Positions 1 to 64,000 of a stretch of DNA of 64,000 bases are shown here, one piece after another. The translations under genes were made by a program, and so were the position numbers. The notes below the pieces were generated by a model, which saw only the letters and a program-made list of their open reading frames with translations, was not told where the DNA came from and ran no database searches. Source of the DNA: Paenibacillus sp. PvR098 (lineage in GTDB: Bacteria > Bacillota > Bacilli > Paenibacillales > NBRC-103111); assembly GCF_017833255.1 (NCBI RefSeq), contig NZ_JAFIBU010000001.1:1550001-1614000 (forward strand), written 5' to 3'. Positions within the stretch are counted from its first letter, which is position 1. Each line of letters opens with the position of its first letter.

Positions 1-10
1 CTGGTTTGAA

Positions 11-475
11 TTAAAGAACTCGCTTCGCTTTTATATAGCGTTTTTGCCAGTAGTTATTAAAATCACTGTATCTTACACCACCTGCTCCGTAGGTGTGAAG
101 AAGCTTCCCGTTCCCTGCATAAATGGCAACGTGAGTAATTCGTTTGGATGAAGTATTCGCGCTTTTAAAAAAGACCAGATCTCCTTTTTTCAGGCTGCTC
201 TTAGAAATAGTAGTCCCCTTGAGTGCCTGATCCCTAGAAGTACGCGGAAGTGTTATACCATTTTTCGCGTAAACGGTTTTTACAAAACTGGAACAATCGA
301 AAGTCCGGGTTTGACCATACTTTGCTGCGAATTTATACGGTGTTCCCATATATTTTTTTCCCGTAGAAATAACAGCATTAGCTTTCGAAGTTGAATAGGC
401 CCATGCGTCATGGGATGCTGTCGAAGCAAAAAAGATCGTAAACACGATCAAAGATAAAAATATTTTCCTAAACAA
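11..475 (-). CDS. Secreted NlpC/P60 family cell-wall peptidase
   Basis: Probable gamma-D-glutamyl/meso-diaminopimelate-type endopeptidase acting on peptidoglycan outside the cell. From the TTG start the protein is 154 residues: an N-terminal signal peptide (about residues 1-26, hydrophobic core then Ala-Trp-Ala), followed by a single NlpC/P60 domain with catalytic Cys61 in the FDCSSF motif, His115 in THVAIY and a third polar residue His127. The TTG at 475 is preferred because AAAGGAAG lies 7 bases upstream; the frame is open further upstream but that part sits in an inverted repeat and does not look coding. No SH3 binding domain is present, so this is a minimal secreted enzyme. Function as an autolysin is inferred from family; substrate specificity is unknown. 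Confidence 0.85.
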   Translation of the reverse strand: MFRKIFLSLIVFTIFFASTASHDAWAYSTSKANAVISTGKKYMGTPYKFAAKYGQTRTFDCSSFVKTVYAKNGITLPRTSRDQALKGTTISKSSLKKGDLVFFKSANTSSKRITHVAIYAGNGKLLHTYGAGGVRYSDFNNYWQKRYIKAKRVL

Positions 476-482
476 GGCTCCT

Positions 483-532
483 CTTCCTTTCGTGTTGAAT
501 GTGTTTTTGATGTTAACACACACGAAAGGAAG
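483..532 (-). promoter_or_regulatory. Leader hairpin that buries the NlpC/P60 ribosome binding site
   Basis: A perfect 13-base inverted repeat (arms 483-495 and 520-532, 24-base loop) ends 7 bases before the TTG start at 475. Its start-proximal arm contains the Shine-Dalgarno bases AAAGGAAG. In the RNA the hairpin would hide the ribosome binding site. The repeat is directly visible; a regulatory role is inference. Confidence 0.5.
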
Positions 533-796
533 CCTGAAACCCGCATTTATTGGCAATTGACATTTGTCAGCAAGTCGTAAAAACGTTGAAAACACCGTAA
601 GAACAAGGAAAACACCGATGAATCCATGTGAATTATAGCCACTATAATTACCAATATTTGCTTATGATTATCGAAAAAAAACACTTTTAGATATGGTGTT
701 TATTTGGAATTTATTCATTATTATTCCTGCCGCACCCAACTTACAAATAGGATTTTTAGGTTGGAAGCGTAAGACACAGGATTACATAAATATATA

Positions 797-1309
797 TTAT
801 AAAAAGATGGCCAAGTTATGTGTAGAAATCGTTGTTTGATCCAAATAGACCACCCGTTTTGCAATTTTCCACCCGGTGTCCACTCTCCTTAGCGTATCCT
901 GACGCTCACCGGATAGAAGATCGTACGTGGGATCGTCAAACATGCTCCGATAGACGAGCAAATTCTCTTTCACTAAGACTTCATCATCTTTTTCTCCTTC
1001 ATACAGCCGGATGTTTGAAACAAAATGCCTTGTACGCGATGCCGGAATTTCCGCCCAGGCGTAATCCGTATCTAACCGGGATAATCTTACTTCCATAGAA
1101 CCCCTATCCTCGTTCATAACCCACGCATTGCTGCAGAAGTCAGAGCTTTGTTTACGATCTGCAGTAAAACGGATGGGAATCTGGTAGGACATGTCTTCGG
1201 TAAACAAATCAAACCACTCTTTGAATTTCCGATCGTCTAGCAGCTCTGATTCCTTATTTAGAAACTCCGTAATCTCTTGTAAAAGTTGACCGCCATTAGC
1301 AATTGTCAT
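797..1309 (-). CDS. Aromatic-ring-hydroxylating dioxygenase, beta (small) subunit
   Basis: Small subunit of a two-component-type Rieske dioxygenase (170 residues, usual length 160-180), of the SnoaL-like cone fold. The N-terminal pattern ESELLDDRKFKEWFDLF followed by EDMSYQIPI is typical of NdoC/BphE/BenB-type beta subunits. It is structural, giving the alpha3beta3 hexamer, and has no metal centre. Start ATG 1309 has a GAGGGGAT ribosome binding site. It is the last gene of the 18.5 kb aromatic island and lies 68 bases downstream of an alpha subunit gene (1377-2726), its likely partner. Two further alpha subunits upstream have no beta subunit of their own and may share this one (inference). 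The true substrate is unknown. Confidence 0.85.
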   Translation of the reverse strand: MTIANGGQLLQEITEFLNKESELLDDRKFKEWFDLFTEDMSYQIPIRFTADRKQSSDFCSNAWVMNEDRGSMEVRLSRLDTDYAWAEIPASRTRHFVSNIRLYEGEKDDEVLVKENLLVYRSMFDDPTYDLLSGERQDTLRRVDTGWKIAKRVVYLDQTTISTHNLAIFL

Positions 1310-1376
1310 GCCGACATCCCCTCTGTTTACAAAATTTTTAACCCTATTTTTAACCCTGATGAATGAAGAGAAATAA

Positions 1377-2726
1377 CTACTTGCTGCTCATGTAATGCAA
1401 CCACTGTCTGTAAAGAGATAATGCCACACGTTCCTCATATCTGGGATAATAAACGTTCCCTGGGCCCGGCCAGTCTGTCACTTTCTTGGCTACACCCATT
1501 CCTTCCAAACCCATCTGATAATTGAGATGGACACCTGTTTGACCAAAGTTGACACTTCCGGCGGATCGAACAATTCCTTTCCAAGGAGTCGTGTCATCCT
1601 GCTCAAAAATACCTGCGGGACCAAAGGCGGTCATTCCGGCCCTATAAGAATTCTCCTTAAACTCTTGAGAAGTGTTCTTCGGGACCAAAATCCATGTCCA
1701 CTCTTCTATTTTGTCTGGACCCAGCGGTCTCCAATACCAAACACGTGTGAAGGTCGCCGGCGGAATCCGTTTAGGATCAGGGGTAATCGGCACTTTAATA
1801 AAGGAGAAATTAGGGAAAATATTCCCCATGCTGTTCCGTGAGCGCATAGCAATCTCATATTGTTCCGCGCTTAGTTTTCCTTTATCAAATTTTTCGACGA
1901 CCTCTTTCGGCAATCCCCAGAATTTGGGGCCCGGGTCGTCCATGTTGGGGGCAATCGAAAGGCTTAACGAGTGGCCGTTACCTGCTTGAATGTGATAACC
2001 GCTCATATTAGCTTGTGGAGGTACGGGGTAGATCCCGATATCGAAGAGAGATTTATGCGTAGTCAATGTATGATAATTATCCCCTGCGAAATTTTCGGCC
2101 CCTGTTTTCCAGTTCGCCTCTATAATCCAGCGATTCGGTGTGCCGATCACTTCCCAACCACCGTCGTGTAAACCGAAAATCATATCCATGTACCATTTCA
2201 TGCCGCCTAGATATTCCTCCAGACTTGGGGCATCAGGGTCCAAGGATGCAAAGATAAATCCATGAATGGAATCCACATGAGGCGCTTCTAACAGTCCCCA
2301 TTCTGCGCGGTTTAATTTTTTATATCCATCGTTGTAAGCCGGTATTCCGATCAAATCACCGGTATTCTTATAATTCCATCCATGATAAGGACACAGAAAT
2401 GAAGCCGAATTTCCTTTCTCTGCGCGGCAAACGTGCGCCCCGCGATGACGGCATGCATTTAACAGGACATGTATCTTCCCATCGGCTCCGCGGGAAACAA
2501 TGTAGGGGTCGTTCCCGATATAACGAAGGACATAATCCCCCGAACCCGGAATTTCCGATTCATGAGCGATAAAAATCCATGCGCTGGTAAAGACCCTTTC
2601 CAGCTCTAGTTGGTGAATTTCCGGATCATTGAAGATTCGGGAAGGAATCAATCCCGCTTCCAGCAGCTCCGTCATTTCCTCAAGTAATTTTTGTGTATTT
2701 TCGGAAGGCTTTGTTAGGTAAGGCAT
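1377..2726 (-). CDS. Rieske ring-hydroxylating dioxygenase, alpha (large) subunit
   Basis: Catalytic subunit of a non-haem iron dioxygenase that inserts O2 into an aromatic ring (449 residues, normal length). Rieske [2Fe-2S] ligands are Cys92-x-His94 and Cys112-x2-His115. The catalytic domain shows the bridging Asp216 and iron ligands His219 and His224 with the same spacing as naphthalene dioxygenase (Asp205, His208, His213), and a GIFEQDD motif (residues 372-378) for the third ligand. It is followed by the beta subunit gene and preceded at 33 bases by a paralogous alpha gene, all one direction. It is clearly diverged from the two tandem copies upstream (2759-5510) but of the same subfamily. 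ATG at 2726 with a GGGGGAA site upstream. Substrate not predictable. Confidence 0.88.
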   Translation of the reverse strand: MPYLTKPSENTQKLLEEMTELLEAGLIPSRIFNDPEIHQLELERVFTSAWIFIAHESEIPGSGDYVLRYIGNDPYIVSRGADGKIHVLLNACRHRGAHVCRAEKGNSASFLCPYHGWNYKNTGDLIGIPAYNDGYKKLNRAEWGLLEAPHVDSIHGFIFASLDPDAPSLEEYLGGMKWYMDMIFGLHDGGWEVIGTPNRWIIEANWKTGAENFAGDNYHTLTTHKSLFDIGIYPVPPQANMSGYHIQAGNGHSLSLSIAPNMDDPGPKFWGLPKEVVEKFDKGKLSAEQYEIAMRSRNSMGNIFPNFSFIKVPITPDPKRIPPATFTRVWYWRPLGPDKIEEWTWILVPKNTSQEFKENSYRAGMTAFGPAGIFEQDDTTPWKGIVRSAGSVNFGQTGVHLNYQMGLEGMGVAKKVTDWPGPGNVYYPRYEERVALSLYRQWLHYMSSK

Positions 2727-2758
2727 AGCTACGCTTCCCCCTTAATCCCAGTCACAAA

Positions 2759-4108
2759 CTAGATTTTTTGTGCCATGTACTCCAACCAGCGTTGATGAAG
2801 CGACAACGCCACTCTCTCCTCGTACCTTGGATAATAAACCTCACCGGGCCCAGGCCAATCCGTGACTTTTTGAACATTTCCGAATCCTTCCAAACCCATC
2901 TGATAGTTCAACAAAGTGTTGGTTCTCCCGAAAAATTCGGACCCGGCTACTTCTACGATCCCTTTCCAGGGTATCGTGTCATCTTGTTCAAATATCCCTG
3001 CAGGTCCAAACGCCGCTATGCCTGCTCGATAAGACTGTTCATTGTAATCCTTTGATGCCCCCTTGGCCACCAATACCCAACTCCACTCCTCAATCGTGTC
3101 GGATGTCAGCGGACGCCACATCCATAATCGAGTAAAAGTAACAGGCGGAACCCTCTTGGGATCAGGTGTAACCGGAACGCGAATAAATGAAAAATTGGGG
3201 AAAATCGTTCCCATGGTGTTACGTGACTTCATGGCCACCTCGTAATGGGCCTTGCTGCATCGGTCAGGCTTGAGCCTGGACACGACCTCATCCGGGAAGC
3301 CCCAGAACTTCACCTTTGCTTCCTTGTCCTGCGGTGACATGGAGAGACTTAACGCATGTCCATTACCAGCAACGATGTGATACCCACTCATGTTGGCTTC
3401 GTGTCCAAAGGGCGCTACGCCAACTTCAAAAAGCGATTTATGCGCAAAGGTGGTATGATAGTTGTCTCCAGCCAGGTTCTCGGATCCCGTCTTCCAGTTG
3501 GCCTTTACGATCCATCGGTTGGGAGTCCCAACCACCTCCCAACCCTCTTCATGTAACCCAAACAACATGTCGAAGTACCACTTCATGTCTCCAAGGTAAT
3601 CTTCGAGCGAAGGCGCCTCGGGATCCAATGAAGCAAAAACAAACCCATGGAGGCTAGCCACGTGCGGTGCCGGCAGCAATCCCCACTCTTTCCGATCTAA
3701 TCCCTTATAGGCCAGATTATAGGCCGGCACCCCTATTAATTCTCCCGTGTTTTTGTACGTCCACCCGTGGTAAGGACAGCTGAAGGTGACCGCGTTGCCC
3801 TTTTCCATCCGGCACACCTTCGCCCCCCGATGCCGGCAGCCGTTGAATAACACCCGGATCTTTCCTGCATCATCCCTTGTGAAGATGAACGGGTCGTTCC
3901 CAATATATCTTGTGCAATAATCTCCTTTATTCGGCACCTCCGATTCATGACCGATAAACACCCAGGCCTTGGCAAATATACGCTCCAGCTCCAATTGATG
4001 AAGCTCGGGATCGTTAAATATCCTTGCGGGTACATACCCTTTTTCCAGTCCAGCGTCCATCTCTGCAAAAAAGCGCTGGAGTTGATCGGATGGTTGATTT
4101 CCAGGCAA
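2759..4108 (-). CDS. Rieske dioxygenase alpha subunit, tandem copy 1
   Basis: Alpha subunit of a naphthalene/biphenyl-type dioxygenase. Counting from an upstream GTG at 4117, Rieske ligands are Cys94/His96 and Cys114/His117, bridging Asp218, iron ligands His221 and His226, and a GIFEQDD motif for the third ligand. I place the start at TTG 4108 because GAGGGAG sits 8 bases upstream, whereas it abuts the GTG directly; the GTG start would add three residues. The gene is a tandem paralogue of 4161-5510: the Rieske half is nearly identical at DNA level, the catalytic pocket is diverged. No separate beta subunit accompanies it; the one at 797 is the nearest. It sits in the same transcription direction with a 52-base gap to its twin. 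Confidence 0.87.
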   Translation of the reverse strand: MPGNQPSDQLQRFFAEMDAGLEKGYVPARIFNDPELHQLELERIFAKAWVFIGHESEVPNKGDYCTRYIGNDPFIFTRDDAGKIRVLFNGCRHRGAKVCRMEKGNAVTFSCPYHGWTYKNTGELIGVPAYNLAYKGLDRKEWGLLPAPHVASLHGFVFASLDPEAPSLEDYLGDMKWYFDMLFGLHEEGWEVVGTPNRWIVKANWKTGSENLAGDNYHTTFAHKSLFEVGVAPFGHEANMSGYHIVAGNGHALSLSMSPQDKEAKVKFWGFPDEVVSRLKPDRCSKAHYEVAMKSRNTMGTIFPNFSFIRVPVTPDPKRVPPVTFTRLWMWRPLTSDTIEEWSWVLVAKGASKDYNEQSYRAGIAAFGPAGIFEQDDTIPWKGIVEVAGSEFFGRTNTLLNYQMGLEGFGNVQKVTDWPGPGEVYYPRYEERVALSLHQRWLEYMAQKI

Positions 4109-4160
4109 TGACCTCACTCCCTCTACGACTAAGGTTTCCGTTATTTAGCAATTTCCATAA

Positions 4161-5510
4161 TCAAGCAAGAAAGGTCATATAGTCCAACCACCGTCGATGA
4201 AGCGACAAAGCCACCCTCTCTTCGTACCTTGGATAATAAACTTCACCCGGACCGATCCAATCGGTGACCCTTTTAACATTTCCGAAGCCTTCCAATCCCA
4301 TCTGATAGTTCAGTAACGTGTTGGATCTCCCGAAAAATTCGGACCCGGCTACCTCCACCATACCTTTCCACGGTATCGTGTCATCTTGTTCAAATATCCC
4401 TGCAGGCCCGAAAGCCGTCATTCCAGCTCGGTATGATCGATCCATATACTCTTTAGAAGTCCCTTTTGCCACCAGCACCCAGCTCCATTCTTCAATGGTG
4501 TCCGATGTTAGCGGACGCCACATCCACAATCGCGTAAACGTTGTTGGAGTTATGGTTTTGGGATTAGGGGAGCTAGGCGTTCTTAAGAATGAAAAATTGG
4601 GGAAAATGGTTCCCATACTGTTGCGTGACCGCTTTGCCACCTCGTAATGCGCTTCGCTGAACCGGTCGGGGTTCAGCTTCGACACCACCTCATCCGGGAA
4701 TCCCCAGAATTTAACCTTCGCCTCCTGATCCTCTGGAGACATGGATAGACTTAACGCATGCCCATTGCCGGCAACTACGTGATACCCGTTGATGTTTCCT
4801 TCTGGCAGGATAGGTGAAACCCCTAATTCTATGAGAGACTTGTGCGCAAAGGTGGTATGGTAGTTGTCCCCAGCCAGGTTCTCCGATCCCGTCTTCCAGT
4901 TCGCCTTTACGATCCAGCGGTTGGGAGTCCCTACCACCTCCCAACCCTCTTCATTTAATCCAAACAACATGTCGAAGTACCACTTCATGTCTCCAAGGTA
5001 ATCTTCGAGCGAAGGCGCCGCGGGATCCAATGATGCAAAAACAAACCCGTGGAGGCTAGCCACGTGCGGTGCCGGCAGCAATCCCCACTCTTTCCGATCC
5101 AATCCCTTATAGGCCAGATTATAGGCCGGCACCCCTATTAATTCTCCCGTGTTTTTGTACGTCCACCCGTGGTAAGGACAGCTGAAGGTAACCGCGTTGC
5201 CCTTTTCCATCCTGCACACCTTCGCCCCCCGATGCCGGCAGCCGTTGAATAACACCCGGATCTTTCCTGTGTCATCCCTTGTGAAGATGAACGGGTCGTT
5301 CCCAATATATCTTGTGCAATAATCTCCTTTATTCGGCACCTCCGATTCATGGCCGATAAACACCCAGGCCTTGGAAAAAATACGCTCCAGCTCCAATTGA
5401 TGGAGTTCGGGATCGTTAAATATCCTTGCGGGTACATACCCTTTTTCCAGTCCAGCGTCCATCTCTGCAAAAAAGCGCTGTACTTGATCGGATGATTGAG
5501 TTTCAGGCAA
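4161..5510 (-). CDS. Rieske dioxygenase alpha subunit, tandem copy 2
   Basis: Paralogue of the adjacent gene, with all Rieske (CRHRG...CPYHGW), bridging Asp and His-x4-His iron ligands intact, so both copies look functional. Differences are concentrated around residues 228-245 and 315-325 (counted from GTG 5519), which follow the iron ligands and line the active site in related enzymes; the first 225 residues are almost the same. Start chosen at TTG 5510 with AAGGAG 8 bases upstream. It lies 39 bases after the end of the upstream binding-protein gene (5550) in the same direction. The pattern suggests recent duplication with pocket divergence, or gene conversion homogenising the Rieske half. 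Substrate unknown. Confidence 0.87.
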   Translation of the reverse strand: MPETQSSDQVQRFFAEMDAGLEKGYVPARIFNDPELHQLELERIFSKAWVFIGHESEVPNKGDYCTRYIGNDPFIFTRDDTGKIRVLFNGCRHRGAKVCRMEKGNAVTFSCPYHGWTYKNTGELIGVPAYNLAYKGLDRKEWGLLPAPHVASLHGFVFASLDPAAPSLEDYLGDMKWYFDMLFGLNEEGWEVVGTPNRWIVKANWKTGSENLAGDNYHTTFAHKSLIELGVSPILPEGNINGYHVVAGNGHALSLSMSPEDQEAKVKFWGFPDEVVSKLNPDRFSEAHYEVAKRSRNSMGTIFPNFSFLRTPSSPNPKTITPTTFTRLWMWRPLTSDTIEEWSWVLVAKGTSKEYMDRSYRAGMTAFGPAGIFEQDDTIPWKGMVEVAGSEFFGRSNTLLNYQMGLEGFGNVKRVTDWIGPGEVYYPRYEERVALSLHRRWLDYMTFLA

Positions 5511-5549
5511 TGACCTCACTCCTTCTATAAAATTTAGGATTTCTAGTAC

Positions 5550-6704
5550 TTAAGGAATCAATTGCTTTGCAATGGTAGCTGCTTCGCGCTGGAGTTTGGC
5601 ACCTTCCTCGGAATGGGAGTTAAAATACTCCACGCCCGGAATCGGCTGTAATGCCGGGTTGGCAACCGGAACATCTTTTCGCCTGCTGTTGTTCTTGAGT
5701 TTCTCCGAAATTAAAGTTTGCCCTTCTTTTGATAACACCCAGTTCAAGAAAACCTTCGTCGCATTGGGGTGAGGAGGTTCTTTGAACACCGCTGGACTTG
5801 ATCCTCCCACACTGGTAAAGGAGAGATCCTTGAGTTTCTGAGTAGCTGCAATATTCGTCTTCACTCCCGCTTTCTCATATTGAACGAACGCATCATATGA
5901 AATATCGGGAATGGATATGCCTTTGCCCCCCCGGATCAATTGTTCAGCCGCTTCAACATTTCCTTTCACCAGCATGGCTTCCTGGTCAACCAAAATCTTT
6001 TTCAGACCGTCTTTGCCATATTTACTCAAGACAAAAGCCGCGTAGCTGGAACCAGAACCTCCGCCTCTAGGATCTACCCAAACAATCTTCCCTTTATATT
6101 TTGGATCATACAGATCATCAAAACTGTCAATTCCATCATCAGAGAACATGTTCCGATTCACACCGATGCTATTGGCGTGCCACCACATGGAGAAAATATA
6201 CTTTTTATCCGTATCCAAAAATGCCGACTGAAGACCTCCTTCGTATACCGATCCGTCCAACACCTCTGGCAGGGTAACGTAATCGAGGAAAGGCTCGAGA
6301 TTTCCTTTGTTCTTTAATTCAAATATTTCGGGACCAGGACCAAACATATATACATCCCAAAGATATTTTCCTGCCTGCTGCTCATTTACAACCCGCAATG
6401 GAAACTCAGGGAGCGTAGCAGGTGTTGCCTCTAAGGTAATACCTGGGTATGCGGCCTCAAATCCCTCCTTGAGTATTTTGGTGAAATCAGGACGGGGCGG
6501 GCAGCCGCAGTTCACCGTCCCCTCTTCTTGCGCTGCTTTTACAATCGCATTCCAATCATCTGCTTTGCTTTTATTGGGAGCTGTAACAGCTTGCTGCTGG
6601 GGTTCTCCCGGCTGGGAAGTGGAGGCGCCGCAAGCTGAAATCAAACATACTAGCACAAGCGAAAGAGTAGACATGGAAGCAACTTTGATGGCCTTTTTGT
6701 TCAT
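5550..6704 (-). CDS. ABC transporter substrate-binding lipoprotein (iron(III)/polyamine-type family), paralogue A
   Basis: Extracellular solute-binding protein, family 1, anchored as a lipoprotein: signal peptide with Cys25 in LISAC. After a low-complexity linker it carries a V-N-C-G-C-P-P-R-P-D segment, then a SBP fold with WWHANSIGVNRNMF and PHPNATKVFLNWVLSKEGQ motifs typical of this family. Two paralogues at 14924 and 16130 share all of these. The nearest transport components are the ATPase directly upstream (6777) and the fused permease (8991), so it presumably delivers an aromatic acid or related anion to them (inference). Start ATG 6704 with a GGGGGGAG site; a perfect cre-like sequence lies 27 bases upstream of the start. 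The family name (Fe3+) should not be read as the substrate. Confidence 0.85.
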   Translation of the reverse strand: MNKKAIKVASMSTLSLVLVCLISACGASTSQPGEPQQQAVTAPNKSKADDWNAIVKAAQEEGTVNCGCPPRPDFTKILKEGFEAAYPGITLEATPATLPEFPLRVVNEQQAGKYLWDVYMFGPGPEIFELKNKGNLEPFLDYVTLPEVLDGSVYEGGLQSAFLDTDKKYIFSMWWHANSIGVNRNMFSDDGIDSFDDLYDPKYKGKIVWVDPRGGGSGSSYAAFVLSKYGKDGLKKILVDQEAMLVKGNVEAAEQLIRGGKGISIPDISYDAFVQYEKAGVKTNIAATQKLKDLSFTSVGGSSPAVFKEPPHPNATKVFLNWVLSKEGQTLISEKLKNNSRRKDVPVANPALQPIPGVEYFNSHSEEGAKLQREAATIAKQLIP

Positions 6705-6730
6705 ACAGTACTCCCCCCAATTTAAAAAAA

Positions 6731-6744
6731 TGAAATCGCTTTCA
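6731..6744. promoter_or_regulatory. cre-like catabolite-control site
   Basis: TGAAATCGCTTTCA matches the Bacillus CcpA-site consensus TGWAANCGNTNWCA at every position. It lies between the ATPase gene and the binding-protein gene (5550-6704), inside the operon, so it could act as a roadblock or control an internal promoter. Binding is inferred. Confidence 0.5.
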
Positions 6745-6776
6745 AATATCATACCGTTTGGAACATCCCAGTCATC

Positions 6777-7946
6777 TTAGGCTGATTCTGCCTCTCCTTC
6801 ACCTTCCTTTTTTTCCTCGTGGCTTTGTTCTGCAGCTTCCACCGCCTCATAGGTTACTATGACACAACTCTCGGCCGAAATTTGGGCGTACACCGTTTCA
6901 CCTTGAGGGAGCGACCAACTTGGATGCTCTCGAACACGAAGCACTTCTTTTCCGCAAACAATCTTCATATCAATCATCTCGCCTAGAAAAGTCTCAAAGT
7001 CACTCCTTCCTTCTAACAGATTAACCCCTTCCTTAGACTGCGGAGGGTCCTTGTATAACGCAATATTTTCCGGACGGATGGTGATGATTATTTTTTCCCC
7101 TGGTTGTCTTTTCTCGATGCTGCTGGCTAATAGAACACCGCTTTTCGTTTCTACCTTGTAAATATTATTGGTTACTGCTTGTTGAATCTTCCCGACAATA
7201 AAATTGGAAGTGCCAACAAAATTAGCAACAAAGCGACTATTGGGGCGTTCATAGATTTCGCGCGGGCTTCCGATTTGAATAATTTTTCCATCCCTTAGAA
7301 CCGCAATAACGTCCGATAGAGCTAATGCTTCTGTTTGGTCATGAGTTACGTAAACCGTAGTTATTCCTAATCCTCTTTGGAGTTTTTTCAGCTCTTCTCT
7401 TACGTGTTCTCTAAGCTTTGCGTCAAGATTGGCTAAGGGTTCATCAAGTAATAACAATGCCGGCTCATGTACAAGGGCACGTGCTATAGCTAGTCTCTGC
7501 TGCTGGCCCCCCGATAGCTTGGTCGCTTGACGATTTTCAAAGCCCTTTAGTTCTACCATCTCCAAAGCCCAACTTACTTTTTGTTTTATTTTTTCTTTTG
7601 GATATTTCTTTTTGGTACGCAGTGGAAAAGCAACATTCTCAAACACATCCATATGAGGCCAAATGGCGTAAGATTGAAAAACCATACCAATATCCCGATG
7701 ATTAGGCTGTAAGAAGATGTTGCTTTTTGAATTGTATACCTCCCGATCATCGATTTTAATCATGCCGCTTGATGGCCTCTCTAATCCCGCAATAGATCTT
7801 AATGTGGTCGTTTTGCCACACCCCGAAGGTCCCAATAAAGTAAATACACTGCCTTTTGCAACATGAAAACTAATATGATCCATCGCTGTAGTCACTTTTC
7901 CTGAATCACTTGGGAACTCTTTATATAACTCTATAACGTCTAGCAT
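6777..7946 (-). CDS. ABC transporter ATP-binding protein (FbpC/PotA type)
   Basis: ATPase subunit of an importer, 389 residues. Walker A is GPSGCGKTT (residues 39-47), Q-loop near 91, signature LSGGQQQR (144-151), Walker B LLLLDEP (164-170) and a switch His in YVTHD. The C-terminal third is a TOBE/MOP-type regulatory domain, ending in an unusual acidic tail rich in Glu and Lys. It belongs to the iron/spermidine/2-aminoethylphosphonate ATPase group, which pairs with a fused double permease such as the one at 8991. Gene order is permease, extradiol dioxygenase, ATPase, binding protein, all minus, so transporter and catabolic genes are interleaved. ATG 7946 follows GGGGTGG. Confidence 0.9.
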   Translation of the reverse strand: MLDVIELYKEFPSDSGKVTTAMDHISFHVAKGSVFTLLGPSGCGKTTTLRSIAGLERPSSGMIKIDDREVYNSKSNIFLQPNHRDIGMVFQSYAIWPHMDVFENVAFPLRTKKKYPKEKIKQKVSWALEMVELKGFENRQATKLSGGQQQRLAIARALVHEPALLLLDEPLANLDAKLREHVREELKKLQRGLGITTVYVTHDQTEALALSDVIAVLRDGKIIQIGSPREIYERPNSRFVANFVGTSNFIVGKIQQAVTNNIYKVETKSGVLLASSIEKRQPGEKIIITIRPENIALYKDPPQSKEGVNLLEGRSDFETFLGEMIDMKIVCGKEVLRVREHPSWSLPQGETVYAQISAESCVIVTYEAVEAAEQSHEEKKEGEGEAESA

Positions 7947-7977
7947 GATTTACCACCCCATTCAGGATCGTTAGGAT

Positions 7978-8937
7978 TTACCGCGAACTATTTTCTAATT
8001 CCCACTTCGCAACACACATTCCCATGATCGCACGATAGAAAGGTTCGTAGGCTAGTACATCCGCTTTTCCTCCTCCAATTGCTCCACACAAAATAATCCA
8101 GGAACGCAGCTCTAGTTCACCGTGCTCCAAAAGCTCTGAGTTTGTCAATTCGGCAAGCTTGCTTCCTTTGCCATCCGATAACCAGTCAATAATCATTCGG
8201 TCGAAATCTTCGCTTATGCAGCCGTAACCATACGGCCCCTTATATACTGAATAGGGGTATCCCGCAGTAAAGTGGGATAATCCTCCGGAGGCGTATATGC
8301 CCACACGCTTCGCGCCTGCTTTCTCACGAATGATTTTGGATATGGCTTCGCCGAATGCATAGCATCTGGAAGGACTAGGTGCCGGCCAGTGAATTCCATT
8401 GACGAAGATGGGTATGATCGGTATATCCGCATGGGGCAGCAATACACGATTTAATGGTTCTCCATGCGCATGAGCTTTTAAACGGTTATCCGGAAAACAT
8501 TCCGAAAACGAAACGTCAAAGCCTTCTTCAATCATCCCTTCTAAAATAATATTAGCTAGCGAGGGATCACACGGATATAATTTCTCCTCTTTTCTCCCTC
8601 GATCAACGACTTGAACTTCATTCCCCGTGAAAACTCCGAATTGTGGTATATTGTCCGTAGTATAATTCTCGTTTTGATCGTCCCCTATGACTAGTAGTAC
8701 ATCAGGTTTGGCGATTTCAAGGGAACGGCGAAGCTCAGCTAGACCATTTCTTATCCGCTCATATCGTATCTCGACACTTTGCTCATCTTCCTCTGCGATC
8801 CGAGGATGAACAGGTGGCAGATGGCCATACCTGCGAGCATAACCATTCCTGTTTAATTCGCGAAATTGATCCCATTCATTTGGCTCCATTAAAGTAAAGG
8901 CATGAGATGAAGCCAAGGCCGTAACAATTTCTCCCAT
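7978..8937 (-). CDS. Class III (LigB-type) extradiol ring-cleavage dioxygenase
   Basis: Fe(II) enzyme expected to open a catecholic ring next to one hydroxyl (319 residues). It has the LigB fold signatures: N-terminal SSHA with candidate iron ligand His12, the VIGDDQNENY segment, and a GGLSHF motif near the C-terminal part. Related enzymes are protocatechuate 4,5- and 2,3-dioxygenases, gallate dioxygenase and PcaB-like proteins; which bond is cut cannot be read from the sequence. A second LigB-type enzyme is encoded at 13810-14868 and shares the GDDQ-x-EN motif. It lies between the permease and ATPase genes of the transporter, 31 bases before the latter. Start ATG 8937 follows GGAGG. Confidence 0.82.
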   Translation of the reverse strand: MGEIVTALASSHAFTLMEPNEWDQFRELNRNGYARRYGHLPPVHPRIAEEDEQSVEIRYERIRNGLAELRRSLEIAKPDVLLVIGDDQNENYTTDNIPQFGVFTGNEVQVVDRGRKEEKLYPCDPSLANIILEGMIEEGFDVSFSECFPDNRLKAHAHGEPLNRVLLPHADIPIIPIFVNGIHWPAPSPSRCYAFGEAISKIIREKAGAKRVGIYASGGLSHFTAGYPYSVYKGPYGYGCISEDFDRMIIDWLSDGKGSKLAELTNSELLEHGELELRSWIILCGAIGGGKADVLAYEPFYRAIMGMCVAKWELENSSR

Positions 8938-8990
8938 ATGATAACCTCCACATTTCGAATTAGAAATATCGCAAAATCAATGAAATGATT

Positions 8991-10664
8991 TTAGCTGTTA
9001 TGCTTTCCGATCTTAAATCCGAACATCCTGGCCATGAAAGCAATCATTCCTACAATAATGACAATAATCGTTCCCACAACCGTAGCCGCAGATTTATCCT
9101 CGCCCATGAGATAACCCAACATAACGATACCTAATGGTTCGGTTTTACTCGTTGTTAGGAGCACGATATCACTTACATTTCGAGCTGCGGATCCAAAAGC
9201 CATGACCCCCACTAGTACTACAGCCGGGATCATTAACGGGGTAATAATTCGGCGGAAACCATACCACCAGGTGCCTCCTAAAGCTCTTCCTGCTTCCTCT
9301 AAATCAAAACCTAATTGAAGCATATTGCTTTTTAATATTTGCATACTTACCGTCATAGCCGATAGGGTTTGGACAAAGATAATGACAAAAATGGTACCAT
9401 ATAATTGGTTAATGACCGGAGTATTTAATACCATCAAAAAGTAGCCAAGCCCTAGAACCAAACCAGGAATCGTGAAAGGAATCCAAGTTAAGATATCAAA
9501 AGCCCCCCGGGCAAAGTAACGGGTTCTTACACTGATATAGGCCATCAGTCCATACACAATGACTGATATGAACATACTTCCAAATCCGAGGATGAGCATA
9601 TTCTTTAAAGAATTCGTAAATTTATGTCCGGTCAATACCGTATCCCAATGACGGAAGCTCCATATTTGTTCGACATTAAAGTAGCCAAATAAATTCATTA
9701 GGCTTCCCATGAGCATGAATAGAACCGGAACAAACGTACAGAGCGAAGCGATGGTATAAACTAATAAAGTGATCGGCCAACGCCACTTGCCGAGATCTAC
9801 CTTGGTAGATTTAAATCTCCCGGACAGCGTAGTGTAATCCTTACGATGACTAATCCAATACTGTAAAAATACCAATGGGATCATCGTTACAAAAATGACC
9901 ATTGCAAGTGCGGTTGCCCCTCCATAATCCGCATTTGCAGTAACTAAGCTATAAATTTTCGTACTAAATACGGAGAAGTGAAAAGGCGTTCCAAGCACAA
10001 GCTCAATTTCGAATGTCTCGAAGGAACGAATTAAGGACATTAAAAAGGCTACAAAAAGACTCGGCGCAATACAGGGGATGACAATTTTAAATAAAGATCC
10101 GAGAGTACTTGCACCGGAAGTACGAGCCGCCTCTTCTAAAGAGGCATCCATGTTTCGGAAAGCAGGAACTAAAAGCATCACTTTTACTGAAATACCCAAT
10201 GCGGTTAGATGGGTAAAAATGATCCCCCAATACGAATAAATATTAAAGGGCGGTTCATCAATAAAAGGCAATTTCATTAGCAGCTGATTGAGCAATCCAT
10301 AATTCGGGTCCGCTACCAAAATCCAACCGGAGGTAATACCTAATGTAGGCAAAAAGAAAGAGATCCAAAACAAAAATTCCAACGAATTACCTGACACGAT
10401 ATTTGTTCTTGCAATTAACCAGGCGATAATGGTCGCCAGTGGAACTGAAATCAATTGCACCATAAACGTTACGCGCAAAGTATTCATGATGGCGGTTGCC
10501 ATTCCGGGTTCACTCCAGGCTCTTTTCCATGCCTCAAAAGAGTAGGATTGATCTACCTGAAAGCTTTTTAAAAGCAAAATAATAATGGGAAAGAAGACAC
10601 TGAATATAAGAAACACCAGAAATATTGTGATTAAAATATTCTCATGTCGTTTAAGTTGACTCAT
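8991..10664 (-). CDS. ABC transporter permease, fused double-domain (FbpB type)
   Basis: Inner-membrane permease with two BPD_transp_1 domains fused in tandem and about twelve membrane segments, as in FbpB/PhnU-V-type iron and phosphonate importers. Both halves carry an EAA loop (SLEEAARTSGAS in the first, DLEEAGRALGGT in the second), the docking site for the ATPase. One polypeptide therefore makes the whole channel, matching the single ATPase at 6777. Start placed at ATG 10664, with GAGGAG upstream and directly before the first hydrophobic segment; an alternative ATG at 10742 would add 26 hydrophilic residues. Only one permease is present although three binding proteins are encoded, so they probably share it (inference). 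Confidence 0.88.
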   Translation of the reverse strand: MSQLKRHENILITIFLVFLIFSVFFPIIILLLKSFQVDQSYSFEAWKRAWSEPGMATAIMNTLRVTFMVQLISVPLATIIAWLIARTNIVSGNSLEFLFWISFFLPTLGITSGWILVADPNYGLLNQLLMKLPFIDEPPFNIYSYWGIIFTHLTALGISVKVMLLVPAFRNMDASLEEAARTSGASTLGSLFKIVIPCIAPSLFVAFLMSLIRSFETFEIELVLGTPFHFSVFSTKIYSLVTANADYGGATALAMVIFVTMIPLVFLQYWISHRKDYTTLSGRFKSTKVDLGKWRWPITLLVYTIASLCTFVPVLFMLMGSLMNLFGYFNVEQIWSFRHWDTVLTGHKFTNSLKNMLILGFGSMFISVIVYGLMAYISVRTRYFARGAFDILTWIPFTIPGLVLGLGYFLMVLNTPVINQLYGTIFVIIFVQTLSAMTVSMQILKSNMLQLGFDLEEAGRALGGTWWYGFRRIITPLMIPAVVLVGVMAFGSAARNVSDIVLLTTSKTEPLGIVMLGYLMGEDKSAATVVGTIIVIIVGMIAFMARMFGFKIGKHNS

Positions 10665-10767
10665 TCTTCTCCATGTCTCCTCGAAAATCAGAGTTGGATA
10701 ATCACTGTCCTTTGATCTGGAATGCTCGGGCAGTCCATACAACGGCCCGAGCCCCTTTCTTTGCTAA

Positions 10768-11628
10768 CTAATTTCTAAAAAACTCGGTTACCACTTGGTT
10801 AAACTTTTCAACTTCGTCATTTTGTACTTGATGTGCGGAATCTTCGAATACATGGAAAGCTTTTAGATTAGGAAGCATATCCCTGAGCGGGTAACCCAGA
10901 TCCTCCAGAGGAGCAAACGTATCTAATTTACCCCAGATCATCATCGTAGGAATAGTTAACTCCGGCAAGCGATATTTTAAGCTGTACTGCTGCATAAGGT
11001 TAGGGTCGTTCTTCATTCTCGCACGGTATTTCGCGTGGGACCTTTGCGCATCTTGAGCACCGGGCGAAGTCGCTACGGCCAACCGGTTATCTACGAGTTT
11101 GTCCGTAATATTTTCCGTATGCTTCACCAAGCCTTCCAATACCGCCCTCATGTTTTCTCTGGTAGGCTCCTCGTTACATTTTTTCATGGCCTCCTGGCCT
11201 ATGCTCAATTTATGGTTAAGACCAAATGACGATGCAATGCTTCCGGATGCCACCAGCACCATCTTTTTCACCCGTTCCGGATGGTCAACCGCATACCGCG
11301 CAACCCCGTAAGCCCCCATGGAATTACCCATCATATTGACCTTGTCTAAACACAGTGCATCAACAAAATCAGCCAAATGATTAGCCAAAGCGAGGTCCGA
11401 GTATTCAATAGCAGGCTTATCCGTTAAACCATAACCAATTCTGTCAAGGGCATAAACGCGGAAGTGTTCGGCAAGCGCGGGTATATTTCTTGACCAACCT
11501 GCTTCACCGCCGGAGCCTGGGCCGCCTCCGTGAACCAAAACTAAGGGTTCGCCTTCCCCCGCTACGACAAAATGCGTTCTGATACCGTTCGCATTCACAT
11601 ACATCGATTGATAAGGTTTCTTTGACAT
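10768..11628 (-). CDS. Alpha/beta hydrolase, meta-cleavage-product (C-C bond) hydrolase type
   Basis: 286 residues. The oxyanion motif HGGGPGSGG (33-41), nucleophile Ser103 in GNSMG, an Asp in KLDTFAPL and a C-terminal His in DSAHQ form the triad order of BphD/XylF/MhpC hydrolases, which split the vinylogous 1,5-diketone made by extradiol cleavage. Its place among extradiol dioxygenase genes supports that role; a simple esterase is the alternative. The existence of a hydrolytic branch suggests that at least one ring-cleavage product is a ketone, not an aldehyde (inference). ATG 11628 with GGGAGGG upstream, same direction as neighbours. Confidence 0.82.
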   Translation of the reverse strand: MSKKPYQSMYVNANGIRTHFVVAGEGEPLVLVHGGGPGSGGEAGWSRNIPALAEHFRVYALDRIGYGLTDKPAIEYSDLALANHLADFVDALCLDKVNMMGNSMGAYGVARYAVDHPERVKKMVLVASGSIASSFGLNHKLSIGQEAMKKCNEEPTRENMRAVLEGLVKHTENITDKLVDNRLAVATSPGAQDAQRSHAKYRARMKNDPNLMQQYSLKYRLPELTIPTMMIWGKLDTFAPLEDLGYPLRDMLPNLKAFHVFEDSAHQVQNDEVEKFNQVVTEFFRN

Positions 11629-11667
11629 GAAAAGCCCTCCCGTTTAACTACTATTTTTTGATAAAAC

Positions 11668-12600
11668 CTAAGACACAAACAACTCTTCCGGTACAAAACG
11701 CCGGCTTACCAGGCCCTGATCGTACGCATATCCCAAAAAAATTTCCAACGCCCTTCTGTTCTGCTCTATGCCATAAGGATACGGATCGCGCTCAAACGTT
11801 TGCATCCACTGATCAAACGTCATGTTGTGGATCGGCATCTCCAGTTGAATGCCGCTGGTGTCCCTGAGGTATGCCTGTCTTTTCACGTTCTCAAACGCTT
11901 TGCATAATGCTGCGGAAAGCCCTGGATTTTGCTGTTCCAACGCTTCCCTCATCACGACGAAATGCATAATAGGGATCATGTCGGTACGCAAATAATATTG
12001 CTTTTGTGCATCGGAAACATCTGGAAACGTACTCCTTATGTTTGGGGATGGCCCGATCGGCTTTGGTGAGAGTATGGCGTCGATTTCCCCATTCTCCAAC
12101 AGAGATTGCAGCCCCAACAGATCGGTATCGATCCTTTCCACACGAATATCATCGGGTAAACGCAAACTGTCCATCCTCTCCTCCGTGATCGTATACCAAT
12201 ATACCGATTCGGGACGAAGGCCGTATTCCTCTTGTAGAAATCCGCGGTGCCAAACCGAAGAAGTCATCCAATATTGGGGAATCCCTATTTTTTTCCCTGC
12301 CAATTCAGACACGGACTGGATACCGGAACGCTCCGATACCGCGATGCAAGGATGAAGGAATCGTCGTCCGGTAAAGATAGGGAGACCTATGAGAGGGAAC
12401 CCCTCTTCTTTCGCTTTGACATAGGTAGCAAAAGACATTTCCGCAACATCAAACTCCAGGCGAAGCATTCTTCTGGAATTATGATCAACAAACTGTGCTT
12501 GAACGCCTTCGATATTCATCTCCGGAATGGATACAGTACCGTTCAAAATGGGTGAAGTCAATGCCGAAGGGATGGCCGACAATACAAGGTTCATCACCAT
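11668..12600 (-). CDS. 4,5-dihydroxyphthalate decarboxylase-like protein (periplasmic-binding-protein fold)
   Basis: 310 residues with no signal peptide. The fold is that of phosphate/taurine-type binding proteins, but the cytoplasmic location and the FDVAEMSFATYV segment with WHRGFLQEEYG resemble 4,5-dihydroxyphthalate decarboxylases (Pht5 family), which use this fold as enzymes. Database entries of this family are often mislabelled as ABC binding proteins. It starts one base after the stop of the Rieske oxygenase gene at 12602, implying translational coupling. A Rieske oxygenase next to a dihydroxyphthalate-type decarboxylase recalls phthalate 4,5-dioxygenase pathways that end in protocatechuate; that is inference, since no cis-dihydrodiol dehydrogenase is visible. 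ATG 12600; a second ATG two codons on is possible. Confidence 0.68.
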   Translation of the reverse strand: MVMNLVLSAIPSALTSPILNGTVSIPEMNIEGVQAQFVDHNSRRMLRLEFDVAEMSFATYVKAKEEGFPLIGLPIFTGRRFLHPCIAVSERSGIQSVSELAGKKIGIPQYWMTSSVWHRGFLQEEYGLRPESVYWYTITEERMDSLRLPDDIRVERIDTDLLGLQSLLENGEIDAILSPKPIGPSPNIRSTFPDVSDAQKQYYLRTDMIPIMHFVVMREALEQQNPGLSAALCKAFENVKRQAYLRDTSGIQLEMPIHNMTFDQWMQTFERDPYPYGIEQNRRALEIFLGYAYDQGLVSRRFVPEELFVS

Positions 12601-12601
12601 G

Positions 12602-13765
12602 TTATTTTAAAGCATGAATTGTACTATCAAATTCGATGCACACATTTTTCGAGGGATCCCTAAGAATACCCATAGGTTCGCCTCCATCCCTTACAACTGC
12701 GATTTGCTCATCTAATAATTTCCTAAACATAATGATTCCTCTGTCCGTTGCGCCTAAATGCTCTGTTGAACGATCGTAAATATCTCCTTGGGTTTCTTGA
12801 GCCATTCGGTCTTGGTTCGCGAAGGCATAATGATGATCGTCCAATGCGAGTTTATAATCCCCTTCAGAGTCAAAGGTCATATCCAAAGTAATGTAATCTA
12901 CAGAAGGTTCTTCCGGCTGCTCAGGAATGCTTCCGTCTTTGGATGGTCTGAAATAAACCGAAATCAGCAGTGTGTGCGTGTCATCGACGGGTACTCTCCA
13001 TTGAACCAGATGGTCAGGAGTCTTGATCAACAAAATATTTGGAAAAATAAGCGGAGGCCTAGTCTCCTCTCCGGGATTGTCTCCTCCATAAATAATTTTT
13101 TTCTCAATTCCCCAATCACAGTATTTCCAATCGTATCCGGTAATGGGCCTGAGAAAAAATTCCCTTTCCTTTTTGCTGTGGCTCTCTCCCATGGCTTGAG
13201 CTTTGCTAGCCATATAGCCATGAAGATAAAAGGTATGGGTGGAATCCGCGGTATTCTCCTGTACCTGCAGCCAATTGCAATTTAAAATGGGTTGTACTTC
13301 AATTTTCCGGCTTCCATCCTGCCTTACCAAAGCCCCCCAATTGGGAAGCAGCGGCGGTTCACCAGGCCCCATATAGATAAACAATAAACCGCTCAGTTTT
13401 TGTACAGGGTATGCGTTCGTCAGTTTTTTATTTTGAAACGAGCTGTTATCAAATGGAATCTCAGTGACGACCCCTTCTTTATCATACTGCCAGCCATGAT
13501 ACGGACACCGAATTTTCCCATCCTCTACAAAACCGTAATAAAGCGAACAGCCCCTATGAGCACAACGTTCCGTAATACAACCATAGTCTCCGTTTTCATC
13601 TTGAAAAATCACCAGGTCTTCTCCTAAAATACGCACCCTTTTGGTTGGCTTCTTATTCAACTCGCTAGCTGGACATACGGGATGCCAATAACGTCGCAGA
13701 AGCTCCCCGCCCTGCGTGCCGGAACCAACCCTGGTAAGCAATTCATTCTTTGCTTTACTTAACAT
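12602..13765 (-). CDS. Rieske oxygenase, VanA / phthalate-dioxygenase type (single-component alpha)
   Basis: 387 residues, terminal oxygenase of the alpha3 class that needs no beta subunit. Rieske ligands Cys68/His70 and Cys87/His90; catalytic ligands Asp174, His177 and His182 in the NTADSTHTFYLH motif. It is unlike the other four alpha subunits in the island, belonging to the vanillate demethylase / phthalate 4,5-dioxygenase branch. Such enzymes receive electrons from a flavin/ferredoxin reductase, which is not encoded nearby. It is coupled to the dihydroxyphthalate-decarboxylase-like gene downstream, suggesting the two act in sequence on a phthalate-like diacid (inference). ATG 13765 follows AGGAGGGAAAAG. 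Confidence 0.82.
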   Translation of the reverse strand: MLSKAKNELLTRVGSGTQGGELLRRYWHPVCPASELNKKPTKRVRILGEDLVIFQDENGDYGCITERCAHRGCSLYYGFVEDGKIRCPYHGWQYDKEGVVTEIPFDNSSFQNKKLTNAYPVQKLSGLLFIYMGPGEPPLLPNWGALVRQDGSRKIEVQPILNCNWLQVQENTADSTHTFYLHGYMASKAQAMGESHSKKEREFFLRPITGYDWKYCDWGIEKKIIYGGDNPGEETRPPLIFPNILLIKTPDHLVQWRVPVDDTHTLLISVYFRPSKDGSIPEQPEEPSVDYITLDMTFDSEGDYKLALDDHHYAFANQDRMAQETQGDIYDRSTEHLGATDRGIIMFRKLLDEQIAVVRDGGEPMGILRDPSKNVCIEFDSTIHALK

Positions 13766-13809
13766 GATCTCTTTTCCCTCCTAAGTACCATGAGTTAAGT
13801 GATTCAGAC

Positions 13810-14868
13810 TTAAAAAATAGCAAAGCATTTATTGGAATTAAACAAATGAGTCTCGATCAATTTCGTATGCTTAGGCTTTCTATTCGCCATGGCTCCAGCT
13901 AGACAAATCCAATTTCTTAATTCCATCTGACCGGAGTTTTCTATCTCATCAATGGATAAATTCCTCCATTCACTATGCCTGCCTTCAATCAATTCATTAT
14001 ATCGCTCTTTATCAAATTCAAAATCCGGATGCAGCCATCCTGTTTTTGACGTTAATGACGCATGAGACCAGCTTGACGAGCCTATGACGGCTACCTTCCA
14101 AGGACTGTCCTCCAAAATAGCTCCTAGTGCCATGCCAATTTCAAAACATCTGGCAGGCGTAGGCCCATTTGGCGTTTCCAAACCGTTATCAGAGACGAAT
14201 TTTTGAAACCCACCGCGTAATAAACTTTTCCCATAGCAATTAACATGGAAGGGTATAACCGGATATGTAAACCCTTTCCTGTCATAATCCAAGTAATTTA
14301 GCGTGTTCGCAAAGGCATGAGCGATACCATTATAGTGATGCGGTTTAAACGAGAACGCCACATCAAATCCATGATGGTTTAATTTGTCGATGATATACCC
14401 CCCTCCTTCAACATGCCCTTTGTAGCTGAACTTTTGATCTTTAGGTTCATCCCAGAAGTTATTCACATCTTTCCCCTTTGACGCGCGAAGAAATGGAGGA
14501 TCATGTAAAAATGGTTGAGCACTAATATCACCATAATTTAATACACAAAACTGCGGTACCAAATCCTCCCGAAAATTCTCATATTGATCGTCTCCAAAGA
14601 TGACAACAAAGTCGGGATTAAACAGGTCGATCTCTTGCCGTATCCTTCTGAATTCATGAACTAACGCTTCTCGATGAGCTTTGGCTGCTAGAAGACCTTC
14701 ATCTTCCCCCCATTCGTTCTTCATCGAAATAGGCCAATTGGAGGGATCCTTTTTCTCAACAGGAACTTTCCCGCTGCTTAGGATTCCTTTCAAAATATCC
14801 GCCATATGTTCATCCGGATACATAAGATTGGGAGAATGAGTTACACCAATACCTAATATTTGCCCCAA
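13810..14868 (-). CDS. Second LigB-type extradiol dioxygenase
   Basis: 352 residues, longer than the paralogue at 7978. Candidate iron ligand His11 in VTHSPN, the FGDDQYENF segment in the middle and SSSWSHASL near the C-terminal third fit the class III extradiol family. The inserted region around residues 130-200 distinguishes it. The start is TTG 14868, preceded by GGTGGTG. Two different LigB enzymes in one island suggest two ring-cleavage substrates, or that one subtype works on a carboxylated and one on a decarboxylated diphenol (inference). It lies between a binding-protein gene and the VanA-type oxygenase gene, same direction. Confidence 0.8.
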   Translation of the reverse strand: MGQILGIGVTHSPNLMYPDEHMADILKGILSSGKVPVEKKDPSNWPISMKNEWGEDEGLLAAKAHREALVHEFRRIRQEIDLFNPDFVVIFGDDQYENFREDLVPQFCVLNYGDISAQPFLHDPPFLRASKGKDVNNFWDEPKDQKFSYKGHVEGGGYIIDKLNHHGFDVAFSFKPHHYNGIAHAFANTLNYLDYDRKGFTYPVIPFHVNCYGKSLLRGGFQKFVSDNGLETPNGPTPARCFEIGMALGAILEDSPWKVAVIGSSSWSHASLTSKTGWLHPDFEFDKERYNELIEGRHSEWRNLSIDEIENSGQMELRNWICLAGAMANRKPKHTKLIETHLFNSNKCFAIF

Positions 14869-14923
14869 TGTTTACACCACCATTCGAAATTTTTGATGCA
14901 TCAGATTCGATGCATACATGCTT

Positions 14924-16096
14924 TTATTTGATTAGTTCTCTTGATATTTTATGGACTTCATTCGTGGATTCTCTTACATGTTCCTCGAGTTGTGGAATAA
15001 AGTACTCCTTCCCTTTCTGTGGAACCGAAGATGGTTTAACTGGAGGAACATCCAATCGCCTGCTATTATTATTTAGCGTCTTAGAAATATACGATTGTCC
15101 TTCTTTGGATAGGACCCAATGAATAAACACCTTTGTGGCATTGGGATGAGGAGGATTTTTAAAGACAGCGGGAGCTGTCCCCCCCACTGTGGCGTGCCCC
15201 ACGTCCGGAGAATTTCCAGCATTATCAATGAAGCCTAAGTTGAGTCCCGCCTCCTTATATTTAATAAGCGTATCTTCCAGTATTTCAGGAATGGCTATTC
15301 CTTTTCCGCCACGAATGAATTGTTCCGTTGCCTCTTCATTTCCCCTTGTAATCATGGCTTCTTGATCAACAATTAATTTTTTAATTCCTTCTTCACCGTA
15401 TTTATGATAAATGAAAGTTGAAAAAACAGCTGCTGAACCACCGCTTCGCGGATCTCCCCCCATCACAATTTTCCCTTTAAACATGGGATTGGTAAGAATG
15501 TCTCCAATATCATTGATTTTCACATCCGGAAACATATTCCTATTGATTGCAACGGTATTTACAGAATTCCATATTGAAAAAATATATTTTTTCTCTTGAT
15601 CAAGAAATGCTGCCTTTAACCCTCCATCATAGACGGATCCATCCAATACTTCAGGATGCACTACATAATCCAGGAAAGGTTCAAATCCGCCTTCATTTTT
15701 CAAATCAAAAATTTTCAAATTGGTTCCGAACATCCAAACATCCCATAAATATTTTCCGGTTTTTTGTTCATTCGACACTCTTACCGGAAATTCCGGAACG
15801 GGTGCTGCGGTCACCTCAAGCTTGATTCCGGGGTATGCCTTCTCGAATCCATCTTTAAAAGCATTGGCATAATCTGGTCTTGGAGGACAAGCGCAGTAAA
15901 CGACCCCTTCCTTCTTAGCAGCCTCAAGAATGGCCTCCCATTTCGTGTCTTTTGCCGGCACGTTTGCGTTTGAATTATTTTCGCTTGTAACCGCTGCTTC
16001 CGGTGGATTGGATTGCGGTTGCCCGGAACACGATACGATGATAAGCATGGCTGCACAAATGGAAGTGATGAGCTTCATCATTCGAAGACGGTGCAT
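14924..16096 (-). CDS. ABC transporter substrate-binding lipoprotein, paralogue B
   Basis: 390 residues; lipoprotein signal with Cys23 (IVSC). Same architecture as the proteins at 5550 and 16130, including V-Y-C-A-C-P-P-R-P-D, NRNMF and PHPNATKVFIHWVLSKEGQ. It lacks the GGGSGS/GGGAGS stretch of its paralogues (has DPRSGGSAA), so the ligand site may differ. No transport genes of its own adjoin it; it presumably feeds the permease at 8991. ATG 16096 is preceded by GGGAGGT. It lies 33 bases downstream of paralogue C, so both come from one transcript. Confidence 0.84.
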   Translation of the reverse strand: MHRLRMMKLITSICAAMLIIVSCSGQPQSNPPEAAVTSENNSNANVPAKDTKWEAILEAAKKEGVVYCACPPRPDYANAFKDGFEKAYPGIKLEVTAAPVPEFPVRVSNEQKTGKYLWDVWMFGTNLKIFDLKNEGGFEPFLDYVVHPEVLDGSVYDGGLKAAFLDQEKKYIFSIWNSVNTVAINRNMFPDVKINDIGDILTNPMFKGKIVMGGDPRSGGSAAVFSTFIYHKYGEEGIKKLIVDQEAMITRGNEEATEQFIRGGKGIAIPEILEDTLIKYKEAGLNLGFIDNAGNSPDVGHATVGGTAPAVFKNPPHPNATKVFIHWVLSKEGQSYISKTLNNNSRRLDVPPVKPSSVPQKGKEYFIPQLEEHVRESTNEVHKISRELIK

Positions 16097-16129
16097 GGTT
16101 TATAACACCTCCCAATTGGTAAGTTATTA

Positions 16130-17305
16130 TTAAGGAACCAATTCGTTTGCTATTTTTTGAGCTTCTACCCTGATGGCTAACCCATCTTCTGTTTGTGAAT
16201 AAAAATAGTGCGTTCCTTTTTTAGGTACAGACCCGGGATCGGCGACAGTGACATCGATACGTCGACTGTTTTGATTTAATTTCTGGGAAATAAGCTCTTG
16301 GGCTTCCTTTGATAAAAGCCAATTGATGAACACCTTCGTTGCATTAGGATGAGGCGGGTTCTTAAATACGGCAGGACTGGATCCGCCGACACTTGCCATC
16401 GAAATTTCAGGTTCATTCCCGGCGGATTCCAAATTAAATTTAACGCCGGCCTTTTCATACGGGATCAGTGTATCCCGGGTTGTATGGGGTAATCCTATAG
16501 CCTTTGAATTCCGTACCAAGTGTTCTGCAAGCTCTTGATTACCTTTTACAAAAAGAGGCTTTTGGTCTATTAATAATCTTTTAATGCCGTCTTTGCCCAG
16601 TTTTGAATAAATATACGCTAACCAATTGGATCCGGCTCCTCCGCCTCTCGGGTCCACCCATACGATCTGATTTTTGTACTTCGGATCCAAGAGGTCTTCT
16701 ACTTTTGTTATTTTGGCATCCGGCAATAAATTACGGTTAATGCCAACATCATTGGTTTGGTACCACATAGAGAAAATAAACTTTTTCTCTTTGTCAAGAA
16801 ATGCCGCTTCCAATCCCCCCTCATAAACAGAACCATTTAGAATTTCCGGCAATACAATATAGTCCTTGAAGGGTTCAAACCCACCTTGGTTTTTCAAATC
16901 ATAGACCTCAGGTCCAGGACCGAACATATAGACATCCCATAAATATTTCCCCGCTTTTTGTTCGTTACCAACCCTGACAGGAAACTCGGGTAACGGAGCA
17001 GACGTTGTTTCGAGAGTGATTCCAGGGTATGCTGCTTCAAATCCTTCCTTCAGCACTTTAGAAAAATCCGGCCGTGGAGGACAAGCACAGTTCACGGTTT
17101 TCTCTTTTTTGGCGGCCGCCAAAACAGCATCCCAATCACCCTGCGTACCACTAGTGTTAGATGAGGAAGAATGGGGAGGATCTTGACCGGTTGATGAGCT
17201 CCTTGTTTCATCTTTAACCGTTGAACCGCCACTGCATGCTGTAATGAATAGAGCTGAAATGAATAGAGAAACGACTAATTTATGCTGCGTCCGTCTAAAA
17301 TTCAT
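16130..17305 (-). CDS. ABC transporter substrate-binding lipoprotein, paralogue C
   Basis: 391 residues from ATG 17305 (site AAAAGGGGGCA upstream; the open frame extends 24 codons further but that part is hydrophilic and precedes the signal peptide). Lipobox Cys24 (FITAC), Ser/Thr-rich linker, then V-N-C-A-C-P-P-R-P-D and WYQTNDVGINRNLLPD. Closest in visible sequence to paralogue A. It is the most promoter-proximal of the three binding proteins. Three paralogues for one permease suggest uptake of several related aromatic acids through one channel (inference). Confidence 0.85.
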   Translation of the reverse strand: MNFRRTQHKLVVSLFISALFITACSGGSTVKDETRSSSTGQDPPHSSSSNTSGTQGDWDAVLAAAKKEKTVNCACPPRPDFSKVLKEGFEAAYPGITLETTSAPLPEFPVRVGNEQKAGKYLWDVYMFGPGPEVYDLKNQGGFEPFKDYIVLPEILNGSVYEGGLEAAFLDKEKKFIFSMWYQTNDVGINRNLLPDAKITKVEDLLDPKYKNQIVWVDPRGGGAGSNWLAYIYSKLGKDGIKRLLIDQKPLFVKGNQELAEHLVRNSKAIGLPHTTRDTLIPYEKAGVKFNLESAGNEPEISMASVGGSSPAVFKNPPHPNATKVFINWLLSKEAQELISQKLNQNSRRIDVTVADPGSVPKKGTHYFYSQTEDGLAIRVEAQKIANELVP

Positions 17306-17377
17306 ACCAATGCCCCCTTTTTGTTCATGTCCAAAAAAATCGATTACAACATGGTTGAATTTTTTAGGCTTTATCAT

Positions 17378-17584
17378 CTAAAGGGGTTTGGCCAGCCTGT
17401 CGAACTCTTCAGAAGTTGCCCAAACCAATGAAGCAACCTCAAATGGGTCTAAGATAATCATATGATTGGAATCCAGATCGATAATTTTTAACCTCAACCC
17501 GTTTGCATCTGTACACATTTCCAATCTCACGGCAGCGAATTCATTTCTTAAAGTGAGATATTCGGTTAACTTACTGCTTTTCAT
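17378..17584 (-). CDS. Small conserved-looking protein of the dioxygenase cluster, function unknown
   Basis: 68 residues, no membrane segment. The sequence has alternating strands and ends with an ILDPFEVASLVW...FDRLAKPL pattern, suggesting a compact beta-rich domain. Start ATG 17584 has a GGGGGGAA site upstream, and it fits tightly between the beta subunit gene (gap 22) and binding protein C, so it is very probably translated. Small proteins of similar size and layout occur beside ring-hydroxylating dioxygenase genes, and some are labelled dihydrodiol dehydrogenase in databases without support; I recall this only loosely and do not assign a function. An accessory or assembly factor for the oxygenase is possible. 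Confidence 0.6.
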   Translation of the reverse strand: MKSSKLTEYLTLRNEFAAVRLEMCTDANGLRLKIIDLDSNHMIILDPFEVASLVWATSEEFDRLAKPL

Positions 17585-17606
17585 GCCATTCCCCCCAAAA
17601 CAGAAC

Positions 17607-18095
17607 TTAAATAAGGAAGGTCAGATTACGTAATGGAAGATTGTTATTCAACAAAGCAACTTTTTTTGTATGGATTTTCCACCCGTTATCATTTCGCTTC
17701 AATTGATGCTCGCCTTTTCCCGAAAAGATATGCTGTTCATTTAGTCTTACCTCGGATATCACTACATTGGACTGCACGACAAGAGTGCTGGTATCCGCTG
17801 ATACGATTCGAATATTTCCAATGACATGAATCGTGCGGGATCTTGGTACTTGCGAGTATGCGACGGGGCTGGATAATCTCCATACTCGATCTTCTAAAGC
17901 CTTACGATCATCAAAGATTAATGAAGTCTCTACCATTGGATCATGACTCTCGGTATTACAAGGCAGCCAATACATACAGTCCTCTGTAAATAAGTCCAGC
18001 CACTCATTCATCCTTCCTTCATCCAAAAGATGAGCTTCATAGATCAAAAAATCCTCAACTTCTTCTCTCAACTTGGCATTCGCTGTCAAGATCAT
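17607..18095 (-). CDS. Aromatic-ring-hydroxylating dioxygenase, beta subunit
   Basis: 162 residues, benzoate/anthranilate-type small subunit: REEVEDFLIYEAHLLDEGR followed by EWLDLFTEDCMYWLPC is the hallmark N-terminal region, and the C-terminal half is the SnoaL-like sheet. Start ATG 18095 with GAGGGGTGG directly upstream, 13 bases after the stop of the alpha subunit gene at 18109, its obvious partner. The frame is open further upstream inside the alpha gene but that is overlap without a start signal. It is only distantly related to the beta subunit at 797, so the island holds two different dioxygenase systems. Confidence 0.88.
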   Translation of the reverse strand: MILTANAKLREEVEDFLIYEAHLLDEGRMNEWLDLFTEDCMYWLPCNTESHDPMVETSLIFDDRKALEDRVWRLSSPVAYSQVPRSRTIHVIGNIRIVSADTSTLVVQSNVVISEVRLNEQHIFSGKGEHQLKRNDNGWKIHTKKVALLNNNLPLRNLTFLI

Positions 18096-18108
18096 CCACC
18101 CCTCTAGT

Positions 18109-19356
18109 TTACGGTTCAAGCATAAGCCGCTTATATTCTTGATGCTGCCCTCTTTGACTAACTTCATCCGCACCGAGTCCTCTGATCTCGCCATTCTCAC
18201 CAATACGCTCACGGTGCGAACCGCGATGAAATAACACCCATTCCACTTGTGAGGCTTTCAATCCTTCATGCACTCTTTCAAATGCCTCTATATCATCAGG
18301 CTGCCCCAATCCGGCCGGACCGGCCCATGTTGCCACTAATCTCACTTCGCGGTTATTTTGTTCATCCGGTGCGCCTTTCAGCCTGTAAGGATAGGCATAG
18401 ATCTCCGTGTAATCAGCACGAACAGGTCGTATAACGCGGAAGTGCTGACGGCTGGACTGAAATAACAAGTTCGGGAAAATGGCTAAATTCATATTACTTT
18501 TGTTCAGAACCTTATCGAAGTATGCCGGATCATATTTGTTTCTTAAAGCATCGACGTATTCTTCTTCTAGCCTTGCATCAATAGGTCGGGGGCCCCCCTC
18601 TGCCGCAGAATAATCGATCATGGAATGCCCATTGCCCAGATATACATTCTCCCCTCCCTTATCCCCACGGCCTTCGATCGGTTTGCCCAGACGATAACTT
18701 CTTCTTTCAAAGGTGGCTTCATGCGTAAAAGAAGGGTGATAACTATCTACAAAATTTTCTAACTGCAGCTTCCAATTGGCTTTAAATGCATACTTTTGAA
18801 CTCCTTGTGTCACTTCTATTTCACCCGTCGGCGAGCGATCCGTTATTAAATCAATATAATATTTAGCCAATCCTAAATATTGGTCTAAGCTTTCAATCTG
18901 ATGATTGAGCGACCCAAAAACAAATCCTCGATAGCTTTCTACCCTAGGCACTTGGACTAAACTCAGGCAAGAGGGATCAAACCCTTCTCCATAACCGTCC
19001 ACATAGGGAACTCCTAACAATTCCCCGCTATTCGTGAAGGTCCAGCCATGATACAGACAACGAAAACGTTTTGAATTCCCTTTTTCTTCACGACATACCA
19101 CAGCCCCTCGATGAGTACACCGATTAAAAAGTAATTGAACGCTGCCACGCTGATCCCTTGCCATAATAATAGGTTGGTTTCCAATGGTAGTCGTTTTATA
19201 ATCACCTGGAGAGGCTACTTCACTCTCGTGTCCAACAAACACCCATACCTTTTCAAAAATCTTTTTCATTTCTTCGTCAAATATCGTTTGATCCATGTAA
19301 ACTAAACGATGAACCCGATCTTTTTGAACTAATGCCTCATAATCCACATCGACCAT
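18109..19356 (-). CDS. Rieske dioxygenase alpha subunit (benzoate/anthranilate-type)
   Basis: 415 residues. Rieske ligands Cys80/His82 and Cys100/His103; bridging Asp204 and iron ligands His207 and His212 in NFVDSYHPSFTH; a GQPDDIEAFERV motif supplies the third ligand. Of the four alpha subunits this one looks like benzoate, toluate or anthranilate 1,2-dioxygenases, which accept carboxylated rings. It is the first gene of the island, transcribed divergently from the LysR gene, and followed by its beta subunit. ATG 19356 follows AAGGAGAG. A candidate promoter and cre-like site lie in the 393-base intergenic region upstream. Confidence 0.88.
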   Translation of the reverse strand: MVDVDYEALVQKDRVHRLVYMDQTIFDEEMKKIFEKVWVFVGHESEVASPGDYKTTTIGNQPIIMARDQRGSVQLLFNRCTHRGAVVCREEKGNSKRFRCLYHGWTFTNSGELLGVPYVDGYGEGFDPSCLSLVQVPRVESYRGFVFGSLNHQIESLDQYLGLAKYYIDLITDRSPTGEIEVTQGVQKYAFKANWKLQLENFVDSYHPSFTHEATFERRSYRLGKPIEGRGDKGGENVYLGNGHSMIDYSAAEGGPRPIDARLEEEYVDALRNKYDPAYFDKVLNKSNMNLAIFPNLLFQSSRQHFRVIRPVRADYTEIYAYPYRLKGAPDEQNNREVRLVATWAGPAGLGQPDDIEAFERVHEGLKASQVEWVLFHRGSHRERIGENGEIRGLGADEVSQRGQHQEYKRLMLEP

Positions 19357-19394
19357 ACTTTAGTCTCTCCTTACAAAAATAAGTTTTTTTTACT

Positions 19395-19410
19395 TTAAAA
19401 GCGCTTTCAT
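19395..19410. promoter_or_regulatory. cre-like site in front of the aromatic island
   Basis: The 14-base core TAAAAGCGCTTTCA matches the CcpA consensus at 13 of 14 positions and is close to palindromic. It lies just downstream of the candidate promoter of the first island gene, a position typical for carbon catabolite repression. Inference from motif only. Confidence 0.45.
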
Positions 19411-19418
19411 AATGACTT

Positions 19419-19455
19419 CCGATTTAGTATAATCAATAATGAATGACTGTTTTAA
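19419..19455 (-). promoter_or_regulatory. Candidate SigA promoter of the aromatic island
   Basis: On the minus strand TTAAAA (19455-19450) and TATACT (19431-19426) are separated by 18 bases. Transcription would begin near 19419 and run into the cre-like site. A weak -35 match keeps this tentative. Confidence 0.3.
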
Positions 19456-19724
19456 GGAGGAGCTTTGTATACATGGAAAATGAATGTGGGTGATTATCAG
19501 AGATAAGGAAAAGGGGTTATTATCGCAATACGAAACTACATATCCGACATATGTAAATAAACATTCTGGGAGCAAAATACCAAATCATGTCTCGTTGATC
19601 TGCTAATACTTGAAAACCTATTGTCTTCCAAGAGTGGCCAATGATTATTCCTGCAAAAGATCTTCGTTAAATATAGTATATTCTCAGATAAAGAAACCGT
19701 CCAATAACGAAATGGTCTTCATTA

Positions 19725-19739
19725 ATAAGTCACACTTAT
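19725..19739. promoter_or_regulatory. LysR-type operator (T-N11-A) before the lysR gene
   Basis: ATAAGTCACACTTAT is a perfect 6-3-6 palindrome containing the T-N11-A LysR box. It ends 10 bases before the lysR start and abuts its GGAGGG ribosome binding site, suggesting negative autoregulation. Binding is inferred. Confidence 0.5.
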
Positions 19740-19749
19740 CGGAGGGCTA

Positions 19750-20652
19750 ATGAGAATCGAACCATTATTGTCCTTTTGCGCAGTGGTCGAACAAGGAACA
19801 TTTCATAAAGCAGCTGCAGCACTTTATTTAACACAGCCGGCAGTAAGCATGAACATCAAACAATTGGAAAAAGAATTTGGGCAGTCTTTATTTACCCGCG
19901 AAGGAAGAGGAAAAACCGTATTAACTCCGTTTGGAGAGAAGCTGTACGTACTTTCGCAAGGATTGCGTGAGCAGATTGAACAATTGGAAATGCTTAAACA
20001 AGAAACGTTAAGGCAGAATAGATATGAAATCATCGTTGACTGCAACATCCCGGCCAGTATTAACTTGTTGACTCCATTCAGTGCCAAATTTCAGACAGAA
20101 AACCCCGGCTTACATATTTCGATCAATCATACGAAAGGCCAACAAGCCGTCCAAAACCTGCTGGATGGCAGAAGCGACCTTATCATGTTGTTGTCACCGA
20201 AACACCATTCGCAGCTGCAATCCGTTGCATTATGGGAAGATGAAATGAAAATTATCGTCCCGCCGGATAATCCCTTGACACAAACGTATTTAACGCTAAA
20301 AGATTTGGAAAATCAACCCTTTATATTACCTCCCAAAGGAGTACCCTCACGATCCTTCATCGATGAGATATTCATGAAGCATTTTGGCAAACCGGCAAAC
20401 AGCTTGATGGAGGTCGGCAATCAGGAAGCACTCAAAAAAAGCGTCGTATCCATAAACAAACCGGGAATTATCCTGACCAGCGCCATTCAGAACGAGCTTC
20501 AACTGAACATGTTAAAAGCACTATCTACGGAATTAAAGATGAGTTGTCAACACATTCTATTTTATAAGAAAGATCGTTTTCTTCCCGAATCGATCCTTCG
20601 ATTTACGAATTTTATCATGGAACGCAGCAATTCAAAGAACCTAGCTCTTTAA
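19750..20652 (+). CDS. LysR-family transcriptional regulator of the aromatic island
   Basis: 300 residues: N-terminal winged helix-turn-helix (residues 1-60, FHKAAAALYLTQPAVSMNIKQLEKEFGQSLF) and a LysR substrate-binding domain from about residue 90. It is divergent from the dioxygenase genes, the usual arrangement for a LysR activator that senses a pathway substrate or intermediate. The start ATG 19750 has GGAGGG 5 bases upstream. A LysR-box palindrome overlaps the leader. The effector is unknown; by position it should be an aromatic acid. Confidence 0.85.
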   Translation: MRIEPLLSFCAVVEQGTFHKAAAALYLTQPAVSMNIKQLEKEFGQSLFTREGRGKTVLTPFGEKLYVLSQGLREQIEQLEMLKQETLRQNRYEIIVDCNIPASINLLTPFSAKFQTENPGLHISINHTKGQQAVQNLLDGRSDLIMLLSPKHHSQLQSVALWEDEMKIIVPPDNPLTQTYLTLKDLENQPFILPPKGVPSRSFIDEIFMKHFGKPANSLMEVGNQEALKKSVVSINKPGIILTSAIQNELQLNMLKALSTELKMSCQHILFYKKDRFLPESILRFTNFIMERSNSKNLAL

Positions 20653-20693
20653 ACCGCTAAAATGCACAATTATAAAGTACCTCATAATAATCA

Positions 20694-20734
20694 AAAATGA
20701 CGTGTCAAACTGCGGTCAGTTTGCACGTCATTTT
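20694..20734. terminator. Bidirectional rho-independent terminator between lysR and tctA
   Basis: Long stem AAAATGACGTG(T)CAAACTG against CAGTTTGCACGTCATTTT with a CGGT loop, flanked by A and T runs on each side. It sits between the convergent lysR and tctA genes and can serve both. Confidence 0.8.
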
Positions 20735-20775
20735 CATTGTTAATTAACCATTCAATTAGACGGACTCTATATCTT

Positions 20776-22281
20776 TTACATCTCAACGTCATCTGCAAGG
20801 ATTGTTCTCTTGTTCGTGATTCCCGAGTAGATACTAAATCCGAGAATAGCAAAAGCTATAAACAACAAGGTCGCAGCGATCGGGCGTTCGAAAAAACCCA
20901 AAAAACTGCCTTCAAAACCGATTAAGGATTGCAGAAGGGAGTTTTCCATCAGCTTGCCGAGAATAAAGGTAAGGACGATTGGGGCCATAGGTATATCCAC
21001 TTTTTTCATAAAGTAACCGATAATTCCGAAAATCAGCATGATTCCCACGTCCCACAGACTGTTACTAACGGTATAGGCTCCCAAGACAGTAATAATAAGA
21101 ATGATAGGATAAAGTAATCTGGGAGGGACCGTAGCAATCCTTGCCCACACCCCGGCCATCGGAAGATTCATAATGAGCAGAATCAAGTTTCCTATAAACA
21201 TGCTGGCAATAATCGCCCATACAAGATTGGCATTGGTTTGAAACAAGGTAGGACCTGGCGTTAAACCATGCATGATAAACGCTCCAAAGAGGATAGCAAT
21301 CGTAGGCGAGCTGGGGATTCCTAAAGTGAACAACGGAATGAGCGCCGCGCCGCAATATGAATTGTTGGCGGTTTCAGGACCGGCCACACCTTCTATGGCA
21401 CCTTTTCCGAATCGGGAAGGATCCTTGGCCACCTTCTTCTCTACCGTATACGATAGAATTGCCGGAATAACCGAGTTGGAGCCTGGTATTAAGCCGATGA
21501 GAAATCCGATGCCCGTCCCTCTGCTAATTGCCATTAAGGTAGGGCGCCACTCCTCACGTTTAGGCAGCAATCCGCTAACCTTGGTTTGAATCTTCATTTT
21601 TGTGTTGTCTTCCATGGCTAGCATAATTTCAGAAAGCCCGAACAACCCCATGGCAATAGTGACAAAATCCAATCCGTTCATCAACCGGGGTTCACCGAAA
21701 GTAAACCGCACTGCTCCCGAAATCGGATCCTGCCCGATAAGTGCTAAGCTTAAGCCGAACACTGCGGAAATCATACCTCTGATGAACGACTTACCCATCA
21801 AGCCAATCACCATGGTTAATCCCAGAATCATAAGGGCAAAAAATTCGGCCGGTCCAAACTGTAAAGCCAATTCAGCAAGCGGCGGACCGAGAAAAGCGAG
21901 TCCGATCACCGAGAATGTCCCCCCTATAAAGGATCCCAATCCGGCTACTCCAAGAGCCGCTCCAGCTCTTCCCTGTTTGGCTAAAGGGTGACCATCAAGA
22001 CAAGTGATAACGGAAGCAGCTTCCCCCGGGGTATTAATCAGAACAGAAGTAATGGTTCCACCATACATGGACCCGTAGTATATCCCAGCCAGCATGATAA
22101 TGGCGGAAACTGGCTCCAATCCAAACGTGATCGGCAGCAATAAAGCCGTTCCTGTGGTTGGGCCTAATCCGGGCAGGACTCCCACCAGCATCCCGACCGT
22201 CACGCCAATCAGGCAATACAGTAAATTCCACCAAGTGATAGCGGTTTCAAACCCGAGCAACAACTGTCCCAAAGACTCCAT
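20776..22281 (-). CDS. tctA: Tripartite tricarboxylate transporter, large membrane subunit TctA
   Basis: 501 residues, about 11-12 membrane segments, with the family motifs GVLPGLGPTTGTALLLPITFG near the N-terminus and GLIPGSNSVIPAILSY in the second half (the repeated G-x-x-P-G signature). It is the main pump of a binding-protein-dependent secondary transporter driven by ion gradient. Gene order on the transcript is tctC, RraA-like, FCD regulator, tctB, tctA. The substrate class for TctA proteins is di/tricarboxylates and aromatic diacids; the specific one here is unknown. ATG 22281 follows GGGGAAGACTAGGG. Confidence 0.9.
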   Translation of the reverse strand: MESLGQLLLGFETAITWWNLLYCLIGVTVGMLVGVLPGLGPTTGTALLLPITFGLEPVSAIIMLAGIYYGSMYGGTITSVLINTPGEAASVITCLDGHPLAKQGRAGAALGVAGLGSFIGGTFSVIGLAFLGPPLAELALQFGPAEFFALMILGLTMVIGLMGKSFIRGMISAVFGLSLALIGQDPISGAVRFTFGEPRLMNGLDFVTIAMGLFGLSEIMLAMEDNTKMKIQTKVSGLLPKREEWRPTLMAISRGTGIGFLIGLIPGSNSVIPAILSYTVEKKVAKDPSRFGKGAIEGVAGPETANNSYCGAALIPLFTLGIPSSPTIAILFGAFIMHGLTPGPTLFQTNANLVWAIIASMFIGNLILLIMNLPMAGVWARIATVPPRLLYPIILIITVLGAYTVSNSLWDVGIMLIFGIIGYFMKKVDIPMAPIVLTFILGKLMENSLLQSLIGFEGSFLGFFERPIAATLLFIAFAILGFSIYSGITNKRTILADDVEM

Positions 22282-22297
22282 CCCTAGTCTTCCCCTT

Positions 22298-22747
22298 TTA
22301 CCACCCGAATGTATTTACTGGAAGCGGAACATCCAATAGGGTCTTAAAAACAATAAACACCAATCCTGATATCATTACAGATAAACCTAAGCCTAGGTAC
22401 CATTTATAATTACGTGAAAACAAAATGAATAACATGATGCTACCTGCGACAATAAATCCGGTATAGTTAACTATGATCATAAAAACGATAATCGATAACA
22501 ATATAGCGATATTATTCGTTAATCCTCGTCCTTTGGGTATAATTTGAGAGAGAACAATGGGGTTTTTCTGAACGGACTCCCATATAAAAAGTAAAGAAAG
22601 GACCAGGAAAATGATGTTTACCCAAAACGGCATAAATCCGGGTCCAGGTCCGAAAGGCATGGTATAATCAAGCGTAAGGGACTGCCATAACATAACCAAT
22701 GAAAAGATGAAAAAAAATAGCCCTACCCACAATCCGGCAATTTTCAT
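22298..22747 (-). CDS. tctB: Tripartite tricarboxylate transporter, small membrane subunit TctB
   Basis: 149 residues with four predicted membrane helices and the N-terminal LWQSLTLDYTMPFGPGPGFMPFW motif typical of TctB. It lies 16 bases before tctA and 15 bases after the FCD regulator gene, so all are co-transcribed. TctB is poorly conserved in general; identification rests on this motif, length and context. ATG 22747 follows AAAGGGGAA. Confidence 0.85.
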   Translation of the reverse strand: MKIAGLWVGLFFFIFSLVMLWQSLTLDYTMPFGPGPGFMPFWVNIIFLVLSLLFIWESVQKNPIVLSQIIPKGRGLTNNIAILLSIIVFMIIVNYTGFIVAGSIMLFILFSRNYKWYLGLGLSVMISGLVFIVFKTLLDVPLPVNTFGW

Positions 22748-22762
22748 CGCGGTTCCCCTTTG

Positions 22763-23497
22763 CTAAGATTTTTCAATTTGTTCTTTTTTGGAATAAAAAA
22801 TCGTTTGTGCAGTTTCTATAATATCGCTCTGGGATTCCCTGATATGAAAGAGCATCGCCTGAAAGGCCTCGTTCGCATTTCGGCTTTTCAAAGCATTGTA
22901 TATTTTGATATGTGCCTCCGTTGCCTTATACGGATTAGCGGGAGGCGAGAACGCGCGGCTGCGGTAATCGTGCATGGCAGGGATAAAATTGGAGTACATA
23001 AAATACAGCAATTCATTGCGGCTTGCTTTTAAAATCATTTCGTGAAAAAGCTCATCCCCCTTAACAATTTCCTCCAGCTTGTGATCCTCAATCGATTTTA
23101 CAAACTCCTCATAGAGAGCTCCCAATTGTTCCAACTCTTCATCGGTTATTCTTTGCGCAGCCAAAGAGGCGGCCATCGGTTCAATCGCCATTCTCGCTTC
23201 CAAAAGCTCCTGGATCTTAAACTCATTGGTTTGAAACCATTCCACAAACTTTTTTTTGTCAAAATCCACCTTATCGATGACAAAGGCGCCTATGCCCCGT
23301 CTGATTTCAATGTAGCCTTCCGCCTGAAGGGTGATGAGTACCTCCCTTACCGAAGGACGGCTAATCCCTAATTGGGCAACCAATTGGTATTCGGGAGGAA
23401 GTTTCTCTCCCACGGGTATTGTTCCCGATGTAATTAACTCTTTTATACGTTCTAGCGCTTCTTCCGTGACCGGTGTCCTCTCTAATGGGTTCAGCAT
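22763..23497 (-). CDS. FCD-domain GntR-family regulator 1
   Basis: 244 residues: GntR winged helix (about 5-75, LPPEYQLVAQLGISRPSVREVLITLQAEGYIEIRRG) and a C-terminal FCD ligand-binding domain with the metal-site histidines (ELFHEMILKASRNELL). It is a paralogue of the regulator at 26680, sharing the unusual N-terminal NPL-x-RTPVTEEALE. Located inside the Tct operon, it probably represses it and responds to the transported acid or a product (inference). Start ATG 23497 with GGGAG 8 bases upstream; a GTG three codons before lacks spacing to the site. Confidence 0.85.
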   Translation of the reverse strand: MLNPLERTPVTEEALERIKELITSGTIPVGEKLPPEYQLVAQLGISRPSVREVLITLQAEGYIEIRRGIGAFVIDKVDFDKKKFVEWFQTNEFKIQELLEARMAIEPMAASLAAQRITDEELEQLGALYEEFVKSIEDHKLEEIVKGDELFHEMILKASRNELLYFMYSNFIPAMHDYRSRAFSPPANPYKATEAHIKIYNALKSRNANEAFQAMLFHIRESQSDIIETAQTIFYSKKEQIEKS

Positions 23498-23522
23498 GAA
23501 TTCCACTCCCGTTCATAATAAA

Positions 23523-24191
23523 TTACAACACTCCGTATTTTGAATAAGCTTCTTTGACACTCATTCCCTTCATTATACCATCACGCACTACATTTTCCTT
23601 ACTTACTTTCACCATTGCTTTTGAAATGACCTCTTCTTCAACTGCCGAAGGAATAACAACGATCCCATCAATATCCGCAAATATAAGATCATTCGGATTA
23701 ACGGTCACACTCCCGCACCCAACGGGTATATCATAATCGATAACCTCGTTTCGTCCCAAGGAATCGGTTGGCCGGAATCCGCATGTAAAAAGCGGGAAAT
23801 TTAACTGTTTGATCTTGCTCGTATCACGAGTGAGTCCGAAGATAATCGCGCCGCGTCCTCCATTTTGCATCGTTGCCGTAGCCATCAATTCTCCGAAAAA
23901 AGCGGACCGTCGAGAACCGCTTACCGTAGCAACAAATATCTCGCCCTCCTTAATTGAATCCAGAGCTTCCATCTGCTTAAGATAGGCCTCTTGAGGTATC
24001 CGATATACATCGGCTGCTAATACAGTTTTCGCCCTGCCCACCAAGACCGTATCGCCGGTCAAAGGACGAATCTCGGGGTCCATCGTCTGGTTGCGATAAC
24101 CAAGTTCATCAAGAATATCCGAAATCACTGCGGAATACAATTTGGTTTGTAACTCATTATAGTACTCGTGCGTGTATTTATTTTCTACCAT
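23523..24191 (-). CDS. RraA-family protein, 4-carboxy-4-hydroxy-2-oxoadipate aldolase-like
   Basis: 222 residues of the RraA/demethylmenaquinone-methyltransferase-like fold. The GGRGAIIFGLTRDTSKI segment supplies the Arg-Asp pair that in HMG/CHA aldolases binds the divalent metal and substrate, and NPNDLIFADIDGIVVIP is the conserved C-terminal motif. Active aldolases of this family cleave 4-carboxy-4-hydroxy-2-oxoadipate to pyruvate and oxaloacetate, the last step of protocatechuate 4,5-cleavage; that would tie it to the LigB enzymes in the neighbouring island (inference). Others of the family are RNase E inhibitors or unknown. ATG 24191 with GGGGGA upstream, within the Tct operon. Confidence 0.75.
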   Translation of the reverse strand: MVENKYTHEYYNELQTKLYSAVISDILDELGYRNQTMDPEIRPLTGDTVLVGRAKTVLAADVYRIPQEAYLKQMEALDSIKEGEIFVATVSGSRRSAFFGELMATATMQNGGRGAIIFGLTRDTSKIKQLNFPLFTCGFRPTDSLGRNEVIDYDIPVGCGSVTVNPNDLIFADIDGIVVIPSAVEEEVISKAMVKVSKENVVRDGIMKGMSVKEAYSKYGVL

Positions 24192-24286
24192 GAGTAATCC
24201 CCCTTTGCTGGTCGCAGTATTTGCTGCACCATGATAAGTATATTGGACGAAGACCCATTGTCATCGTCCCTGAACCTACCAACCTG

Positions 24287-25306
24287 TTATTTTTGCGTTT
24301 TGGAGATCTCCACAATAGGCTGCAGTATTTTCATGTCTTCTTCAATAAATTTTTTGAAATCCACGGCATTCATGTATCCGATCCCCAAAAATTGCTTATT
24401 CATAAAATCCATAAGTTTCGGATCCTGCGCTGCTTTTGCCATCGCGTCTTCCAGTACTTTAACGATTTGATCCGGGGTTTCTTTAGGAACTGCGATTCCG
24501 CGGTAAGTTCCAGAAACCGCGTCAGCCCCTTTTTCCTTCATCGTAGGAACATTTGTAAATCCAGGGAATTGTTTGTCATCCATAACCGCTAAGGGAATCA
24601 ATTTCCCTGCTTCAACTTGAGCCTTCACTTCGCCGGGATTGTATAAACCGAAATCAGCGCGTCCACCCAAGATTTCAATGATGGCCGGGGCGGCGCCTTG
24701 GAAAGGAATGGTGATGAAATTCACTTTTGCAGCTTGACCAAACTGGATCGCATAATAGTTAGGAACAGCCGAAGCCGCAAACTTGAGCTTACCGGGAGTT
24801 GCTTTTAGAGCGGTTACCAGATCATCATACGTCTTATATTTGGAATCACTAGAGACGACAAGTACAGCAGGATCTTTATTAATATTTCCAACGTATTTAA
24901 AATCCAAAGTTTTGAATGGCGCTAGCCCTAGTAAAGGAAGGGATGTGACTTCACGCGTCACCATAGTAAGGGTATATCCATCCGGTTTGGAATTTAACCC
25001 TTCCTGCATACCGACGGCACCTGAGCCTCCTGTCTTATTAACGACGACAACGTCTTGTTTTAGAATACTTTTAAGCGATTCTGCCAAGACCCTCCCAACA
25101 GCATCGGTTCCCCCTCCTGCGGCAAAAGGAACAATGAGTTCAATCGTTTTCGTCGGATAGCTGACCGGAGGCGGAGTCTCTTTCGGTGCAGCAGTCTTTT
25201 CGGGAGCGGCCGTTTGAGTTGCTGCTCCTCCATTCGCGCAACCTCCGGCGATCATTACGGCTAATGTCATCATACTGGCCAATACAATGGATAACGGCTT
25301 CTTCAT
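24287..25306 (-). CDS. tctC: Tripartite tricarboxylate transporter substrate-binding lipoprotein TctC
   Basis: 339 residues; lipobox ending in Cys23, a Pro/Thr linker, then the Bug/TctC fold with the signature YPTKTIELIVPFAAGGGTDAVGR and GSGAVGMQEGLNSKPDGYTL. It captures an extracellular carboxylate for TctAB. First gene of the operon; ATG 25306 has GGGGGG upstream (the frame is open five codons earlier but without a site). A cre-like site lies about 90 bases upstream. Substrate unknown. Confidence 0.88.
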   Translation of the reverse strand: MKKPLSIVLASMMTLAVMIAGGCANGGAATQTAAPEKTAAPKETPPPVSYPTKTIELIVPFAAGGGTDAVGRVLAESLKSILKQDVVVVNKTGGSGAVGMQEGLNSKPDGYTLTMVTREVTSLPLLGLAPFKTLDFKYVGNINKDPAVLVVSSDSKYKTYDDLVTALKATPGKLKFAASAVPNYYAIQFGQAAKVNFITIPFQGAAPAIIEILGGRADFGLYNPGEVKAQVEAGKLIPLAVMDDKQFPGFTNVPTMKEKGADAVSGTYRGIAVPKETPDQIVKVLEDAMAKAAQDPKLMDFMNKQFLGIGYMNAVDFKKFIEEDMKILQPIVEISKTQK

Positions 25307-25394
25307 GGTCAAGCCCCCCAACTAAATTTGTACTCAGAGTTTTATTCATATTACATAAAACCTTCGATTTCCAGCATATTTACTGAATGAATGC

Positions 25395-25408
25395 AGTAAG
25401 CGCTTTCA
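25395..25408. promoter_or_regulatory. cre-like site upstream of tctC
   Basis: On the minus strand TGAAAGCGCTTACT matches the CcpA consensus except the last base. It lies in the leader of the Tct operon, suggesting catabolite repression. Motif only. Confidence 0.4.
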
Positions 25409-25495
25409 TTTATTATTTAAGAGAACCACTTCCGTTTTCAATCAGAGACGAAAGACCATAGTGGAAGCTGCGGTTTCTGCTGCATTTGGTAGATT

Positions 25496-25523
25496 GGCAA
25501 AGGACCGATCAAGGTCCTTTGCC
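25496..25523. terminator. Hairpin at the end of the DapA-like gene
   Basis: Perfect 11-bp stem GGCAAAGGACC / GGTCCTTTGCC with a 6-base loop, 75 bases after the DapA-like stop. The T-rich tail is on the plus side, so termination of the minus transcript is uncertain. A closely similar hairpin (29113-29138) follows the pseudogene copy. Confidence 0.45.
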
Positions 25524-25598
25524 TTTCTTAGGAAATAAAATGAACAACCGATGAGGACTTACTTGCTAATCTATGAAAAGTAAACCGTTACAAGAAAG

Positions 25599-26492
25599 TT
25601 ATCGTAATGCTTCTTCTTGAAGCACTTGAGCGTGAATCAACCCTTTGCGGATTTCCTCTTTACCGGCCTCGTCGATCGGATGGAAAGGGCTGCGCGGCAC
25701 CCCAACATTAAATCCGCGCTGTCTGAGCACTTCTTTCGTGCGAGCCGGCATATTCGTTTTATCCATCGAGAGCCAGGTCGGCAGCATCATGTAGTGGATT
25801 TCCTTGGCACGCTCGAAATCTCCGCGCTCAAACGCTTCCCATTGTTCCACACACAGCTCCGGCAGTACGGTCAGAATGGCCGCAATGGCACCTTCTGCGC
25901 CAAGCACGTAGGTAGGATACAATAAAGCATCTACCGCACTGTAAATGATCTGGTCTTTTGGCAGGGTCAGCACCATCTTGTTCAGTGCATGGATATCGCC
26001 ACCGCTCTGTTTGATACCGGTTACATTTTTAATGGCGGCCAGACGTTTCATGCATTCCGGCGTAATTACCGCTGTCGCCACTACGTTGTAAATGATAATT
26101 GGAAGGTCGACCGCATCGCTGATTTCCTTGAAGAAGGCATAATGCGCTTCGTCGTCCGGCTTGAAATAGTGAACCGGTGTAATCATCAGGTAATCCGCGC
26201 CTGCATCACGGGCGGCTTCTGCGAAAACGATGGCATCTTTGGTGCAGTCACGGATAATCCCGGCAATAAGAGGAACCCGGTCCTGAATAACTTCCCGTCC
26301 AATGGTAAGCAAGCGGTGCAGTTCATCTGGGGATAAAGCGTGACCTTCCCCTGTGCTTCCCCCGATGCTGATTCCGCCGACGTTACTGGACAACAAGAAG
26401 CGAAGATGCTCGCGGAACAACTCTTCATTAATCGTTTCGTCCTCATTAAACGTAGTAACGGCCGGTGGGATGATGCCTCTTAATTTTTTCAC
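25599..26492 (-). CDS. DapA/dihydrodipicolinate synthase family aldolase (2-keto acid lyase type)
   Basis: 297 residues, TIM-barrel Schiff-base lyase. GGSTGEG (44-50), Tyr135 in IIIYNVV and the Schiff-base Lys161 in GIKQSGGD are all present. True DapA for lysine synthesis is unlikely given the catabolic context; relatives cleave or dehydrate 2-keto-3-deoxy sugar acids or 4-hydroxy-2-oxo acids. Start is GTG 26492 with AGGAAGG upstream. It stands alone, controlled by the palindrome at 26516-26537 that is also found in front of the TRAP operon, and a broken paralogue lies inside that operon (29147-29717). Its bases look more GC-rich than neighbouring genes, hinting at separate origin. Confidence 0.82.
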   Translation of the reverse strand: MKKLRGIIPPAVTTFNEDETINEELFREHLRFLLSSNVGGISIGGSTGEGHALSPDELHRLLTIGREVIQDRVPLIAGIIRDCTKDAIVFAEAARDAGADYLMITPVHYFKPDDEAHYAFFKEISDAVDLPIIIYNVVATAVITPECMKRLAAIKNVTGIKQSGGDIHALNKMVLTLPKDQIIYSAVDALLYPTYVLGAEGAIAAILTVLPELCVEQWEAFERGDFERAKEIHYMMLPTWLSMDKTNMPARTKEVLRQRGFNVGVPRSPFHPIDEAGKEEIRKGLIHAQVLQEEALR

Positions 26493-26515
26493 AAAGTCAC
26501 CTTCCTATTTTTGAT

Positions 26516-26537
26516 AGATGTCTATTGTCTGACATCT
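26516..26537. promoter_or_regulatory. Palindromic operator, probable FCD-regulator site
   Basis: AGATGTC-N8-GACATCT, a perfect 7-bp inverted repeat 24 bases upstream of the DapA-like start. The core GATGTC-N8-GACATC recurs at 35597-35616. Assignment to the FCD regulator at 26680 is inference from adjacency. Confidence 0.6.
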
Positions 26538-26619
26538 TACTTTTATTATAGAATCAAACCTTGGAGTAGTCAATATCATTTGGAAAATTTTATTACTTTC
26601 TCATGAATCGTAATGCCAT

Positions 26620-26650
26620 AAAAAAAGCAGTTGCGGATACCCAACTGCTC
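26620..26650 (-). terminator. Rho-independent terminator after the FCD regulator 2 gene
   Basis: Stem GCAGTTG / CAACTGC (26627-26648) followed on the minus strand by seven T. It closes the long transcription unit starting at dctQ and separates it from the DapA-like gene. Confidence 0.85.
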
Positions 26651-26679
26651 CATGTTTCCGCACCTCTTTCCCACTTGAA

Positions 26680-27408
26680 TTAATTAGGATTGTGCTTGGT
26701 TGACGATACGATTTTTCGTATTTTACCTGTCACATCGGTCTTCGACGCTTTAATATGATCTATCATCGCGTCGTACGTTTTTTGAGCATCACGTTCTTTT
26801 AATGCTTGAATGATCTTATAATGCGGTTTTATAGCAAGCGTAGGATCTGCCGGCGGTGAAAATACGTTTCTCCGATACTCCTGAAGGACAGGTATTACAT
26901 TGGAATAAAAGAATTCTAACAGCTCATTTTGGCATACTTTAATGATTTTGAGATGAAAGCCTTCATCTAAAGCAATCATATCCTCTACCTTTTTAGCTTG
27001 GATGGCCTGAATGAAATTTTCCTGGATTTTCTCCAGCTCTATGATATCATCATCTGTTATTTTTTGAGAGGCTATAAGAGCGGAATATGGCTCAATCGTC
27101 ATTCGGACTTCCAATAGCTGATGTATTTTAATTTCATTTTTTTGAAACCACTCGATAAATTTCCGTTCATAAAAATCGGAGCTGTCGATAACAAATGCGC
27201 CTTTACCCCTTTTAATTTCAATAAAGCCCTGGGCTTGTAAAGTAATAAAAACCTCTCTAGCCGTACTGCGGCTAATGCCTAACATGGAACTAAGTTGAGT
27301 TTCAGTTGGCAGCCGCTCACCCACTTTGACCTTCCCAGAATGGATCAATTCCATGACTTGTTCCAATGCTTCTTCTGTAACAGGTGTTCTTATTAACGGA
27401 TTAATCAT
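26680..27408 (-). CDS. FCD-domain GntR-family regulator 2
   Basis: 242 residues; winged helix (RLPTETQLSSMLGISRSTAREVFITLQAQGFIEIKRG) plus FCD domain (DEGFHLKIIKVCQNELLEFFYS). Paralogue of regulator 1 at 22763. It is the last gene of the TRAP/LarA/DhaKL unit and is followed by a terminator, then by a palindromic operator in front of the DapA-like gene. It is the natural candidate for binding both copies of that palindrome. Start ATG 27408 with AGGAGG 11 bases upstream; an earlier ATG (27432) contains the site itself and is less likely. Confidence 0.86.
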   Translation of the reverse strand: MINPLIRTPVTEEALEQVMELIHSGKVKVGERLPTETQLSSMLGISRSTAREVFITLQAQGFIEIKRGKGAFVIDSSDFYERKFIEWFQKNEIKIHQLLEVRMTIEPYSALIASQKITDDDIIELEKIQENFIQAIQAKKVEDMIALDEGFHLKIIKVCQNELLEFFYSNVIPVLQEYRRNVFSPPADPTLAIKPHYKIIQALKERDAQKTYDAMIDHIKASKTDVTGKIRKIVSSTKHNPN

Positions 27409-27428
27409 GGGCAAGCGTGCCTCCTTCC

Positions 27429-28067
27429 TCATGTTTTTATGTTTTTGTGCTCAGCATTTTTCGTTAAATCTAATATAAACTCATACAATTGATAGCATAC
27501 CCACGCGCCCCCATCGACATTGCCCAAAGCTCGCTCGCCTAGCCAGCTGGAACGGCCGATTTTGGAAACCAAGGACGCCGTACTTTCGGCTGACTGCTTT
27601 GCTATATCAGTTGTCTCAGTCAAAATCTGCTGTACGCTTTTCCCATCATCCACGCCGCTGCTGAAGACTTGCACAGCCGGAATCAGGGCATCCAATACCG
27701 TTTTATCCCCCAGCTTTGCTCCTCCCCGCTTTTGAATTTCTTCCACCATACAGCTTTGGATTCCGACCCAATCTCCCAAAGTAAGGACCATTTTCTCAGA
27801 ATCTAACGATTTGCCAGCAGATATTAATGCGGAAGCAATCAAGATGCCCATCGTAGAAGGAGCTGCTTTGCGCAAAGCTTTCCCTCCAATTTCAAACCAT
27901 TCCTTCACAGTATGACAAGACGTTGCACTTTCCGCTAAAGCTTCGGCCCCCAAAATAATCGTAACACCTAAATCTCCATCACCTTGAGCCCCGTCAAGTT
28001 TATTCCACGCTTCCTTGTTACGTTCCGCAAATTCAACCAGCAGTGGGCTCATTTTTTTGAAATCCAT
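27429..28067 (-). CDS. dhaL: DhaL-like (ADP-binding) subunit of a dihydroxyacetone-kinase-type kinase
   Basis: 212 residues, all-helical DhaL/DAK2 domain. GAQGDGDLG (about 27-35) supplies the Mg-binding aspartates, although the usual His of the GDGDHG motif is Leu here; GGAKLGDKTVLDAL is the second conserved segment. It transfers phosphate to the substrate bound covalently on DhaK. ATG 28067 lies 3 bases after the dhaK stop, with GAGGGGG upstream, so the two are coupled. No DhaM (PTS) gene is present, so the phosphate donor is probably ATP (inference). Substrate may be a C3-C4 ketose or similar, not necessarily dihydroxyacetone. Confidence 0.82.
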   Translation of the reverse strand: MDFKKMSPLLVEFAERNKEAWNKLDGAQGDGDLGVTIILGAEALAESATSCHTVKEWFEIGGKALRKAAPSTMGILIASALISAGKSLDSEKMVLTLGDWVGIQSCMVEEIQKRGGAKLGDKTVLDALIPAVQVFSSGVDDGKSVQQILTETTDIAKQSAESTASLVSKIGRSSWLGERALGNVDGGAWVCYQLYEFILDLTKNAEHKNIKT

Positions 28068-28070
28068 CAA

Positions 28071-29084
28071 TTACACCCCCTCGAATTGCTTAAAGAAAGG
28101 AGAATCCGCAGGCGCATCGAGGTACCCTTTCAATTCACTATCCAGCTTAAGGAGAGTGATCGAACAACCCGCCATATCTAGTGATGTCGCATATTCGCCG
28201 ACATACGTCCTGTAAATTTTGATATTTTGCTTGGACAACAAGATGTGGACCTCACGATTCACAATATATAATTCTTCCAAAGGCGTAGAGCCGGAACCGT
28301 TCACAAGCATCGCAACCTCATCGCCCGATGATAACGTTAAATCTTCCGACAAATATTGTACAATCTCTTGTACAATTTCTGCAGCCGGTTTAAGCTTACT
28401 TCGTCTTATACCCGGCTCCCCGTGAATCCCCATTCCGATTTCCATCTCATCCTCTTCAATGTCAAAAGTAGGATTTCCAGAAGCAGGAATGATACACGAG
28501 GAAAGAGCCACGCCCATGGTCGCCATTTTCGAGACCGCTCTTTCAGTAACTTCTTTCACCTTTTCCAAAGGCACCATCGTTTCTGCGCATGCTCCCGCTA
28601 TCTTGTAAGCAAAAAAAATGCCGGCCACACCTCTTCGGTTTTGCCAACTATCCCGTGGTGCAGACGCTGCATCATCGGAGACACGAACGGTTTTCACGCT
28701 AATGCCGTCTTCCTCTTCCAGCATTTCCGCAGCCAAATCAAAATTCATTTTGTCCCCGAAGTAGTGCCCATACAGGAATAGAACTCCCTCTCCACCATGG
28801 ATCTCCTTGGCTACGTTCACCATGGCATCCGCACTGGGTGAAGTAAACACATTGCCGACAGACGATCCGTCTGCAAGACCTTTACCTACATAGCCAAGAA
28901 ACACCGGAAGATGACCGGATCCTCCGCCCGTTGCGATGGCCACTTTCCCTTTGACCGGCGCATCCGCCCGAACGATCCCCTTCTTCTCATCACTTGGGAA
29001 ACGCAGTTGCTTGGGATAGGCATAAACGATACCTTCCAATGTCTCGTCAACAAACGCCATAGGGTCATTAATTATCTTTTTCAT
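28071..29084 (-). CDS. dhaK: DhaK-like substrate-binding subunit of a dihydroxyacetone-kinase-type kinase
   Basis: 337 residues. The covalent-binding His221 is in GMGIHGEPG, and GGGSGH (53-58) forms the substrate site. The loop normally reading NYTGD-x-MNF is here YGHYFGDKMNF, so this is a divergent member, perhaps acting on another ketose such as erythrulose or a keto acid (inference). With DhaL it forms a soluble kinase. It sits between the DapA-like pseudogene and dhaL in the long minus-strand unit. ATG 29084 with TGAGGTGAG upstream. Confidence 0.83.
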   Translation of the reverse strand: MKKIINDPMAFVDETLEGIVYAYPKQLRFPSDEKKGIVRADAPVKGKVAIATGGGSGHLPVFLGYVGKGLADGSSVGNVFTSPSADAMVNVAKEIHGGEGVLFLYGHYFGDKMNFDLAAEMLEEEDGISVKTVRVSDDAASAPRDSWQNRRGVAGIFFAYKIAGACAETMVPLEKVKEVTERAVSKMATMGVALSSCIIPASGNPTFDIEEDEMEIGMGIHGEPGIRRSKLKPAAEIVQEIVQYLSEDLTLSSGDEVAMLVNGSGSTPLEELYIVNREVHILLSKQNIKIYRTYVGEYATSLDMAGCSITLLKLDSELKGYLDAPADSPFFKQFEGV

Positions 29085-29112
29085 CCAGGCTCACCTCAAC
29101 TAATTTGAAATG

Positions 29113-29138
29113 GGAAAAGGACCCGATGGTCCTTTTCC
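29113..29138. repeat. Hairpin homologous to that after the intact DapA-like gene
   Basis: GGAAAAGGACC-CGAT-GGTCCTTTTCC, a perfect 11-bp stem almost identical to 25496-25523. It lies 9 bases beyond the pseudogene stop, showing that the duplicated unit included the downstream hairpin. Confidence 0.55.
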
Positions 29139-29146
29139 ATGAACAC

Positions 29147-29717
29147 TTAAGCTTCCCATTGCTCTACACATAACTCCGGCAGTACTGTCGGCAGTGCTGC
29201 GATGCAGCCCTCGGCTCCGAGCACATAGGTCGGATACAACAGCGCATCCACTGCGCTCCAGACGTGCTGATCTTTCGGAAGCGTTAACACCATTTTGTTC
29301 AATACATGGATGTCCCCGCCGCTCTGCTTAATCCCTACGACATTCTTGATTGTTGCAAGCCTAGCCATGCATTCCGGCGTGATGGCCGCCGTCGCTACCT
29401 ACCACATTGTAGATGATAATCGGCATGTCTATCGTATTGCTGATTTCACTGAAGAACGCAAAGTGCGCCTCAGCGTCCGGTTTGAAATAGCGAACCGGGG
29501 TAATCATCAGGTAGTCAGCTCCCGCATCCTGGGCCGCCATCGCGTAAGCGATTACATCTCTGGTGCAATCACGGATGATACCGGCGATGATCGGAACACG
29601 TCCCTTTACCTCGTCGCCCGTAATCATCAGCAGCCGGTGCAGTTCATCTGCAGACACCGCGTGCCCTTCCCCAGTGCTTCCCCCGATGCTGATTCCGCCG
29701 ATGTTAACCGAAAGCAA
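29147..29717 (-). pseudogene. DapA-family pseudogene (paralogue of 25599-26492)
   Basis: Encodes sequence closely matching residues 34-227 of the intact DapA-like protein, but about 33 N-terminal codons and 70 C-terminal codons are missing, and the frame breaks at 29396-29403 where TACC is duplicated in tandem (TACCTACC), a 4-base insertion. The first frame (upper coordinates) holds GGSTGEG, the second holds GIKQSGGD and ends EQWEA-stop. The 3' end joins directly to the flank carrying a hairpin like that of the intact gene. It lies inside the TRAP operon, between the LarA-like gene and dhaK. The intact copy probably took over its function. Confidence 0.88.
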
Positions 29718-29764
29718 GTTACGACAGTGTCAATACATATTGTTTGACCTCTCAGCCCATCTAC

Positions 29765-31087
29765 TTAAAATAAATTTCCACTTTCATTAAAGGCCATATC
29801 CTTGGGTTCCTCTAAAATTTCTATACTCGAATGCTTCCTTGCTTCGTCCAAAAGACTTTCGGAAATGAGGATCTCCTCCACTTTTAACGTATTCTTGATC
29901 CTGACTACTCTGACATTTTCATGGTTTATACCGACGCAGGTCTGGATACCGGCTTGAATAGCAAGCCGGTCATTGGCTAAGATAATAGGAATTTTGCCCG
30001 GTCCCGAAACAGCAGGAGTAATATTGTTTGGATACGTTTTTTCAAAATCCATCTTATCGAATGCTCTCTGCACTGTGAAATCAGCCATCCCTAGCCCGCA
30101 AGCATTACCATGCGTCTCCTCGGTTAAATCCAAAACAATCGTTCTTTGCTTCACGGCTCCGCCTGTTGCATAGGGTGTGGAGAAATTACCTGTAATGTTG
30201 GGGTCCGCACCGTCCCCGCTGATGTTTTTGCCAATCTCGTCGATGATCAGTACATCAAATTCATTGAGCAAAAGTGACGGCATGTGCTGTTTAGCTTCCT
30301 CAAGCAGAACAGGCTCTTCATCCAAAATGTCCTCTGCAGGAACGGCATGGATTTTTCTGGTCTGATCATAGGCATTCTCCATGACAGCCACGCCAAACAG
30401 AATATTGCACGATTCCAGTATGATCTTAGCTCCTGCAACGATGTTGAGTGCCATGTTTTCAAAGCCGTGGGAATGGCATATTTGTGCGCCTTTCTGTTTA
30501 CCAAGACCAATGGTAAGCATTTTTACAAGGCCGCTCTCATAAAGACCTCTGAAAGCAGTATGAGGCTTCACACGATTGACCACCACAATGCCATCTGCCT
30601 CATAGGCATATTTATCCAGGTAAACGGGCAATCCGTATTCTGTTTCCCCTACTTTAATCGTCTCAGTAGTCGCTAGCACCGGGCAACCCAAGAATACCTC
30701 GTTGATACCATAGCTCTCAAGAATTTCCAACTGCCCCTTTACCGTCGCTCCTCCGTGACTTCCCATGGCCGGAATGATAAAAGGCTTTCCGCCGACACGC
30801 TTGACTTCATCCACAATCGCTTTGGTGATCTTATCGATATGGGGAATACCCCTGCTGCCAGCAGTAATTGCGACGGTTTGCCCGTACCGGATTTTATCCA
30901 AGGTTCCAGGCCGTTCCAACTGCTTGTTTACTGCCCTTTCAATGTCATGAATTTGGAAGTCACCGAACGTTTGCCTAACCCTGCACATTCTCGGCAATCG
31001 CGTGCCGCCCAAAATTTGGGCGACCACGCCATCGGCTTTGGCTATTTTGGTGCTGCGATTCGCTCGACCATGCTCAGAACCATTCAA
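29765..31087 (-). CDS. LarA-like (DUF2088, nickel-dependent racemase family) protein
   Basis: 440 residues. Visible family segments are GSHGGAT near residue 110, and RVKPHTAFRG-YESGLVKMLTIGLGKQKGA, typical of lactate-racemase-domain proteins that use a nickel-pincer cofactor to move a hydrogen on 2-hydroxy acids. LarBCE cofactor genes are not in the window. Start assigned to TTG 31087, ten bases after AAAGGAGG; upstream in-frame sequence includes the ribosome site. It lies between dctP and the pseudogene in the long operon, so a hydroxyacid substrate is plausible (inference). Epimerase or dehydratase activity is equally possible. Confidence 0.78.
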   Translation of the reverse strand: MNGSEHGRANRSTKIAKADGVVAQILGGTRLPRMCRVRQTFGDFQIHDIERAVNKQLERPGTLDKIRYGQTVAITAGSRGIPHIDKITKAIVDEVKRVGGKPFIIPAMGSHGGATVKGQLEILESYGINEVFLGCPVLATTETIKVGETEYGLPVYLDKYAYEADGIVVVNRVKPHTAFRGLYESGLVKMLTIGLGKQKGAQICHSHGFENMALNIVAGAKIILESCNILFGVAVMENAYDQTRKIHAVPAEDILDEEPVLLEEAKQHMPSLLLNEFDVLIIDEIGKNISGDGADPNITGNFSTPYATGGAVKQRTIVLDLTEETHGNACGLGMADFTVQRAFDKMDFEKTYPNNITPAVSGPGKIPIILANDRLAIQAGIQTCVGINHENVRVVRIKNTLKVEEILISESLLDEARKHSSIEILEEPKDMAFNESGNLF

Positions 31088-31131
31088 TTTTCCTAGTCCT
31101 CCTTTGCATTGGAGCAATCAACCTAGTTATA

Positions 31132-32196
31132 TTAATTTTTTGCAGCATTAAGCAGATTATCGACTAAGTCCGCTCCAAGCTCCGCTCTGTATTTATCATA
31201 AACCGGTTTAAGCTTATCAACGAATTCCTTATGGGCTTCCGGAGTCATGTCATGAACAATCATTCCTTTATCCTTAAGGAATTGAACCGCAGCCTTATTT
31301 TCCTGCTGACTTAGCTCTCTTTGATATTTGGTTGCTTCATCCGCCGCCTTTTGCAGCGCCTGCTGTTCTTCTTTCGTCAAGGTGTCCCAGAATTTTTGAC
31401 CGATGATTAGCGGGTTAACATTATAGACATGTCCCGTGTTGATTAAGTATTTTTGTACTTCGTACATATTTTTAAACTTGATGTTCGTATATGGATTTTC
31501 CTGCCCGTCAACAACCTTTTGCTCCAGGGCTGTGAATAATTCCGTAAAGGCTATTGCTGTCGGAGTCGTTCCAAGAGCTTTCCATGTGTCCAAGTGAATC
31601 GGACTTTCCTGGGTACGAATCTTCAACCCCTTCAAATCAGCTACCGTTTTGATATCCTTGGAAGCTGTTGTTAAATGCCGAAAGCCGTTCTCCATATAAC
31701 TTAACCCGATTAGATTCAGATTCTTCAAATCAGCCAGAACCTGTTTCCCGATCTCACCGTCAAGTACTTTATAAGCACTGGCTTCATCTTTAAACAAGAA
31801 GGGAAGCTCGAATAAATTCATGGATTTGGAGCTCGATGCTAATGGTGCGGAGGCTATGCTTGCCGCCTGCAGAGTACCCGCTTTCAGGGAATTGATCATT
31901 TGGACGTCTCCACCGAGAGTGCCGTCGGTGAATACTTCGACTTTAATGGCTCCCTTGGTTTCCTTTTCCGCAAGCTCAGCAAATTTAAAAGCCCCTTTGG
32001 ACATCGGATGATCCTTAGGCGATGCCGTGCCAAACTTCATCGTCTTAGGCAGCTTATTTCCTGCCGGTGCGGTACCTGTTGTCTTCGGACTTTCGGCTGG
32101 CGGCTGAGCCCCAGTCTCTGCAGGGGTCGTTTTGGAACCACATCCAACCATTGTAACCAAGCTGGCCAGAAGTAAAAAACTAACGACTTTTCTCAT
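31132..32196 (-). CDS. TRAP transporter substrate-binding lipoprotein (DctP type)
   Basis: 354 residues, lipobox with Cys19 (TMVGC), Pro/Thr-rich linker, then the DctP fold: FGTASPKDHPMSKGAFKFAE, GGDVQMINSLKAGTLQAA, the conserved Arg in LKGLKIRTQESPIH that binds a carboxylate, and ALGTTPTAIAFTELFTALEQKVVDGQENP. It delivers an organic acid to the DctQM pump encoded upstream; the three genes are separated by an alcohol dehydrogenase gene. ATG 32196 with AAAGGGAGAGG. The carboxylate-binding Arg supports an acid substrate. Confidence 0.9.
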   Translation of the reverse strand: MRKVVSFLLLASLVTMVGCGSKTTPAETGAQPPAESPKTTGTAPAGNKLPKTMKFGTASPKDHPMSKGAFKFAELAEKETKGAIKVEVFTDGTLGGDVQMINSLKAGTLQAASIASAPLASSSKSMNLFELPFLFKDEASAYKVLDGEIGKQVLADLKNLNLIGLSYMENGFRHLTTASKDIKTVADLKGLKIRTQESPIHLDTWKALGTTPTAIAFTELFTALEQKVVDGQENPYTNIKFKNMYEVQKYLINTGHVYNVNPLIIGQKFWDTLTKEEQQALQKAADEATKYQRELSQQENKAAVQFLKDKGMIVHDMTPEAHKEFVDKLKPVYDKYRAELGADLVDNLLNAAKN

Positions 32197-32259
32197 TTTG
32201 AACCTCTCCCTTTATTTAAAATTTATGAAGCCGCATGAGAAATAAACTCGGACAGCCGA

Positions 32260-33366
32260 TTAAATAACCATGCTGCCTTTCTTTACGCTTTCACCTAAAT
32301 GATGGGCATCAAGAATGGATTCATACACGTTTTCTTCCAGAATAGGGAAAGGCAGCCGATGAATCAGCTCCTCCGGAGCGCAAGCTTTCGTGGCACCTTT
32401 ACGCAAATCATCCTCACGAAGCTCCGCCATACCAAGATCAAATAAACTAATCGGCAGATGTATCCTTTGGTAAAACTTCATCATTTCGATTATTTCCTCA
32501 TCCGGTTTCCCTTCCAGCTTGAATTGGCCTAAGAGACCGAATGCCACCAGTTCCCCATGATAAGCTTTTTTCATGTCCGGGATGATCGTCATCCCATAGT
32601 GAATCGAATGTGCGCCAGACGATGCGCAGGTGTGCCTTCCAACCCCTGCTACAAATCCGGCTATAAGAATAACCGCATCGATGACTAGACGGAGTGATTC
32701 GCCGGTTTCCCCTTTTTCACATTCTTGTATCGCTTGTTCGCTGTTTTCAATCAATATGTCTCTTGCTAATTCCGCCATTTTGAGTCCTGCTCTAGTCTTG
32801 GCATTCTGAAACTTGCCGGTATTTAATGGAATGGCTTCATACCACTTCACGATGGTGTCACCGATGCCGGCAGTCAAATACCGTACAGGAGCATCCCGAA
32901 TAATATCCGGATCTACCAAAGCCAGAACCGGGCAGCGGTTGAAATCCTCCACTCGCACAAATACATGCTCAGGAGTATAAATAATGGACAAAGGACTTGA
33001 GGCGGCACAAGTGGATGCCAGTGTGGATACAGTAACAACGGACACGCTCAAACGCTGCGCAATTGCTTTGGCCGTATCCAAGCACTGTCCCCCACCCACA
33101 CCAACCACGATATCAATGGAAGCATTTGCTTTGGAGAACAAGCGGTTGAGTTCCTCATCCGAACAATGACCTTTAAACATTTCCAACTGGTAATTGAGCC
33201 CCGCTTCATTCATGCTTTGTTCGATTTGCGGCCCTGCTTTGGACCAGGCAGTGGGTCCTGCGATAATCAACGGATGGTTACCAAACTTTTTGACCCATTC
33301 TCCCGTCTCCCTTAGAATACCCGGTTCCTGAATATAATTGGTCGGATACGCCTTCACTCTAAACAT
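32260..33366 (-). CDS. Iron/zinc-type (GldA-like) alcohol dehydrogenase
   Basis: 368 residues of the dehydroquinate-synthase-like fold. NAD site GVGGGQCLDTAKAIA (about 94-108), TVSTLASTCAASSPLS, and metal ligands in the SGAHSIHYGM...YHGELVAFG region resembling glycerol dehydrogenases. It may oxidise a polyol or hydroxyacid to a keto compound that the DhaKL kinase then phosphorylates (inference from operon order). It lies between dctM and dctP in the TRAP operon. ATG 33366 after AGGAGG. Confidence 0.84.
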   Translation of the reverse strand: MFRVKAYPTNYIQEPGILRETGEWVKKFGNHPLIIAGPTAWSKAGPQIEQSMNEAGLNYQLEMFKGHCSDEELNRLFSKANASIDIVVGVGGGQCLDTAKAIAQRLSVSVVTVSTLASTCAASSPLSIIYTPEHVFVRVEDFNRCPVLALVDPDIIRDAPVRYLTAGIGDTIVKWYEAIPLNTGKFQNAKTRAGLKMAELARDILIENSEQAIQECEKGETGESLRLVIDAVILIAGFVAGVGRHTCASSGAHSIHYGMTIIPDMKKAYHGELVAFGLLGQFKLEGKPDEEIIEMMKFYQRIHLPISLFDLGMAELREDDLRKGATKACAPEELIHRLPFPILEENVYESILDAHHLGESVKKGSMVI

Positions 33367-33404
33367 GTCGTGTACCTCCTGATTTTAAATCATCTTTTTT
33401 AACC

Positions 33405-34688
33405 TTAACGCTTTGTCAACCACTCCACCGGAACGGTGACAAGCGGAGGAAACAGAATGAGCAACAGCAAGATGAGAATTTCAACCAATAAAAACGGCCA
33501 AATATTCTTCATAATATCGTCCATTCCGATCTTCCCAACCCCGCATGCGACATTAAGCACGGAACCGACAGGCGGAGTAAGTAAGCCGATGACGTTGTTA
33601 AGTACGAAAAGCAAGCCAAAGTATACCGGATCGATGCCCGCCTGAGTAACGATCGGCATTAGCACCGGTGTTAAAATGAGAATGGTAGGCGTCAAATCCA
33701 GTGCCGTACCGACAATCAAAATCAAGATATTGATCATAATGAGAAGCATAAATTGATTTTCCATAAATGGTTCAAGCATGCTTGCCACTTCAATGGGAAT
33801 ATTGGCAACGGCAATTAACCAGGCGGATATCATCGCAGCAGCTGCAAGAAACATCACTACGCTTGTTGTTTTGGCTGCAGAGAGGAGCACTCGACTTAAA
33901 TCGCTTATTTTCAATTCTCGGTAAACAAAAAGGCCAATGAACAATGCATAAAAAGCTGCAATGGCGGCCGATTCGGTCGGAGTGAACACACCACCCCGGA
34001 GGCCTACTATGATAATCACAGGTAATATTAACGCCCATACCGCTTCTTTCGTTGCCACAAGGACTTCTTTGAACGATCGGCGCTTCTCGGTTTTCACTTT
34101 TTCTTTTCGAGTAACAATCCACCAGGTAACGGTTAGACCGAGTGCGATGAGAAGGCCGGGAACGATTCCAGCCATAAACAACTTGGTAATAGATACCCCT
34201 GCAGATACCCCAAATAAAATCATCGGAATGCTGGGAGGAATAATGGGGGCGATAATGCCTCCAGCAGCGACCAGTGCCGTAGACCTGCTGCGATCATATC
34301 CTGCTCTGACCATCATGGGAATCAGAATAGCTCCCAACGCTGCCGTATCCGCTACAGCCGAACCGGACAATCCCGCAAAGATCACGCTTCCAATAATGAC
34401 TACATATCCTAATCCACCGTGAATATGTCCGACGAGGGACATCGCAAATGTGATAATCCGCTTGGAAATTCCTCCGGCATTCATCAACTCGCCTGCCAAA
34501 ATAAAGAACGGAACAGCCATCAATGGGAAATTGTCCGCACCATCGATTAGATTTTGCGCAATAATTTGCGTGTCAAAAATATCAAGATAAAACATTAAAG
34601 CGATACCGGTTAACATTAGAGAAAATGCAATCGGCATACCCAAGGCCATAGTACCGAGCAGTGTACCGACAAATACAGTCATTGTCAT
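33405..34688 (-). CDS. TRAP transporter large permease (DctM type)
   Basis: 427 residues, about 12 membrane segments, with the family motifs PLMAVPFFILAGELMNAGGI and IPPSIPMILFGVSAG. It is the pump component coupling solute entry to a sodium or proton gradient. The start ATG 34688 overlaps the stop of the small permease gene by ATGA, so the two are translationally coupled. Gene order and direction match a complete TRAP system with dctP at 31132. Confidence 0.92.
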   Translation of the reverse strand: MTMTVFVGTLLGTMALGMPIAFSLMLTGIALMFYLDIFDTQIIAQNLIDGADNFPLMAVPFFILAGELMNAGGISKRIITFAMSLVGHIHGGLGYVVIIGSVIFAGLSGSAVADTAALGAILIPMMVRAGYDRSRSTALVAAGGIIAPIIPPSIPMILFGVSAGVSITKLFMAGIVPGLLIALGLTVTWWIVTRKEKVKTEKRRSFKEVLVATKEAVWALILPVIIIVGLRGGVFTPTESAAIAAFYALFIGLFVYRELKISDLSRVLLSAAKTTSVVMFLAAAAMISAWLIAVANIPIEVASMLEPFMENQFMLLIMINILILIVGTALDLTPTILILTPVLMPIVTQAGIDPVYFGLLFVLNNVIGLLTPPVGSVLNVACGVGKIGMDDIMKNIWPFLLVEILILLLLILFPPLVTVPVEWLTKR

Positions 34689-35248
34689 GCCTTTTCGCTC
34701 CTTTGTACATGAGGATCCCGAGGCACCGATGCCGATAGTATTTCTTCCTCAGATTCAAGTTTCTTCGTAAGTTCATCAATAGCATGACGAACAAACAAGG
34801 CGCGGTACAAATTAATCAGCAGAACAATAGTCATGCCTACACTTACCACAACGCCAAGTCCGTAAATGTAGGAAAGGGGAAGACCGGTCGCAGGGGCCAA
34901 AACTTCCTTGCTCACAAGGGTCATGCGCCACGCTCCGTCAAATAAAATATAAAGTCCGCATAACATGAGCAGATTACTTGCAACGTAAACCATCTTTTTC
35001 CCCATAGGCGGTAACTTTTTTACAAGCGAATCTACACCCAAGTGCTCATTATCTTTCAAGGCACCGATCGATCCTATGAAGATCAACCAGATAAACAGAA
35101 ACCTGGAAATTTCTTCTGACCATGTAATACCATAGTTGAACGCGTACCTCATGATGACATTACCGAAAACAAGAATAGCCATAGAGGACAACGTAATGAT
35201 CATCAGTCCATTCAGCAAGCTTGTTAAAGAAGTCGAAAGCTGTTTCAC
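34685..35248 (-). CDS. TRAP transporter small permease (DctQ type)
   Basis: 187 residues with four membrane helices; the ITWSEEISRFLFIWLIFIGSIGAL segment is the hallmark of DctQ. GTG 35248 preceded by AGGAGGGG. First gene of the long unit that I read as dctQ, dctM, alcohol dehydrogenase, dctP, LarA-like, DapA pseudogene, dhaK, dhaL, FCD regulator 2. The 668-base region upstream carries a cre-like site and the shared palindromic operator. Confidence 0.9.
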   Translation of the reverse strand: MKQLSTSLTSLLNGLMIITLSSMAILVFGNVIMRYAFNYGITWSEEISRFLFIWLIFIGSIGALKDNEHLGVDSLVKKLPPMGKKMVYVASNLLMLCGLYILFDGAWRMTLVSKEVLAPATGLPLSYIYGLGVVVSVGMTIVLLINLYRALFVRHAIDELTKKLESEEEILSASVPRDPHVQRSEKA

Positions 35249-35358
35249 TTAATTCCCCTCCTATTAGCTCCTTACGTCTGAAGGTCGGGCTATGCCTGGA
35301 GTTCATATGATCTGTTTGGCTATCATTGTAATGTAAAAACGACTCCTCTTGTTATCGC

Positions 35359-35372
35359 TGCAAACGCTTACA
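35359..35372. promoter_or_regulatory. cre-like site upstream of the TRAP operon
   Basis: TGCAAACGCTTACA matches the CcpA consensus at 13 of 14 positions and lies 111 bases upstream of dctQ. Suggests catabolite repression of the operon; motif only. Confidence 0.45.
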
Positions 35373-35596
35373 TAAAATGAACCAATCATTCTTTGCTTCG
35401 TGTATATCATAACTTACATGCTTTTCCGCTTCCGGGGAAGTTTACTATTGCTGAAGGGCATAAACCGAAGATGTCAGTCATTATGATGTTGATGCTCTTT
35501 ATATAGGATGGTCTCCGAAGAAATAATACCGAAATGAAACCTTTTATTTTTTCCTTTACATCCATACCCCCTTTACATTTCAGTCTTTTTTTGAAT

Positions 35597-35616
35597 GATG
35601 TCTTACAACTGACATC
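35597..35616. promoter_or_regulatory. Second copy of the GATGTC-N8-GACATC operator
   Basis: GATGTC-TTACAACT-GACATC, the same core and the same 8-base spacing as 26516-26537. A half-site GATGTC occurs at 35470-35475. It lies about 350 bases upstream of dctQ, so either the leader is long or it also serves another start. The rest of 35249-35596 shows nothing else recognisable. Confidence 0.55.
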
Positions 35617-35734
35617 TGACTATTTCCCCATTTTAGATGGTAAATTTTAAACTGTCAACATAAATATTCAGTCATAAAATAAAGCAAAAAGTGTCCGAAA
35701 CTCCTTCTGTCAAGCAATAACCTTCATCTGCTTG

Positions 35735-35768
35735 AAAATAAAAAAACCCGCACCATGAAGGGTACAGG
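35735..35768 (-). terminator. Rho-independent terminator after the class II aldolase gene
   Basis: On the minus strand CCTGTACC-CTTCAT-GGTGCGGG (two G-T pairs) followed by TTTTTTTATTTT. It separates the class II aldolase gene from the TRAP operon promoter region. Confidence 0.7.
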
Positions 35769-35916
35769 CATTGTTGTAAAGTGACATTTGATATCACGGA
35801 CTCTCGATATTCTTTTCGGAAAACCCATCTTCCTAATCCCAGAGCCCTTTTCCTTAAAACTACACATCTGTTTTTAAATGATGCTCTTGCATGGTTCCCC
35901 CCCATATTTATCAAAG

Positions 35917-36609
35917 TCACTTCTCAGCCCGGTCAGCCCAATACCCCCATGCTCTCTCCAAAGGTACCGGACTGAACATCACTTCCATAGCCGCTCTTCC
36001 TTCTTCGTAGGAGAGATATTTGGGTGAGCCAAGCATCATGGAACGATATTGAATTTCTGCATTCGTGGCAAGATAAATGGAGCTCATAACTACTTCTTCA
36101 AGAGAAGAGCCGACTACGATAACTCCATGCCCTCGCAGCAATAACGCCCGTTTGTTCCCCAAGGTTCGAGCTACCCGTTCCGCTTCCTTTGGGTTCATAA
36201 TTAACATGCCGCTTGATACGTCCCCATCATCAAATACAGGAACTCCCTCATAAAACATACCGCCTATATGTATGATGGGTTTAACTTCCACCCCTGTTGT
36301 AGTAAAGGGAATAAGCGATGTCGCGTGATTATGGCAAATGGCCTTCACATCCGGTCGAGCTTTATAGATCTGTGCATGTAACACACGTTCCATATAGGGT
36401 TTATAATCCTTATCCAAAACATTCCCATCAAAATCGTGAGTCATTATGTCATCTTCAGTTACTATGGAAGGAGACTTAGAACGGGACAATAAATAGAGAT
36501 CGGGGTTTTCCGGGTGTCTTGCGCTTACATGTCCAAAAGCATCCAATATGCCTTCGTTACTTAACATCTTGTTCGCCAATACCAATTTTTTGATTGTGTT
36601 TTCGACCAT
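35917..36609 (-). CDS. Class II aldolase/adducin-family protein
   Basis: 230 residues. FGHVSARHPEN near the N-terminus, CHNHATSLIPF with two zinc histidines, and LRGHGVIVVG with a third His form the metal site of L-fuculose-phosphate aldolase-like enzymes and of related decarboxylases. ATG 36609 with GGAGGGA; the open frame extends 34 codons upstream but overlaps the divergent promoter region. It is transcribed alone, divergent from a LysR regulator gene, and ends at a terminator. Members next to LysR and sugar-acid genes act on phosphorylated 3-oxo acids or hydroxyketo acids; the exact role is open. Confidence 0.82.
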   Translation of the reverse strand: MVENTIKKLVLANKMLSNEGILDAFGHVSARHPENPDLYLLSRSKSPSIVTEDDIMTHDFDGNVLDKDYKPYMERVLHAQIYKARPDVKAICHNHATSLIPFTTTGVEVKPIIHIGGMFYEGVPVFDDGDVSSGMLIMNPKEAERVARTLGNKRALLLRGHGVIVVGSSLEEVVMSSIYLATNAEIQYRSMMLGSPKYLSYEEGRAAMEVMFSPVPLERAWGYWADRAEK

Positions 36610-36623
36610 AAGAATCCCTCCAT

Positions 36624-36655
36624 ATTTATAATCACTTTCAAAATTGATTATAAAT
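36624..36655. promoter_or_regulatory. Inverted repeat in the lysR/aldolase divergent region
   Basis: ATTTATAATC-N12-GATTATAAAT, perfect 10-bp arms, beginning 14 bases before the aldolase start. Likely operator; could also be read as part of the promoters. Confidence 0.4.
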
Positions 36656-36666
36656 ACAAATGAAGT

Positions 36667-36698
36667 ATGATACAATTGAAAAATAGTCATAGTATCAT
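36667..36698. promoter_or_regulatory. Second inverted repeat in the same divergent region
   Basis: ATGATAC-N18-GTATCAT, perfect 7-bp arms, 36 bases before the lysR start. Candidate LysR recognition site; inferred. Confidence 0.4.
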
Positions 36699-36734
36699 GC
36701 GGTTTTCGCATCTTAAAATGGAGGTTCTACACTA

Positions 36735-37631
36735 ATGGATTTAGAAAATCTCGTTACGTTTTGTGCCGTTGCCCATCACAAAAGCTTCAAAAAGGCGGCA
36801 GAAACTTTACAGGTTACACAGCCAGGGATAAGCAGACGAATTCAAAGCCTTGAAACTGAACTGGGAACTCCCTTGTTTGTGCGGACGCCACAATCCGTTA
36901 CTCTAACTAAAGCAGGGAAAAGCTTCTTACCCTATGCAGAACGTACGATTCAAATATTTAGAGAGGGAAAAAACAAAATATCGGACGAGGTACATGAAGA
37001 AAAATTGGTGATAGCCTCTCCGCCGACTACAAGTGTTAACCTGCTGCCGGAAGTGATTAAAGAATTCTGTTTACATCACAGTACACGCCTTTCCCTATAT
37101 ACCGCCCATTCACAACATGTTTATGACATGTTGATAGACAAAACCATAGACGTGGGCTTTACTACGGTCGCTTTCCCTAATTCCCATTTGGATTATGAGC
37201 TCATTTACATGGAAGAGGTCGTTTGTGTGGGCCACCCGGATGTGGTTAAGCAATATATCGTTGACCACGAGATTATCAAACACCCTGTACCTATTATATT
37301 GTCTAATTTAAATAATATTAACATCGATCCATGGGAATCGATCAATCAGTACTTTTTAAATCATCCCTCATTTGAGATCGTCCTTGATGCATTTTTTCTT
37401 CAAGTTGTGGAAAATTTGGCCCGCATTGGAGTAGGCTTAGCCGTATTACCTATTTCACATGTAAATGAAGGAATAAAAAGAGGCGAGCTTGTTAAAGTGC
37501 TCTTACCCGAGATAGATTTACCGTCCAGGCCAGTATATATGGCCACCTATAAGAATGGTAAAATGGAGAAATCCATCCATCACTTCAAAACAACGGTAAA
37601 ACGGGTATTAGCCAAAAACTCACTCTTATAG
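36735..37631 (+). CDS. LysR-family transcriptional regulator 2
   Basis: 298 residues: helix-turn-helix KSFKKAAETLQVTQPGISRRIQSLE (15-40) and effector domain from about residue 90. Divergent from the class II aldolase gene, which it presumably controls. ATG 36735 after ATGGAGG. Followed by a plus-strand terminator at 37750. It is not closely similar to the LysR at 19750 beyond the family. Confidence 0.85.
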   Translation: MDLENLVTFCAVAHHKSFKKAAETLQVTQPGISRRIQSLETELGTPLFVRTPQSVTLTKAGKSFLPYAERTIQIFREGKNKISDEVHEEKLVIASPPTTSVNLLPEVIKEFCLHHSTRLSLYTAHSQHVYDMLIDKTIDVGFTTVAFPNSHLDYELIYMEEVVCVGHPDVVKQYIVDHEIIKHPVPIILSNLNNINIDPWESINQYFLNHPSFEIVLDAFFLQVVENLARIGVGLAVLPISHVNEGIKRGELVKVLLPEIDLPSRPVYMATYKNGKMEKSIHHFKTTVKRVLAKNSLL

Positions 37632-37749
37632 CCCAATATTACGGTGCATCATTTGAAGTTTAGCAAATCGCGCTGAAACGGCTGGATTGATCAGCACGAA
37701 TATATGAGAGCTAATTACTTGCCGATTCAAATTAAATATTCAAACCTAT

Positions 37750-37785
37750 CCCCCTGCAAACTGTTTCTGCAGGGGAGATTTTTTA
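37750..37785 (+). terminator. Rho-independent terminator after lysR 2
   Basis: CCCCTGCA / TGCAGGGG stem with a 9-base loop, then AGATTTTTT on the plus strand. It lies between convergent lysR 2 and egtD. Confidence 0.8.
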
Positions 37786-37835
37786 CCGCTTCGCTGTATG
37801 GCCATTTAAAGCCAATTGCCGGGCGTGATGATGGC

Positions 37836-38807
37836 TCATTGAATCTGCAGGAAATGTACACTAAACCACTCGTTCGGATCTGTCCATACCTTCTCCGGCG
37901 TAAATCCACAATCTTCAGCCATTGACTGAAAGCCCTCAATGGTATATTTATAAGAGTTTTCCGTGTGGATTGTTTCCCCTTCAGCAAAATGAAACTCATA
38001 TTCATAGATGGACACCTTTTGGTGTTCCAAGCTTTCAATATGCATCTCTATACGGCCTAATTTGTCATTATAAAAAGCGCGGTGTGCGAATTGATCCAAT
38101 TGAAAATTAGCTCGCAGCTCACGGTTGATGCGATTCAAAACATTCAAATTAAATTTCGCTGTTACTCCCTGCTTGTCGTTATACGCTTGATGTAGAATAT
38201 GCGGGTCTTTTTGCAGGTCAACACCGATCAGCAGGCCGTCCCCTTTCTTCAATAAAGAACAGGCTTGGCTTAAAAATGCTTTAGCTTCGTGAGGCTCAAA
38301 GTTGCCGATCGTAGAACCTGGATAGAAGATAACTTTCTTCCCCATATTTGATAAAGGCGGAAAAACGATCGTTTTTGTAAAATCAGCGCATATCGGCAGT
38401 ACATTTAAGCTGGTGTAATCGTCCAATAATGCATCTGCGGATTGAACTAAGATTTCATGTGAAATGTCAATGGGAATATAATAGGATAGATCCACAAGGC
38501 GATTTAAGAGGCACTTGATCTTTGTACTGCTCCCGCTTCCGAATTCAATTAGAGCAGCATCTCTTCCAATCATGTTCGCCATTTCGAAAACATAGTTTTC
38601 TAAAATAGACAGCTCCGTTCGGGTAACATAATACTCAGACAAGCCTGTTATTTGCTCAAACAGAAGAGAACCTGCTTCATCGTAAAAAAACTTTGGCTTT
38701 AATTCTTTCTGCTTCTTTTGAAATCCAAATAGCACTTCTGATAAAAAATCATCGGCAGTCGGAGCGTAATCGATAACTTCCACTCTGCTTTGATTAAGCT
38801 TCTTCAT
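37836..38807 (-). CDS. egtD: Histidine N-alpha-methyltransferase EgtD (ergothioneine synthesis)
   Basis: 323 residues. Trimethylates histidine to hercynine with S-adenosylmethionine, step one of ergothioneine synthesis. The PKFFYDEAGSLLFEQITGLSEYYVTRTE block, the SAM site IEFGSGSSTKIK and FYPGSTIGNFEPHEA are the diagnostic EgtD (DUF2260) motifs. Start ATG 38807 overlaps the stop of egtB by ATGA, with AGGGGATCG upstream. Together with EgtB this makes a two-gene operon without EgtA, EgtC or EgtE. Confidence 0.93.
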   Translation of the reverse strand: MKKLNQSRVEVIDYAPTADDFLSEVLFGFQKKQKELKPKFFYDEAGSLLFEQITGLSEYYVTRTELSILENYVFEMANMIGRDAALIEFGSGSSTKIKCLLNRLVDLSYYIPIDISHEILVQSADALLDDYTSLNVLPICADFTKTIVFPPLSNMGKKVIFYPGSTIGNFEPHEAKAFLSQACSLLKKGDGLLIGVDLQKDPHILHQAYNDKQGVTAKFNLNVLNRINRELRANFQLDQFAHRAFYNDKLGRIEMHIESLEHQKVSIYEYEFHFAEGETIHTENSYKYTIEGFQSMAEDCGFTPEKVWTDPNEWFSVHFLQIQ

Positions 38808-40090
38808 AATCGATCCCCTGCCAATCGAATTCCTCCGAACTGCCACCTTTTGTCCGGGGCAAAAAAGTTGCGGTAAGTCGGTCTGATATGAGTTTCAGGT
38901 GTCACGCAGGATCCTCCTCTAAGTACAATCTGATTGCACATAAACTTCGCATTATACTCTCCAAGCGTACCGTCATACGGCTTATTTCCCGGATAAGGAG
39001 AATATGGACTCATGGTCCATTCCCAAACATCTCCGTACCCCTTGCTAAACCCTTTTGAACCTACCCTATAATCCGTATTGGGATGATACTGCTCGGATTC
39101 CGCGAAGTTTCCGTTCCTTTCCTGATCCTGAAAAGCATGCTCCCATTCCGCTTCGGTGGGGAGCCTGTTACCGGTCCAACGGGCATATGCATCTGCTTCA
39201 TAATAGCTCACATGACAAACGGGCTCATCCGGATGAATCGTGTCTAAACCGTGCAAGGTGTATTGATGCCATACCCCGTGACACTTTTCCCAATACAAAG
39301 GATGCTTCCAATTTCTTTCCTTCATGGTTGCCCAGCCTTCGGATAGCCAGCAGCTTGGTTGATCATATCCGCCGTCTTCGATAAAAGCCATAAATTCTCC
39401 GTTTGTGACTGGCCGCGAGGCCAAACGGTATGGATGAAGCCATATTTTGTGGCGAGGTCTTTCGTTATCGAAGGAAAACCCCTCTCCTTCGTGTCCAATA
39501 AATGATAGTTCCTCGTCTATATCCATCCACTTCAGCTCAGGGGCCTTTTTTGATTCAATGGTCTGCTTTTGAAGATAGACGGGCTTAAAGGGATTCACCG
39601 AAAAATTATATTTCATATCCATAAACAATAATTCTTGATGCTGCTGCTCGTGGTGAAGCCCCACTTCGATCATGGGGTACACCTTCAGAAAGAGAGCCTC
39701 TTCTGCTTGATCCAAAAATTGAAGAAGGCGTTCATCCACATAGTGACGGTATTTCATGACTTCATGAACCGTGGGACGGGACAACAGTCCGCGTGATGAA
39801 CGGTCGAACGGAGTTCCGTGCGTTATGTAGTAAGAATTAAATAAATAATCATATTGAGGGTGGAAAACCTGATAAGACGAATCATGGGGAGCAAGAACAA
39901 ACGCTTCAAAAAACCAAGTCGTATGAGCCAAATGCCATTTTGCCGGACTTACATCCTCCACTGCCTGAATAATAAAATCCTCTGTTTTCAAAGGTTCGAC
40001 TATTTTTTCTGTGAATGTTCTGATTTCGGAAAAATAAGCTTTTAGACGATCTGCACTCTTTAATTTTAGATCAACACTTGTTTTTCCCAA
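38804..40090 (-). CDS. egtB: Ergothioneine synthase EgtB (sulfoxide synthase)
   Basis: 428 residues; non-haem iron enzyme coupling hercynine to a cysteine-type thiol with O2. N-terminal DinB_2 domain with metal histidines (KWHLAHTTWFFE around 51-62, and HHEQQHQELLFMD with His-x3-His-x-Glu), C-terminal formylglycine-generating-enzyme-like domain with GNRLPTEAEWEHAF and LRGGSCVTPETHIRPTYRNFF. Start is TTG 40090, nine bases after AAAGGAGG. Absence of EgtA/C suggests use of free cysteine as in some short pathways (inference); the beta-lyase EgtE role would be filled elsewhere. Confidence 0.93.
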   Translation of the reverse strand: MGKTSVDLKLKSADRLKAYFSEIRTFTEKIVEPLKTEDFIIQAVEDVSPAKWHLAHTTWFFEAFVLAPHDSSYQVFHPQYDYLFNSYYITHGTPFDRSSRGLLSRPTVHEVMKYRHYVDERLLQFLDQAEEALFLKVYPMIEVGLHHEQQHQELLFMDMKYNFSVNPFKPVYLQKQTIESKKAPELKWMDIDEELSFIGHEGEGFSFDNERPRHKIWLHPYRLASRPVTNGEFMAFIEDGGYDQPSCWLSEGWATMKERNWKHPLYWEKCHGVWHQYTLHGLDTIHPDEPVCHVSYYEADAYARWTGNRLPTEAEWEHAFQDQERNGNFAESEQYHPNTDYRVGSKGFSKGYGDVWEWTMSPYSPYPGNKPYDGTLGEYNAKFMCNQIVLRGGSCVTPETHIRPTYRNFFAPDKRWQFGGIRLAGDRL

Positions 40091-40288
40091 CCCGCTTGTC
40101 CTCCTTTATCCATAAGTAACCCATTCATTCTATTAACCTAAAAAAAGCATGGATAATCATCCTATCAACTCTATGAATATACAAAAATCAATGAAGTGGC
40201 TGCTTGCTCTGCAAGGTAAAGGTTTGGTGGAGATCATCAATGGATAAAGAAGTATAGAGGGCAAAATTTAAGCTGAGGAGTGAACAAT

Positions 40289-41644
40289 ATGGAACACATA
40301 TTTGATCTTATTGTTATTGGCACCGGGTCTGCGGGATCCATTGCGGCCTCACAGTGTAATCATGCAGGTTGGAAAGTGGCCATGATCGATTCTCGTCCCT
40401 TTGGAGGGACCTGCCAGCTTAGAGGATGTGATCCGAAGAAGGTTTTAGTTGGAGCTGCCGAAATCATAGACTGGACACAACGCATGAAAGGAAATGGCTT
40501 GGCCTCAGAAGGTCAAATGAATTGGCCTGATTTAATGGCATTCAAACGTACATTTACCGATCCTGCACCGGAAGCACGGGAACAGAAATTCATCGAATCA
40601 GGTATTCAGACCTTTCACGGTGAGGCTGCGTTCTTAAGTGAAGACCAGGTTCAAGTAGGAAGTCACAGATTAAAAGGAAAAAATATATTCATTGCAAGCG
40701 GAGCAAAGCCGACTCCCTTACCCATCGAAGGTGGTGAACATCTGACCTATAGCGATGCGTTTTTGGAATTAGATCAACTGCCAGAAAAAATAGTATTTAT
40801 CGGCGGTGGCTATATCTCGTTTGAATTTGCTCATATCGCGGCAAGAGCCGGTTCTGAAGTCCATATCCTTCATAGGGGAGAACGACCGCTCGCAAGCTTT
40901 GACCCAGACCTGGTAGATTTGCTTATTCAAAAATCGCAAGAAATTGGAATTCAACTGCATTTGAACACGGAAGTTCGATCCATCGAAAAGCAAGGGGATC
41001 AATTTATTGTCAAAGGAACTCACGATGGGACAGGCACGCAATGGGAAGGCGGATTAGTCGTTCATGGGGCCGGACGTACTCCGGAATTAGAACATATGGA
41101 CCTTGAAAAAGGGAATGTTGCAAGTGAGAGCAATGGAGTGACAGTCAATCCGTACCTTCAGAGCATGAGTAACCCTAGGGTTTACGCTGCGGGAGATGCA
41201 GCCGCAACAGAGGGATTACCGCTCACGCCAATTGCCAATATGGAATCGCATGCGGTGGCGTCCAACCTGTTGAAAGGAAACCATATAATACCAGACTACA
41301 AGGTAATGCCCACTGTCGTTTTTACCATACCTAAAATAGCTTCGGTGGGACTAACAGAGAAAAAGGCACTTCAAATGGGGTATGACATCTCCATAAACAA
41401 GATCGACACGTCGGGATGGTATACGTATAAACGAACCAATGAAAAATATGCGATGGCTAAAGTCATTATCGACAAACAGACAAAACGAATATTGGGGGCT
41501 CATCTGCTCAGTAATGAGGCTGACGAATTGATAAATCATTTTGCGACGGCTATCCAATTCGATCTTACAACAACGGATATTAAGAAAATGATCTATGCTT
41601 ATCCTACTTCGGCTTCCGATTTGAGCCACATGTTACAAGATTGA
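40289..41644 (+). CDS. Dihydrolipoamide-dehydrogenase-like FAD disulfide oxidoreductase
   Basis: 451 residues of the pyridine nucleotide-disulfide oxidoreductase class. FAD site GTGSAG (11-16), redox-active Cys42-x4-Cys47 in GGTCQLRGCDPKK, NAD(P) site IGGGYISFEFA, GD motif VYAAGDAAA, and dimerisation domain with YPTSASDL. The C-terminal His-x4-Glu general base of lipoamide dehydrogenases is replaced (AYPTSASDLSHML), so the true substrate is probably not lipoamide; mercuric-reductase-like or glutathione-like reductases are alternatives. ATG 40289 with GAGGAG 8 bases upstream. Divergent from egtBD; a link to low-molecular-weight thiols is possible but inferred. Confidence 0.85.
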   Translation: MEHIFDLIVIGTGSAGSIAASQCNHAGWKVAMIDSRPFGGTCQLRGCDPKKVLVGAAEIIDWTQRMKGNGLASEGQMNWPDLMAFKRTFTDPAPEAREQKFIESGIQTFHGEAAFLSEDQVQVGSHRLKGKNIFIASGAKPTPLPIEGGEHLTYSDAFLELDQLPEKIVFIGGGYISFEFAHIAARAGSEVHILHRGERPLASFDPDLVDLLIQKSQEIGIQLHLNTEVRSIEKQGDQFIVKGTHDGTGTQWEGGLVVHGAGRTPELEHMDLEKGNVASESNGVTVNPYLQSMSNPRVYAAGDAAATEGLPLTPIANMESHAVASNLLKGNHIIPDYKVMPTVVFTIPKIASVGLTEKKALQMGYDISINKIDTSGWYTYKRTNEKYAMAKVIIDKQTKRILGAHLLSNEADELINHFATAIQFDLTTTDIKKMIYAYPTSASDLSHMLQD

Positions 41645-41708
41645 TTCAAGTTTTTTGGTGGAGCAAGGCATGGCAAAGAGAAACTCGTCACCTTTTTACC
41701 ACCACACA

Positions 41709-41738
41709 TTAATAAAACACACCTGCTTAGGGTGTGTT
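41709..41738 (-). terminator. Rho-independent terminator overlapping the sensor-kinase stop codon
   Basis: On the minus strand AACACACC-TAAGCA-GGTGTGTT then TTATT. The kinase stop codon lies in the hairpin loop, so termination follows the gene without any gap. Confidence 0.75.
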
Positions 41739-43640
41739 GTTGAGTTCAAGGAATTTCTCAATTATATCTGATATAGCATCAATACTAATGGGCTTGCTTA
41801 CATATTCATTTATACCCGCTGCTAAATATTTTTCGCGATCGCCTTTTATTGCATGTGCCGTTACTGCCACGATAAAAGGACTTTTCTTAGACAATTCTCT
41901 GACCGTCTTAGCGGCTTCTAATCCATCCATCAAAGGCATTTGAACATCCATAAAAATAATGTCATATGGATAACGCTCAAACGCTTCTACAACTTCTTTT
42001 CCATTTTCGACTACAGTTGAATTATAACCAAGCTTCTCAAGCATTTTTTTTAATACCATTTGGTTAACTGCATTATCCTCCGCTATCAGGATTTTTAAAG
42101 AATCTCCCATTAAGTTATCCTGTTGGGTTGACATATCATACTGAATGGATTCTGGATGGGCTAGGATCTGAAAGTTAGCAGTGAATACAAAAGTAGACCC
42201 CGATTGATCTTTACGTGGTTCATACCAGATTTCGCCGCCCATTAGCTGAACAAGCCTTTTACTGATAGCTAATCCTAATCCAGTTCCTTCAACCTTACGT
42301 GTCATATAATTATCCACCTGATAAAATGGTTCAAATAAGTGGACAACCTTCTCTTTAGGCACACCTACACCTGTATCTCGGATCGCAAATTGAAGACGTA
42401 CCGTATCTTGTTCTTGCGAGATACTTTGAACGGAGATCGCAACCGCTCCATTAGGAGTAAACTTAATGGCGTTGCTAAACAAATTCATAAGTACTTGTCT
42501 TAACTTCGTATCATCCCCAACAACATTGTTGGGAACGTTAGGACAAACGGATGTAGTGATTTCTAAATTTTTTTCAAGTGCTTTTGGCATGATCATATTT
42601 AGTGTTTCGGATAGAATTGACCTCACATTAAATCGTTCTTCAATTATTTCTACCTTGCCTGATTCAATTTTGGAGAAGTCCAGAATGTCGTTGATGATCA
42701 TAAGAAGTGTAGCGCCACTTTTTTTAATAATATGAACATATTCAGTTTGCTCTGAATCCAAACTCGTCTCTAAAAGCAAGTCCGTCATTCCGATTACACC
42801 ATTCATAGGAGTACGGATCTCATGACTCATCATGGCTAAAAAATCGCTCTTTGCTTTATTCGTCTTTTCAGCGGCTTCTTTCTCAATCAGAAGCCTCTTT
42901 TGGTCTGTCATGTCTTTCGCGATGATGTAGAAACCCACATTTTTACTATGAATGATAATAGGAGCTAAAGTGGCCAGCACTTCAACGAAGTGACCATCTT
43001 TGTGTTTGATGTTATTTAAATATTTTTCAACACTGGTGTAATCTTTTGAAACTGAAAGTACATTGGCAAGATTTTTTTCACCAATTAATTTGGAAATGCT
43101 CACTCCGAACAGTTCTTCAATGCGATATCCGGATAGCTGTTCCGCCATTTGATTTCCATTTATAATACTGCCGTCCAAACCAAACGAAATGATGGCATCG
43201 TGGTTGTACTTTTTTAACGATGTATAACGTTCAATGCTTTCCTGCAACTTTTGTTCCACAAGTTTACTCTTAGTAATGTCAATAACTTGTGAAATGAAGT
43301 AAAGAGGTTTTCCATCCGTTTCATCACGTACTAGCGAAACATGTAATGAAGTCCAAATGAGTTCTCCATTTTTATGAATGTACCGTTTTTCTACTTCAAA
43401 AGAAGAAATAACACCTTCCAGCAATTCTTTTATTAAATACTCGTTATTGTTTAGATCATCAGGATAGGTCAAGTCTGCCGCCGTAAGTGTCATTAATTCC
43501 TCTTCTGCATATCCAAAGATCGTACACACCGCGGGATTTACACATATCCACTTTCGATCCATCGATACTAAGGCTATACCGATCGAAGCATTCTTATATA
43601 CATGTTCAAATAAAACTTGGTGGTCAAATGCCATTTGCAT
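41727..43640 (-). CDS. Hybrid sensor histidine kinase with PAS domains and receiver domain
   Basis: 637 residues, no membrane segment, so a cytoplasmic sensor. Two PAS/PAC modules (about 8-125 and 137-250), HisKA with phospho-acceptor His273 in MMSHEIRTPMNG, HATPase_c with GTGLGLAIS, then a C-terminal REC domain with phospho-acceptor Asp565 in FMDVQMPLMDG and Lys in SKPI. The signal is unknown; no cognate response regulator or Hpt gene is adjacent. ATG 43640 after AGGAGGGCGG. It is monocistronic, closed by a terminator at 41709. Confidence 0.9.
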   Translation of the reverse strand: MQMAFDHQVLFEHVYKNASIGIALVSMDRKWICVNPAVCTIFGYAEEELMTLTAADLTYPDDLNNNEYLIKELLEGVISSFEVEKRYIHKNGELIWTSLHVSLVRDETDGKPLYFISQVIDITKSKLVEQKLQESIERYTSLKKYNHDAIISFGLDGSIINGNQMAEQLSGYRIEELFGVSISKLIGEKNLANVLSVSKDYTSVEKYLNNIKHKDGHFVEVLATLAPIIIHSKNVGFYIIAKDMTDQKRLLIEKEAAEKTNKAKSDFLAMMSHEIRTPMNGVIGMTDLLLETSLDSEQTEYVHIIKKSGATLLMIINDILDFSKIESGKVEIIEERFNVRSILSETLNMIMPKALEKNLEITTSVCPNVPNNVVGDDTKLRQVLMNLFSNAIKFTPNGAVAISVQSISQEQDTVRLQFAIRDTGVGVPKEKVVHLFEPFYQVDNYMTRKVEGTGLGLAISKRLVQLMGGEIWYEPRKDQSGSTFVFTANFQILAHPESIQYDMSTQQDNLMGDSLKILIAEDNAVNQMVLKKMLEKLGYNSTVVENGKEVVEAFERYPYDIIFMDVQMPLMDGLEAAKTVRELSKKSPFIVAVTAHAIKGDREKYLAAGINEYVSKPISIDAISDIIEKFLELNNTP

Positions 43641-44054
43641 ACTCCGCCCTCCTCATATCGATTATTATACAACAGCATCGTTGCTAATCATATGCGTTTA
43701 TAGAATGTACGATCGTGGATCCTTTAACACAGCAAGATTCAATTTGGAATACAACAAGAGTAAATCCATCATTTTACTTGTATTTTGGGCTGAATCTATA
43801 GAACAACTCCTGCTGATCCCGTGTGTCACTAATTAATGTCAATTAATATATATCAATGATTTCAAATAAAATCAAACATTAAATAAATTGATTACATCTT
43901 CCATTATTTAAAATATGTTATTTTAGCTTGGTATAATATTACTATTTCGATATTGATTAATTTTACAAAATGTGGGTTTACCATTTACTACATGATTATT
44001 CCGCACCAAATGCGGAGGTTGTTATAATCACTGATGTCATGGGTTATTCCCTTT
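43641..44054. other. AT-rich intergenic region, no gene seen
   Basis: 414 bases between the kinase gene and the truncated binding-protein reading frame. Only a weak CCGCA/TGCGG hairpin near 44000-44018 is visible. It may hold decayed 3' sequence of the truncated gene, but I cannot see coding character. Confidence 0.4.
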
Positions 44055-45356
44055 CTATTCTATGTAACACATTGGTATACGGAACCGGTTCCATAGAAGT
44101 CCAAAAATAAACTCTCTTTTGAGAACTAGCAAGAGAACTTGCTGGATGTACGACAACCGTAATCGTTTCAAAGCACCAGTTGCCGTCACCGTTAAAAATA
44201 AGCCTGATTTCTCAGGCTTCACTTTAACTCCGTTTCCCGAGTTTCGATTCGTACCATCCCTCGTTTCCCTAATCCCGTCCTGATTGCGATCTTCAAATCC
44301 CAGGCTGTCCAATATGCCATTGGCCTTCTCCAAATGATAATCATACGCCCTGACATTGGGGTTATACCATGGTGATCCAGGTGGGATGACCCCTGCATTT
44401 CCAACCGCTCCATTACCGCCGAGCACTTTTTCGGCAATCGCAGCCCGGTCAAGAGCATAGGTTATCGCGTGCCGCAAATCTTTAAGACCCAATAGAGGAT
44501 GATCCAGATTAAATACCATACGGACGATACTTCCATGAGGATTGCTTTCCATGACTTGATAGCCTGCTTTTTTCAGCTCCTGAACATCTTTGTAATTGTT
44601 GGACAAGACGGCATCGATATCCTTATTTTTTAGCGATAATACCGTGTTGTTGGCAGTGATAAAGGAAATTTCCTCAACAACGGGCTTTCCTTTAAAATAG
44701 TCTGCATTAGCCGTGAATAGATGCTGCCCGGACTCTTGATTATAGCTCTTGAGAATATAAGGACCGGTTCCAACAGCAGCTCCTTCTCCGCGGAAGGATT
44801 TGGGGTCTTTAACGTTAGCCCAAATGTATTCAGGAATAATAGGGATCACTCCCATGACTTCTTCCACAAATGGTGAAAAAAGCTTATTTAGATGAAAGAC
44901 TACGGTCGTGTTATTTTTAACTTCGACATCGTCTATCATACTGGTATCTCCCCAAGCGAAACCATGCTGAGAAAGATATGCAAACGTAAATTTAACGTCA
45001 GAAGCTGTGAGTTCCTTCCCATCCTGCCATTTGACACCTTCTCTCAAATGAACGGTGTAAGTCCTTCCGTTATCGGAAGTCTCCCAACTCTGAGCCAACC
45101 ATGGAATAATACCCTGTTGATCCTTCCAGGTTAACGTATCATAAAGATAACTGACTCGAAGGTACCCAGCTGGTCCTCTGGAACTAAAGGCAAAGGGGGA
45201 TGGGAACCCGGCATCGCTCGTCCAGGCAAGTCTCAGCTTTTGGGGATCTCCATTCCGTTGAACTTCCTTATTCGATTCGGAATCCTGCTGAGAGTTACAT
45301 CCAACTAGTAAAACCGCAAAGAATACATAAAGCAGAAAATAAACGGCACGGTTCAT
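44055..45356 (-). pseudogene. 3'-truncated solute-binding lipoprotein (peptide/nickel ABC type)
   Basis: SBP_bac_5 family: lipobox Cys20 (LLVGC), YDTLTWKDQQGIIPWLAQSWETSDNGRTYTVHLREGVKWQDGKELTASDVKFT and VGTGPYILKSY are typical of DppA/NikA proteins. Homology runs to about residue 368 (NQDGIRETRDG); normal family length is 500-550. From about residue 380 the reading frame runs through a rho-independent terminator (44193-44219) and the last 60 residues look non-coding. The gene has therefore lost its C-terminal lobe, or the terminator was recruited after deletion. No permease or ATPase genes follow. ATG 45356 with AAGGAGAAGG; it is 65 bases downstream of the nitroreductase gene and probably under the same B12 riboswitch. 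Confidence 0.7.
44193..44219 (-). terminator. Terminator hairpin inside the truncated binding-protein frame
   Basis: AAGCCTGA-GAAA-TCAGGCTT followed by ATTTTT on the minus strand. Its GAAA tetraloop and perfect 8-bp stem are those of a genuine terminator, marking the functional end of the transcript. Confidence 0.8.
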
Positions 45357-45421
45357 GTTCCTTCTCCTTAATTTGGTACATGAAGTCTCGACTCGACAAA
45401 TTCTTCCGGACAAATACCAAC

Positions 45422-45979
45422 TTACAGCCATGTCGTTTTGTCTTGGAATGCCGTACGTTTCGTTTCCACACTGTCAGCAGAAGGATAGCCGACGAATACG
45501 GCCCCGACAATTTTCTTGTTCTCCGGGGAGCCGATCAGCTTGTACAATCGTTCGTCTCTGGAAAGACCTATGCCTCTTGTCCGCCATACTAGGCCCAGCC
45601 CCAGCTCCTGCGCAGTCAGCCACATGGAATGTATCGCGCAAGCAACGGCATATTCATTATCCTCGGAGGACGCTTCATCGCCCGGAATGACATCCGAGGT
45701 GGCTACAATGACAAGCGGCGTTGCTTCCAGCACCGCGATCGATTCCTTCACCAAATGCGGCTTCGTTGGAAACCGCTCCTCCAGAAAATCCCGGGCGATC
45801 TGTTCATATCGCGCCTTCGCTTCCCCGCGGATTACATAAAAATGCCACGGTTCACGCAAACGATCGTTGGGCGCCCAGGTGGCCGCTTCCAGCAGCGCGT
45901 TGATTTTCTCCGTTTCTACTTCTTTCGGCTCATAGCTTCTTACCGCTCTGCGGCTTCTTAATGCTTTCGTGATGGACAT
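45422..45979 (-). CDS. Nitroreductase-family FMN oxidoreductase
   Basis: 185 residues. SRRAVRSYEPKEVE (9-22) and WAPNDRLREPWHFYVIRG bind FMN; C-terminal GLGLVWRTRGIG and GYPSAD are usual. The gene follows a cobalamin riboswitch and terminator, so it is expressed when B12 is scarce. The nitroreductase family includes BluB (5,6-dimethylbenzimidazole synthase) but BluB-specific motifs are not apparent to me; a flavin reductase serving cobalt reduction or B12 salvage is a reasonable guess. ATG 45979 after AAAGGAGATATG. Confidence 0.82.
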   Translation of the reverse strand: MSITKALRSRRAVRSYEPKEVETEKINALLEAATWAPNDRLREPWHFYVIRGEAKARYEQIARDFLEERFPTKPHLVKESIAVLEATPLVIVATSDVIPGDEASSEDNEYAVACAIHSMWLTAQELGLGLVWRTRGIGLSRDERLYKLIGSPENKKIVGAVFVGYPSADSVETKRTAFQDKTTWL

Positions 45980-46002
45980 TGTTCATATCTCCTTTTGATA
46001 GA

Positions 46003-46044
46003 AAATAAAAAAAGCATTTCCAACATTGAGAATGTTAGAAATGC
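46003..46044 (-). terminator. Expression-platform terminator of the cobalamin riboswitch
   Basis: 14-bp stem with one mismatch (GCATTTCTAACATT / AATGTTGGAAATGC, loop CTC) followed by a run of seven T on the minus strand. It lies between the aptamer and the nitroreductase start, as expected for B12-dependent attenuation. Confidence 0.85.
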
Positions 46045-46154
46045 CTGGATATAACTCTAATAAGGCAGGCGCTTTCCAAAGAAACTGAACCACCTACATA
46101 AAAAGAACATCCGATCTCTAACACTCCCTAATTCCGCGTAGGGCTGCAGTGTTG

Positions 46155-46335
46155 TTAAAATAGGCAGGTCTCCTGACTAAGGATATATCTTTCAGACCTT
46201 CCCGGGCTATATTCCAGTGGTTGTTCTGAAAGGATCAGCTTGAGTTGCTGAAATCCATATACAGTGGCGGGACCGTGTCGGAATGAAACCGAACTTCCCT
46301 TTTAAGTGATAGAAGCGTTCTTCTCACACCTATTT
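46155..46335 (-). promoter_or_regulatory. Cobalamin (B12) riboswitch aptamer
   Basis: Read on the minus strand the region has the conserved blocks AATAGGTG (start), GGGAA-GTTCGG, CCGACACGGTCCCGCCACTG (the B12-box core), GCCCGGGAAGGTCTGA and the closing GTCAGGAGACCTGCCTATTTT. These are the diagnostic elements of the AdoCbl-type riboswitch in the right order and spacing. It controls the nitroreductase and the truncated binding-protein genes downstream. The 46336-46630 stretch upstream holds only its promoter region and nothing else I recognise. Confidence 0.93.
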
Positions 46336-46630
46336 TCTATTGATATGAAGTTGAGTTGTATCCAACCTACCCTTTTTACTGAATACTTCCTTTAGCTTAG
46401 TTGCGAAACTTGCAATTGTCAACGCATATAAAGACAATTACCCAAATACTACCATCCGTCCTTGATCAAACCGGATATTTCTTAAATTTCCACATTGAAA
46501 TCTCGATCCGCCATAACTTGAACAACAAAATCTATTAACTGAGAATCTCTGCATATCATAAACCGCCGCGGTGTGCTGCTTCATAAATTCATGCGTTCCT
46601 CGGGTTCAAGACCAGCTGCCAAAACATCGA

Positions 46631-47635
46631 TTATTCCGCCGTATCGACATCAATGATATCTAATACAAAGATAAAGATAGGAATTCCCACGATCAAGCCC
46701 CATATGCCCAGGTAATGCTCTGAGAAAATGAGAATAACAAACGTATAGAACATAGGAAGATTCACTTTAGAAGACATCAGTTTCGGATTTAAGAAATAAC
46801 CCTCCAGGAAGTGAAGCACAGCGATTATGGATAGCACATAGATCACCATCAGATGTCCGCCTATTGTATACCCGATGATACATAAAGGAATTAATGAAAT
46901 TAAAAAACCCACTACGGGAACTAAACTAAGCAGGAAAATCATAATGGTTAGAGCAAACAGGTAAGGAAAGCCTAGAATCCATAGTCCGATAATCGTAAAT
47001 ACAGTATTGCATAGAGCAATAAGCATTTGAGCTTCAATGACTTTCCCGAAAGACAGAATGAATTTCTTACCAAAATACTCGAACTCTTCATAAAGCCAAG
47101 AAAGCTTGCTTCTTTTTAACCTGGAAGTAAATGCAATAATTCTATTTTTCTCAAGAATAAAGACAAAGCTCAGAACGATCGCCAAAACGAATGTTGTTCC
47201 CCAATTACTTATTCTAAGAATGTATTCAAAGCCTTGTTTTACGTAAGATTGCAAATTCAAGTCTTTCAAGGTTCTGTACACATATTGGGATAGTTCATCT
47301 TGGGGGACTGGCATATTCGTTAATCCGACCAGAATATCTTTTAATTGTTTGATTTGCACATAGACCTTCGGCAAGTAATTAATGATTGCGATAACGAATA
47401 TGGTAACCATAATCAGATATAACAATATAATGATGACCTTACTATTGACAATCACGTATTTACTTAATTTTCTCGTTAGAACTTGCTGAAGACTGTTCAT
47501 GATGTAGATTAATAAAAAGGTTAACAGAATCAAGTTCAGCATGTCCCTTATACTAAATAGCAAAATACATATAACGATAATGATGAAGAATCGTCTTACC
47601 GTTAAATTTAAAAAGAATCGCCTAATATTCTCCAC
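46631..47635 (-). CDS. AI-2E family (PF01594) membrane transporter
   Basis: About 334 residues, seven to eight membrane helices, large central soluble loop (KVYVQIKQLKDILVGL... to ...YEEFEYFGKKFI) and C-terminal SLVPVVGFLISLIPLC with a FLEGYFLNPKLMSSKVNLP motif, all typical of the YdiK/TqsA superfamily, which exports small molecules or ions. The family name does not prove autoinducer transport. Start placed at GTG 47635 with GGAG 8 bases upstream; TTG 47665 is an alternative that would add 10 hydrophilic residues. Monocistronic. Confidence 0.82.
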   Translation of the reverse strand: MENIRRFFLNLTVRRFFIIIVICILLFSIRDMLNLILLTFLLIYIMNSLQQVLTRKLSKYVIVNSKVIIILLYLIMVTIFVIAIINYLPKVYVQIKQLKDILVGLTNMPVPQDELSQYVYRTLKDLNLQSYVKQGFEYILRISNWGTTFVLAIVLSFVFILEKNRIIAFTSRLKRSKLSWLYEEFEYFGKKFILSFGKVIEAQMLIALCNTVFTIIGLWILGFPYLFALTIMIFLLSLVPVVGFLISLIPLCIIGYTIGGHLMVIYVLSIIAVLHFLEGYFLNPKLMSSKVNLPMFYTFVILIFSEHYLGIWGLIVGIPIFIFVLDIIDVDTAE

Positions 47636-48607
47636 CCATTCATCTCCATTCAAGTCACCCGCCAATTTTCTCTCTACTCTAGTCTACAAGATGAAAATTG
47701 GTTAGCGCAATGATAAATACGCAAGCAGGCATCTAGAATTATAAAAATTCTTAATTTGTAATAAAAATAAGCCGAATTTTCATTTTTGATGAAGTTTCTA
47801 CCTAGCGAGTTATAGGACAATTTACCCTCCACATAAAAGTAAGTAAAAATGTAGGGGGCTTAGCGGGTTCAAATGATTCGGTCCAATCTAGCCTCCTTGT
47901 CAGCAGGAACGGCCAGCCTTACCTTCACTTTCATGTTATGTATGTCGTTATTGGGAAGAACCGATCGTAGACCAGGCATTGAATTATGGTGTATGGAATT
48001 TTGAACTGCCCTGACGGCTGCCTTTGTCACGTTTTGCCCATGTAGACGAAAATATTTTTACACTTACACATGTGATATTCCAGAATTAATTAGAAAATGG
48101 AGCCCGCAAACCCGCGTGGCTCCATTTTTGTTGTTACGCATAAATATGCAAAGACTTTCAGCAACCTAACAGTTTTTTTTCGCTGTATCCTACTCATTTT
48201 TGCTCCCCTTTTCTGAGAGAACCAAAAATAAAAAAGCCGCGCAGCGCGCGATATATGTTCTTGTCCCTCGACAAGTCCATTCTTCAATAGTAAAGCAATT
48301 CATCCCAATCATTTTCAACATAAACTTTCAGTTGAATCAACAGCTAACTTTAAGAGGAATCTTCCATTGGCCCAACAGGAAACTTCATTCTAAATCCAAA
48401 CGCTATCCGCGTGTAACCGCAGCCGAGTTGACTCCTAGTGGACGCCGATCTACAGAGTCAAGGGACACACTTGTCTCGCTGGTATCTTCATTAGTTTATG
48501 AGTTGTATAACACGCCACATCCTAGTAAACCACTCTAATGTTTTATAATTATAGATTAGGTGTAACTATATTACGTAAAGAATAATCGTAGAGAGGATGA
48601 GAAGTTA
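47636..48607. other. Long intergenic region without a convincing gene
   Basis: About 970 bases. It contains a bidirectional terminator (48094-48130) and a GC-rich CGCGC/GCGCG hairpin at 48238-48251 followed by T on the minus strand. Open frames here lack ribosome binding sites and family resemblance. Decayed sequence is likely. Confidence 0.45.
48094..48130. terminator. Bidirectional terminator hairpin
   Basis: Perfect 11-bp stem AAAATGGAGCC / GGCTCCATTTT, A-run before and T-run after. No gene clearly ends here, so it may be the relic of a lost gene or end of an unseen small RNA. Confidence 0.65.
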
Positions 48608-49510
48608 ATGTTCAAACGCATGGAGGAAATAGCGATTGAGATTCCTGAGGTTGAGAAGCCGGATCCAAATGCTGCTGCTGCCGTACAAGAACTGTTAGGC
48701 GGGAAGTTCGGAGAAATGTCGACGTTGAACAATTATCTGTATCAATCCTTTAATTTCCGTTCAAAGAAAAAACTTAAGCCTTTCTACGATTTGGTAATGA
48801 GCATAACGGCTGAAGAACTTGGCCATGTCGAGTTGGTATCGCATGCTATCAACAATTGTCTGAGAGGTTCAACAGAAACTAAAAAACCGGATGCTACTCC
48901 GCTCGATTCCGTTAAAGATGCGCGCTTGTCTTATCACTTCTTGGCTGGGGCTCAGGGAGCTATGCCGTTCGACTCCATGGGTAATCCATGGACTGGAGCC
49001 AATGTGTTTAACAGTGGTAACTTGGTGGAAGATTTGCTTCATAACTTCTTCCTGGAATGTGGAGCCAGGACTCATAAAATGAAAGTATACGAAATGACGG
49101 ATCATCCGGCTGCACGCGAAGTTGTAGGCTTCCTCCTTGTGCGGGGCGGGGTTCACGTTGTTGCCTATGCTAAGGCATTAGAAATCGCAACAGGAGTAAA
49201 TGTAACAAAATTAGTACCGATTCCATCTTTAAGCAACAAGTCATTTAACGAAGCCAGGAAATATGAGGAAAAAGGTGTGCACACGAAGCTATATACGTGG
49301 AGTGATAGCGACTTTAACGCGATCGATCAGATCTGGAAAGGTACGCATCCTGAGGATGACCTTCCACTTGAAGTAATTCAAGGCGCGCCAAAAGGCGTAC
49401 CGATTCCTGAAGCCCCTGCCCTCGAAGAGGAATTCGCACCTGGAATCTCCACTGAGGACTTTAAGGCAATCGCAAAACGACTCAAAATGGCTGGTAATAT
49501 TACTGAATAA
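48608..49510 (+). CDS. Manganese catalase
   Basis: 300 residues; di-manganese catalase degrading hydrogen peroxide. Ligands are Glu36 (KFGEMST), Glu70 and His73 (EELGHVEL), a second Glu in FFLECGARTHKM and His in RGGVHVVAYAKALE, the normal set. The C-terminal GAPKGVPIPEAPALEEEFAPG tail is usual for the family. ATG 48608 with GAGAGGATGAG upstream, monocistronic, followed by a terminator. In other Bacillota such genes are sporulation or stress controlled; no such signal is visible here. Confidence 0.93.
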   Translation: MFKRMEEIAIEIPEVEKPDPNAAAAVQELLGGKFGEMSTLNNYLYQSFNFRSKKKLKPFYDLVMSITAEELGHVELVSHAINNCLRGSTETKKPDATPLDSVKDARLSYHFLAGAQGAMPFDSMGNPWTGANVFNSGNLVEDLLHNFFLECGARTHKMKVYEMTDHPAAREVVGFLLVRGGVHVVAYAKALEIATGVNVTKLVPIPSLSNKSFNEARKYEEKGVHTKLYTWSDSDFNAIDQIWKGTHPEDDLPLEVIQGAPKGVPIPEAPALEEEFAPGISTEDFKAIAKRLKMAGNITE

Positions 49511-49550
49511 CTTTTGGCGGCCCTCAAAAACTGTTGATAAAGTTACCAAG

Positions 49551-49586
49551 AGATGACCCCTGAATTCATAAGGGGTCATCTTATTT
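49551..49586 (+). terminator. Rho-independent terminator after manganese catalase
   Basis: AGATGACCCC / GGGGTCATCT stem (10 bp) with an 11-base loop, then TATTT. May also serve the convergent hydrolase gene. Confidence 0.8.
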
Positions 49587-49755
49587 AATATATCCACTGT
49601 AAACGATGAGCGTAATCAAAGGTATACTTGTTTTATTATATTATCTCAATTAAATTTTCATTATCTTCACTTTTTCACTAGATTCGCTCTAATTCCAGCC
49701 TTACCACTAATATCTGCTTCAACTTTCCTCTTGAATTGGAATGATAACATAGACG

Positions 49756-50538
49756 TTAGCCAATAAATTGTGTCAATAGCTGGTTAAACTTTTCACGTTC
49801 TTCCCAGAAAGGGCCATGACCGCTATATTGAAACGGGACAAGCAGTGAATTTCTTATTTTTTGATTTAGTTCCTGAGCTTGTTCAAATGGAATCACTTTG
49901 TCATGAATGCCGTGAATTATTAAAGTAGGGACAAATATTTTTTGCAGATCAGCGTACATCTTTTCATCTCTTAGTAAAACTATGATTGCCGCGGTTGACC
50001 AACCTGCCGCCTGTAATCCCAATTGAAAAAACCAGTCCCCAAATGGGCCGGTTATATACTGAAAGAAAAAGATGTCTGTTATTCCCCGCAGCATCTTAGG
50101 ACGGTCATTTAACGTTTCAGTAAGAAGTTTATTAGCTGTTTCTGTTGTAAAGCCTATAGGAGCTGCAGCGTCTATAAGGACAAGTTTGGATACTCCGTAC
50201 CCATTGTATCGCGCCATATAACGAATCGCGATCGCTCCACCCGTGGAGTGACCCGCGAGAGTGAAGTCGTCTAATTGAAGTGCACCAACTACAGTGCGGA
50301 TATCATCTGCCAATCGGTCATAATTGTAGCCACTCATTGGTTTATTTGATTTACCGAACCCCCTCCAGTCTATTCCTATACAGCGGTATCCCATTGCGGG
50401 AAGAACATCAAACTGATATTCAAACTGTTCATGGCTTAACGGCCACCCATGTATAAACACTATGGTCTTGCTTCCCCCAGGGTTTATATCTTCTACATAT
50501 ATACTTACGCCTGGTTCTACACTAACAAAGTATCCCAC
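49756..50538 (-). CDS. Alpha/beta hydrolase (non-haem peroxidase/esterase type)
   Basis: 260 residues. HGWPLSHEQFEYQ (30-42), nucleophile Ser98 in AGHSTGG, Asp in IHGIHDKVIPF and His in YSGHGPFWEE make a complete triad. HGWP and WRGFGKS motifs place it near cofactor-free haloperoxidase and AB-hydrolase-1 esterases. Start is GTG 50538 with CGGAGGAA upstream. Monocistronic; physiological substrate unknown. Confidence 0.82.
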   Translation of the reverse strand: MGYFVSVEPGVSIYVEDINPGGSKTIVFIHGWPLSHEQFEYQFDVLPAMGYRCIGIDWRGFGKSNKPMSGYNYDRLADDIRTVVGALQLDDFTLAGHSTGGAIAIRYMARYNGYGVSKLVLIDAAAPIGFTTETANKLLTETLNDRPKMLRGITDIFFFQYITGPFGDWFFQLGLQAAGWSTAAIIVLLRDEKMYADLQKIFVPTLIIHGIHDKVIPFEQAQELNQKIRNSLLVPFQYSGHGPFWEEREKFNQLLTQFIG

Positions 50539-50827
50539 GCCGATTCCTCCGTATAATTAAAGTGGCACATCACCATTAAGATACTCAACTAGGCAAACAT
50601 AGGTGAATGCCTATTCCTTGTTTGTACGCGATATCGGCGGAATTGGACGGTGTTTGCTGTACTTTTCTGCCCTTTCGTAGCTTAATACCCTCCGCCAGTC
50701 TAATGTAGTGTAGCGTTTAGAAAAATGTAAATGAGCCCATCACCGTAATTTGGAAGCTTCTTATTTCCAATTTCACATGGCAATGGGCTATTTATGTTCA
50801 GTGTAAAACAGTGTAAGATGCTGTCGT

Positions 50828-52313
50828 TTATAAGACATCGTCATCTGCTAACTCATCCGCTTGGCGTTCGTAATCTTCTAAATTAGCTGGGAGCTTTAAT
50901 CTAACTTTATCACCGTCAAGGATTACTCCCATTTTGCTTGCGTGTTTGAAAGGATCATCCGGTTCATTGTTTTTAAGGCATGAGTATAAAACTTGGGCAA
51001 TCTTACCGCATACATGCCCTATTGCTTTTCTCTTCGCCATTCCTCGATCAACTAATCGCATATAGTAAACACGAAAACTATTTTCACTTATTTTTGGAGA
51101 TATTAGTAGCAAAGTCATTAAGAATAGAACTCTGCGAGTATCTCGAACACCCTCGTATGTCTGCCTACTCTTAAAAACGGATATGCCCGAGATTTTATTC
51201 TCCGCAGCTACACCAAGGTACTTTTTAAGCTCTAAATATGTTGAGAAACGTTCAATATCACCAATAGCACCGATAAATGTACAGGCCATAGATTCACTCA
51301 TGATAGGGAAGGACATAAGTATCTTTGTATAAGGATGAGGGTAATATCCTTTTTCTTTATCACCATAAAGCAGGGAAGCTATCTGTTTATCCATGCTTTT
51401 TATCGCTTCATCTATACGAAAAGCTTCTTCAATTAGCCACGTTTGCCGTTCAGCTAGGTGTGGAATATTCAAGGCTAATGTGTTGGGTAACAGTTCTGCC
51501 AAGGTCATAGAGGCTTTTGTAGCTATAGTCTTTGCACCAATTGTTATTAGAGTTTGCCTAAGTTCATCCTGAGTTACCTTGGCCATTTCTTGCGCTGTAG
51601 GATACTTCAGAGCTAATTTGAGGACACTTAACGCACCTGTTTTTTTAAAAAGCTCGTTTAAGTTCAGGATTGGTTACAGAAAATAATTGCTGGACTTGAT
51701 TCTTACGTCTCGTTAATTGAGTAGTAAGTAACCAGCGATCCCTAGTTAATGTGCGATATAAAACTTGCTCTGCACTTGCAGGACGAACTATTCGCACCGA
51801 ACGCATATCAGGATGAAGGGTTTTGTGCCATCCCATATATGCCATAATTCTAGCATCAATTTCATCGGATTTTTCATTAAGTCCTAGCTGGCGTTCGCGA
51901 AAATCCTTTACAGCTTTATTTTCAACCTGATATATAGAATAGCCTCGATCTAATAGAACTCTAACAACTAAATATGAATAATGCCCACCAGTTGGTTCCA
52001 GTAATATAAAGAAATCCTGGGGTTTATACCCGAATTGTGCTTGAATATCTTCTAAAGCATGGATAAACTTTGTAATCCCTTGGCTATCCGAGTTAAACTT
52101 CATTGTTTTACTGCGTTTCCATTCCTTCTCACTGCGGAACTTTTCAAATGGAATGCAAGCAGCAACATGGAAATCCGAACCAATATCTATTCCAACATAG
52201 AAGGGATAAAAAGCTCTTGAGTTGTCTTGGTCTTCAATAATGCTCGTATCCGTAAGCATAAAATTATTCAACTTATGATCACCCATTCGAAACATTTGCA
52301 CCAGATTAACCAA
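50828..52313 (-). mobile_element. IS110-family transposase, frameshifted (two pieces)
   Basis: The N-terminal piece (51645-52313, 222 residues) has the DEDD RuvC-like domain: YVGIDIGSDFHVAA, EPTGGHYSYLV and KSDEIDARIMA. The C-terminal piece (50828-51586, 252 residues) has the Transposase_20 domain with ESMACTFIGAIGDIERFSTYLELKKYLG, but the catalytic Ser region reads KISGISVFKSRQTYEG. The frames join at about 51640-51660 by a one-base difference near TTTTTAAAAAAAC, the expected bridging sequence (ELFKKTGALS) being present in the other frame. IS110 enzymes are normally one polypeptide, so this copy is probably inactive unless ribosomal slippage occurs. Termini cannot be fixed, as IS110 elements lack clear inverted repeats. 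Confidence 0.8.
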
Positions 52314-52497
52314 GTTTTCTTAAGAGCTCCGCAATGGGCCCAATGTAGCATGTCAGGTTTTAGATTCGGTGCATTACCCATAATAAACTGAGAGGTCGAG
52401 AATCCGCCTCAATAACTTTAAAGGGCTTCTATTAAGTTCTTTCGACATAAGGAAACAATTTCCTGCTCCCTCTGTTAAGTTCTTTGTTTTTCTATGC

Positions 52498-52523
52498 AAA
52501 AAAACCTGTCATTTCGACAGGTT
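52498..52523 (-). terminator. Terminator upstream of the IS110 gene
   Basis: AACCTGTC / GACAGGTT stem, on the minus strand followed by TTTTTTTG. It would end a short non-coding transcript coming from 52760 or so, before the transposase gene. Confidence 0.7.
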
Positions 52524-52760
52524 GAATAATCATCAAATGTGCAGCGCCAAAAACATGGAGCGCCTCATTTCTGTTAAAGAAGTCCAGGAGGTGCCGGCTC
52601 CAAACCTATTCTGGGCGGTTGTTCCCTGAGAGGTCACTGCACAATTATATATACGCCTATTAGGGGGCTAATTCCTTCTAAATACCGTACCAGTTACCAC
52701 AAATTCTTTATAGAAGTCTTTCTAAGCTCCACATTAGACTCAGAGGTTAACTGGTACTAA
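52524..52760 (-). ncRNA. Candidate structured RNA upstream of the IS110 terminator
   Basis: On the minus strand: GTACCAGTTAACC (52757-52745) pairs with GGTAACTGGTAC (52698-52687), then GGAGCC...GGCGCTCC forms a second arm, and a rho-independent terminator follows at 52498-52523. No open frame, T-box motif or RNase P/tmRNA signature was seen. It could be a free regulatory RNA, or part of the IS110 left end, where bridge RNAs are encoded in the IS110 group. Identity is unresolved. Confidence 0.3.
52687..52757. repeat. Inverted repeat with 12-bp arms
   Basis: GTACCAGTTACC (52687-52698) and GGTTAACTGGTAC (52745-52757), matching except for one extra T, with a 46-base loop rich in AGTCTT/AGACT half-repeats. 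Confidence 0.5.
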
Positions 52761-52854
52761 TGTATTTTAGCATGTTGCTCAAAAGTGGTAAAAGCCAATT
52801 TATTGAACTAACGTTCCCGTTAGTTTAGTCTCTACCATCGATTTTTAAATTGAA

Positions 52855-53076
52855 TTACAGCTTCCCCTGCTTTATCCAAGACCAAATTCGGTAAGAGCCA
52901 AGTAGTGCAATTAATAGCAATAAAATAAGGGTAACAAGCCATATTCCAAGTCGGTTGATATCGGTTAGCCCTTCTGCATTTGCAAACACAAACACAGAGA
53001 GACCCAAGAAAAAAATGTACATTAATACATTCGGAATAATCCAAGCAATTCTTAGTCCCATATTTGGTTTATTCAT
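52855..53076 (-). CDS. Small two-helix membrane protein (DUF3923-like), function unknown
   Basis: 73 residues with two strongly hydrophobic segments (about 9-33 and 43-63) and a basic C-terminus (WSWIKQGKL). ATG 53076 preceded by GAGGAGGCGGGG, a strong site. Length and layout fit DUF3923 proteins; I cannot confirm it. Flanked on both sides by copies or half-copies of the dispersed repeat. Function unknown. Confidence 0.65.
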   Translation of the reverse strand: MNKPNMGLRIAWIIPNVLMYIFFLGLSVFVFANAEGLTDINRLGIWLVTLILLLLIALLGSYRIWSWIKQGKL

Positions 53077-53134
53077 GCCCCGCCTCCTCGGTTGGTTGCT
53101 GATTAATTATACGTTTCCAAGGATTGTAAGTTCC

Positions 53135-53215
53135 GCTAATCTGCCCGATAGTTGAGCAGGCTGCCGATTATGCTGGTAGCCTGCTGTCATGGTGCTATCG
53201 TTCTCCGTTACTTCA
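53135..53215. repeat. Dispersed hairpin repeat, copy 1
   Basis: Opens with CTGCCCGATAGTTGAGC, contains an AGCAGGCT / AGCCTGCT hairpin (53156-53190 region) and closes with GCTATCGTTCTCCGTTACTT. The outer motifs are the same as in copy 2 while the hairpin arms differ in sequence. A half-copy with CCCGTTAGTTTAG is at 52800-52828. Confidence 0.6.
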
Positions 53216-53624
53216 ACAGTCCATAAATATACCAGCCACTCCATACTGCCAGTGCAATCCAAAGGGCAATTATGAGTGTGCCTGTGATCCAGTTCTTGGG
53301 TTTGCCTAATTTTCTTTGTTCCTCTGCCCTTGCTCTATATTCTTCAAGCACTTCTTTCGGAAACAGTCTAAGGGCAATGTAAACACCTAGCGGAACAAGA
53401 ATTAAATCATCTAGGTATCCAAGAATCGGTATAAAATCCGGTATCAAATCCACTGGACTAAACGCATATGCAACAACACAAATTGCAAATATTTTCGCAA
53501 ACAATGGTACTCGTGGGTCACGATACGCCAAATACATAACCATCAAATTTGATTTAAGTTTCTTTACCATCGTTTTCAATTTAATTAATAATGATTGCTT
53601 TTTTTCTTTTACGGTAACGTCCAT
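53208..53624 (-). CDS. YkvA-family (DUF1232) membrane-associated protein
   Basis: 138 residues. The DUF1232 core PLFAKIFAICVVAYAFSPVDLIPDFIPILGYLDDLILVP is clear, followed by a C-terminal membrane segment. Family members are common in Bacilli; function is not established. Start ATG 53624 with AAAGGA 10 bases upstream. Its stop codon falls inside the edge of repeat copy 1. Confidence 0.85.
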   Translation of the reverse strand: MDVTVKEKKQSLLIKLKTMVKKLKSNLMVMYLAYRDPRVPLFAKIFAICVVAYAFSPVDLIPDFIPILGYLDDLILVPLGVYIALRLFPKEVLEEYRARAEEQRKLGKPKNWITGTLIIALWIALAVWSGWYIYGLLK

Positions 53625-53704
53625 TATCAAATCATCCTTTTAGATGGAGTAATTCTACTTTAACACATTTGTATGCTCTAAAAGAGATGGTTATTTTATT
53701 ACGT

Positions 53705-53812
53705 TCATTAAACTATCCTGCCAGTTACTTCAATAAACCAGGGAGCAGCTGCCGTAGCCGGTCTGCTTCCTGGTTTGTTGCGCTATTGTTCTCCGTTAAC
53801 TTAATGAGTTGT
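53705..53812. repeat. Dispersed hairpin repeat, copy 2
   Basis: CTATCCTGCCAGTTACTTC, then stem AAACCAGGGAGCAG (53735-53748) / CTGCTTCCTGGTTT (53763-53776), then GCTATTGTTCTCCGTTAACTT. It can also act as terminator for the gene at 53892 on the minus strand. A further half-copy with CTGCCCGTTAGTTTAATAAA lies at 54340-54362. Confidence 0.6.
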
Positions 53813-53891
53813 GATACGATTCAGAGATTTTTTCATTAGGCAATATATTTCTGGTGATCGAACTGGAGTAATGGTTAATCTGATCGACATG

Positions 53892-54185
53892 TTATTTCGA
53901 TTTCTTAAAGGATAAACCAAGCTCCTCCAATGCGATTCTTAGCTTTGGAATCGTACTCGGACCGACTCCATGTAGCTTCAAGATATCCGACTCAGCATAC
54001 TCTGACAGGCGTTGGAGTGAGGTAATATCGTTCCGTTCAAGAGCCCTTCGGGCAGGTGCACCTATCCTGGAGAGAAAATCACTTTCGATCTCTCTTTCTG
54101 CCTCGCATATAGGGCAAGTTGGGCAATCAGAGCTTTTATAGTAGTTGTGACCATTTTTACAAGTCCTCAAGGTTGTATTCGCCAT
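53892..54185 (-). CDS. RNA polymerase alpha C-terminal-domain-like protein with zinc ribbon
   Basis: 97 residues. N-terminal CKNGH...CPTCPICEAE gives four cysteines for a small zinc ribbon; the rest (RIGAPARRALERNDITSLQRLSEYAESDILKLHGVGPSTIPKLRIALEELGLSF) is a helix-hairpin-helix module like alpha-CTD. Possible nucleic-acid binding regulator. ATG 54185 with AGGAGG; the open frame extends 24 codons upstream without a site. Such stand-alone alpha-CTD proteins occur in Bacillota; role unknown. Confidence 0.8.
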   Translation of the reverse strand: MANTTLRTCKNGHNYYKSSDCPTCPICEAEREIESDFLSRIGAPARRALERNDITSLQRLSEYAESDILKLHGVGPSTIPKLRIALEELGLSFKKSK

Positions 54186-54362
54186 CGTAATTGTCCTCCT
54201 TTTCATGAAACCCTTTATTCCCAAGTATAACATTTTGGAGTTTATTAAGTTTCTCATAAATTGCTTGATTGTACGTTTGGCTTACGAAGCTGAAAGACAC
54301 GAGGGACGCTTCATCAATGTCTTCAGCTTATTGAGCAATTCTGCCCGTTAGTTTAATAAAAA

Positions 54363-54857
54363 GAACGCTCCCGCGCCTTCGCTTGGGCTACGTCCTCCTC
54401 ATTAATTCCATTTCCAATTACCTATTAAAGGACGTACGCGAGTAGCATGTAGTGCTTAAACAGGGGACTTATCTTAACTAAGCACTAAGAAAATTCTTTA
54501 TTTTCTTAGTCTACAACTATTTTTTCTTAGTCTAATACTTTATTTTCTCTGAACAAATATGACTGAATCTCTTTCTTCGCATGATCTTCAAAGATAATCT
54601 GGTACAAAAAATTCACCGTCCCGTCCTCACACAAAGAAAGCCCGGCTGTGAACTCCGGGCTTTTCTTCTATATCCAATCGATCTCCCTGCAGTTAATGAA
54701 TTAATCCCGGGTTCCTGCTTCGCGTATTCCCTTTAAAAGTAGGTCTCAAGATGTACATCTGCTAGCACTAAAGGTAAAAATGTAAAGAATGGGACCCAAT
54801 TATGATACAGGGTCCTTTCACCTCTTCAATAAGTTTCCATCCTCTTCATTAAATATT
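54363..54857. other. Intergenic region with hairpins, no gene
   Basis: Contains an AT-rich hairpin CTAAGAAAAT / ATTTTCTTAG (54485-54509) whose right arm recurs as TTTTCTTAGTCTA at 54521-54533, and a terminator at 54638-54668. No reading frame with a ribosome site. Confidence 0.5.
54638..54668 (+). terminator. Rho-independent terminator (plus strand)
   Basis: AAGCCCGG / CCGGGCTT stem, 9-base loop, then TTTCTTCT. No plus-strand gene ends nearby, so it may terminate an unannotated transcript or block read-through. Confidence 0.65.
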
Positions 54858-55319
54858 CTACTCGATCTCTACAATCAGTTCTATTTCTATCGGTGTATTG
54901 AATGGCAATTCATTTGCGGAGACTGCCGAGCGGGCGTGTTTTCCTTTTTCCCCAAACACTTCGACGAGCAGGTCAGATGCTCCGTTAATGACATAAGGCT
55001 GCTCAACAAACCCCTCTGCTGAATTCACAAAGGCCAGCATCTTTACCACCTGCTTGATACGATCAAGGTCTCCAAGAAATTCCTTCAGTACTGTGATGAT
55101 GTTAATCATCCCTTGACGAGCAGCTTCTTTACCTAGTTCCAGCGTTAATTCAGATCCTACTTTTCCCTCATACATCAATTTCCCATTAACGCGGCAGTCA
55201 AATCCTGATGTGTAAACGAGATTGCCAACCTGCTTCACAAGAACATATTGGGCAATAGGTGCAGGCACTGTGCTGAGAATAATTCCTTTTTCTTCAAGAA
55301 CTTTTTCGATTTTTGCCAA
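54858..55319 (-). CDS. RidA-family (YjgF/YER057c/UK114) protein
   Basis: About 153 residues. LVYTSGFDCRVNGKLMYEGKVGSELTLELGKEAARQGMINIITVLKE...DRIKQVVKMLAFVNS is the Rid fold; family members deaminate reactive enamines/imines. The Rid1 arginine near the C-terminus is not evident, so this is one of the other Rid subgroups. Start TTG 55319 has AAGGAG 9 bases upstream; ATGs further up lack a site. It lies in an operon with AbgT and M20 genes, which suggests removal of imines from amino-compound breakdown (inference). Confidence 0.83.
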   Translation of the reverse strand: MAKIEKVLEEKGIILSTVPAPIAQYVLVKQVGNLVYTSGFDCRVNGKLMYEGKVGSELTLELGKEAARQGMINIITVLKEFLGDLDRIKQVVKMLAFVNSAEGFVEQPYVINGASDLLVEVFGEKGKHARSAVSANELPFNTPIEIELIVEIE

Positions 55320-55506
55320 GCGAGTCATCTCCTTCATAAAGTGTAGAGTAAGTAATAAGCGGATACAGCCTATCAATTACTGTCCATAAAAGAAGCTCAC
55401 ACGCCATTATCCTTTGAATGCGGCTTCAATTATTAACTTCAGATTTTCGCATGTTCCACGCCAAGAAACCCTGTCTTATAAGATAAAACGCTAACGAATA
55501 TTTATA

Positions 55507-57054
55507 TTACATTGATAATTGATAATCCATTTCGACCCCAGGTCCGAGAGGAAGCCCCAATACATACCAAACGATAAACATGGCAACATAAACCATCAAA
55601 AATGAGATGGAATAAGGCAATAGATTGGCTATCAAAGTTCCCATCCCGACATTTTTCTTGTATCTATGAACAAACCCCAACAAAATTACAAAATAAGGCA
55701 TCAGCGGTGAAACCGCATTGGAGATGGAGTCCCCGATTCGGTATGCCAAATAGGTAACCGAAGGATGTGTGTCCAGAAGCATGAACATCGGCACTAAAAT
55801 TGGTGCCATTAATGCCAATTTCCCCGCATGACTTGGCATAATGAGGTCCAGCAAAGCAGTAAACAAAATGGTAGCCAATATCAAGAAAAAGATGGGAATA
55901 CCCGAGGACTTCAATATCTCTGCCCCATTGATCGCAGAAATTAATCCGAGATTGGACCACTCCATGAATTTAATCAATTGGCTTAAAAAGATTGCTACTA
56001 GAATATATCCGGCAAACCCGCTTATTCCCTCTGTCATGATTCTAACTGCGTCTTTATCCGAACGAATGGATTTTGTTTTAATGCCATAAGCTAAGCCAGG
56101 GAAGAAAAATGCTCCCGCGACAATTAAAATAATGGAAGACATAAATGGAGAGTTGAGTACACTCCCGCCTTCTCCGCGCAATATTCCATTGGATGGAAGC
56201 ACAAGCAGTAAAATAACCACAATATATAAGAGCAGTGCGATCCCCGCATAGTTAAGCCCTGATGTTTCTTCCTTTGTAATTTCTGTTTTCTCTAAGATAA
56301 CTTCGTTCATCTCTTCCGAATTGTAATGTCCAAGCCGTGGCGAGACTATTTTTTCTGTTACAAAAAATGCTGTTAAAGGGAGAAGGAAAGCACTGATGAA
56401 CGTAAAATAAAAGTTGCTGACTATGGGAACGGATATTCCGGGATCAAGCAATCGAGCTGCTTGTTCGGTGAATCCGAATCCTACCACTTCCACTACACCC
56501 AGAAAAAAACTAGAAGCAAAGCCTGCCGCAACACTGCCATATGCTGCGATGATACCCACCAAGGGGTTTCTGCCCGTTGCGTAAAACAGCATCCCTGCTA
56601 ATGGAGGAAGAACCATGAAGCCTGCATCAGATGCCACACTGGAGCTGACGCCAACAAATACAACGACAAGAGTTAAGTATTTTGCTGACAAGTTCACGAA
56701 AAATCTGCGCAAAATGGTAGAAATTAAGCCCGTTTTCTCTAACATGGAAATACCAAGTATGATGATTAATATATCCGTTAACGGGCGAAATCCCATAATA
56801 TTAGTTTGAAAGCTCGTGAATACTTTTGCCAAGCCTTCTTTACTCAAAATGTTAAATGCCTGAACTTTCTCTTTTGTAACCGGATTGACAGCCTGCCAAT
56901 TAAACAAATGGCCTAAGTATGAAAACAGCAAAATGATGAAACAAAAAATCATAAAAAGAAATATAGGGTGTGGAAGTTTGTTCCCCAAAGCTTCAATCCA
57001 GCCCAGGAATCCTTTTTTATTACTGTTCTTGACTGCATTTGCTGGCATGCTCAT
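55507..57054 (-). CDS. AbgT-family transporter (p-aminobenzoyl-glutamate type)
   Basis: 515 residues with about 13 membrane segments. GWIEALGNKLPHPIFLFMIFC at the N-terminus, ASDAGFMVLPPLAG, and DLIMPSHAGKLALMAPILVPMF plus RIGDSISNAVSPLMPYF towards the C-terminus are AbgT signatures. Known members import p-aminobenzoyl-glutamate or export sulfonamides. Next to an M20 peptidase gene an import role fits: uptake of an acyl-amino acid and hydrolysis inside. ATG 57054 after AGGAGGAATT. Confidence 0.9.
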   Translation of the reverse strand: MSMPANAVKNSNKKGFLGWIEALGNKLPHPIFLFMIFCFIILLFSYLGHLFNWQAVNPVTKEKVQAFNILSKEGLAKVFTSFQTNIMGFRPLTDILIIILGISMLEKTGLISTILRRFFVNLSAKYLTLVVVFVGVSSSVASDAGFMVLPPLAGMLFYATGRNPLVGIIAAYGSVAAGFASSFFLGVVEVVGFGFTEQAARLLDPGISVPIVSNFYFTFISAFLLPLTAFFVTEKIVSPRLGHYNSEEMNEVILEKTEITKEETSGLNYAGIALLLYIVVILLLVLPSNGILRGEGGSVLNSPFMSSIILIVAGAFFFPGLAYGIKTKSIRSDKDAVRIMTEGISGFAGYILVAIFLSQLIKFMEWSNLGLISAINGAEILKSSGIPIFFLILATILFTALLDLIMPSHAGKLALMAPILVPMFMLLDTHPSVTYLAYRIGDSISNAVSPLMPYFVILLGFVHRYKKNVGMGTLIANLLPYSISFLMVYVAMFIVWYVLGLPLGPGVEMDYQLSM

Positions 57055-57128
57055 GTTAATTCCTCCTGTTGATAATGTGTTTACATATCTTCATTATCTC
57101 AATGCACAGAGCAATGTCCGTCATCCGC

Positions 57129-58373
57129 TTATTCATAGGTTTCTTCAAAACCACAGAATTCTAATGCAGTAAGTACATACAAAATAACAGCAGGAACAAG
57201 TTGGGAAATCTCAATCGACTCTTTGTCGGAATGAGCATAGCTTATGTCTCCCGGTCCCAAGAGCAAGGTCGGAATGCCTCCTAATCCATATAACAATCCT
57301 GAATCCGCCCAGAAATTTACCCCTTTCACTTCCTGATTATGGCCTAATATATGACGGAGATGTTTACTTGCAATTTGAACCAAATCATGATTGGAATCAA
57401 TCTCCATCGGGGGCCGCGGCATTGGGATATAATTTACATTCACCTCTATATTAGACATCGTTCTCTTAACACTTTCTGCAGCCTTGCGAACATCTTCAGT
57501 CACTTGTTCGATCGTTTGATCGGGATTCCAACGGATATCTATATATACCTTGCAGTTATCCGGAACAGTGCCGGCGAATGTGTCGCTTTCTCCCAATAGA
57601 AACGGCTTATTGCCTTGGGCACACCCTTGAATCAATCCAACGTTTATGGTGGGTGCTCCCACCAATGGATGGTTAAGCTGTGAATATGCAGGTATTAGTT
57701 CATTTTGAATTGTGTGTATAAAGCAAGCAGCCGCATAAATCGCATTAACCCCTATCTCAGGTGCACTTGAATGAGCCGATTTCCCTTTAAACTCAACTTC
57801 AAAATAATCAATCCCCTTATGGGCTGCTACAGGATGGAGTAAAGTTGGCTCACCAACAATAGCTGCATCGGTTGTGGGACCATGTTGGATCAAGTGACGC
57901 GAACCTTTACTGCTAGCCGCATCTTCATCAATCACGCCGGCAAATATAAGATCACCTTTTAATTTAATCCCTAGACGGTTCAAAATGATTAACGCGTAAG
58001 CCATTGTACCGACACCAGATTTCATATCTGCAGATCCTCTGCCGTGCAATACCCCATTTTGAATCTGGGCAGAGAACGGATCCTCCATGCCAAACGGGGG
58101 TACTGTGTCAATATGTCCATTGAGCATCAAGCTCCTTCCCCCGCCTGTTCCCTTCAAGCTCGCAATTACATTTTCTCGGCCGTCAATCACCTCCTGCAAA
58201 TAGGACTCAATTCCTTCATGATCAAAAATCTCTTTTAATTTCTTTGCGATTTCTTTTTCTCTTCCCGTATTAGCCCAATGGCTGGGAATCATCACTAATG
58301 TCCGTACTAACTCTAAAATTTCATCTTTATCTACCGCTTGCAGGACAGATTGATATAAGTCTTCTGATATCAA
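57129..58373 (-). CDS. M20-family metallopeptidase (ArgE/DapE/carboxypeptidase G2 type)
   Basis: 414 residues. His87 and Asp89 in LNGHIDT, Asp116 in GRGSADMKSG, Glu150 and Asp151 in VIDEDAASS, and a late His in SYAHSDKE make the di-zinc site; the dimerisation domain starts at about residue 190 (IDYFEVEFKGKSAHSS). It hydrolyses an N-acyl amino acid or amidated glutamate; with AbgT this resembles the abgAB/abgT arrangement but with a single hydrolase. Start TTG 58373 with AGGAGG 8 bases upstream. First gene of the operon with AbgT and RidA. Confidence 0.88.
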   Translation of the reverse strand: MISEDLYQSVLQAVDKDEILELVRTLVMIPSHWANTGREKEIAKKLKEIFDHEGIESYLQEVIDGRENVIASLKGTGGGRSLMLNGHIDTVPPFGMEDPFSAQIQNGVLHGRGSADMKSGVGTMAYALIILNRLGIKLKGDLIFAGVIDEDAASSKGSRHLIQHGPTTDAAIVGEPTLLHPVAAHKGIDYFEVEFKGKSAHSSAPEIGVNAIYAAACFIHTIQNELIPAYSQLNHPLVGAPTINVGLIQGCAQGNKPFLLGESDTFAGTVPDNCKVYIDIRWNPDQTIEQVTEDVRKAAESVKRTMSNIEVNVNYIPMPRPPMEIDSNHDLVQIASKHLRHILGHNQEVKGVNFWADSGLLYGLGGIPTLLLGPGDISYAHSDKESIEISQLVPAVILYVLTALEFCGFEETYE

Positions 58374-58728
58374 AGGGTATCCCTCCTGATCAGTTTTTTG
58401 ATTTTACTGTGGTGATAATGGTCTTATATATAGTAAGAATTCCAATGCATATTACAAATTTTTTTTAATCCAAACTAATTTTTTTTCTGAAATGAATCTC
58501 GCCGGATAATTCTTCATAGATTAAAATAACCGCCGTATCCTTTACGACCGATCTTGTGTAATAAAGTATAGTAATTGGATTCAATGATCATCGCTTTCGC
58601 TGACCATTGAATGTTTCCTATCGAATTTTATGGATGAGTCGATTATTGAGAGCTGGATCTTCCTGTGATCACAATGAAATTGACTTCTCTAGGCAAATCA
58701 CTTTATTTAGAAATTGGAGTGAATAAGG
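58374..58728. other. Divergent promoter region between M20 and YheO-type regulator genes
   Basis: 355 AT-rich bases. TATATA-rich sequence at 58420-58435 could hold the M20 operon promoter on the minus strand. No strong palindrome was recognised. Confidence 0.35.
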
Positions 58729-59367
58729 TTGAACCATGTTGGTGAAGAAAAAAAATTTCTATCCTCTTTAATGCGAGGTATAACTGCTCAGTTTGGAGAC
58801 AAATGTGAAGTTGTGCTGCACGACTTGACAGGCGGTTACGAGCACACGATTGTAGCGATCGAAAATGGACATATTACAGGCCGCAGGGTTGGGGATCCTG
58901 GCAGCAACCTTGGGTTAGAAGTTTTAAGGGGGACCGTGCAGGATGGTGATCGGTACAATTACGTCACACAGACCAAAGATGGAAGGATCCTTCGCTCTAC
59001 TTCCATTTATATTAAAAATGACGAGAACCAAACCATTGGCGCCCTTTGTATAAACTTTGATATATCCGAATTGCTGGCTGCAGAAAATACGATAAAATCG
59101 TTAACAATGCACAGCTTTGATCAGGAGGTAAGAGAAACATTTGTCACTGACGTCAATGAGCTGTTGGATTTCTTGCTGCAGGAATGTCAGAATGAAATCG
59201 GAAAACCAGTATCCCTTATGAGCAAAGACGAAAAAAGCAAAGCAATCGAGTTTTTGGATAGAAAGGGTGCTTTCTTGATAAAAAAATCTGGTGAAAAGGT
59301 ATGCAGCTTTTTTGATATATCTAAATTTACTTTATACAGCATTTTGGAAGGCGTCCGCACAGAATGA
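58729..59367 (+). CDS. YheO-type PAS/HTH transcriptional regulator
   Basis: 212 residues. N-terminal YheO-like PAS domain (about 1-120: QFGDKCEVVLHDLTGGYEHTIVAIENGHITGRRVGDP, then DGRILRSTSIYIKNDENQTIGALCINFDIS) and C-terminal DauR-like helix-turn-helix (DEKSKAIEFLDRKGAFLIKKSGEKVCSFFDISKFTLYSILEGV). DauR in Pseudomonas controls amino-acid catabolism; here it stands divergent from the M20/AbgT/RidA operon and likely controls it. Start TTG 58729 with GGAG upstream. Terminator at 59463. Confidence 0.86.
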   Translation: MNHVGEEKKFLSSLMRGITAQFGDKCEVVLHDLTGGYEHTIVAIENGHITGRRVGDPGSNLGLEVLRGTVQDGDRYNYVTQTKDGRILRSTSIYIKNDENQTIGALCINFDISELLAAENTIKSLTMHSFDQEVRETFVTDVNELLDFLLQECQNEIGKPVSLMSKDEKSKAIEFLDRKGAFLIKKSGEKVCSFFDISKFTLYSILEGVRTE

Positions 59368-59462
59368 CACACTGGCTGTAACCCTTGCTTTTTCTCCTCT
59401 GTCTATAGCATTTTCGGAAAATCCCCTTCTTAGCCATTACAATACACTAACTTTTTTTAAAA

Positions 59463-59501
59463 AAACGAGGTCTAGTGGAGATTCCCACTAAGACCTCGTT
59501 T
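59463..59501. terminator. Strong bidirectional terminator
   Basis: AAACGAGGTCT-AGTGG against CCACT-A-AGACCTCGTTT, about 16 bp with one bulge, with A/T runs on both sides. Ends the YheO-type regulator transcript and any minus-strand transcript from the remnant at 59540. Confidence 0.85.
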
Positions 59502-59539
59502 CGTATTAAACGATTCAAACAAGGCATTAGAATCAGCTA

Positions 59540-59760
59540 TTACCAAACAAAAGGAGCAGGCAGAAAGAGTAAAAATCCCTTTACGAAACTCCATACAAAA
59601 GTCCCTATGGCACCAACCAGTGCCACCATGATGGCTATGAAACTGGACAGCAAGCCAATTTGTATGATCTTCTATCAAACTATCAACATCCATTTTCAGT
59701 AATTCTACATTTTCAATTTTGTCACCCTTGAATCTGATTTGAAGGGTTTCTACTCTATTT
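59540..59760 (-). pseudogene. Remnant of a small membrane-protein gene (frameshifted)
   Basis: Two overlapping minus frames look coding in turn. The first reads RVETLQIRFKGDKIENVELL then KMDVDSLIED; near 59670 coding character passes to another frame, reading IIQIGLLSSFIAIM then VALVGAIGTFVWSF to LFLPAPFVW-stop, a convincing membrane helix. No start codon with a ribosome site precedes the first part. I read it as one decayed gene of about 70 codons. Function unknown. Confidence 0.4.
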
Positions 59761-59864
59761 AATTATACAATGCTTCAAAGTAAAAAATCCCTTCAATGTA
59801 AATGTTGGATCGCTTCATGCGAACCTTTATCTACTTTAGCAGGGATCATCATATCAAGTCATAT

Positions 59865-61178
59865 TTATTTTTGTGGAACCAGAATACCCGTATCTTTTGC
59901 GCCAAGCTCCGATGTTTTCATATCGGGCTCTAACGAAAGCGGAGACAACGCTTTCGTCTGATCGATATAAATAAAAGCGTCATAACGCTTCGAAATGATT
60001 GTAGGAACGTAATTTCCGTATTCCCTCTGAGGGTGGTACACGACGCCGATTGCCCGGTGACCGATGGTGGTCTCCTCCAAAACGGACTCCTTTTTGTCGA
60101 AAAAGATCAGCTTGTCCTCGGCCCCGTCCCGGTGCAGTAGTTCCTCCCAGCTATTCGAGACAGCCGGCGGCACGCGCATTTCCTCCAGCGGAGCCCCCCA
60201 AGCCTTACCTGCTATGACAGTGCCCTCATACGTACCGAAGCCGATGGCATATACGTCCTTGCCATGATTCTCCCGAAGCAGTTGACCAACATTGACCATC
60301 CCCTCCTCCACCATATCCGTCGCCCGAGCATCCCCAATATGGGTATTATGTTCCCAAACGACGGTACGAGCACCCTCGCCGTGAAATTCCATCAATTTCT
60401 CCAAAACCTCCACCATGTGGCGATCCCGTATATTCCATGAATCGGAATCATGACGGATCATCGTTCGGTAGTACGCCTCCGCTCCCTTCACCGCCAGCGC
60501 GTTCAGTTCGGCGCTAAGCGTCTTCTCCTGATCTTGCGGATGGACATCCTTCCATTTATCCTGCAACCGGTGAAGAAGGTCGACAACATCGTCCTCGCAG
60601 CCTTCCCCGTATAGAGAAGCCGAAATTCCGTACGATTGCTCGTCCCCGCCGTAAGGCTCGAAGCACTCAAAGGTTCGTATAGCCGCTTGCAGGTCTGCGC
60701 GGTCCTTCGTACTGAGATATTTCAGTATTTCGTTCATTGATTCCCAAAGACTATACAAATCAATCCCGTAGAAACCGACCTTCTCCTTGTAGGACTTGTC
60801 AGCATTATACTGACGAAGCCATTCCGCAAACGCCAGGATTTCTTGGTTCGCCCACATCCAGGTAGGCCATCGATTGAAATCCTTTAACGCTTCCCTCGCA
60901 TCGTCTCCGGTATCGGGGTACCCTTTCACGTAACGGTTCAACGTATAGCATGAGGGCCAATCCCCTTCGACCGCTATGAATCGGAAACCTTTTTCCGTAA
61001 TAAGACGTTTCGACAGCTCTGCACGAACGGTATAAAACTCCGAGGTTCCATGAGAAGCTTCGCCGAGTAACACGTATTTGGCATCGCCTGCCTGATCGAT
61101 CAGCCGGTTCGTTTCTTCCCCTCTAACAAAAGGTCTTGCCAGCTTACGAATGGAATGCATAATCAACTTGTCATTCAT
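59865..61178 (-). CDS. Erythromycin-esterase family protein
   Basis: 437 residues. VLLGEASHGTSEFY (Glu40, His43) and RFIAVEGDWPSCYTLNRYV (Glu71) carry the catalytic residues of the EreA/B fold, with VWEHNTHIGDARATDM later. Most members, like the Bacillus succinoglycan-biosynthesis-like or BcR135/136 proteins, do not hydrolyse macrolides, so a resistance role is not implied. ATG 61178 with GAGGGTAAAGG. Its base composition is visibly richer in GC than the flanking remnants. Monocistronic. Confidence 0.88.
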   Translation of the reverse strand: MNDKLIMHSIRKLARPFVRGEETNRLIDQAGDAKYVLLGEASHGTSEFYTVRAELSKRLITEKGFRFIAVEGDWPSCYTLNRYVKGYPDTGDDAREALKDFNRWPTWMWANQEILAFAEWLRQYNADKSYKEKVGFYGIDLYSLWESMNEILKYLSTKDRADLQAAIRTFECFEPYGGDEQSYGISASLYGEGCEDDVVDLLHRLQDKWKDVHPQDQEKTLSAELNALAVKGAEAYYRTMIRHDSDSWNIRDRHMVEVLEKLMEFHGEGARTVVWEHNTHIGDARATDMVEEGMVNVGQLLRENHGKDVYAIGFGTYEGTVIAGKAWGAPLEEMRVPPAVSNSWEELLHRDGAEDKLIFFDKKESVLEETTIGHRAIGVVYHPQREYGNYVPTIISKRYDAFIYIDQTKALSPLSLEPDMKTSELGAKDTGILVPQK

Positions 61179-61298
61179 CAACCTTTACCCTCGCAGTTCT
61201 GTCGGATTATTTCTACCAAAGTTTGCACGTATCCGGAACAAAACATGCATTGTGCCGTTCAATAACAATGTAAGTCAAAGGCGAGAATCCCGCTTGGG

Positions 61299-61589
61299 TT
61301 AGTTGTAACCCTTGTCCCCGTAGGGCTGAAGTTTTTTATTCCAAAGGCCGAGTAGCGCGTTTACCTCTTCCCGATACGTTTTCAGTCCGGATAAGTCGGT
61401 TAATATTTTATATTCTGTAATCGCATTCATATTCGTCTGCTTCAAGAAGTCCAGCCGGTTTATGGAGCCGTCCAGGTCCATGCTGCCGTCTACGAATATT
61501 TTACCGTTCTTCACATTTCCGATCTGATAAACGCCCATCGGCCGAAACGTTTGTTTGTAAGCTGTGGCGAACTTTTTTTCTAGTGCCAA
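61299..61589 (-). CDS. GIY-YIG-like nuclease family protein, degenerate
   Basis: 96 residues. MGVYQIGNVKNGKIFVDGSMDLDGSINRLDFL resembles small Paenibacillus GIY-YIG proteins: GVY (19-21) for GIY, FV-D-G (32-35) for YIG and Asn44-Arg45 for the catalytic Arg; the C-terminal KLQPYGDKGYN is also typical. The middle is short and the YIG motif is changed, so catalysis is doubtful. TTG 61589 has AGGAGG 7 bases upstream; an ATG 9 codons earlier includes that site. Alternatives: a non-catalytic DNA-binding descendant. Confidence 0.6.
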   Translation of the reverse strand: MALEKKFATAYKQTFRPMGVYQIGNVKNGKIFVDGSMDLDGSINRLDFLKQTNMNAITEYKILTDLSGLKTYREEVNALLGLWNKKLQPYGDKGYN

Positions 61590-61631
61590 GAGTCTTCCTC
61601 CTATCGTACCATTCATTAATGCCCATATCCT

Positions 61632-61898
61632 TCAAAATTCTTGATAAAGTACCCAACCGTTTTCCAATAAGCTCATCATTATCACTGAGAGCTTGGCTGA
61701 ACAGTTAGTATCCTCGTTAATCCTTTCGTTATCCGTACATACGGCCACTGTCATTGCATCCCCTTGTAAACCGACTCTATCAATAACGGGATTTTGGGGA
61801 TCCTGCACAAGTAAGCTGTCGTAACCGGTTAAAGTTATCGTAGTGCCATTCCCATTTACTACTGCGTTTTGAAGCGTTTGTTCTTTCGGATTACTCCC
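61632..61898 (-). pseudogene. Fragment of an unidentified gene (85 codons, no start)
   Basis: The minus frame from 61889 to the TGA at 61632 is open and looks coding (NGNGTTITLTGYDSLLVQDP, GLQGDAMTVAVCTDNERI, MSLLENGWVLYQEF) but no ATG/GTG/TTG with a ribosome site begins it; a stop lies five codons upstream. It looks like the C-terminal end of a lost gene. Not recognised. Confidence 0.4.
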
Positions 61899-61997
61899 TC
61901 TTTATAGAATCACTTTTCTCCGGATAACTCTCTAAATCACAGGATTTCATTATGTTCTTTTGGCTAAAGACAATTACCGCATGGGACAAAGTTGTAG

Positions 61998-62273
61998 TTA
62001 AAGAAATATATGGATCTCCTGAAAGGCAATAATACGTCCACCTAAGTCACCTTTAGGTAAAAAATGGTTACTAAGGTAAAGTATGATCTGTAAGAGTTCC
62101 TCACGCTCAAAGAAATCTACACGGAGCGTCGATAGTTCCGGACTGCTGGGATAAAATGCAAACCACTTTCTCATACGATGTGTGAGATGATGGAGGTGAA
62201 TGTCATACCCAAAAATAGTGCCGATCCCAAAATGGACCGCGCAGATAATCGTGCAGATAAGAAAGACAATCAA
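61998..62273 (-). CDS. Hypothetical protein overlapping the ABC permease stop
   Basis: 91 residues, N-terminal hydrophobic segment (MIVFLICTIICAVHFGIGTIFGY) then HLHHLTHRMRKWFAFYPSS and a charged stretch. Its ATG overlaps the permease stop by ATGA, which would allow coupling, but no family is recognised and the position is where an ssuB-type ATPase gene would be expected. Could be spurious or a remnant. Confidence 0.3.
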   Translation of the reverse strand: MIVFLICTIICAVHFGIGTIFGYDIHLHHLTHRMRKWFAFYPSSPELSTLRVDFFEREELLQIILYLSNHFLPKGDLGGRIIAFQEIHIFL

Positions 62274-63127
62274 CCAGAATAACTATCACGCCACTTCAGC
62301 ATCTTTTTCTCTAAAAAACGGACGAAGGAGTCGGATAGTTTACCTACGATGGCAAAAATCAAAATGCCGACGATAACGACGTCCGTCCGGGAAAATTGTC
62401 GGGCATCGTTAATCATATAGCCTACCCCTTCACTCGACCCCATTAATTCCGCTACAACCAGCCCCAGCCAAGAAACCCCGATTGACAACCGCAACCCCAA
62501 TAAAATACTTGGGAGCGCTGCTGGGATAATCAGTTTGGAAACCAGTTTTATTTTGCTGAATTCCAGTACCTTGGCGACTTCAAACAGCTTGGAATCGACG
62601 CCGCGTATTCCGGTAAAAGTGTTGATGTATAAAGGAAAAAAGGCGCCAAGCGCAATCAGCAGCACTTTGGATTCTTCACCTATTCCAAACCAAAGAATAA
62701 ATAGCGGGGTTATCGCCAGATGCGGAATCGTTCGCAGCATTTGTACAGATGGATCAACCGTTTCTTCAAATTTCCTGAATAATCCGGCCAATATGCCCGA
62801 AAGCAAACCCAGCGAACCGCCCAAGAGAAAACCCGTCAGGGCGCGGTATAAGCTGATGCTCAAATTTCCGAACAACTCCCCGGACACGATCAATTCCCAG
62901 AACGCTGCCGTGATCTGAATTGGAGAAGGTAAAATCGTACCCGATACCATTTCGGAGAAAGCCGCTAATTGCCAGAAAATAACCAAAATAACGGGTAACA
63001 AGCTTCCTCTGATAATACTTAAGCCCAGTGATTTTTTTTTGCCTGCGTGGTCGGAAACCGTAGGATTTTTAATCTTTTCTGTCTTGGCTGTTGTTTTTGC
63101 CGTCAAGGCATTCGAATACGCCTTCAT
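62270..63127 (-). CDS. ABC transporter permease, SsuC/TauC/NrtB type
   Basis: 285 residues, six membrane segments, BPD_transp_1 domain with EAA-type loop VDSKLFEVAKVLEFSKIKLVSKLIIPAALPSILLGLRLSIGVSW. A hydrophilic Lys/Thr-rich N-terminal extension of about 30 residues precedes the first helix. Belongs to the aliphatic sulfonate / taurine / nitrate importer group. Preceded directly (8 bases) by its binding-protein gene; no ATPase gene follows. ATG 63127 after AGGTGGGAGA. Confidence 0.88.
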   Translation of the reverse strand: MKAYSNALTAKTTAKTEKIKNPTVSDHAGKKKSLGLSIIRGSLLPVILVIFWQLAAFSEMVSGTILPSPIQITAAFWELIVSGELFGNLSISLYRALTGFLLGGSLGLLSGILAGLFRKFEETVDPSVQMLRTIPHLAITPLFILWFGIGEESKVLLIALGAFFPLYINTFTGIRGVDSKLFEVAKVLEFSKIKLVSKLIIPAALPSILLGLRLSIGVSWLGLVVAELMGSSEGVGYMINDARQFSRTDVVIVGILIFAIVGKLSDSFVRFLEKKMLKWRDSYSG

Positions 63128-63135
63128 TCTCCCAC

Positions 63136-64000
63136 CTACTTGTTAGTTTTAGTATCCTTTTTTACGTTATTAATGAACGTATTGTCAATTACCTTGGCGG
63201 CGTCCAGTTTATTTTTTACGCCTCCCAGCTGTTGAAGCGTGTCTGCCGTTTTTTGCTGCTCCTTGATGTACTCGTCGGATACAGGGTCATTACGGAAATC
63301 GGTGTTGTTTGCTATGTTGGCCACAATGGATTTATCCAGTTTGAGAACTTTTGAATAGAGCTCGATCGCTTCATTCGCATTGTTGCTTTGCCAGGACACC
63401 GCCTCATCCAATGCTTTTAAATAAAGCTCCACAAATTCGGGATGCTCTTTCGCAAATTTTGTGCTGGTGATGTTAAAATTCGGACTCGGCATTTTCAAAT
63501 CATCGCCCGACACTAATATCCTGGCTCCGACGTTGGCTTGCTCTGTACTAATAAAAGGCTCCCAGATCCCCCATACATCCACAGTGTTGTTTTCGAATGC
63601 CGGCTTGGCTTCAGAAGGGGCCAATTGAATTAACTTCACATCGGACGGCTGCAATCCGGCTTGATCAAGGGTACGATAAATCAGATTATAAGATGTGCTG
63701 CCTTTAGCAACAGCTATCTTCTTGTCTTTTAATTCTTGGATCGTTTTAATCGGGCTGTCCTTCGGCACTAATAACACATTATTCTTTAATCCGGTACTGT
63801 ACAAGGAAACCACTTTGAAGTCGATGCCCGCTGACTGAGCAACGATAACCGGTGTATTTCCGCAAGCGAGAAAATCGATATGATTGGCGGACAATGCTTC
63901 AAATTCTTCGGGTCCAGTTTGAAATTCAACCCAGTTAATTTTCGCCCCTTTTGCGGCAAACTGCTGTTCTATAAATCCTTTTTCTTTAGCGAGATAAGCA
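63136..64000 (-). CDS. ABC transporter substrate-binding protein, SsuA/TauA type (partial, runs off the window)
   Basis: The reading frame is open from the right edge of the window (first complete codon at 63999) to the stop at 63136, so the N-terminus and signal peptide are outside. Visible are GPEEFEALSANHIDFLACGNTPVIVAQSAG, KDSPIKTIQELKDKKIAVAKGSTSYNLIYR and AFENNTVDVWGIWEPFIS, typical of aliphatic-sulfonate-binding proteins. It delivers a sulfonate or similar anion to the permease at 62270. Three-quarters or more of the protein is seen. Confidence 0.87.
   Translation of the reverse strand, partial: AYLAKEKGFIEQQFAAKGAKINWVEFQTGPEEFEALSANHIDFLACGNTPVIVAQSAGIDFKVVSLYSTGLKNNVLLVPKDSPIKTIQELKDKKIAVAKGSTSYNLIYRTLDQAGLQPSDVKLIQLAPSEAKPAFENNTVDVWGIWEPFISTEQANVGARILVSGDDLKMPSPNFNITSTKFAKEHPEFVELYLKALDEAVSWQSNNANEAIELYSKVLKLDKSIVANIANNTDFRNDPVSDEYIKEQQKTADTLQQLGGVKNKLDAAKVIDNTFINNVKKDTKTNK

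Follow-up and report, generated by a model that had tools for sequence, protein, structure and literature searches.

The oxidative sugar-acid routes to 2-oxoglutarate and the retro-aldol routes of 2-keto-3-deoxy acids (Weimberg, Dahms) have in common with the pathway proposed here a sugar acid, a dehydration and a DapA-family step. As opposed to these routes, the operon described below encodes a kinase, but no dehydratase and no semialdehyde dehydrogenase. Its isomerase belongs to group 22, a large LarA family that NCBIfam names by number alone. LarA relatives take many small 2-hydroxy acids, according to PMC11770544, and the GntE enzymes (LarAH19, LarAH20 and LarAH15) are D-gluconate 2-epimerases that convert D-gluconate to D-mannonate (PMC7583248, PMC11770544). 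GntE and the protein studied here are of the same fold family, with nickel-pincer-nucleotide (NPN) chemistry expected in both, but GntE enzymes fall into LarA groups other than 22. Group 22 does not appear in the table of 13 homologues in PMC7583248, and neither 'group 22' nor 'LarAH22' occurs in the main text of PMC11770544; we assume that the NCBIfam group number follows the numbering of these two papers.

On the regulatory side, regulons of the FadR subfamily (FCD), such as those of LldR and GlcC, have the same GT-N3-AC core as the sites reported here. Unlike in those regulons, core and accessory half-site here combine, at each of the two targets, into a perfect palindrome of 20 bp.

A TRAP operon and a lone dapA behind one palindrome

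The window, the whole 64-kb stretch of DNA that was analysed, lies on contig NZ_JAFIBU010000001.1 of Paenibacillus sp. PvR098. On the minus strand, the operon reads dctQ, dctM, a GldA-like gene, dctP, larA, dhaK, dhaL and FCD2, followed by a terminator-like stem, which confirms the predicted place of this FCD regulator as the last gene. All three TRAP components (DctP, DctQ and DctM) are present. The features, in window coordinates, are:

35630..35658, minus, predicted TRAP-operon promoter P1, TTGACA-N17-TAAAAT, 11/12 consensus match
35597..35616, unstranded, putative operator O1, GATGTC-N8-GACATC, starting 13 nt past the P1 -10
35468..35477, minus, extra half-site CTGACATCTT, between O1 and dctQ
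35359..35372, unstranded, cre-like box, one mismatch
34685..35248, minus, dctQ, TRAP small permease (PF04290)
33405..34688, minus, dctM, TRAP large permease
32260..33366, minus, GldA-like iron-type polyol dehydrogenase (PRK09423)
31132..32196, minus, dctP, TRAP solute-binding lipoprotein
29765..31117, minus, larA22, NPN isomerase group 22 (NCBIfam NF052515)
29151..29717 (about), minus, decayed dapA copy, both ends missing (PF00701, two frames)
28071..29084, minus, dhaK-like kinase subunit (375.7 bits)
27429..28070, minus, dhaL-like kinase subunit (98.7 bits)
26680..27432, minus, FCD2, GntR/FCD regulator and candidate repressor, final gene of the operon
26651-26624, minus, terminator-like stem 3' of FCD2
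26545..26573, minus, predicted dapA promoter P2, TTGACT-N17-TATAAT, 11/12 consensus match
26517..26536, unstranded, putative operator O2, GATGTC-N8-GACATC, starting 8 nt past the P2 -10
25599..26492, minus, dapA-like class I aldolase/dehydratase (PF00701, 197.4 bits)
25380..25399, unstranded, tentative FCD1 operator, TTACTG-N8-CAGTAA, 12 nt past a promoter-like site
22763..23506, minus, FCD1, a paralogue 53% identical to FCD2, in an adjacent TTT/RraA-like unit

The palindrome GATGTC-N8-GACATC stands exactly at 26517-26536 and 35597-35616, as the original prediction had it, apart from a start of 26516 for the left copy. The 4.7-Mb genome has no further exact copy, so the genome-wide scatter that the prediction had named as its counter-case is not seen. 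With at most one mismatch, the pattern occurs at 11 places in the whole genome, the two exact copies included, and the control pattern read backwards at 1. Eight of the nine one-mismatch sites were placed; as seven of these lie wholly within open reading frames of at least 150 aa, we set them aside as extra regulon members. At up to two mismatches, the window holds 5 matches against 1.83 expected; as many are seen in 4 of 100 shuffles, and we therefore give weight to the exact copies alone. For these, chance is ruled out by the genome-wide counts and by shuffling the two intergenic regions 5,000 times, which never gave such a palindrome common to both.

Of 30 promoter-like sites in 24200-37000, where 22.5 are expected, P1 and P2 rank highest. 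The core of O1 is ATGTCTTACAA, or TTGT-AAG-ACAT read on the minus strand, and that of O2 is TTGT-CTG-ACAT on the plus strand; both contain the FadR-type GT-N3-AC core. The half-site CTGACATCTT recurs as an identical 10 nt at 26529-26538 within O2 (two in the window against 0.17 expected; 1 of 100 shuffles reaches two). PMC4494728 gives GT-N3-AC or GT-N2-AC as the usual FadR-subfamily operators, which makes the 20-bp outer palindrome unusual, and describes accessory half-sites in the subfamily. The palindrome resembles a core of the FadR subfamily joined to an accessory half-site.

One regulon with two operators, uniting the TRAP operon and the DapA-like gene as first suggested, is thus well supported by sequence. 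FCD2, with winged helix-turn-helix and FCD domains (PF00392, 56.9 bits; PF07729, 94.2 bits; both above cut-off), is likely its autoregulated repressor and would bind O1 and O2. Its matches at E 1e-38 are confined to its own genome among 398 genomes (up to 6 candidates scored in each), and operator footprinting across orthologues is therefore not possible. The box at 35359..35372, one mismatch away from the cre consensus, is a possible catabolite repression site.

Enzymes of the regulon

Against NF052515 the window LarA scores 541.1 bits (curated cut-off 400), placing it in group 22. It has the LarA fold, and its true start probably lies downstream of the listed TTG. Residues R89, H121, H186, K199 and H215, invariant in 36 of 36 alignment rows, are matched, by motif and order rather than by residue-level superposition, to the catalytic histidines and NPN-binding residues of LarA1 (H108, H174, R75, K184 and H200; PMC11770544). 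With both histidines kept in all 36 rows, the protein falls outside the subfamily in which Asn replaces one of them (PMC12393405). A search by sequence at E 0.01 matched no PDB chain. The genome also encodes NPN synthesis, with LarB (300.5 bits), LarC1 (215.6 bits) and LarC2 (136.9 bits) all above cut-off, larC1 and larC2 being separate genes on opposite strands, and a TIGR00268 match (357.6 bits, above cut-off) that is presumably LarE.

At E 1e-40, 86 of the 398 phylum genomes searched encode a group 22 LarA. This genome holds at least five copies (4 of 12 candidates scored) in differing settings, most of which look like sugar-acid use. One paralogue adjoins KdgD and KGSADH; another TRAP-LarA22 cluster carries ALDH and Fe-ADH. 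Two of the paralogues lie near 366 kb and 2.32 Mb. So many paralogues in varied settings of one genome make the function directly testable with defined substrates. From gene context, we read group 22 as probable sugar-acid 2-epimerases. A bolder and decidedly tentative extension is that these nickel-pincer enzymes serve as entry-step adaptors for several sugar-acid pathways, here feeding an undescribed route that ends in retro-aldol cleavage and in phosphorylation by a DhaKL-type kinase whose preference for dihydroxyacetone (DHA) has been lost.

Members of the class I DapA superfamily carry a TGE motif, a Tyr and a Schiff-base Lys, all recognisable in the window DapA-like protein (GSTGEG, YNVV and GIKQS). 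In DHDPS, an active-site Arg follows YNVPS. Where 2yxg has this Arg, the alignment shows a gap in the window protein, which scores 174.7 bits against a curated DHDPS cut-off of 206.15. We therefore rejected a role in canonical lysine biosynthesis. Between larA and dhaK lies a decayed dapA copy, 75% identical in nucleotides to the intact gene over 558 aligned positions, which had escaped the original prediction; the operon probably once had its own dapA.

DhaK and DhaL both miss their NCBIfam equivalog cut-offs (375.7 against 406.25 bits and 98.7 against 138.3 bits). They are thus divergent in sequence, as predicted, but not in orientation, being transcribed the same way as the rest. The DHA-site residues of E. 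coli DhaK are H56, K104, D109 and H218. In the window DhaK, the positions of H56, D109 and H218 are kept, whereas K104 is replaced by Gly and E57 by Leu; this altered pocket suggests a kinase activity that has yet to be assigned. A PTS-type DHA kinase was rejected, as the genome has no TIGR02364 (DhaM) match; 3 of 14 control genomes do. The GldA-like protein scores 331.3 bits against PRK09423, just below the cut-off of 336, and 241.3 bits against the propanediol/glycerol equivalog (cut-off 700).

Related clusters in other genomes

For the neighbourhoods of LarA22, we kept the best 80 of at least 585 relatives from an alignment query (a single-protein query found none), so distant members are under-sampled and near-copies over-counted. 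Some loci end at contig ends, and neighbour labels are best matches in the chosen query set. Many of these relatives lie in gluconate operons (GntK/Gnd) or in TRAP-IlvD-FAH-KGSADH-DapA clusters. In 14 of the 80, the DctM upstream of larA22 is 62-79% identical to the window DctM, and 13 of these 14 have IlvD. The clusters of Neobacillus, Parageobacillus and kin (TRAP-DctP-LarA22-IlvD-IclR-FAH-KGSADH-DapA) share the TRAP-LarA22 pair with the window, but carry IlvD, a FAH-family gene, mostly KGSADH, and IclR where the window has the GldA-like gene, DhaK, DhaL and FCD2; their DapA is of a different subtype (28-32% identical). The TRAP-LarA22 pair belongs to conserved Bacillota clusters that look like sugar-acid routes. 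A tree was built from 78 loci and 5 own copies, 83 rows in total, after two of the 80 loci had been dropped for short or interrupted rows; in it, the window LarA lies outside both large context clades, with a best identity of 55%, so its substrate may differ. Its sister, at locus L049, adjoins hydrogenase-like genes, with ORFs judged by eye, and is not informative.

A second relative, locus L047 (genome G433, same family, other genus), combines FCD, ABC, TRAP, FAH, two DapA, DhaK, DhaL and KGSADH genes. Identities to the window are 81% for DhaK, 72% for DhaL, and 45% and 38% for DapA, and the K104 position of its DhaK is also Gly. One DapA directly precedes DhaK, a place that the broken copy takes in the window, and an FCD regulator occurs together with TGTC-N8-GACA upstream of TRAP, at the outer spacing seen in the window. 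Unlike the window, L047 carries a FAH-family gene, KGSADH and an ABC transporter, and no LarA22 or GldA-like match was found in its 19 kb. The L047 site is without the GT-N3-AC core, and a search of its gene strand gave no promoter-like site; its support is therefore limited to the half-site and the spacing.

The original prediction knew of no pathway with this gene combination. The full set was found nowhere else among the 80 LarA22 loci (best of at least 585), which show no DhaK, DhaL or GldA relative, or in DhaK searches of 104 family and 392 order genomes; with L047 lacking LarA, it rests on one genome. Among the papers listed from open-licence PMC, none describes it. Part of the puzzle is answered by the TRAP-LarA22 pair in conserved clusters and by the recurrence of TRAP-DapA-DhaK-DhaL in one other genus.

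Proposed route and alternative readings

We give a probability of about 0.55 to an inducible, FCD2-repressed regulon for sugar-acid (aldonate-like) catabolism, ending in DapA and a DhaK/DhaL-like kinase; its substrate, step order, inducer and dehydratase we infer. Without inducer, FCD2 would occupy O1 and O2, which follow closely on the two predicted transcription starts, and block dapA together with the TRAP operon, its own gene included. The acid would enter through DctPQM, and LarA22 with its NPN would invert the C2 hydroxyl. A dehydratase encoded elsewhere would yield the 2-keto-3-deoxy acid, which DapA would split into pyruvate and a short aldehyde or ketose, to be phosphorylated by the DhaK/DhaL-like kinase, probably with ATP; the GldA-like enzyme would interconvert a polyol or ketol intermediate. 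Decay of the operonic dapA would explain why the lone gene retains an operator copy of its own. Of the sequence first imagined (import, epimerisation, kinase and aldol steps), import and epimerisation of a polyhydroxy acid remain reasonable, but a gene in trans would have to supply the dehydratase that the operon lacks. Candidates lie elsewhere; the 1.4-kb gap upstream of the candidate FCD-IlvD (locus L153) has no TGTC-N8-GACA or GT-N3-AC match. The operator pair offers a ready means for inducer tests, and the inducer would name the substrate; the gene set in turn points to a likely job for a nickel-cofactor enzyme family.

The regulon could be real and its substrate no sugar acid but a C3-C4 hydroxy, branched or sulfonated acid, with LarA22 as a simple racemase of 2-hydroxy acids and a non-triose ketose as the substrate of DhaKL. 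We hold this to be unlikely: it would suit the place of the window LarA outside the large sugar-acid context clades, the Gly at the K104 position, the paralogous TRAP-LarA22 cluster with ALDH and Fe-ADH, and the small 2-hydroxy acids accepted by LarA relatives (PMC11770544), but DctM of at least 62% identity precedes LarA22 in 14 of 80 loci (best of at least 585), 13 with IlvD, and L047 again has DapA and KGSADH alongside DhaKL.

Binding of the palindromes by a regulator other than FCD2 is improbable. Both window sites have the GT-N3-AC core, the FCD2 gene lies inside the operon and adjoins dapA with no further regulator gene in the operon, and L047, also with an FCD regulator, has the same outer spacing; in favour of another protein are the coreless L047 site, the outer palindrome unusual for the subfamily (PMC4494728) and the confinement of FCD2 matches to its own genome among the 398, which leaves no orthologues for footprinting. 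Distinctly improbable is a relic, an acquired sugar-acid island that is losing genes and no longer works. The broken dapA and absent dehydratase, the DhaK match in 2 of 392 order genomes, own included (E 1e-125), and transposase-like ORFs about 15 kb away (judged by eye) would agree with decay, but the remaining operon genes are open frames, and an intact dapA is kept with a perfect operator copy and a promoter-like site.

The FCD1 palindrome TTACTG-N8-CAGTAA overlaps a cre-like box and, by eye, lacks the GT-N3-AC core; its one-mismatch genome count is 5 against 8 for the backwards control, and exact 6-N8-6 palindromes, whatever their sequence, occur 25 times in the window. It is therefore kept as tentative and not accepted as proof of a common 6-N8-6 geometry. 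The FCD1 unit probably has its own regulon.

Two copies of one palindrome at two promoters

The palindrome GATGTC-N8-GACATC occurs as two exact copies in the window, one upstream of dctQ (O1) and one upstream of the lone dapA (O2), as the original prediction had stated, with the dapA copy starting at 26517 rather than 26516. The sequence makes a strong case for a regulon with two operators, laid out around the following features.

Features of the predicted promoter and operator regions
26517-26536: exact palindrome, candidate operator O2
26573-26545, minus strand: promoter-like site P2, TTGACT-N17-TATAAT, score 11/12
35359-35372: cre-like box
35468-35477: additional half-site CTGACATCTT
35597-35616: exact palindrome, candidate operator O1
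35658-35630, minus strand: promoter-like site TTGACA-N17-TAAAAT, score 11/12

The palindrome is not widespread: with up to one mismatch, the genome (one contig, 4,704,906 bases) holds 11 matches, only these 2 being exact, against 1 match for the pattern read backwards as a control. Eight of the 9 one-mismatch sites were placed, and 7 of these 8 fall wholly within ORFs of at least 150 aa. The intergenic regions preceding dapA and dctQ (187 and 668 nt) were dinucleotide-shuffled 5,000 times: no shuffle gave the two a common 6-N8-6 palindrome, and 2 gave them a common 6-Ng-6 palindrome when g could take any value from 0 to 12. Exact 6-N8-6 palindromes of any sequence number 25 within the window and are hence common as a class; the unusual feature is one identical palindrome standing twice, at two promoters.

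A simple scan of 24200-37000 picked up 30 promoter-like sites where 22.5 (sd 5.5) would be expected. The total is thus of little meaning, but just two sites, both on the minus strand, reach 11/12. The palindrome starts 13 nt after the −10 box at O1 and 8 nt after it at O2, positions at which transcription initiation would be blocked by a repressor sitting on the site. Read on the plus strand for O2 and the minus strand for O1, the sites share the wider consensus GATGTC-NN-TTGT-NN-GACATC, which has 5 window matches with up to 3 mismatches (0.47 expected) and contains GT-N3-AC. According to PMC4494728, operators of the FadR subfamily usually have the GT-N3-AC spacing, with additional half-sites reported 7–12 nt away; because of this core and these extra half-sites, we read O1 and O2 each as a predicted FadR-type core plus an accessory half-site.

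FCD2, the GntR/FCD regulator proposed as repressor, has one other own-genome match at E 1e-38, its paralogue FCD1 (53% identical; 6 of 33 candidates scored), which sits in a TTT/RraA-like unit adjoining the regulon (22763-25408). There, TTACTG-N8-CAGTAA, with one exact copy in the genome, lies before tctC and begins 12 nt after a promoter-like site (10/12). It is a tentative candidate for an FCD1 operator, given that it coincides in part with a cre-like box and has no GT-N3-AC core. Cre-like boxes are enriched across the window (1-64000), with 18 matches at up to one mismatch where 4.4 would be expected and 0 of 100 shuffles reaching 18, near-palindromic sites being counted on both strands. 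Further away, at 797-19356, genes that resemble Rieske-type and extradiol dioxygenases, accompanied by genes for ABC transport (ORFs read by eye), probably serve aromatic degradation. Upstream of the regulon (35917-37631), a class II aldolase-family gene and a divergent gene, LysR-type by eye, are separated from it by a terminator-like stem at 35769-35746.

Operon genes and a related cluster

The gene order is dctQ, dctM, GldA-like, dctP, larA, a broken dapA, dhaK, dhaL, FCD2, a terminator-like stem, P2, O2 and dapA, bearing out the earlier placement of FCD2 as the last gene of the TRAP operon before a terminator. The broken dapA gives PF00701 matches in two frames and is 75% identical to the intact gene over 558 aligned positions, with both ends missing. 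The aldolase gene may lie outside the operon because the copy within it decayed, leaving the outside copy and the separate operator in front of it, an order of events that we infer. Assignment of the dapA product as DHDPS was ruled out by sequence comparison.

At E 1e-125, a search of 392 genomes of the order gave a DhaK match in 2, the host included; the other is G433, of the same family and another genus, whose DhaK is 81% identical. Its cluster comprises FCD, ABC, TRAP, DctP, FAH-family, DapA, DapA, DhaK, DhaL, KGSADH and further genes, with KGSADH at 863.5 bits (cut-off 770) and the FAH-family protein below its closest equivalog cut-off (228.4 vs 500). The tandem dapA pair lies directly before dhaK, the position of the broken dapA in the window. 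Upstream of the TRAP genes stands TGTCTG-N4-CAGACA, that is, TGTC-N8-GACA with the outer spacing of O1 and O2 but, unlike them, without the GT-N3-AC core; by our own arithmetic, ~0.02 such TGTC-N8-GACA sites are expected in the ~1.3 kb of intergenic DNA scanned, and the promoter scan found none near the site on the gene strand.

Residues H56, K104, D109 and H218 form the DHA site of E. coli DhaK. Both the window and G433 proteins keep the positions of H56, D109 and H218, with Gly replacing K104 and Leu replacing E57. The DhaK/DhaL-like kinase is probably ATP-dependent, because a profile search of the host genome returned no DhaM match.

LarA group 22 and the proposed pathway

The window LarA belongs to nickel-pincer nucleotide isomerase group 22 (LarA22), found at E 1e-40 in 86 of 398 genomes of the phylum, 85 above the family cut-off. 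Among the best 80 loci of at least 585 relatives, many closely related and some truncated by contig ends, neighbours (labelled by their best hit among selected query proteins, E 1e-10) were SDR (38), FGGY kinase (29), Gnd (24), TRAP (22), IlvD (19), UxaA (18), DapA (18) and ALDH (13). DhaK, DhaL and window-type GldA appeared in 0 of these 80. Of the gene combination named in the original prediction, the subset TRAP-DapA-DhaK-DhaL recurs in G433.

Two settings are large: LacI-LarA22-gluconokinase-SDR-Gnd with variants, and TRAP-LarA22-IlvD-IclR-FAH-KGSADH-DapA. A DctM 62–79% identical to that of the window precedes larA22 in 14 of the 80 loci, 13 of which have IlvD. Within the host genome, other LarA22 copies adjoin gluconokinase and Gnd, KdgD and KGSADH (both pairs above cut-off), or TRAP, ALDH and Fe-ADH, and one lies near an ABC-permease-like gene. 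Sugar-acid epimerisation, which PMC7583248 and PMC11770544 describe for LarA relatives of other groups, fits most of these settings; PMC7583248 cautions that the activity cannot always be read from the neighbouring genes. The tree holds a 35-row clade with 29 gluconate-type rows and a 16-row clade with 14 TRAP-type rows; the window LarA falls outside both, at no more than 55% identity and with a single long-branched sister, which makes its substrate less certain.

The regulon is real and rare, assembled from known parts, and we hold the pathway claim with moderate confidence. The substrate acid would be taken up, epimerised at C2, dehydrated in trans, cleaved by the aldolase and phosphorylated; what the GldA-like enzyme would do is the least certain part. 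Two candidates could supply the dehydratase: an IlvD homologue at ~679.8 kb, which shares 63% identity with a LarA22-linked IlvD of Neobacillus, and a YjhG/YagF member that lies at ~107.7 kb and scores 1166.3 bits (cut-off 808.15). Neither a TGTC-N8-GACA nor a GT-N3-AC site occurs in the gap preceding the IlvD candidate.

Among the LarA cofactor genes, larC is split at L132:7120-9430 (host contig, about 4,271,119-4,273,429), with larB-larC1 on the minus strand and larC2 convergent on the plus strand, each above its family cut-off. For the larC2 half, the match to PF01969 extends across one TGA immediately before the ORF, and L132:5000-11000 contains no inverted repeats of at least 16 nt. In the LarA22-gluconokinase operon (L041:8370-14495, L064), LacI, gluconokinase, SDR and Gnd are 91–94% identical to those of Paenibacillus naphthalenovorans, and the tree pairs the LarA22 copies as sisters, so that this species is probably a near relative of the host. 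Another host locus, L155:7270-16150 (~2.31–2.32 Mb), reads TctB-TctA-FCD-TctC-LarA22-KdgD-dehydrogenase-KGSADH, probably an operon for aldarate use that includes a nickel-pincer epimerase, and its TctA is 77% identical to that of the window.
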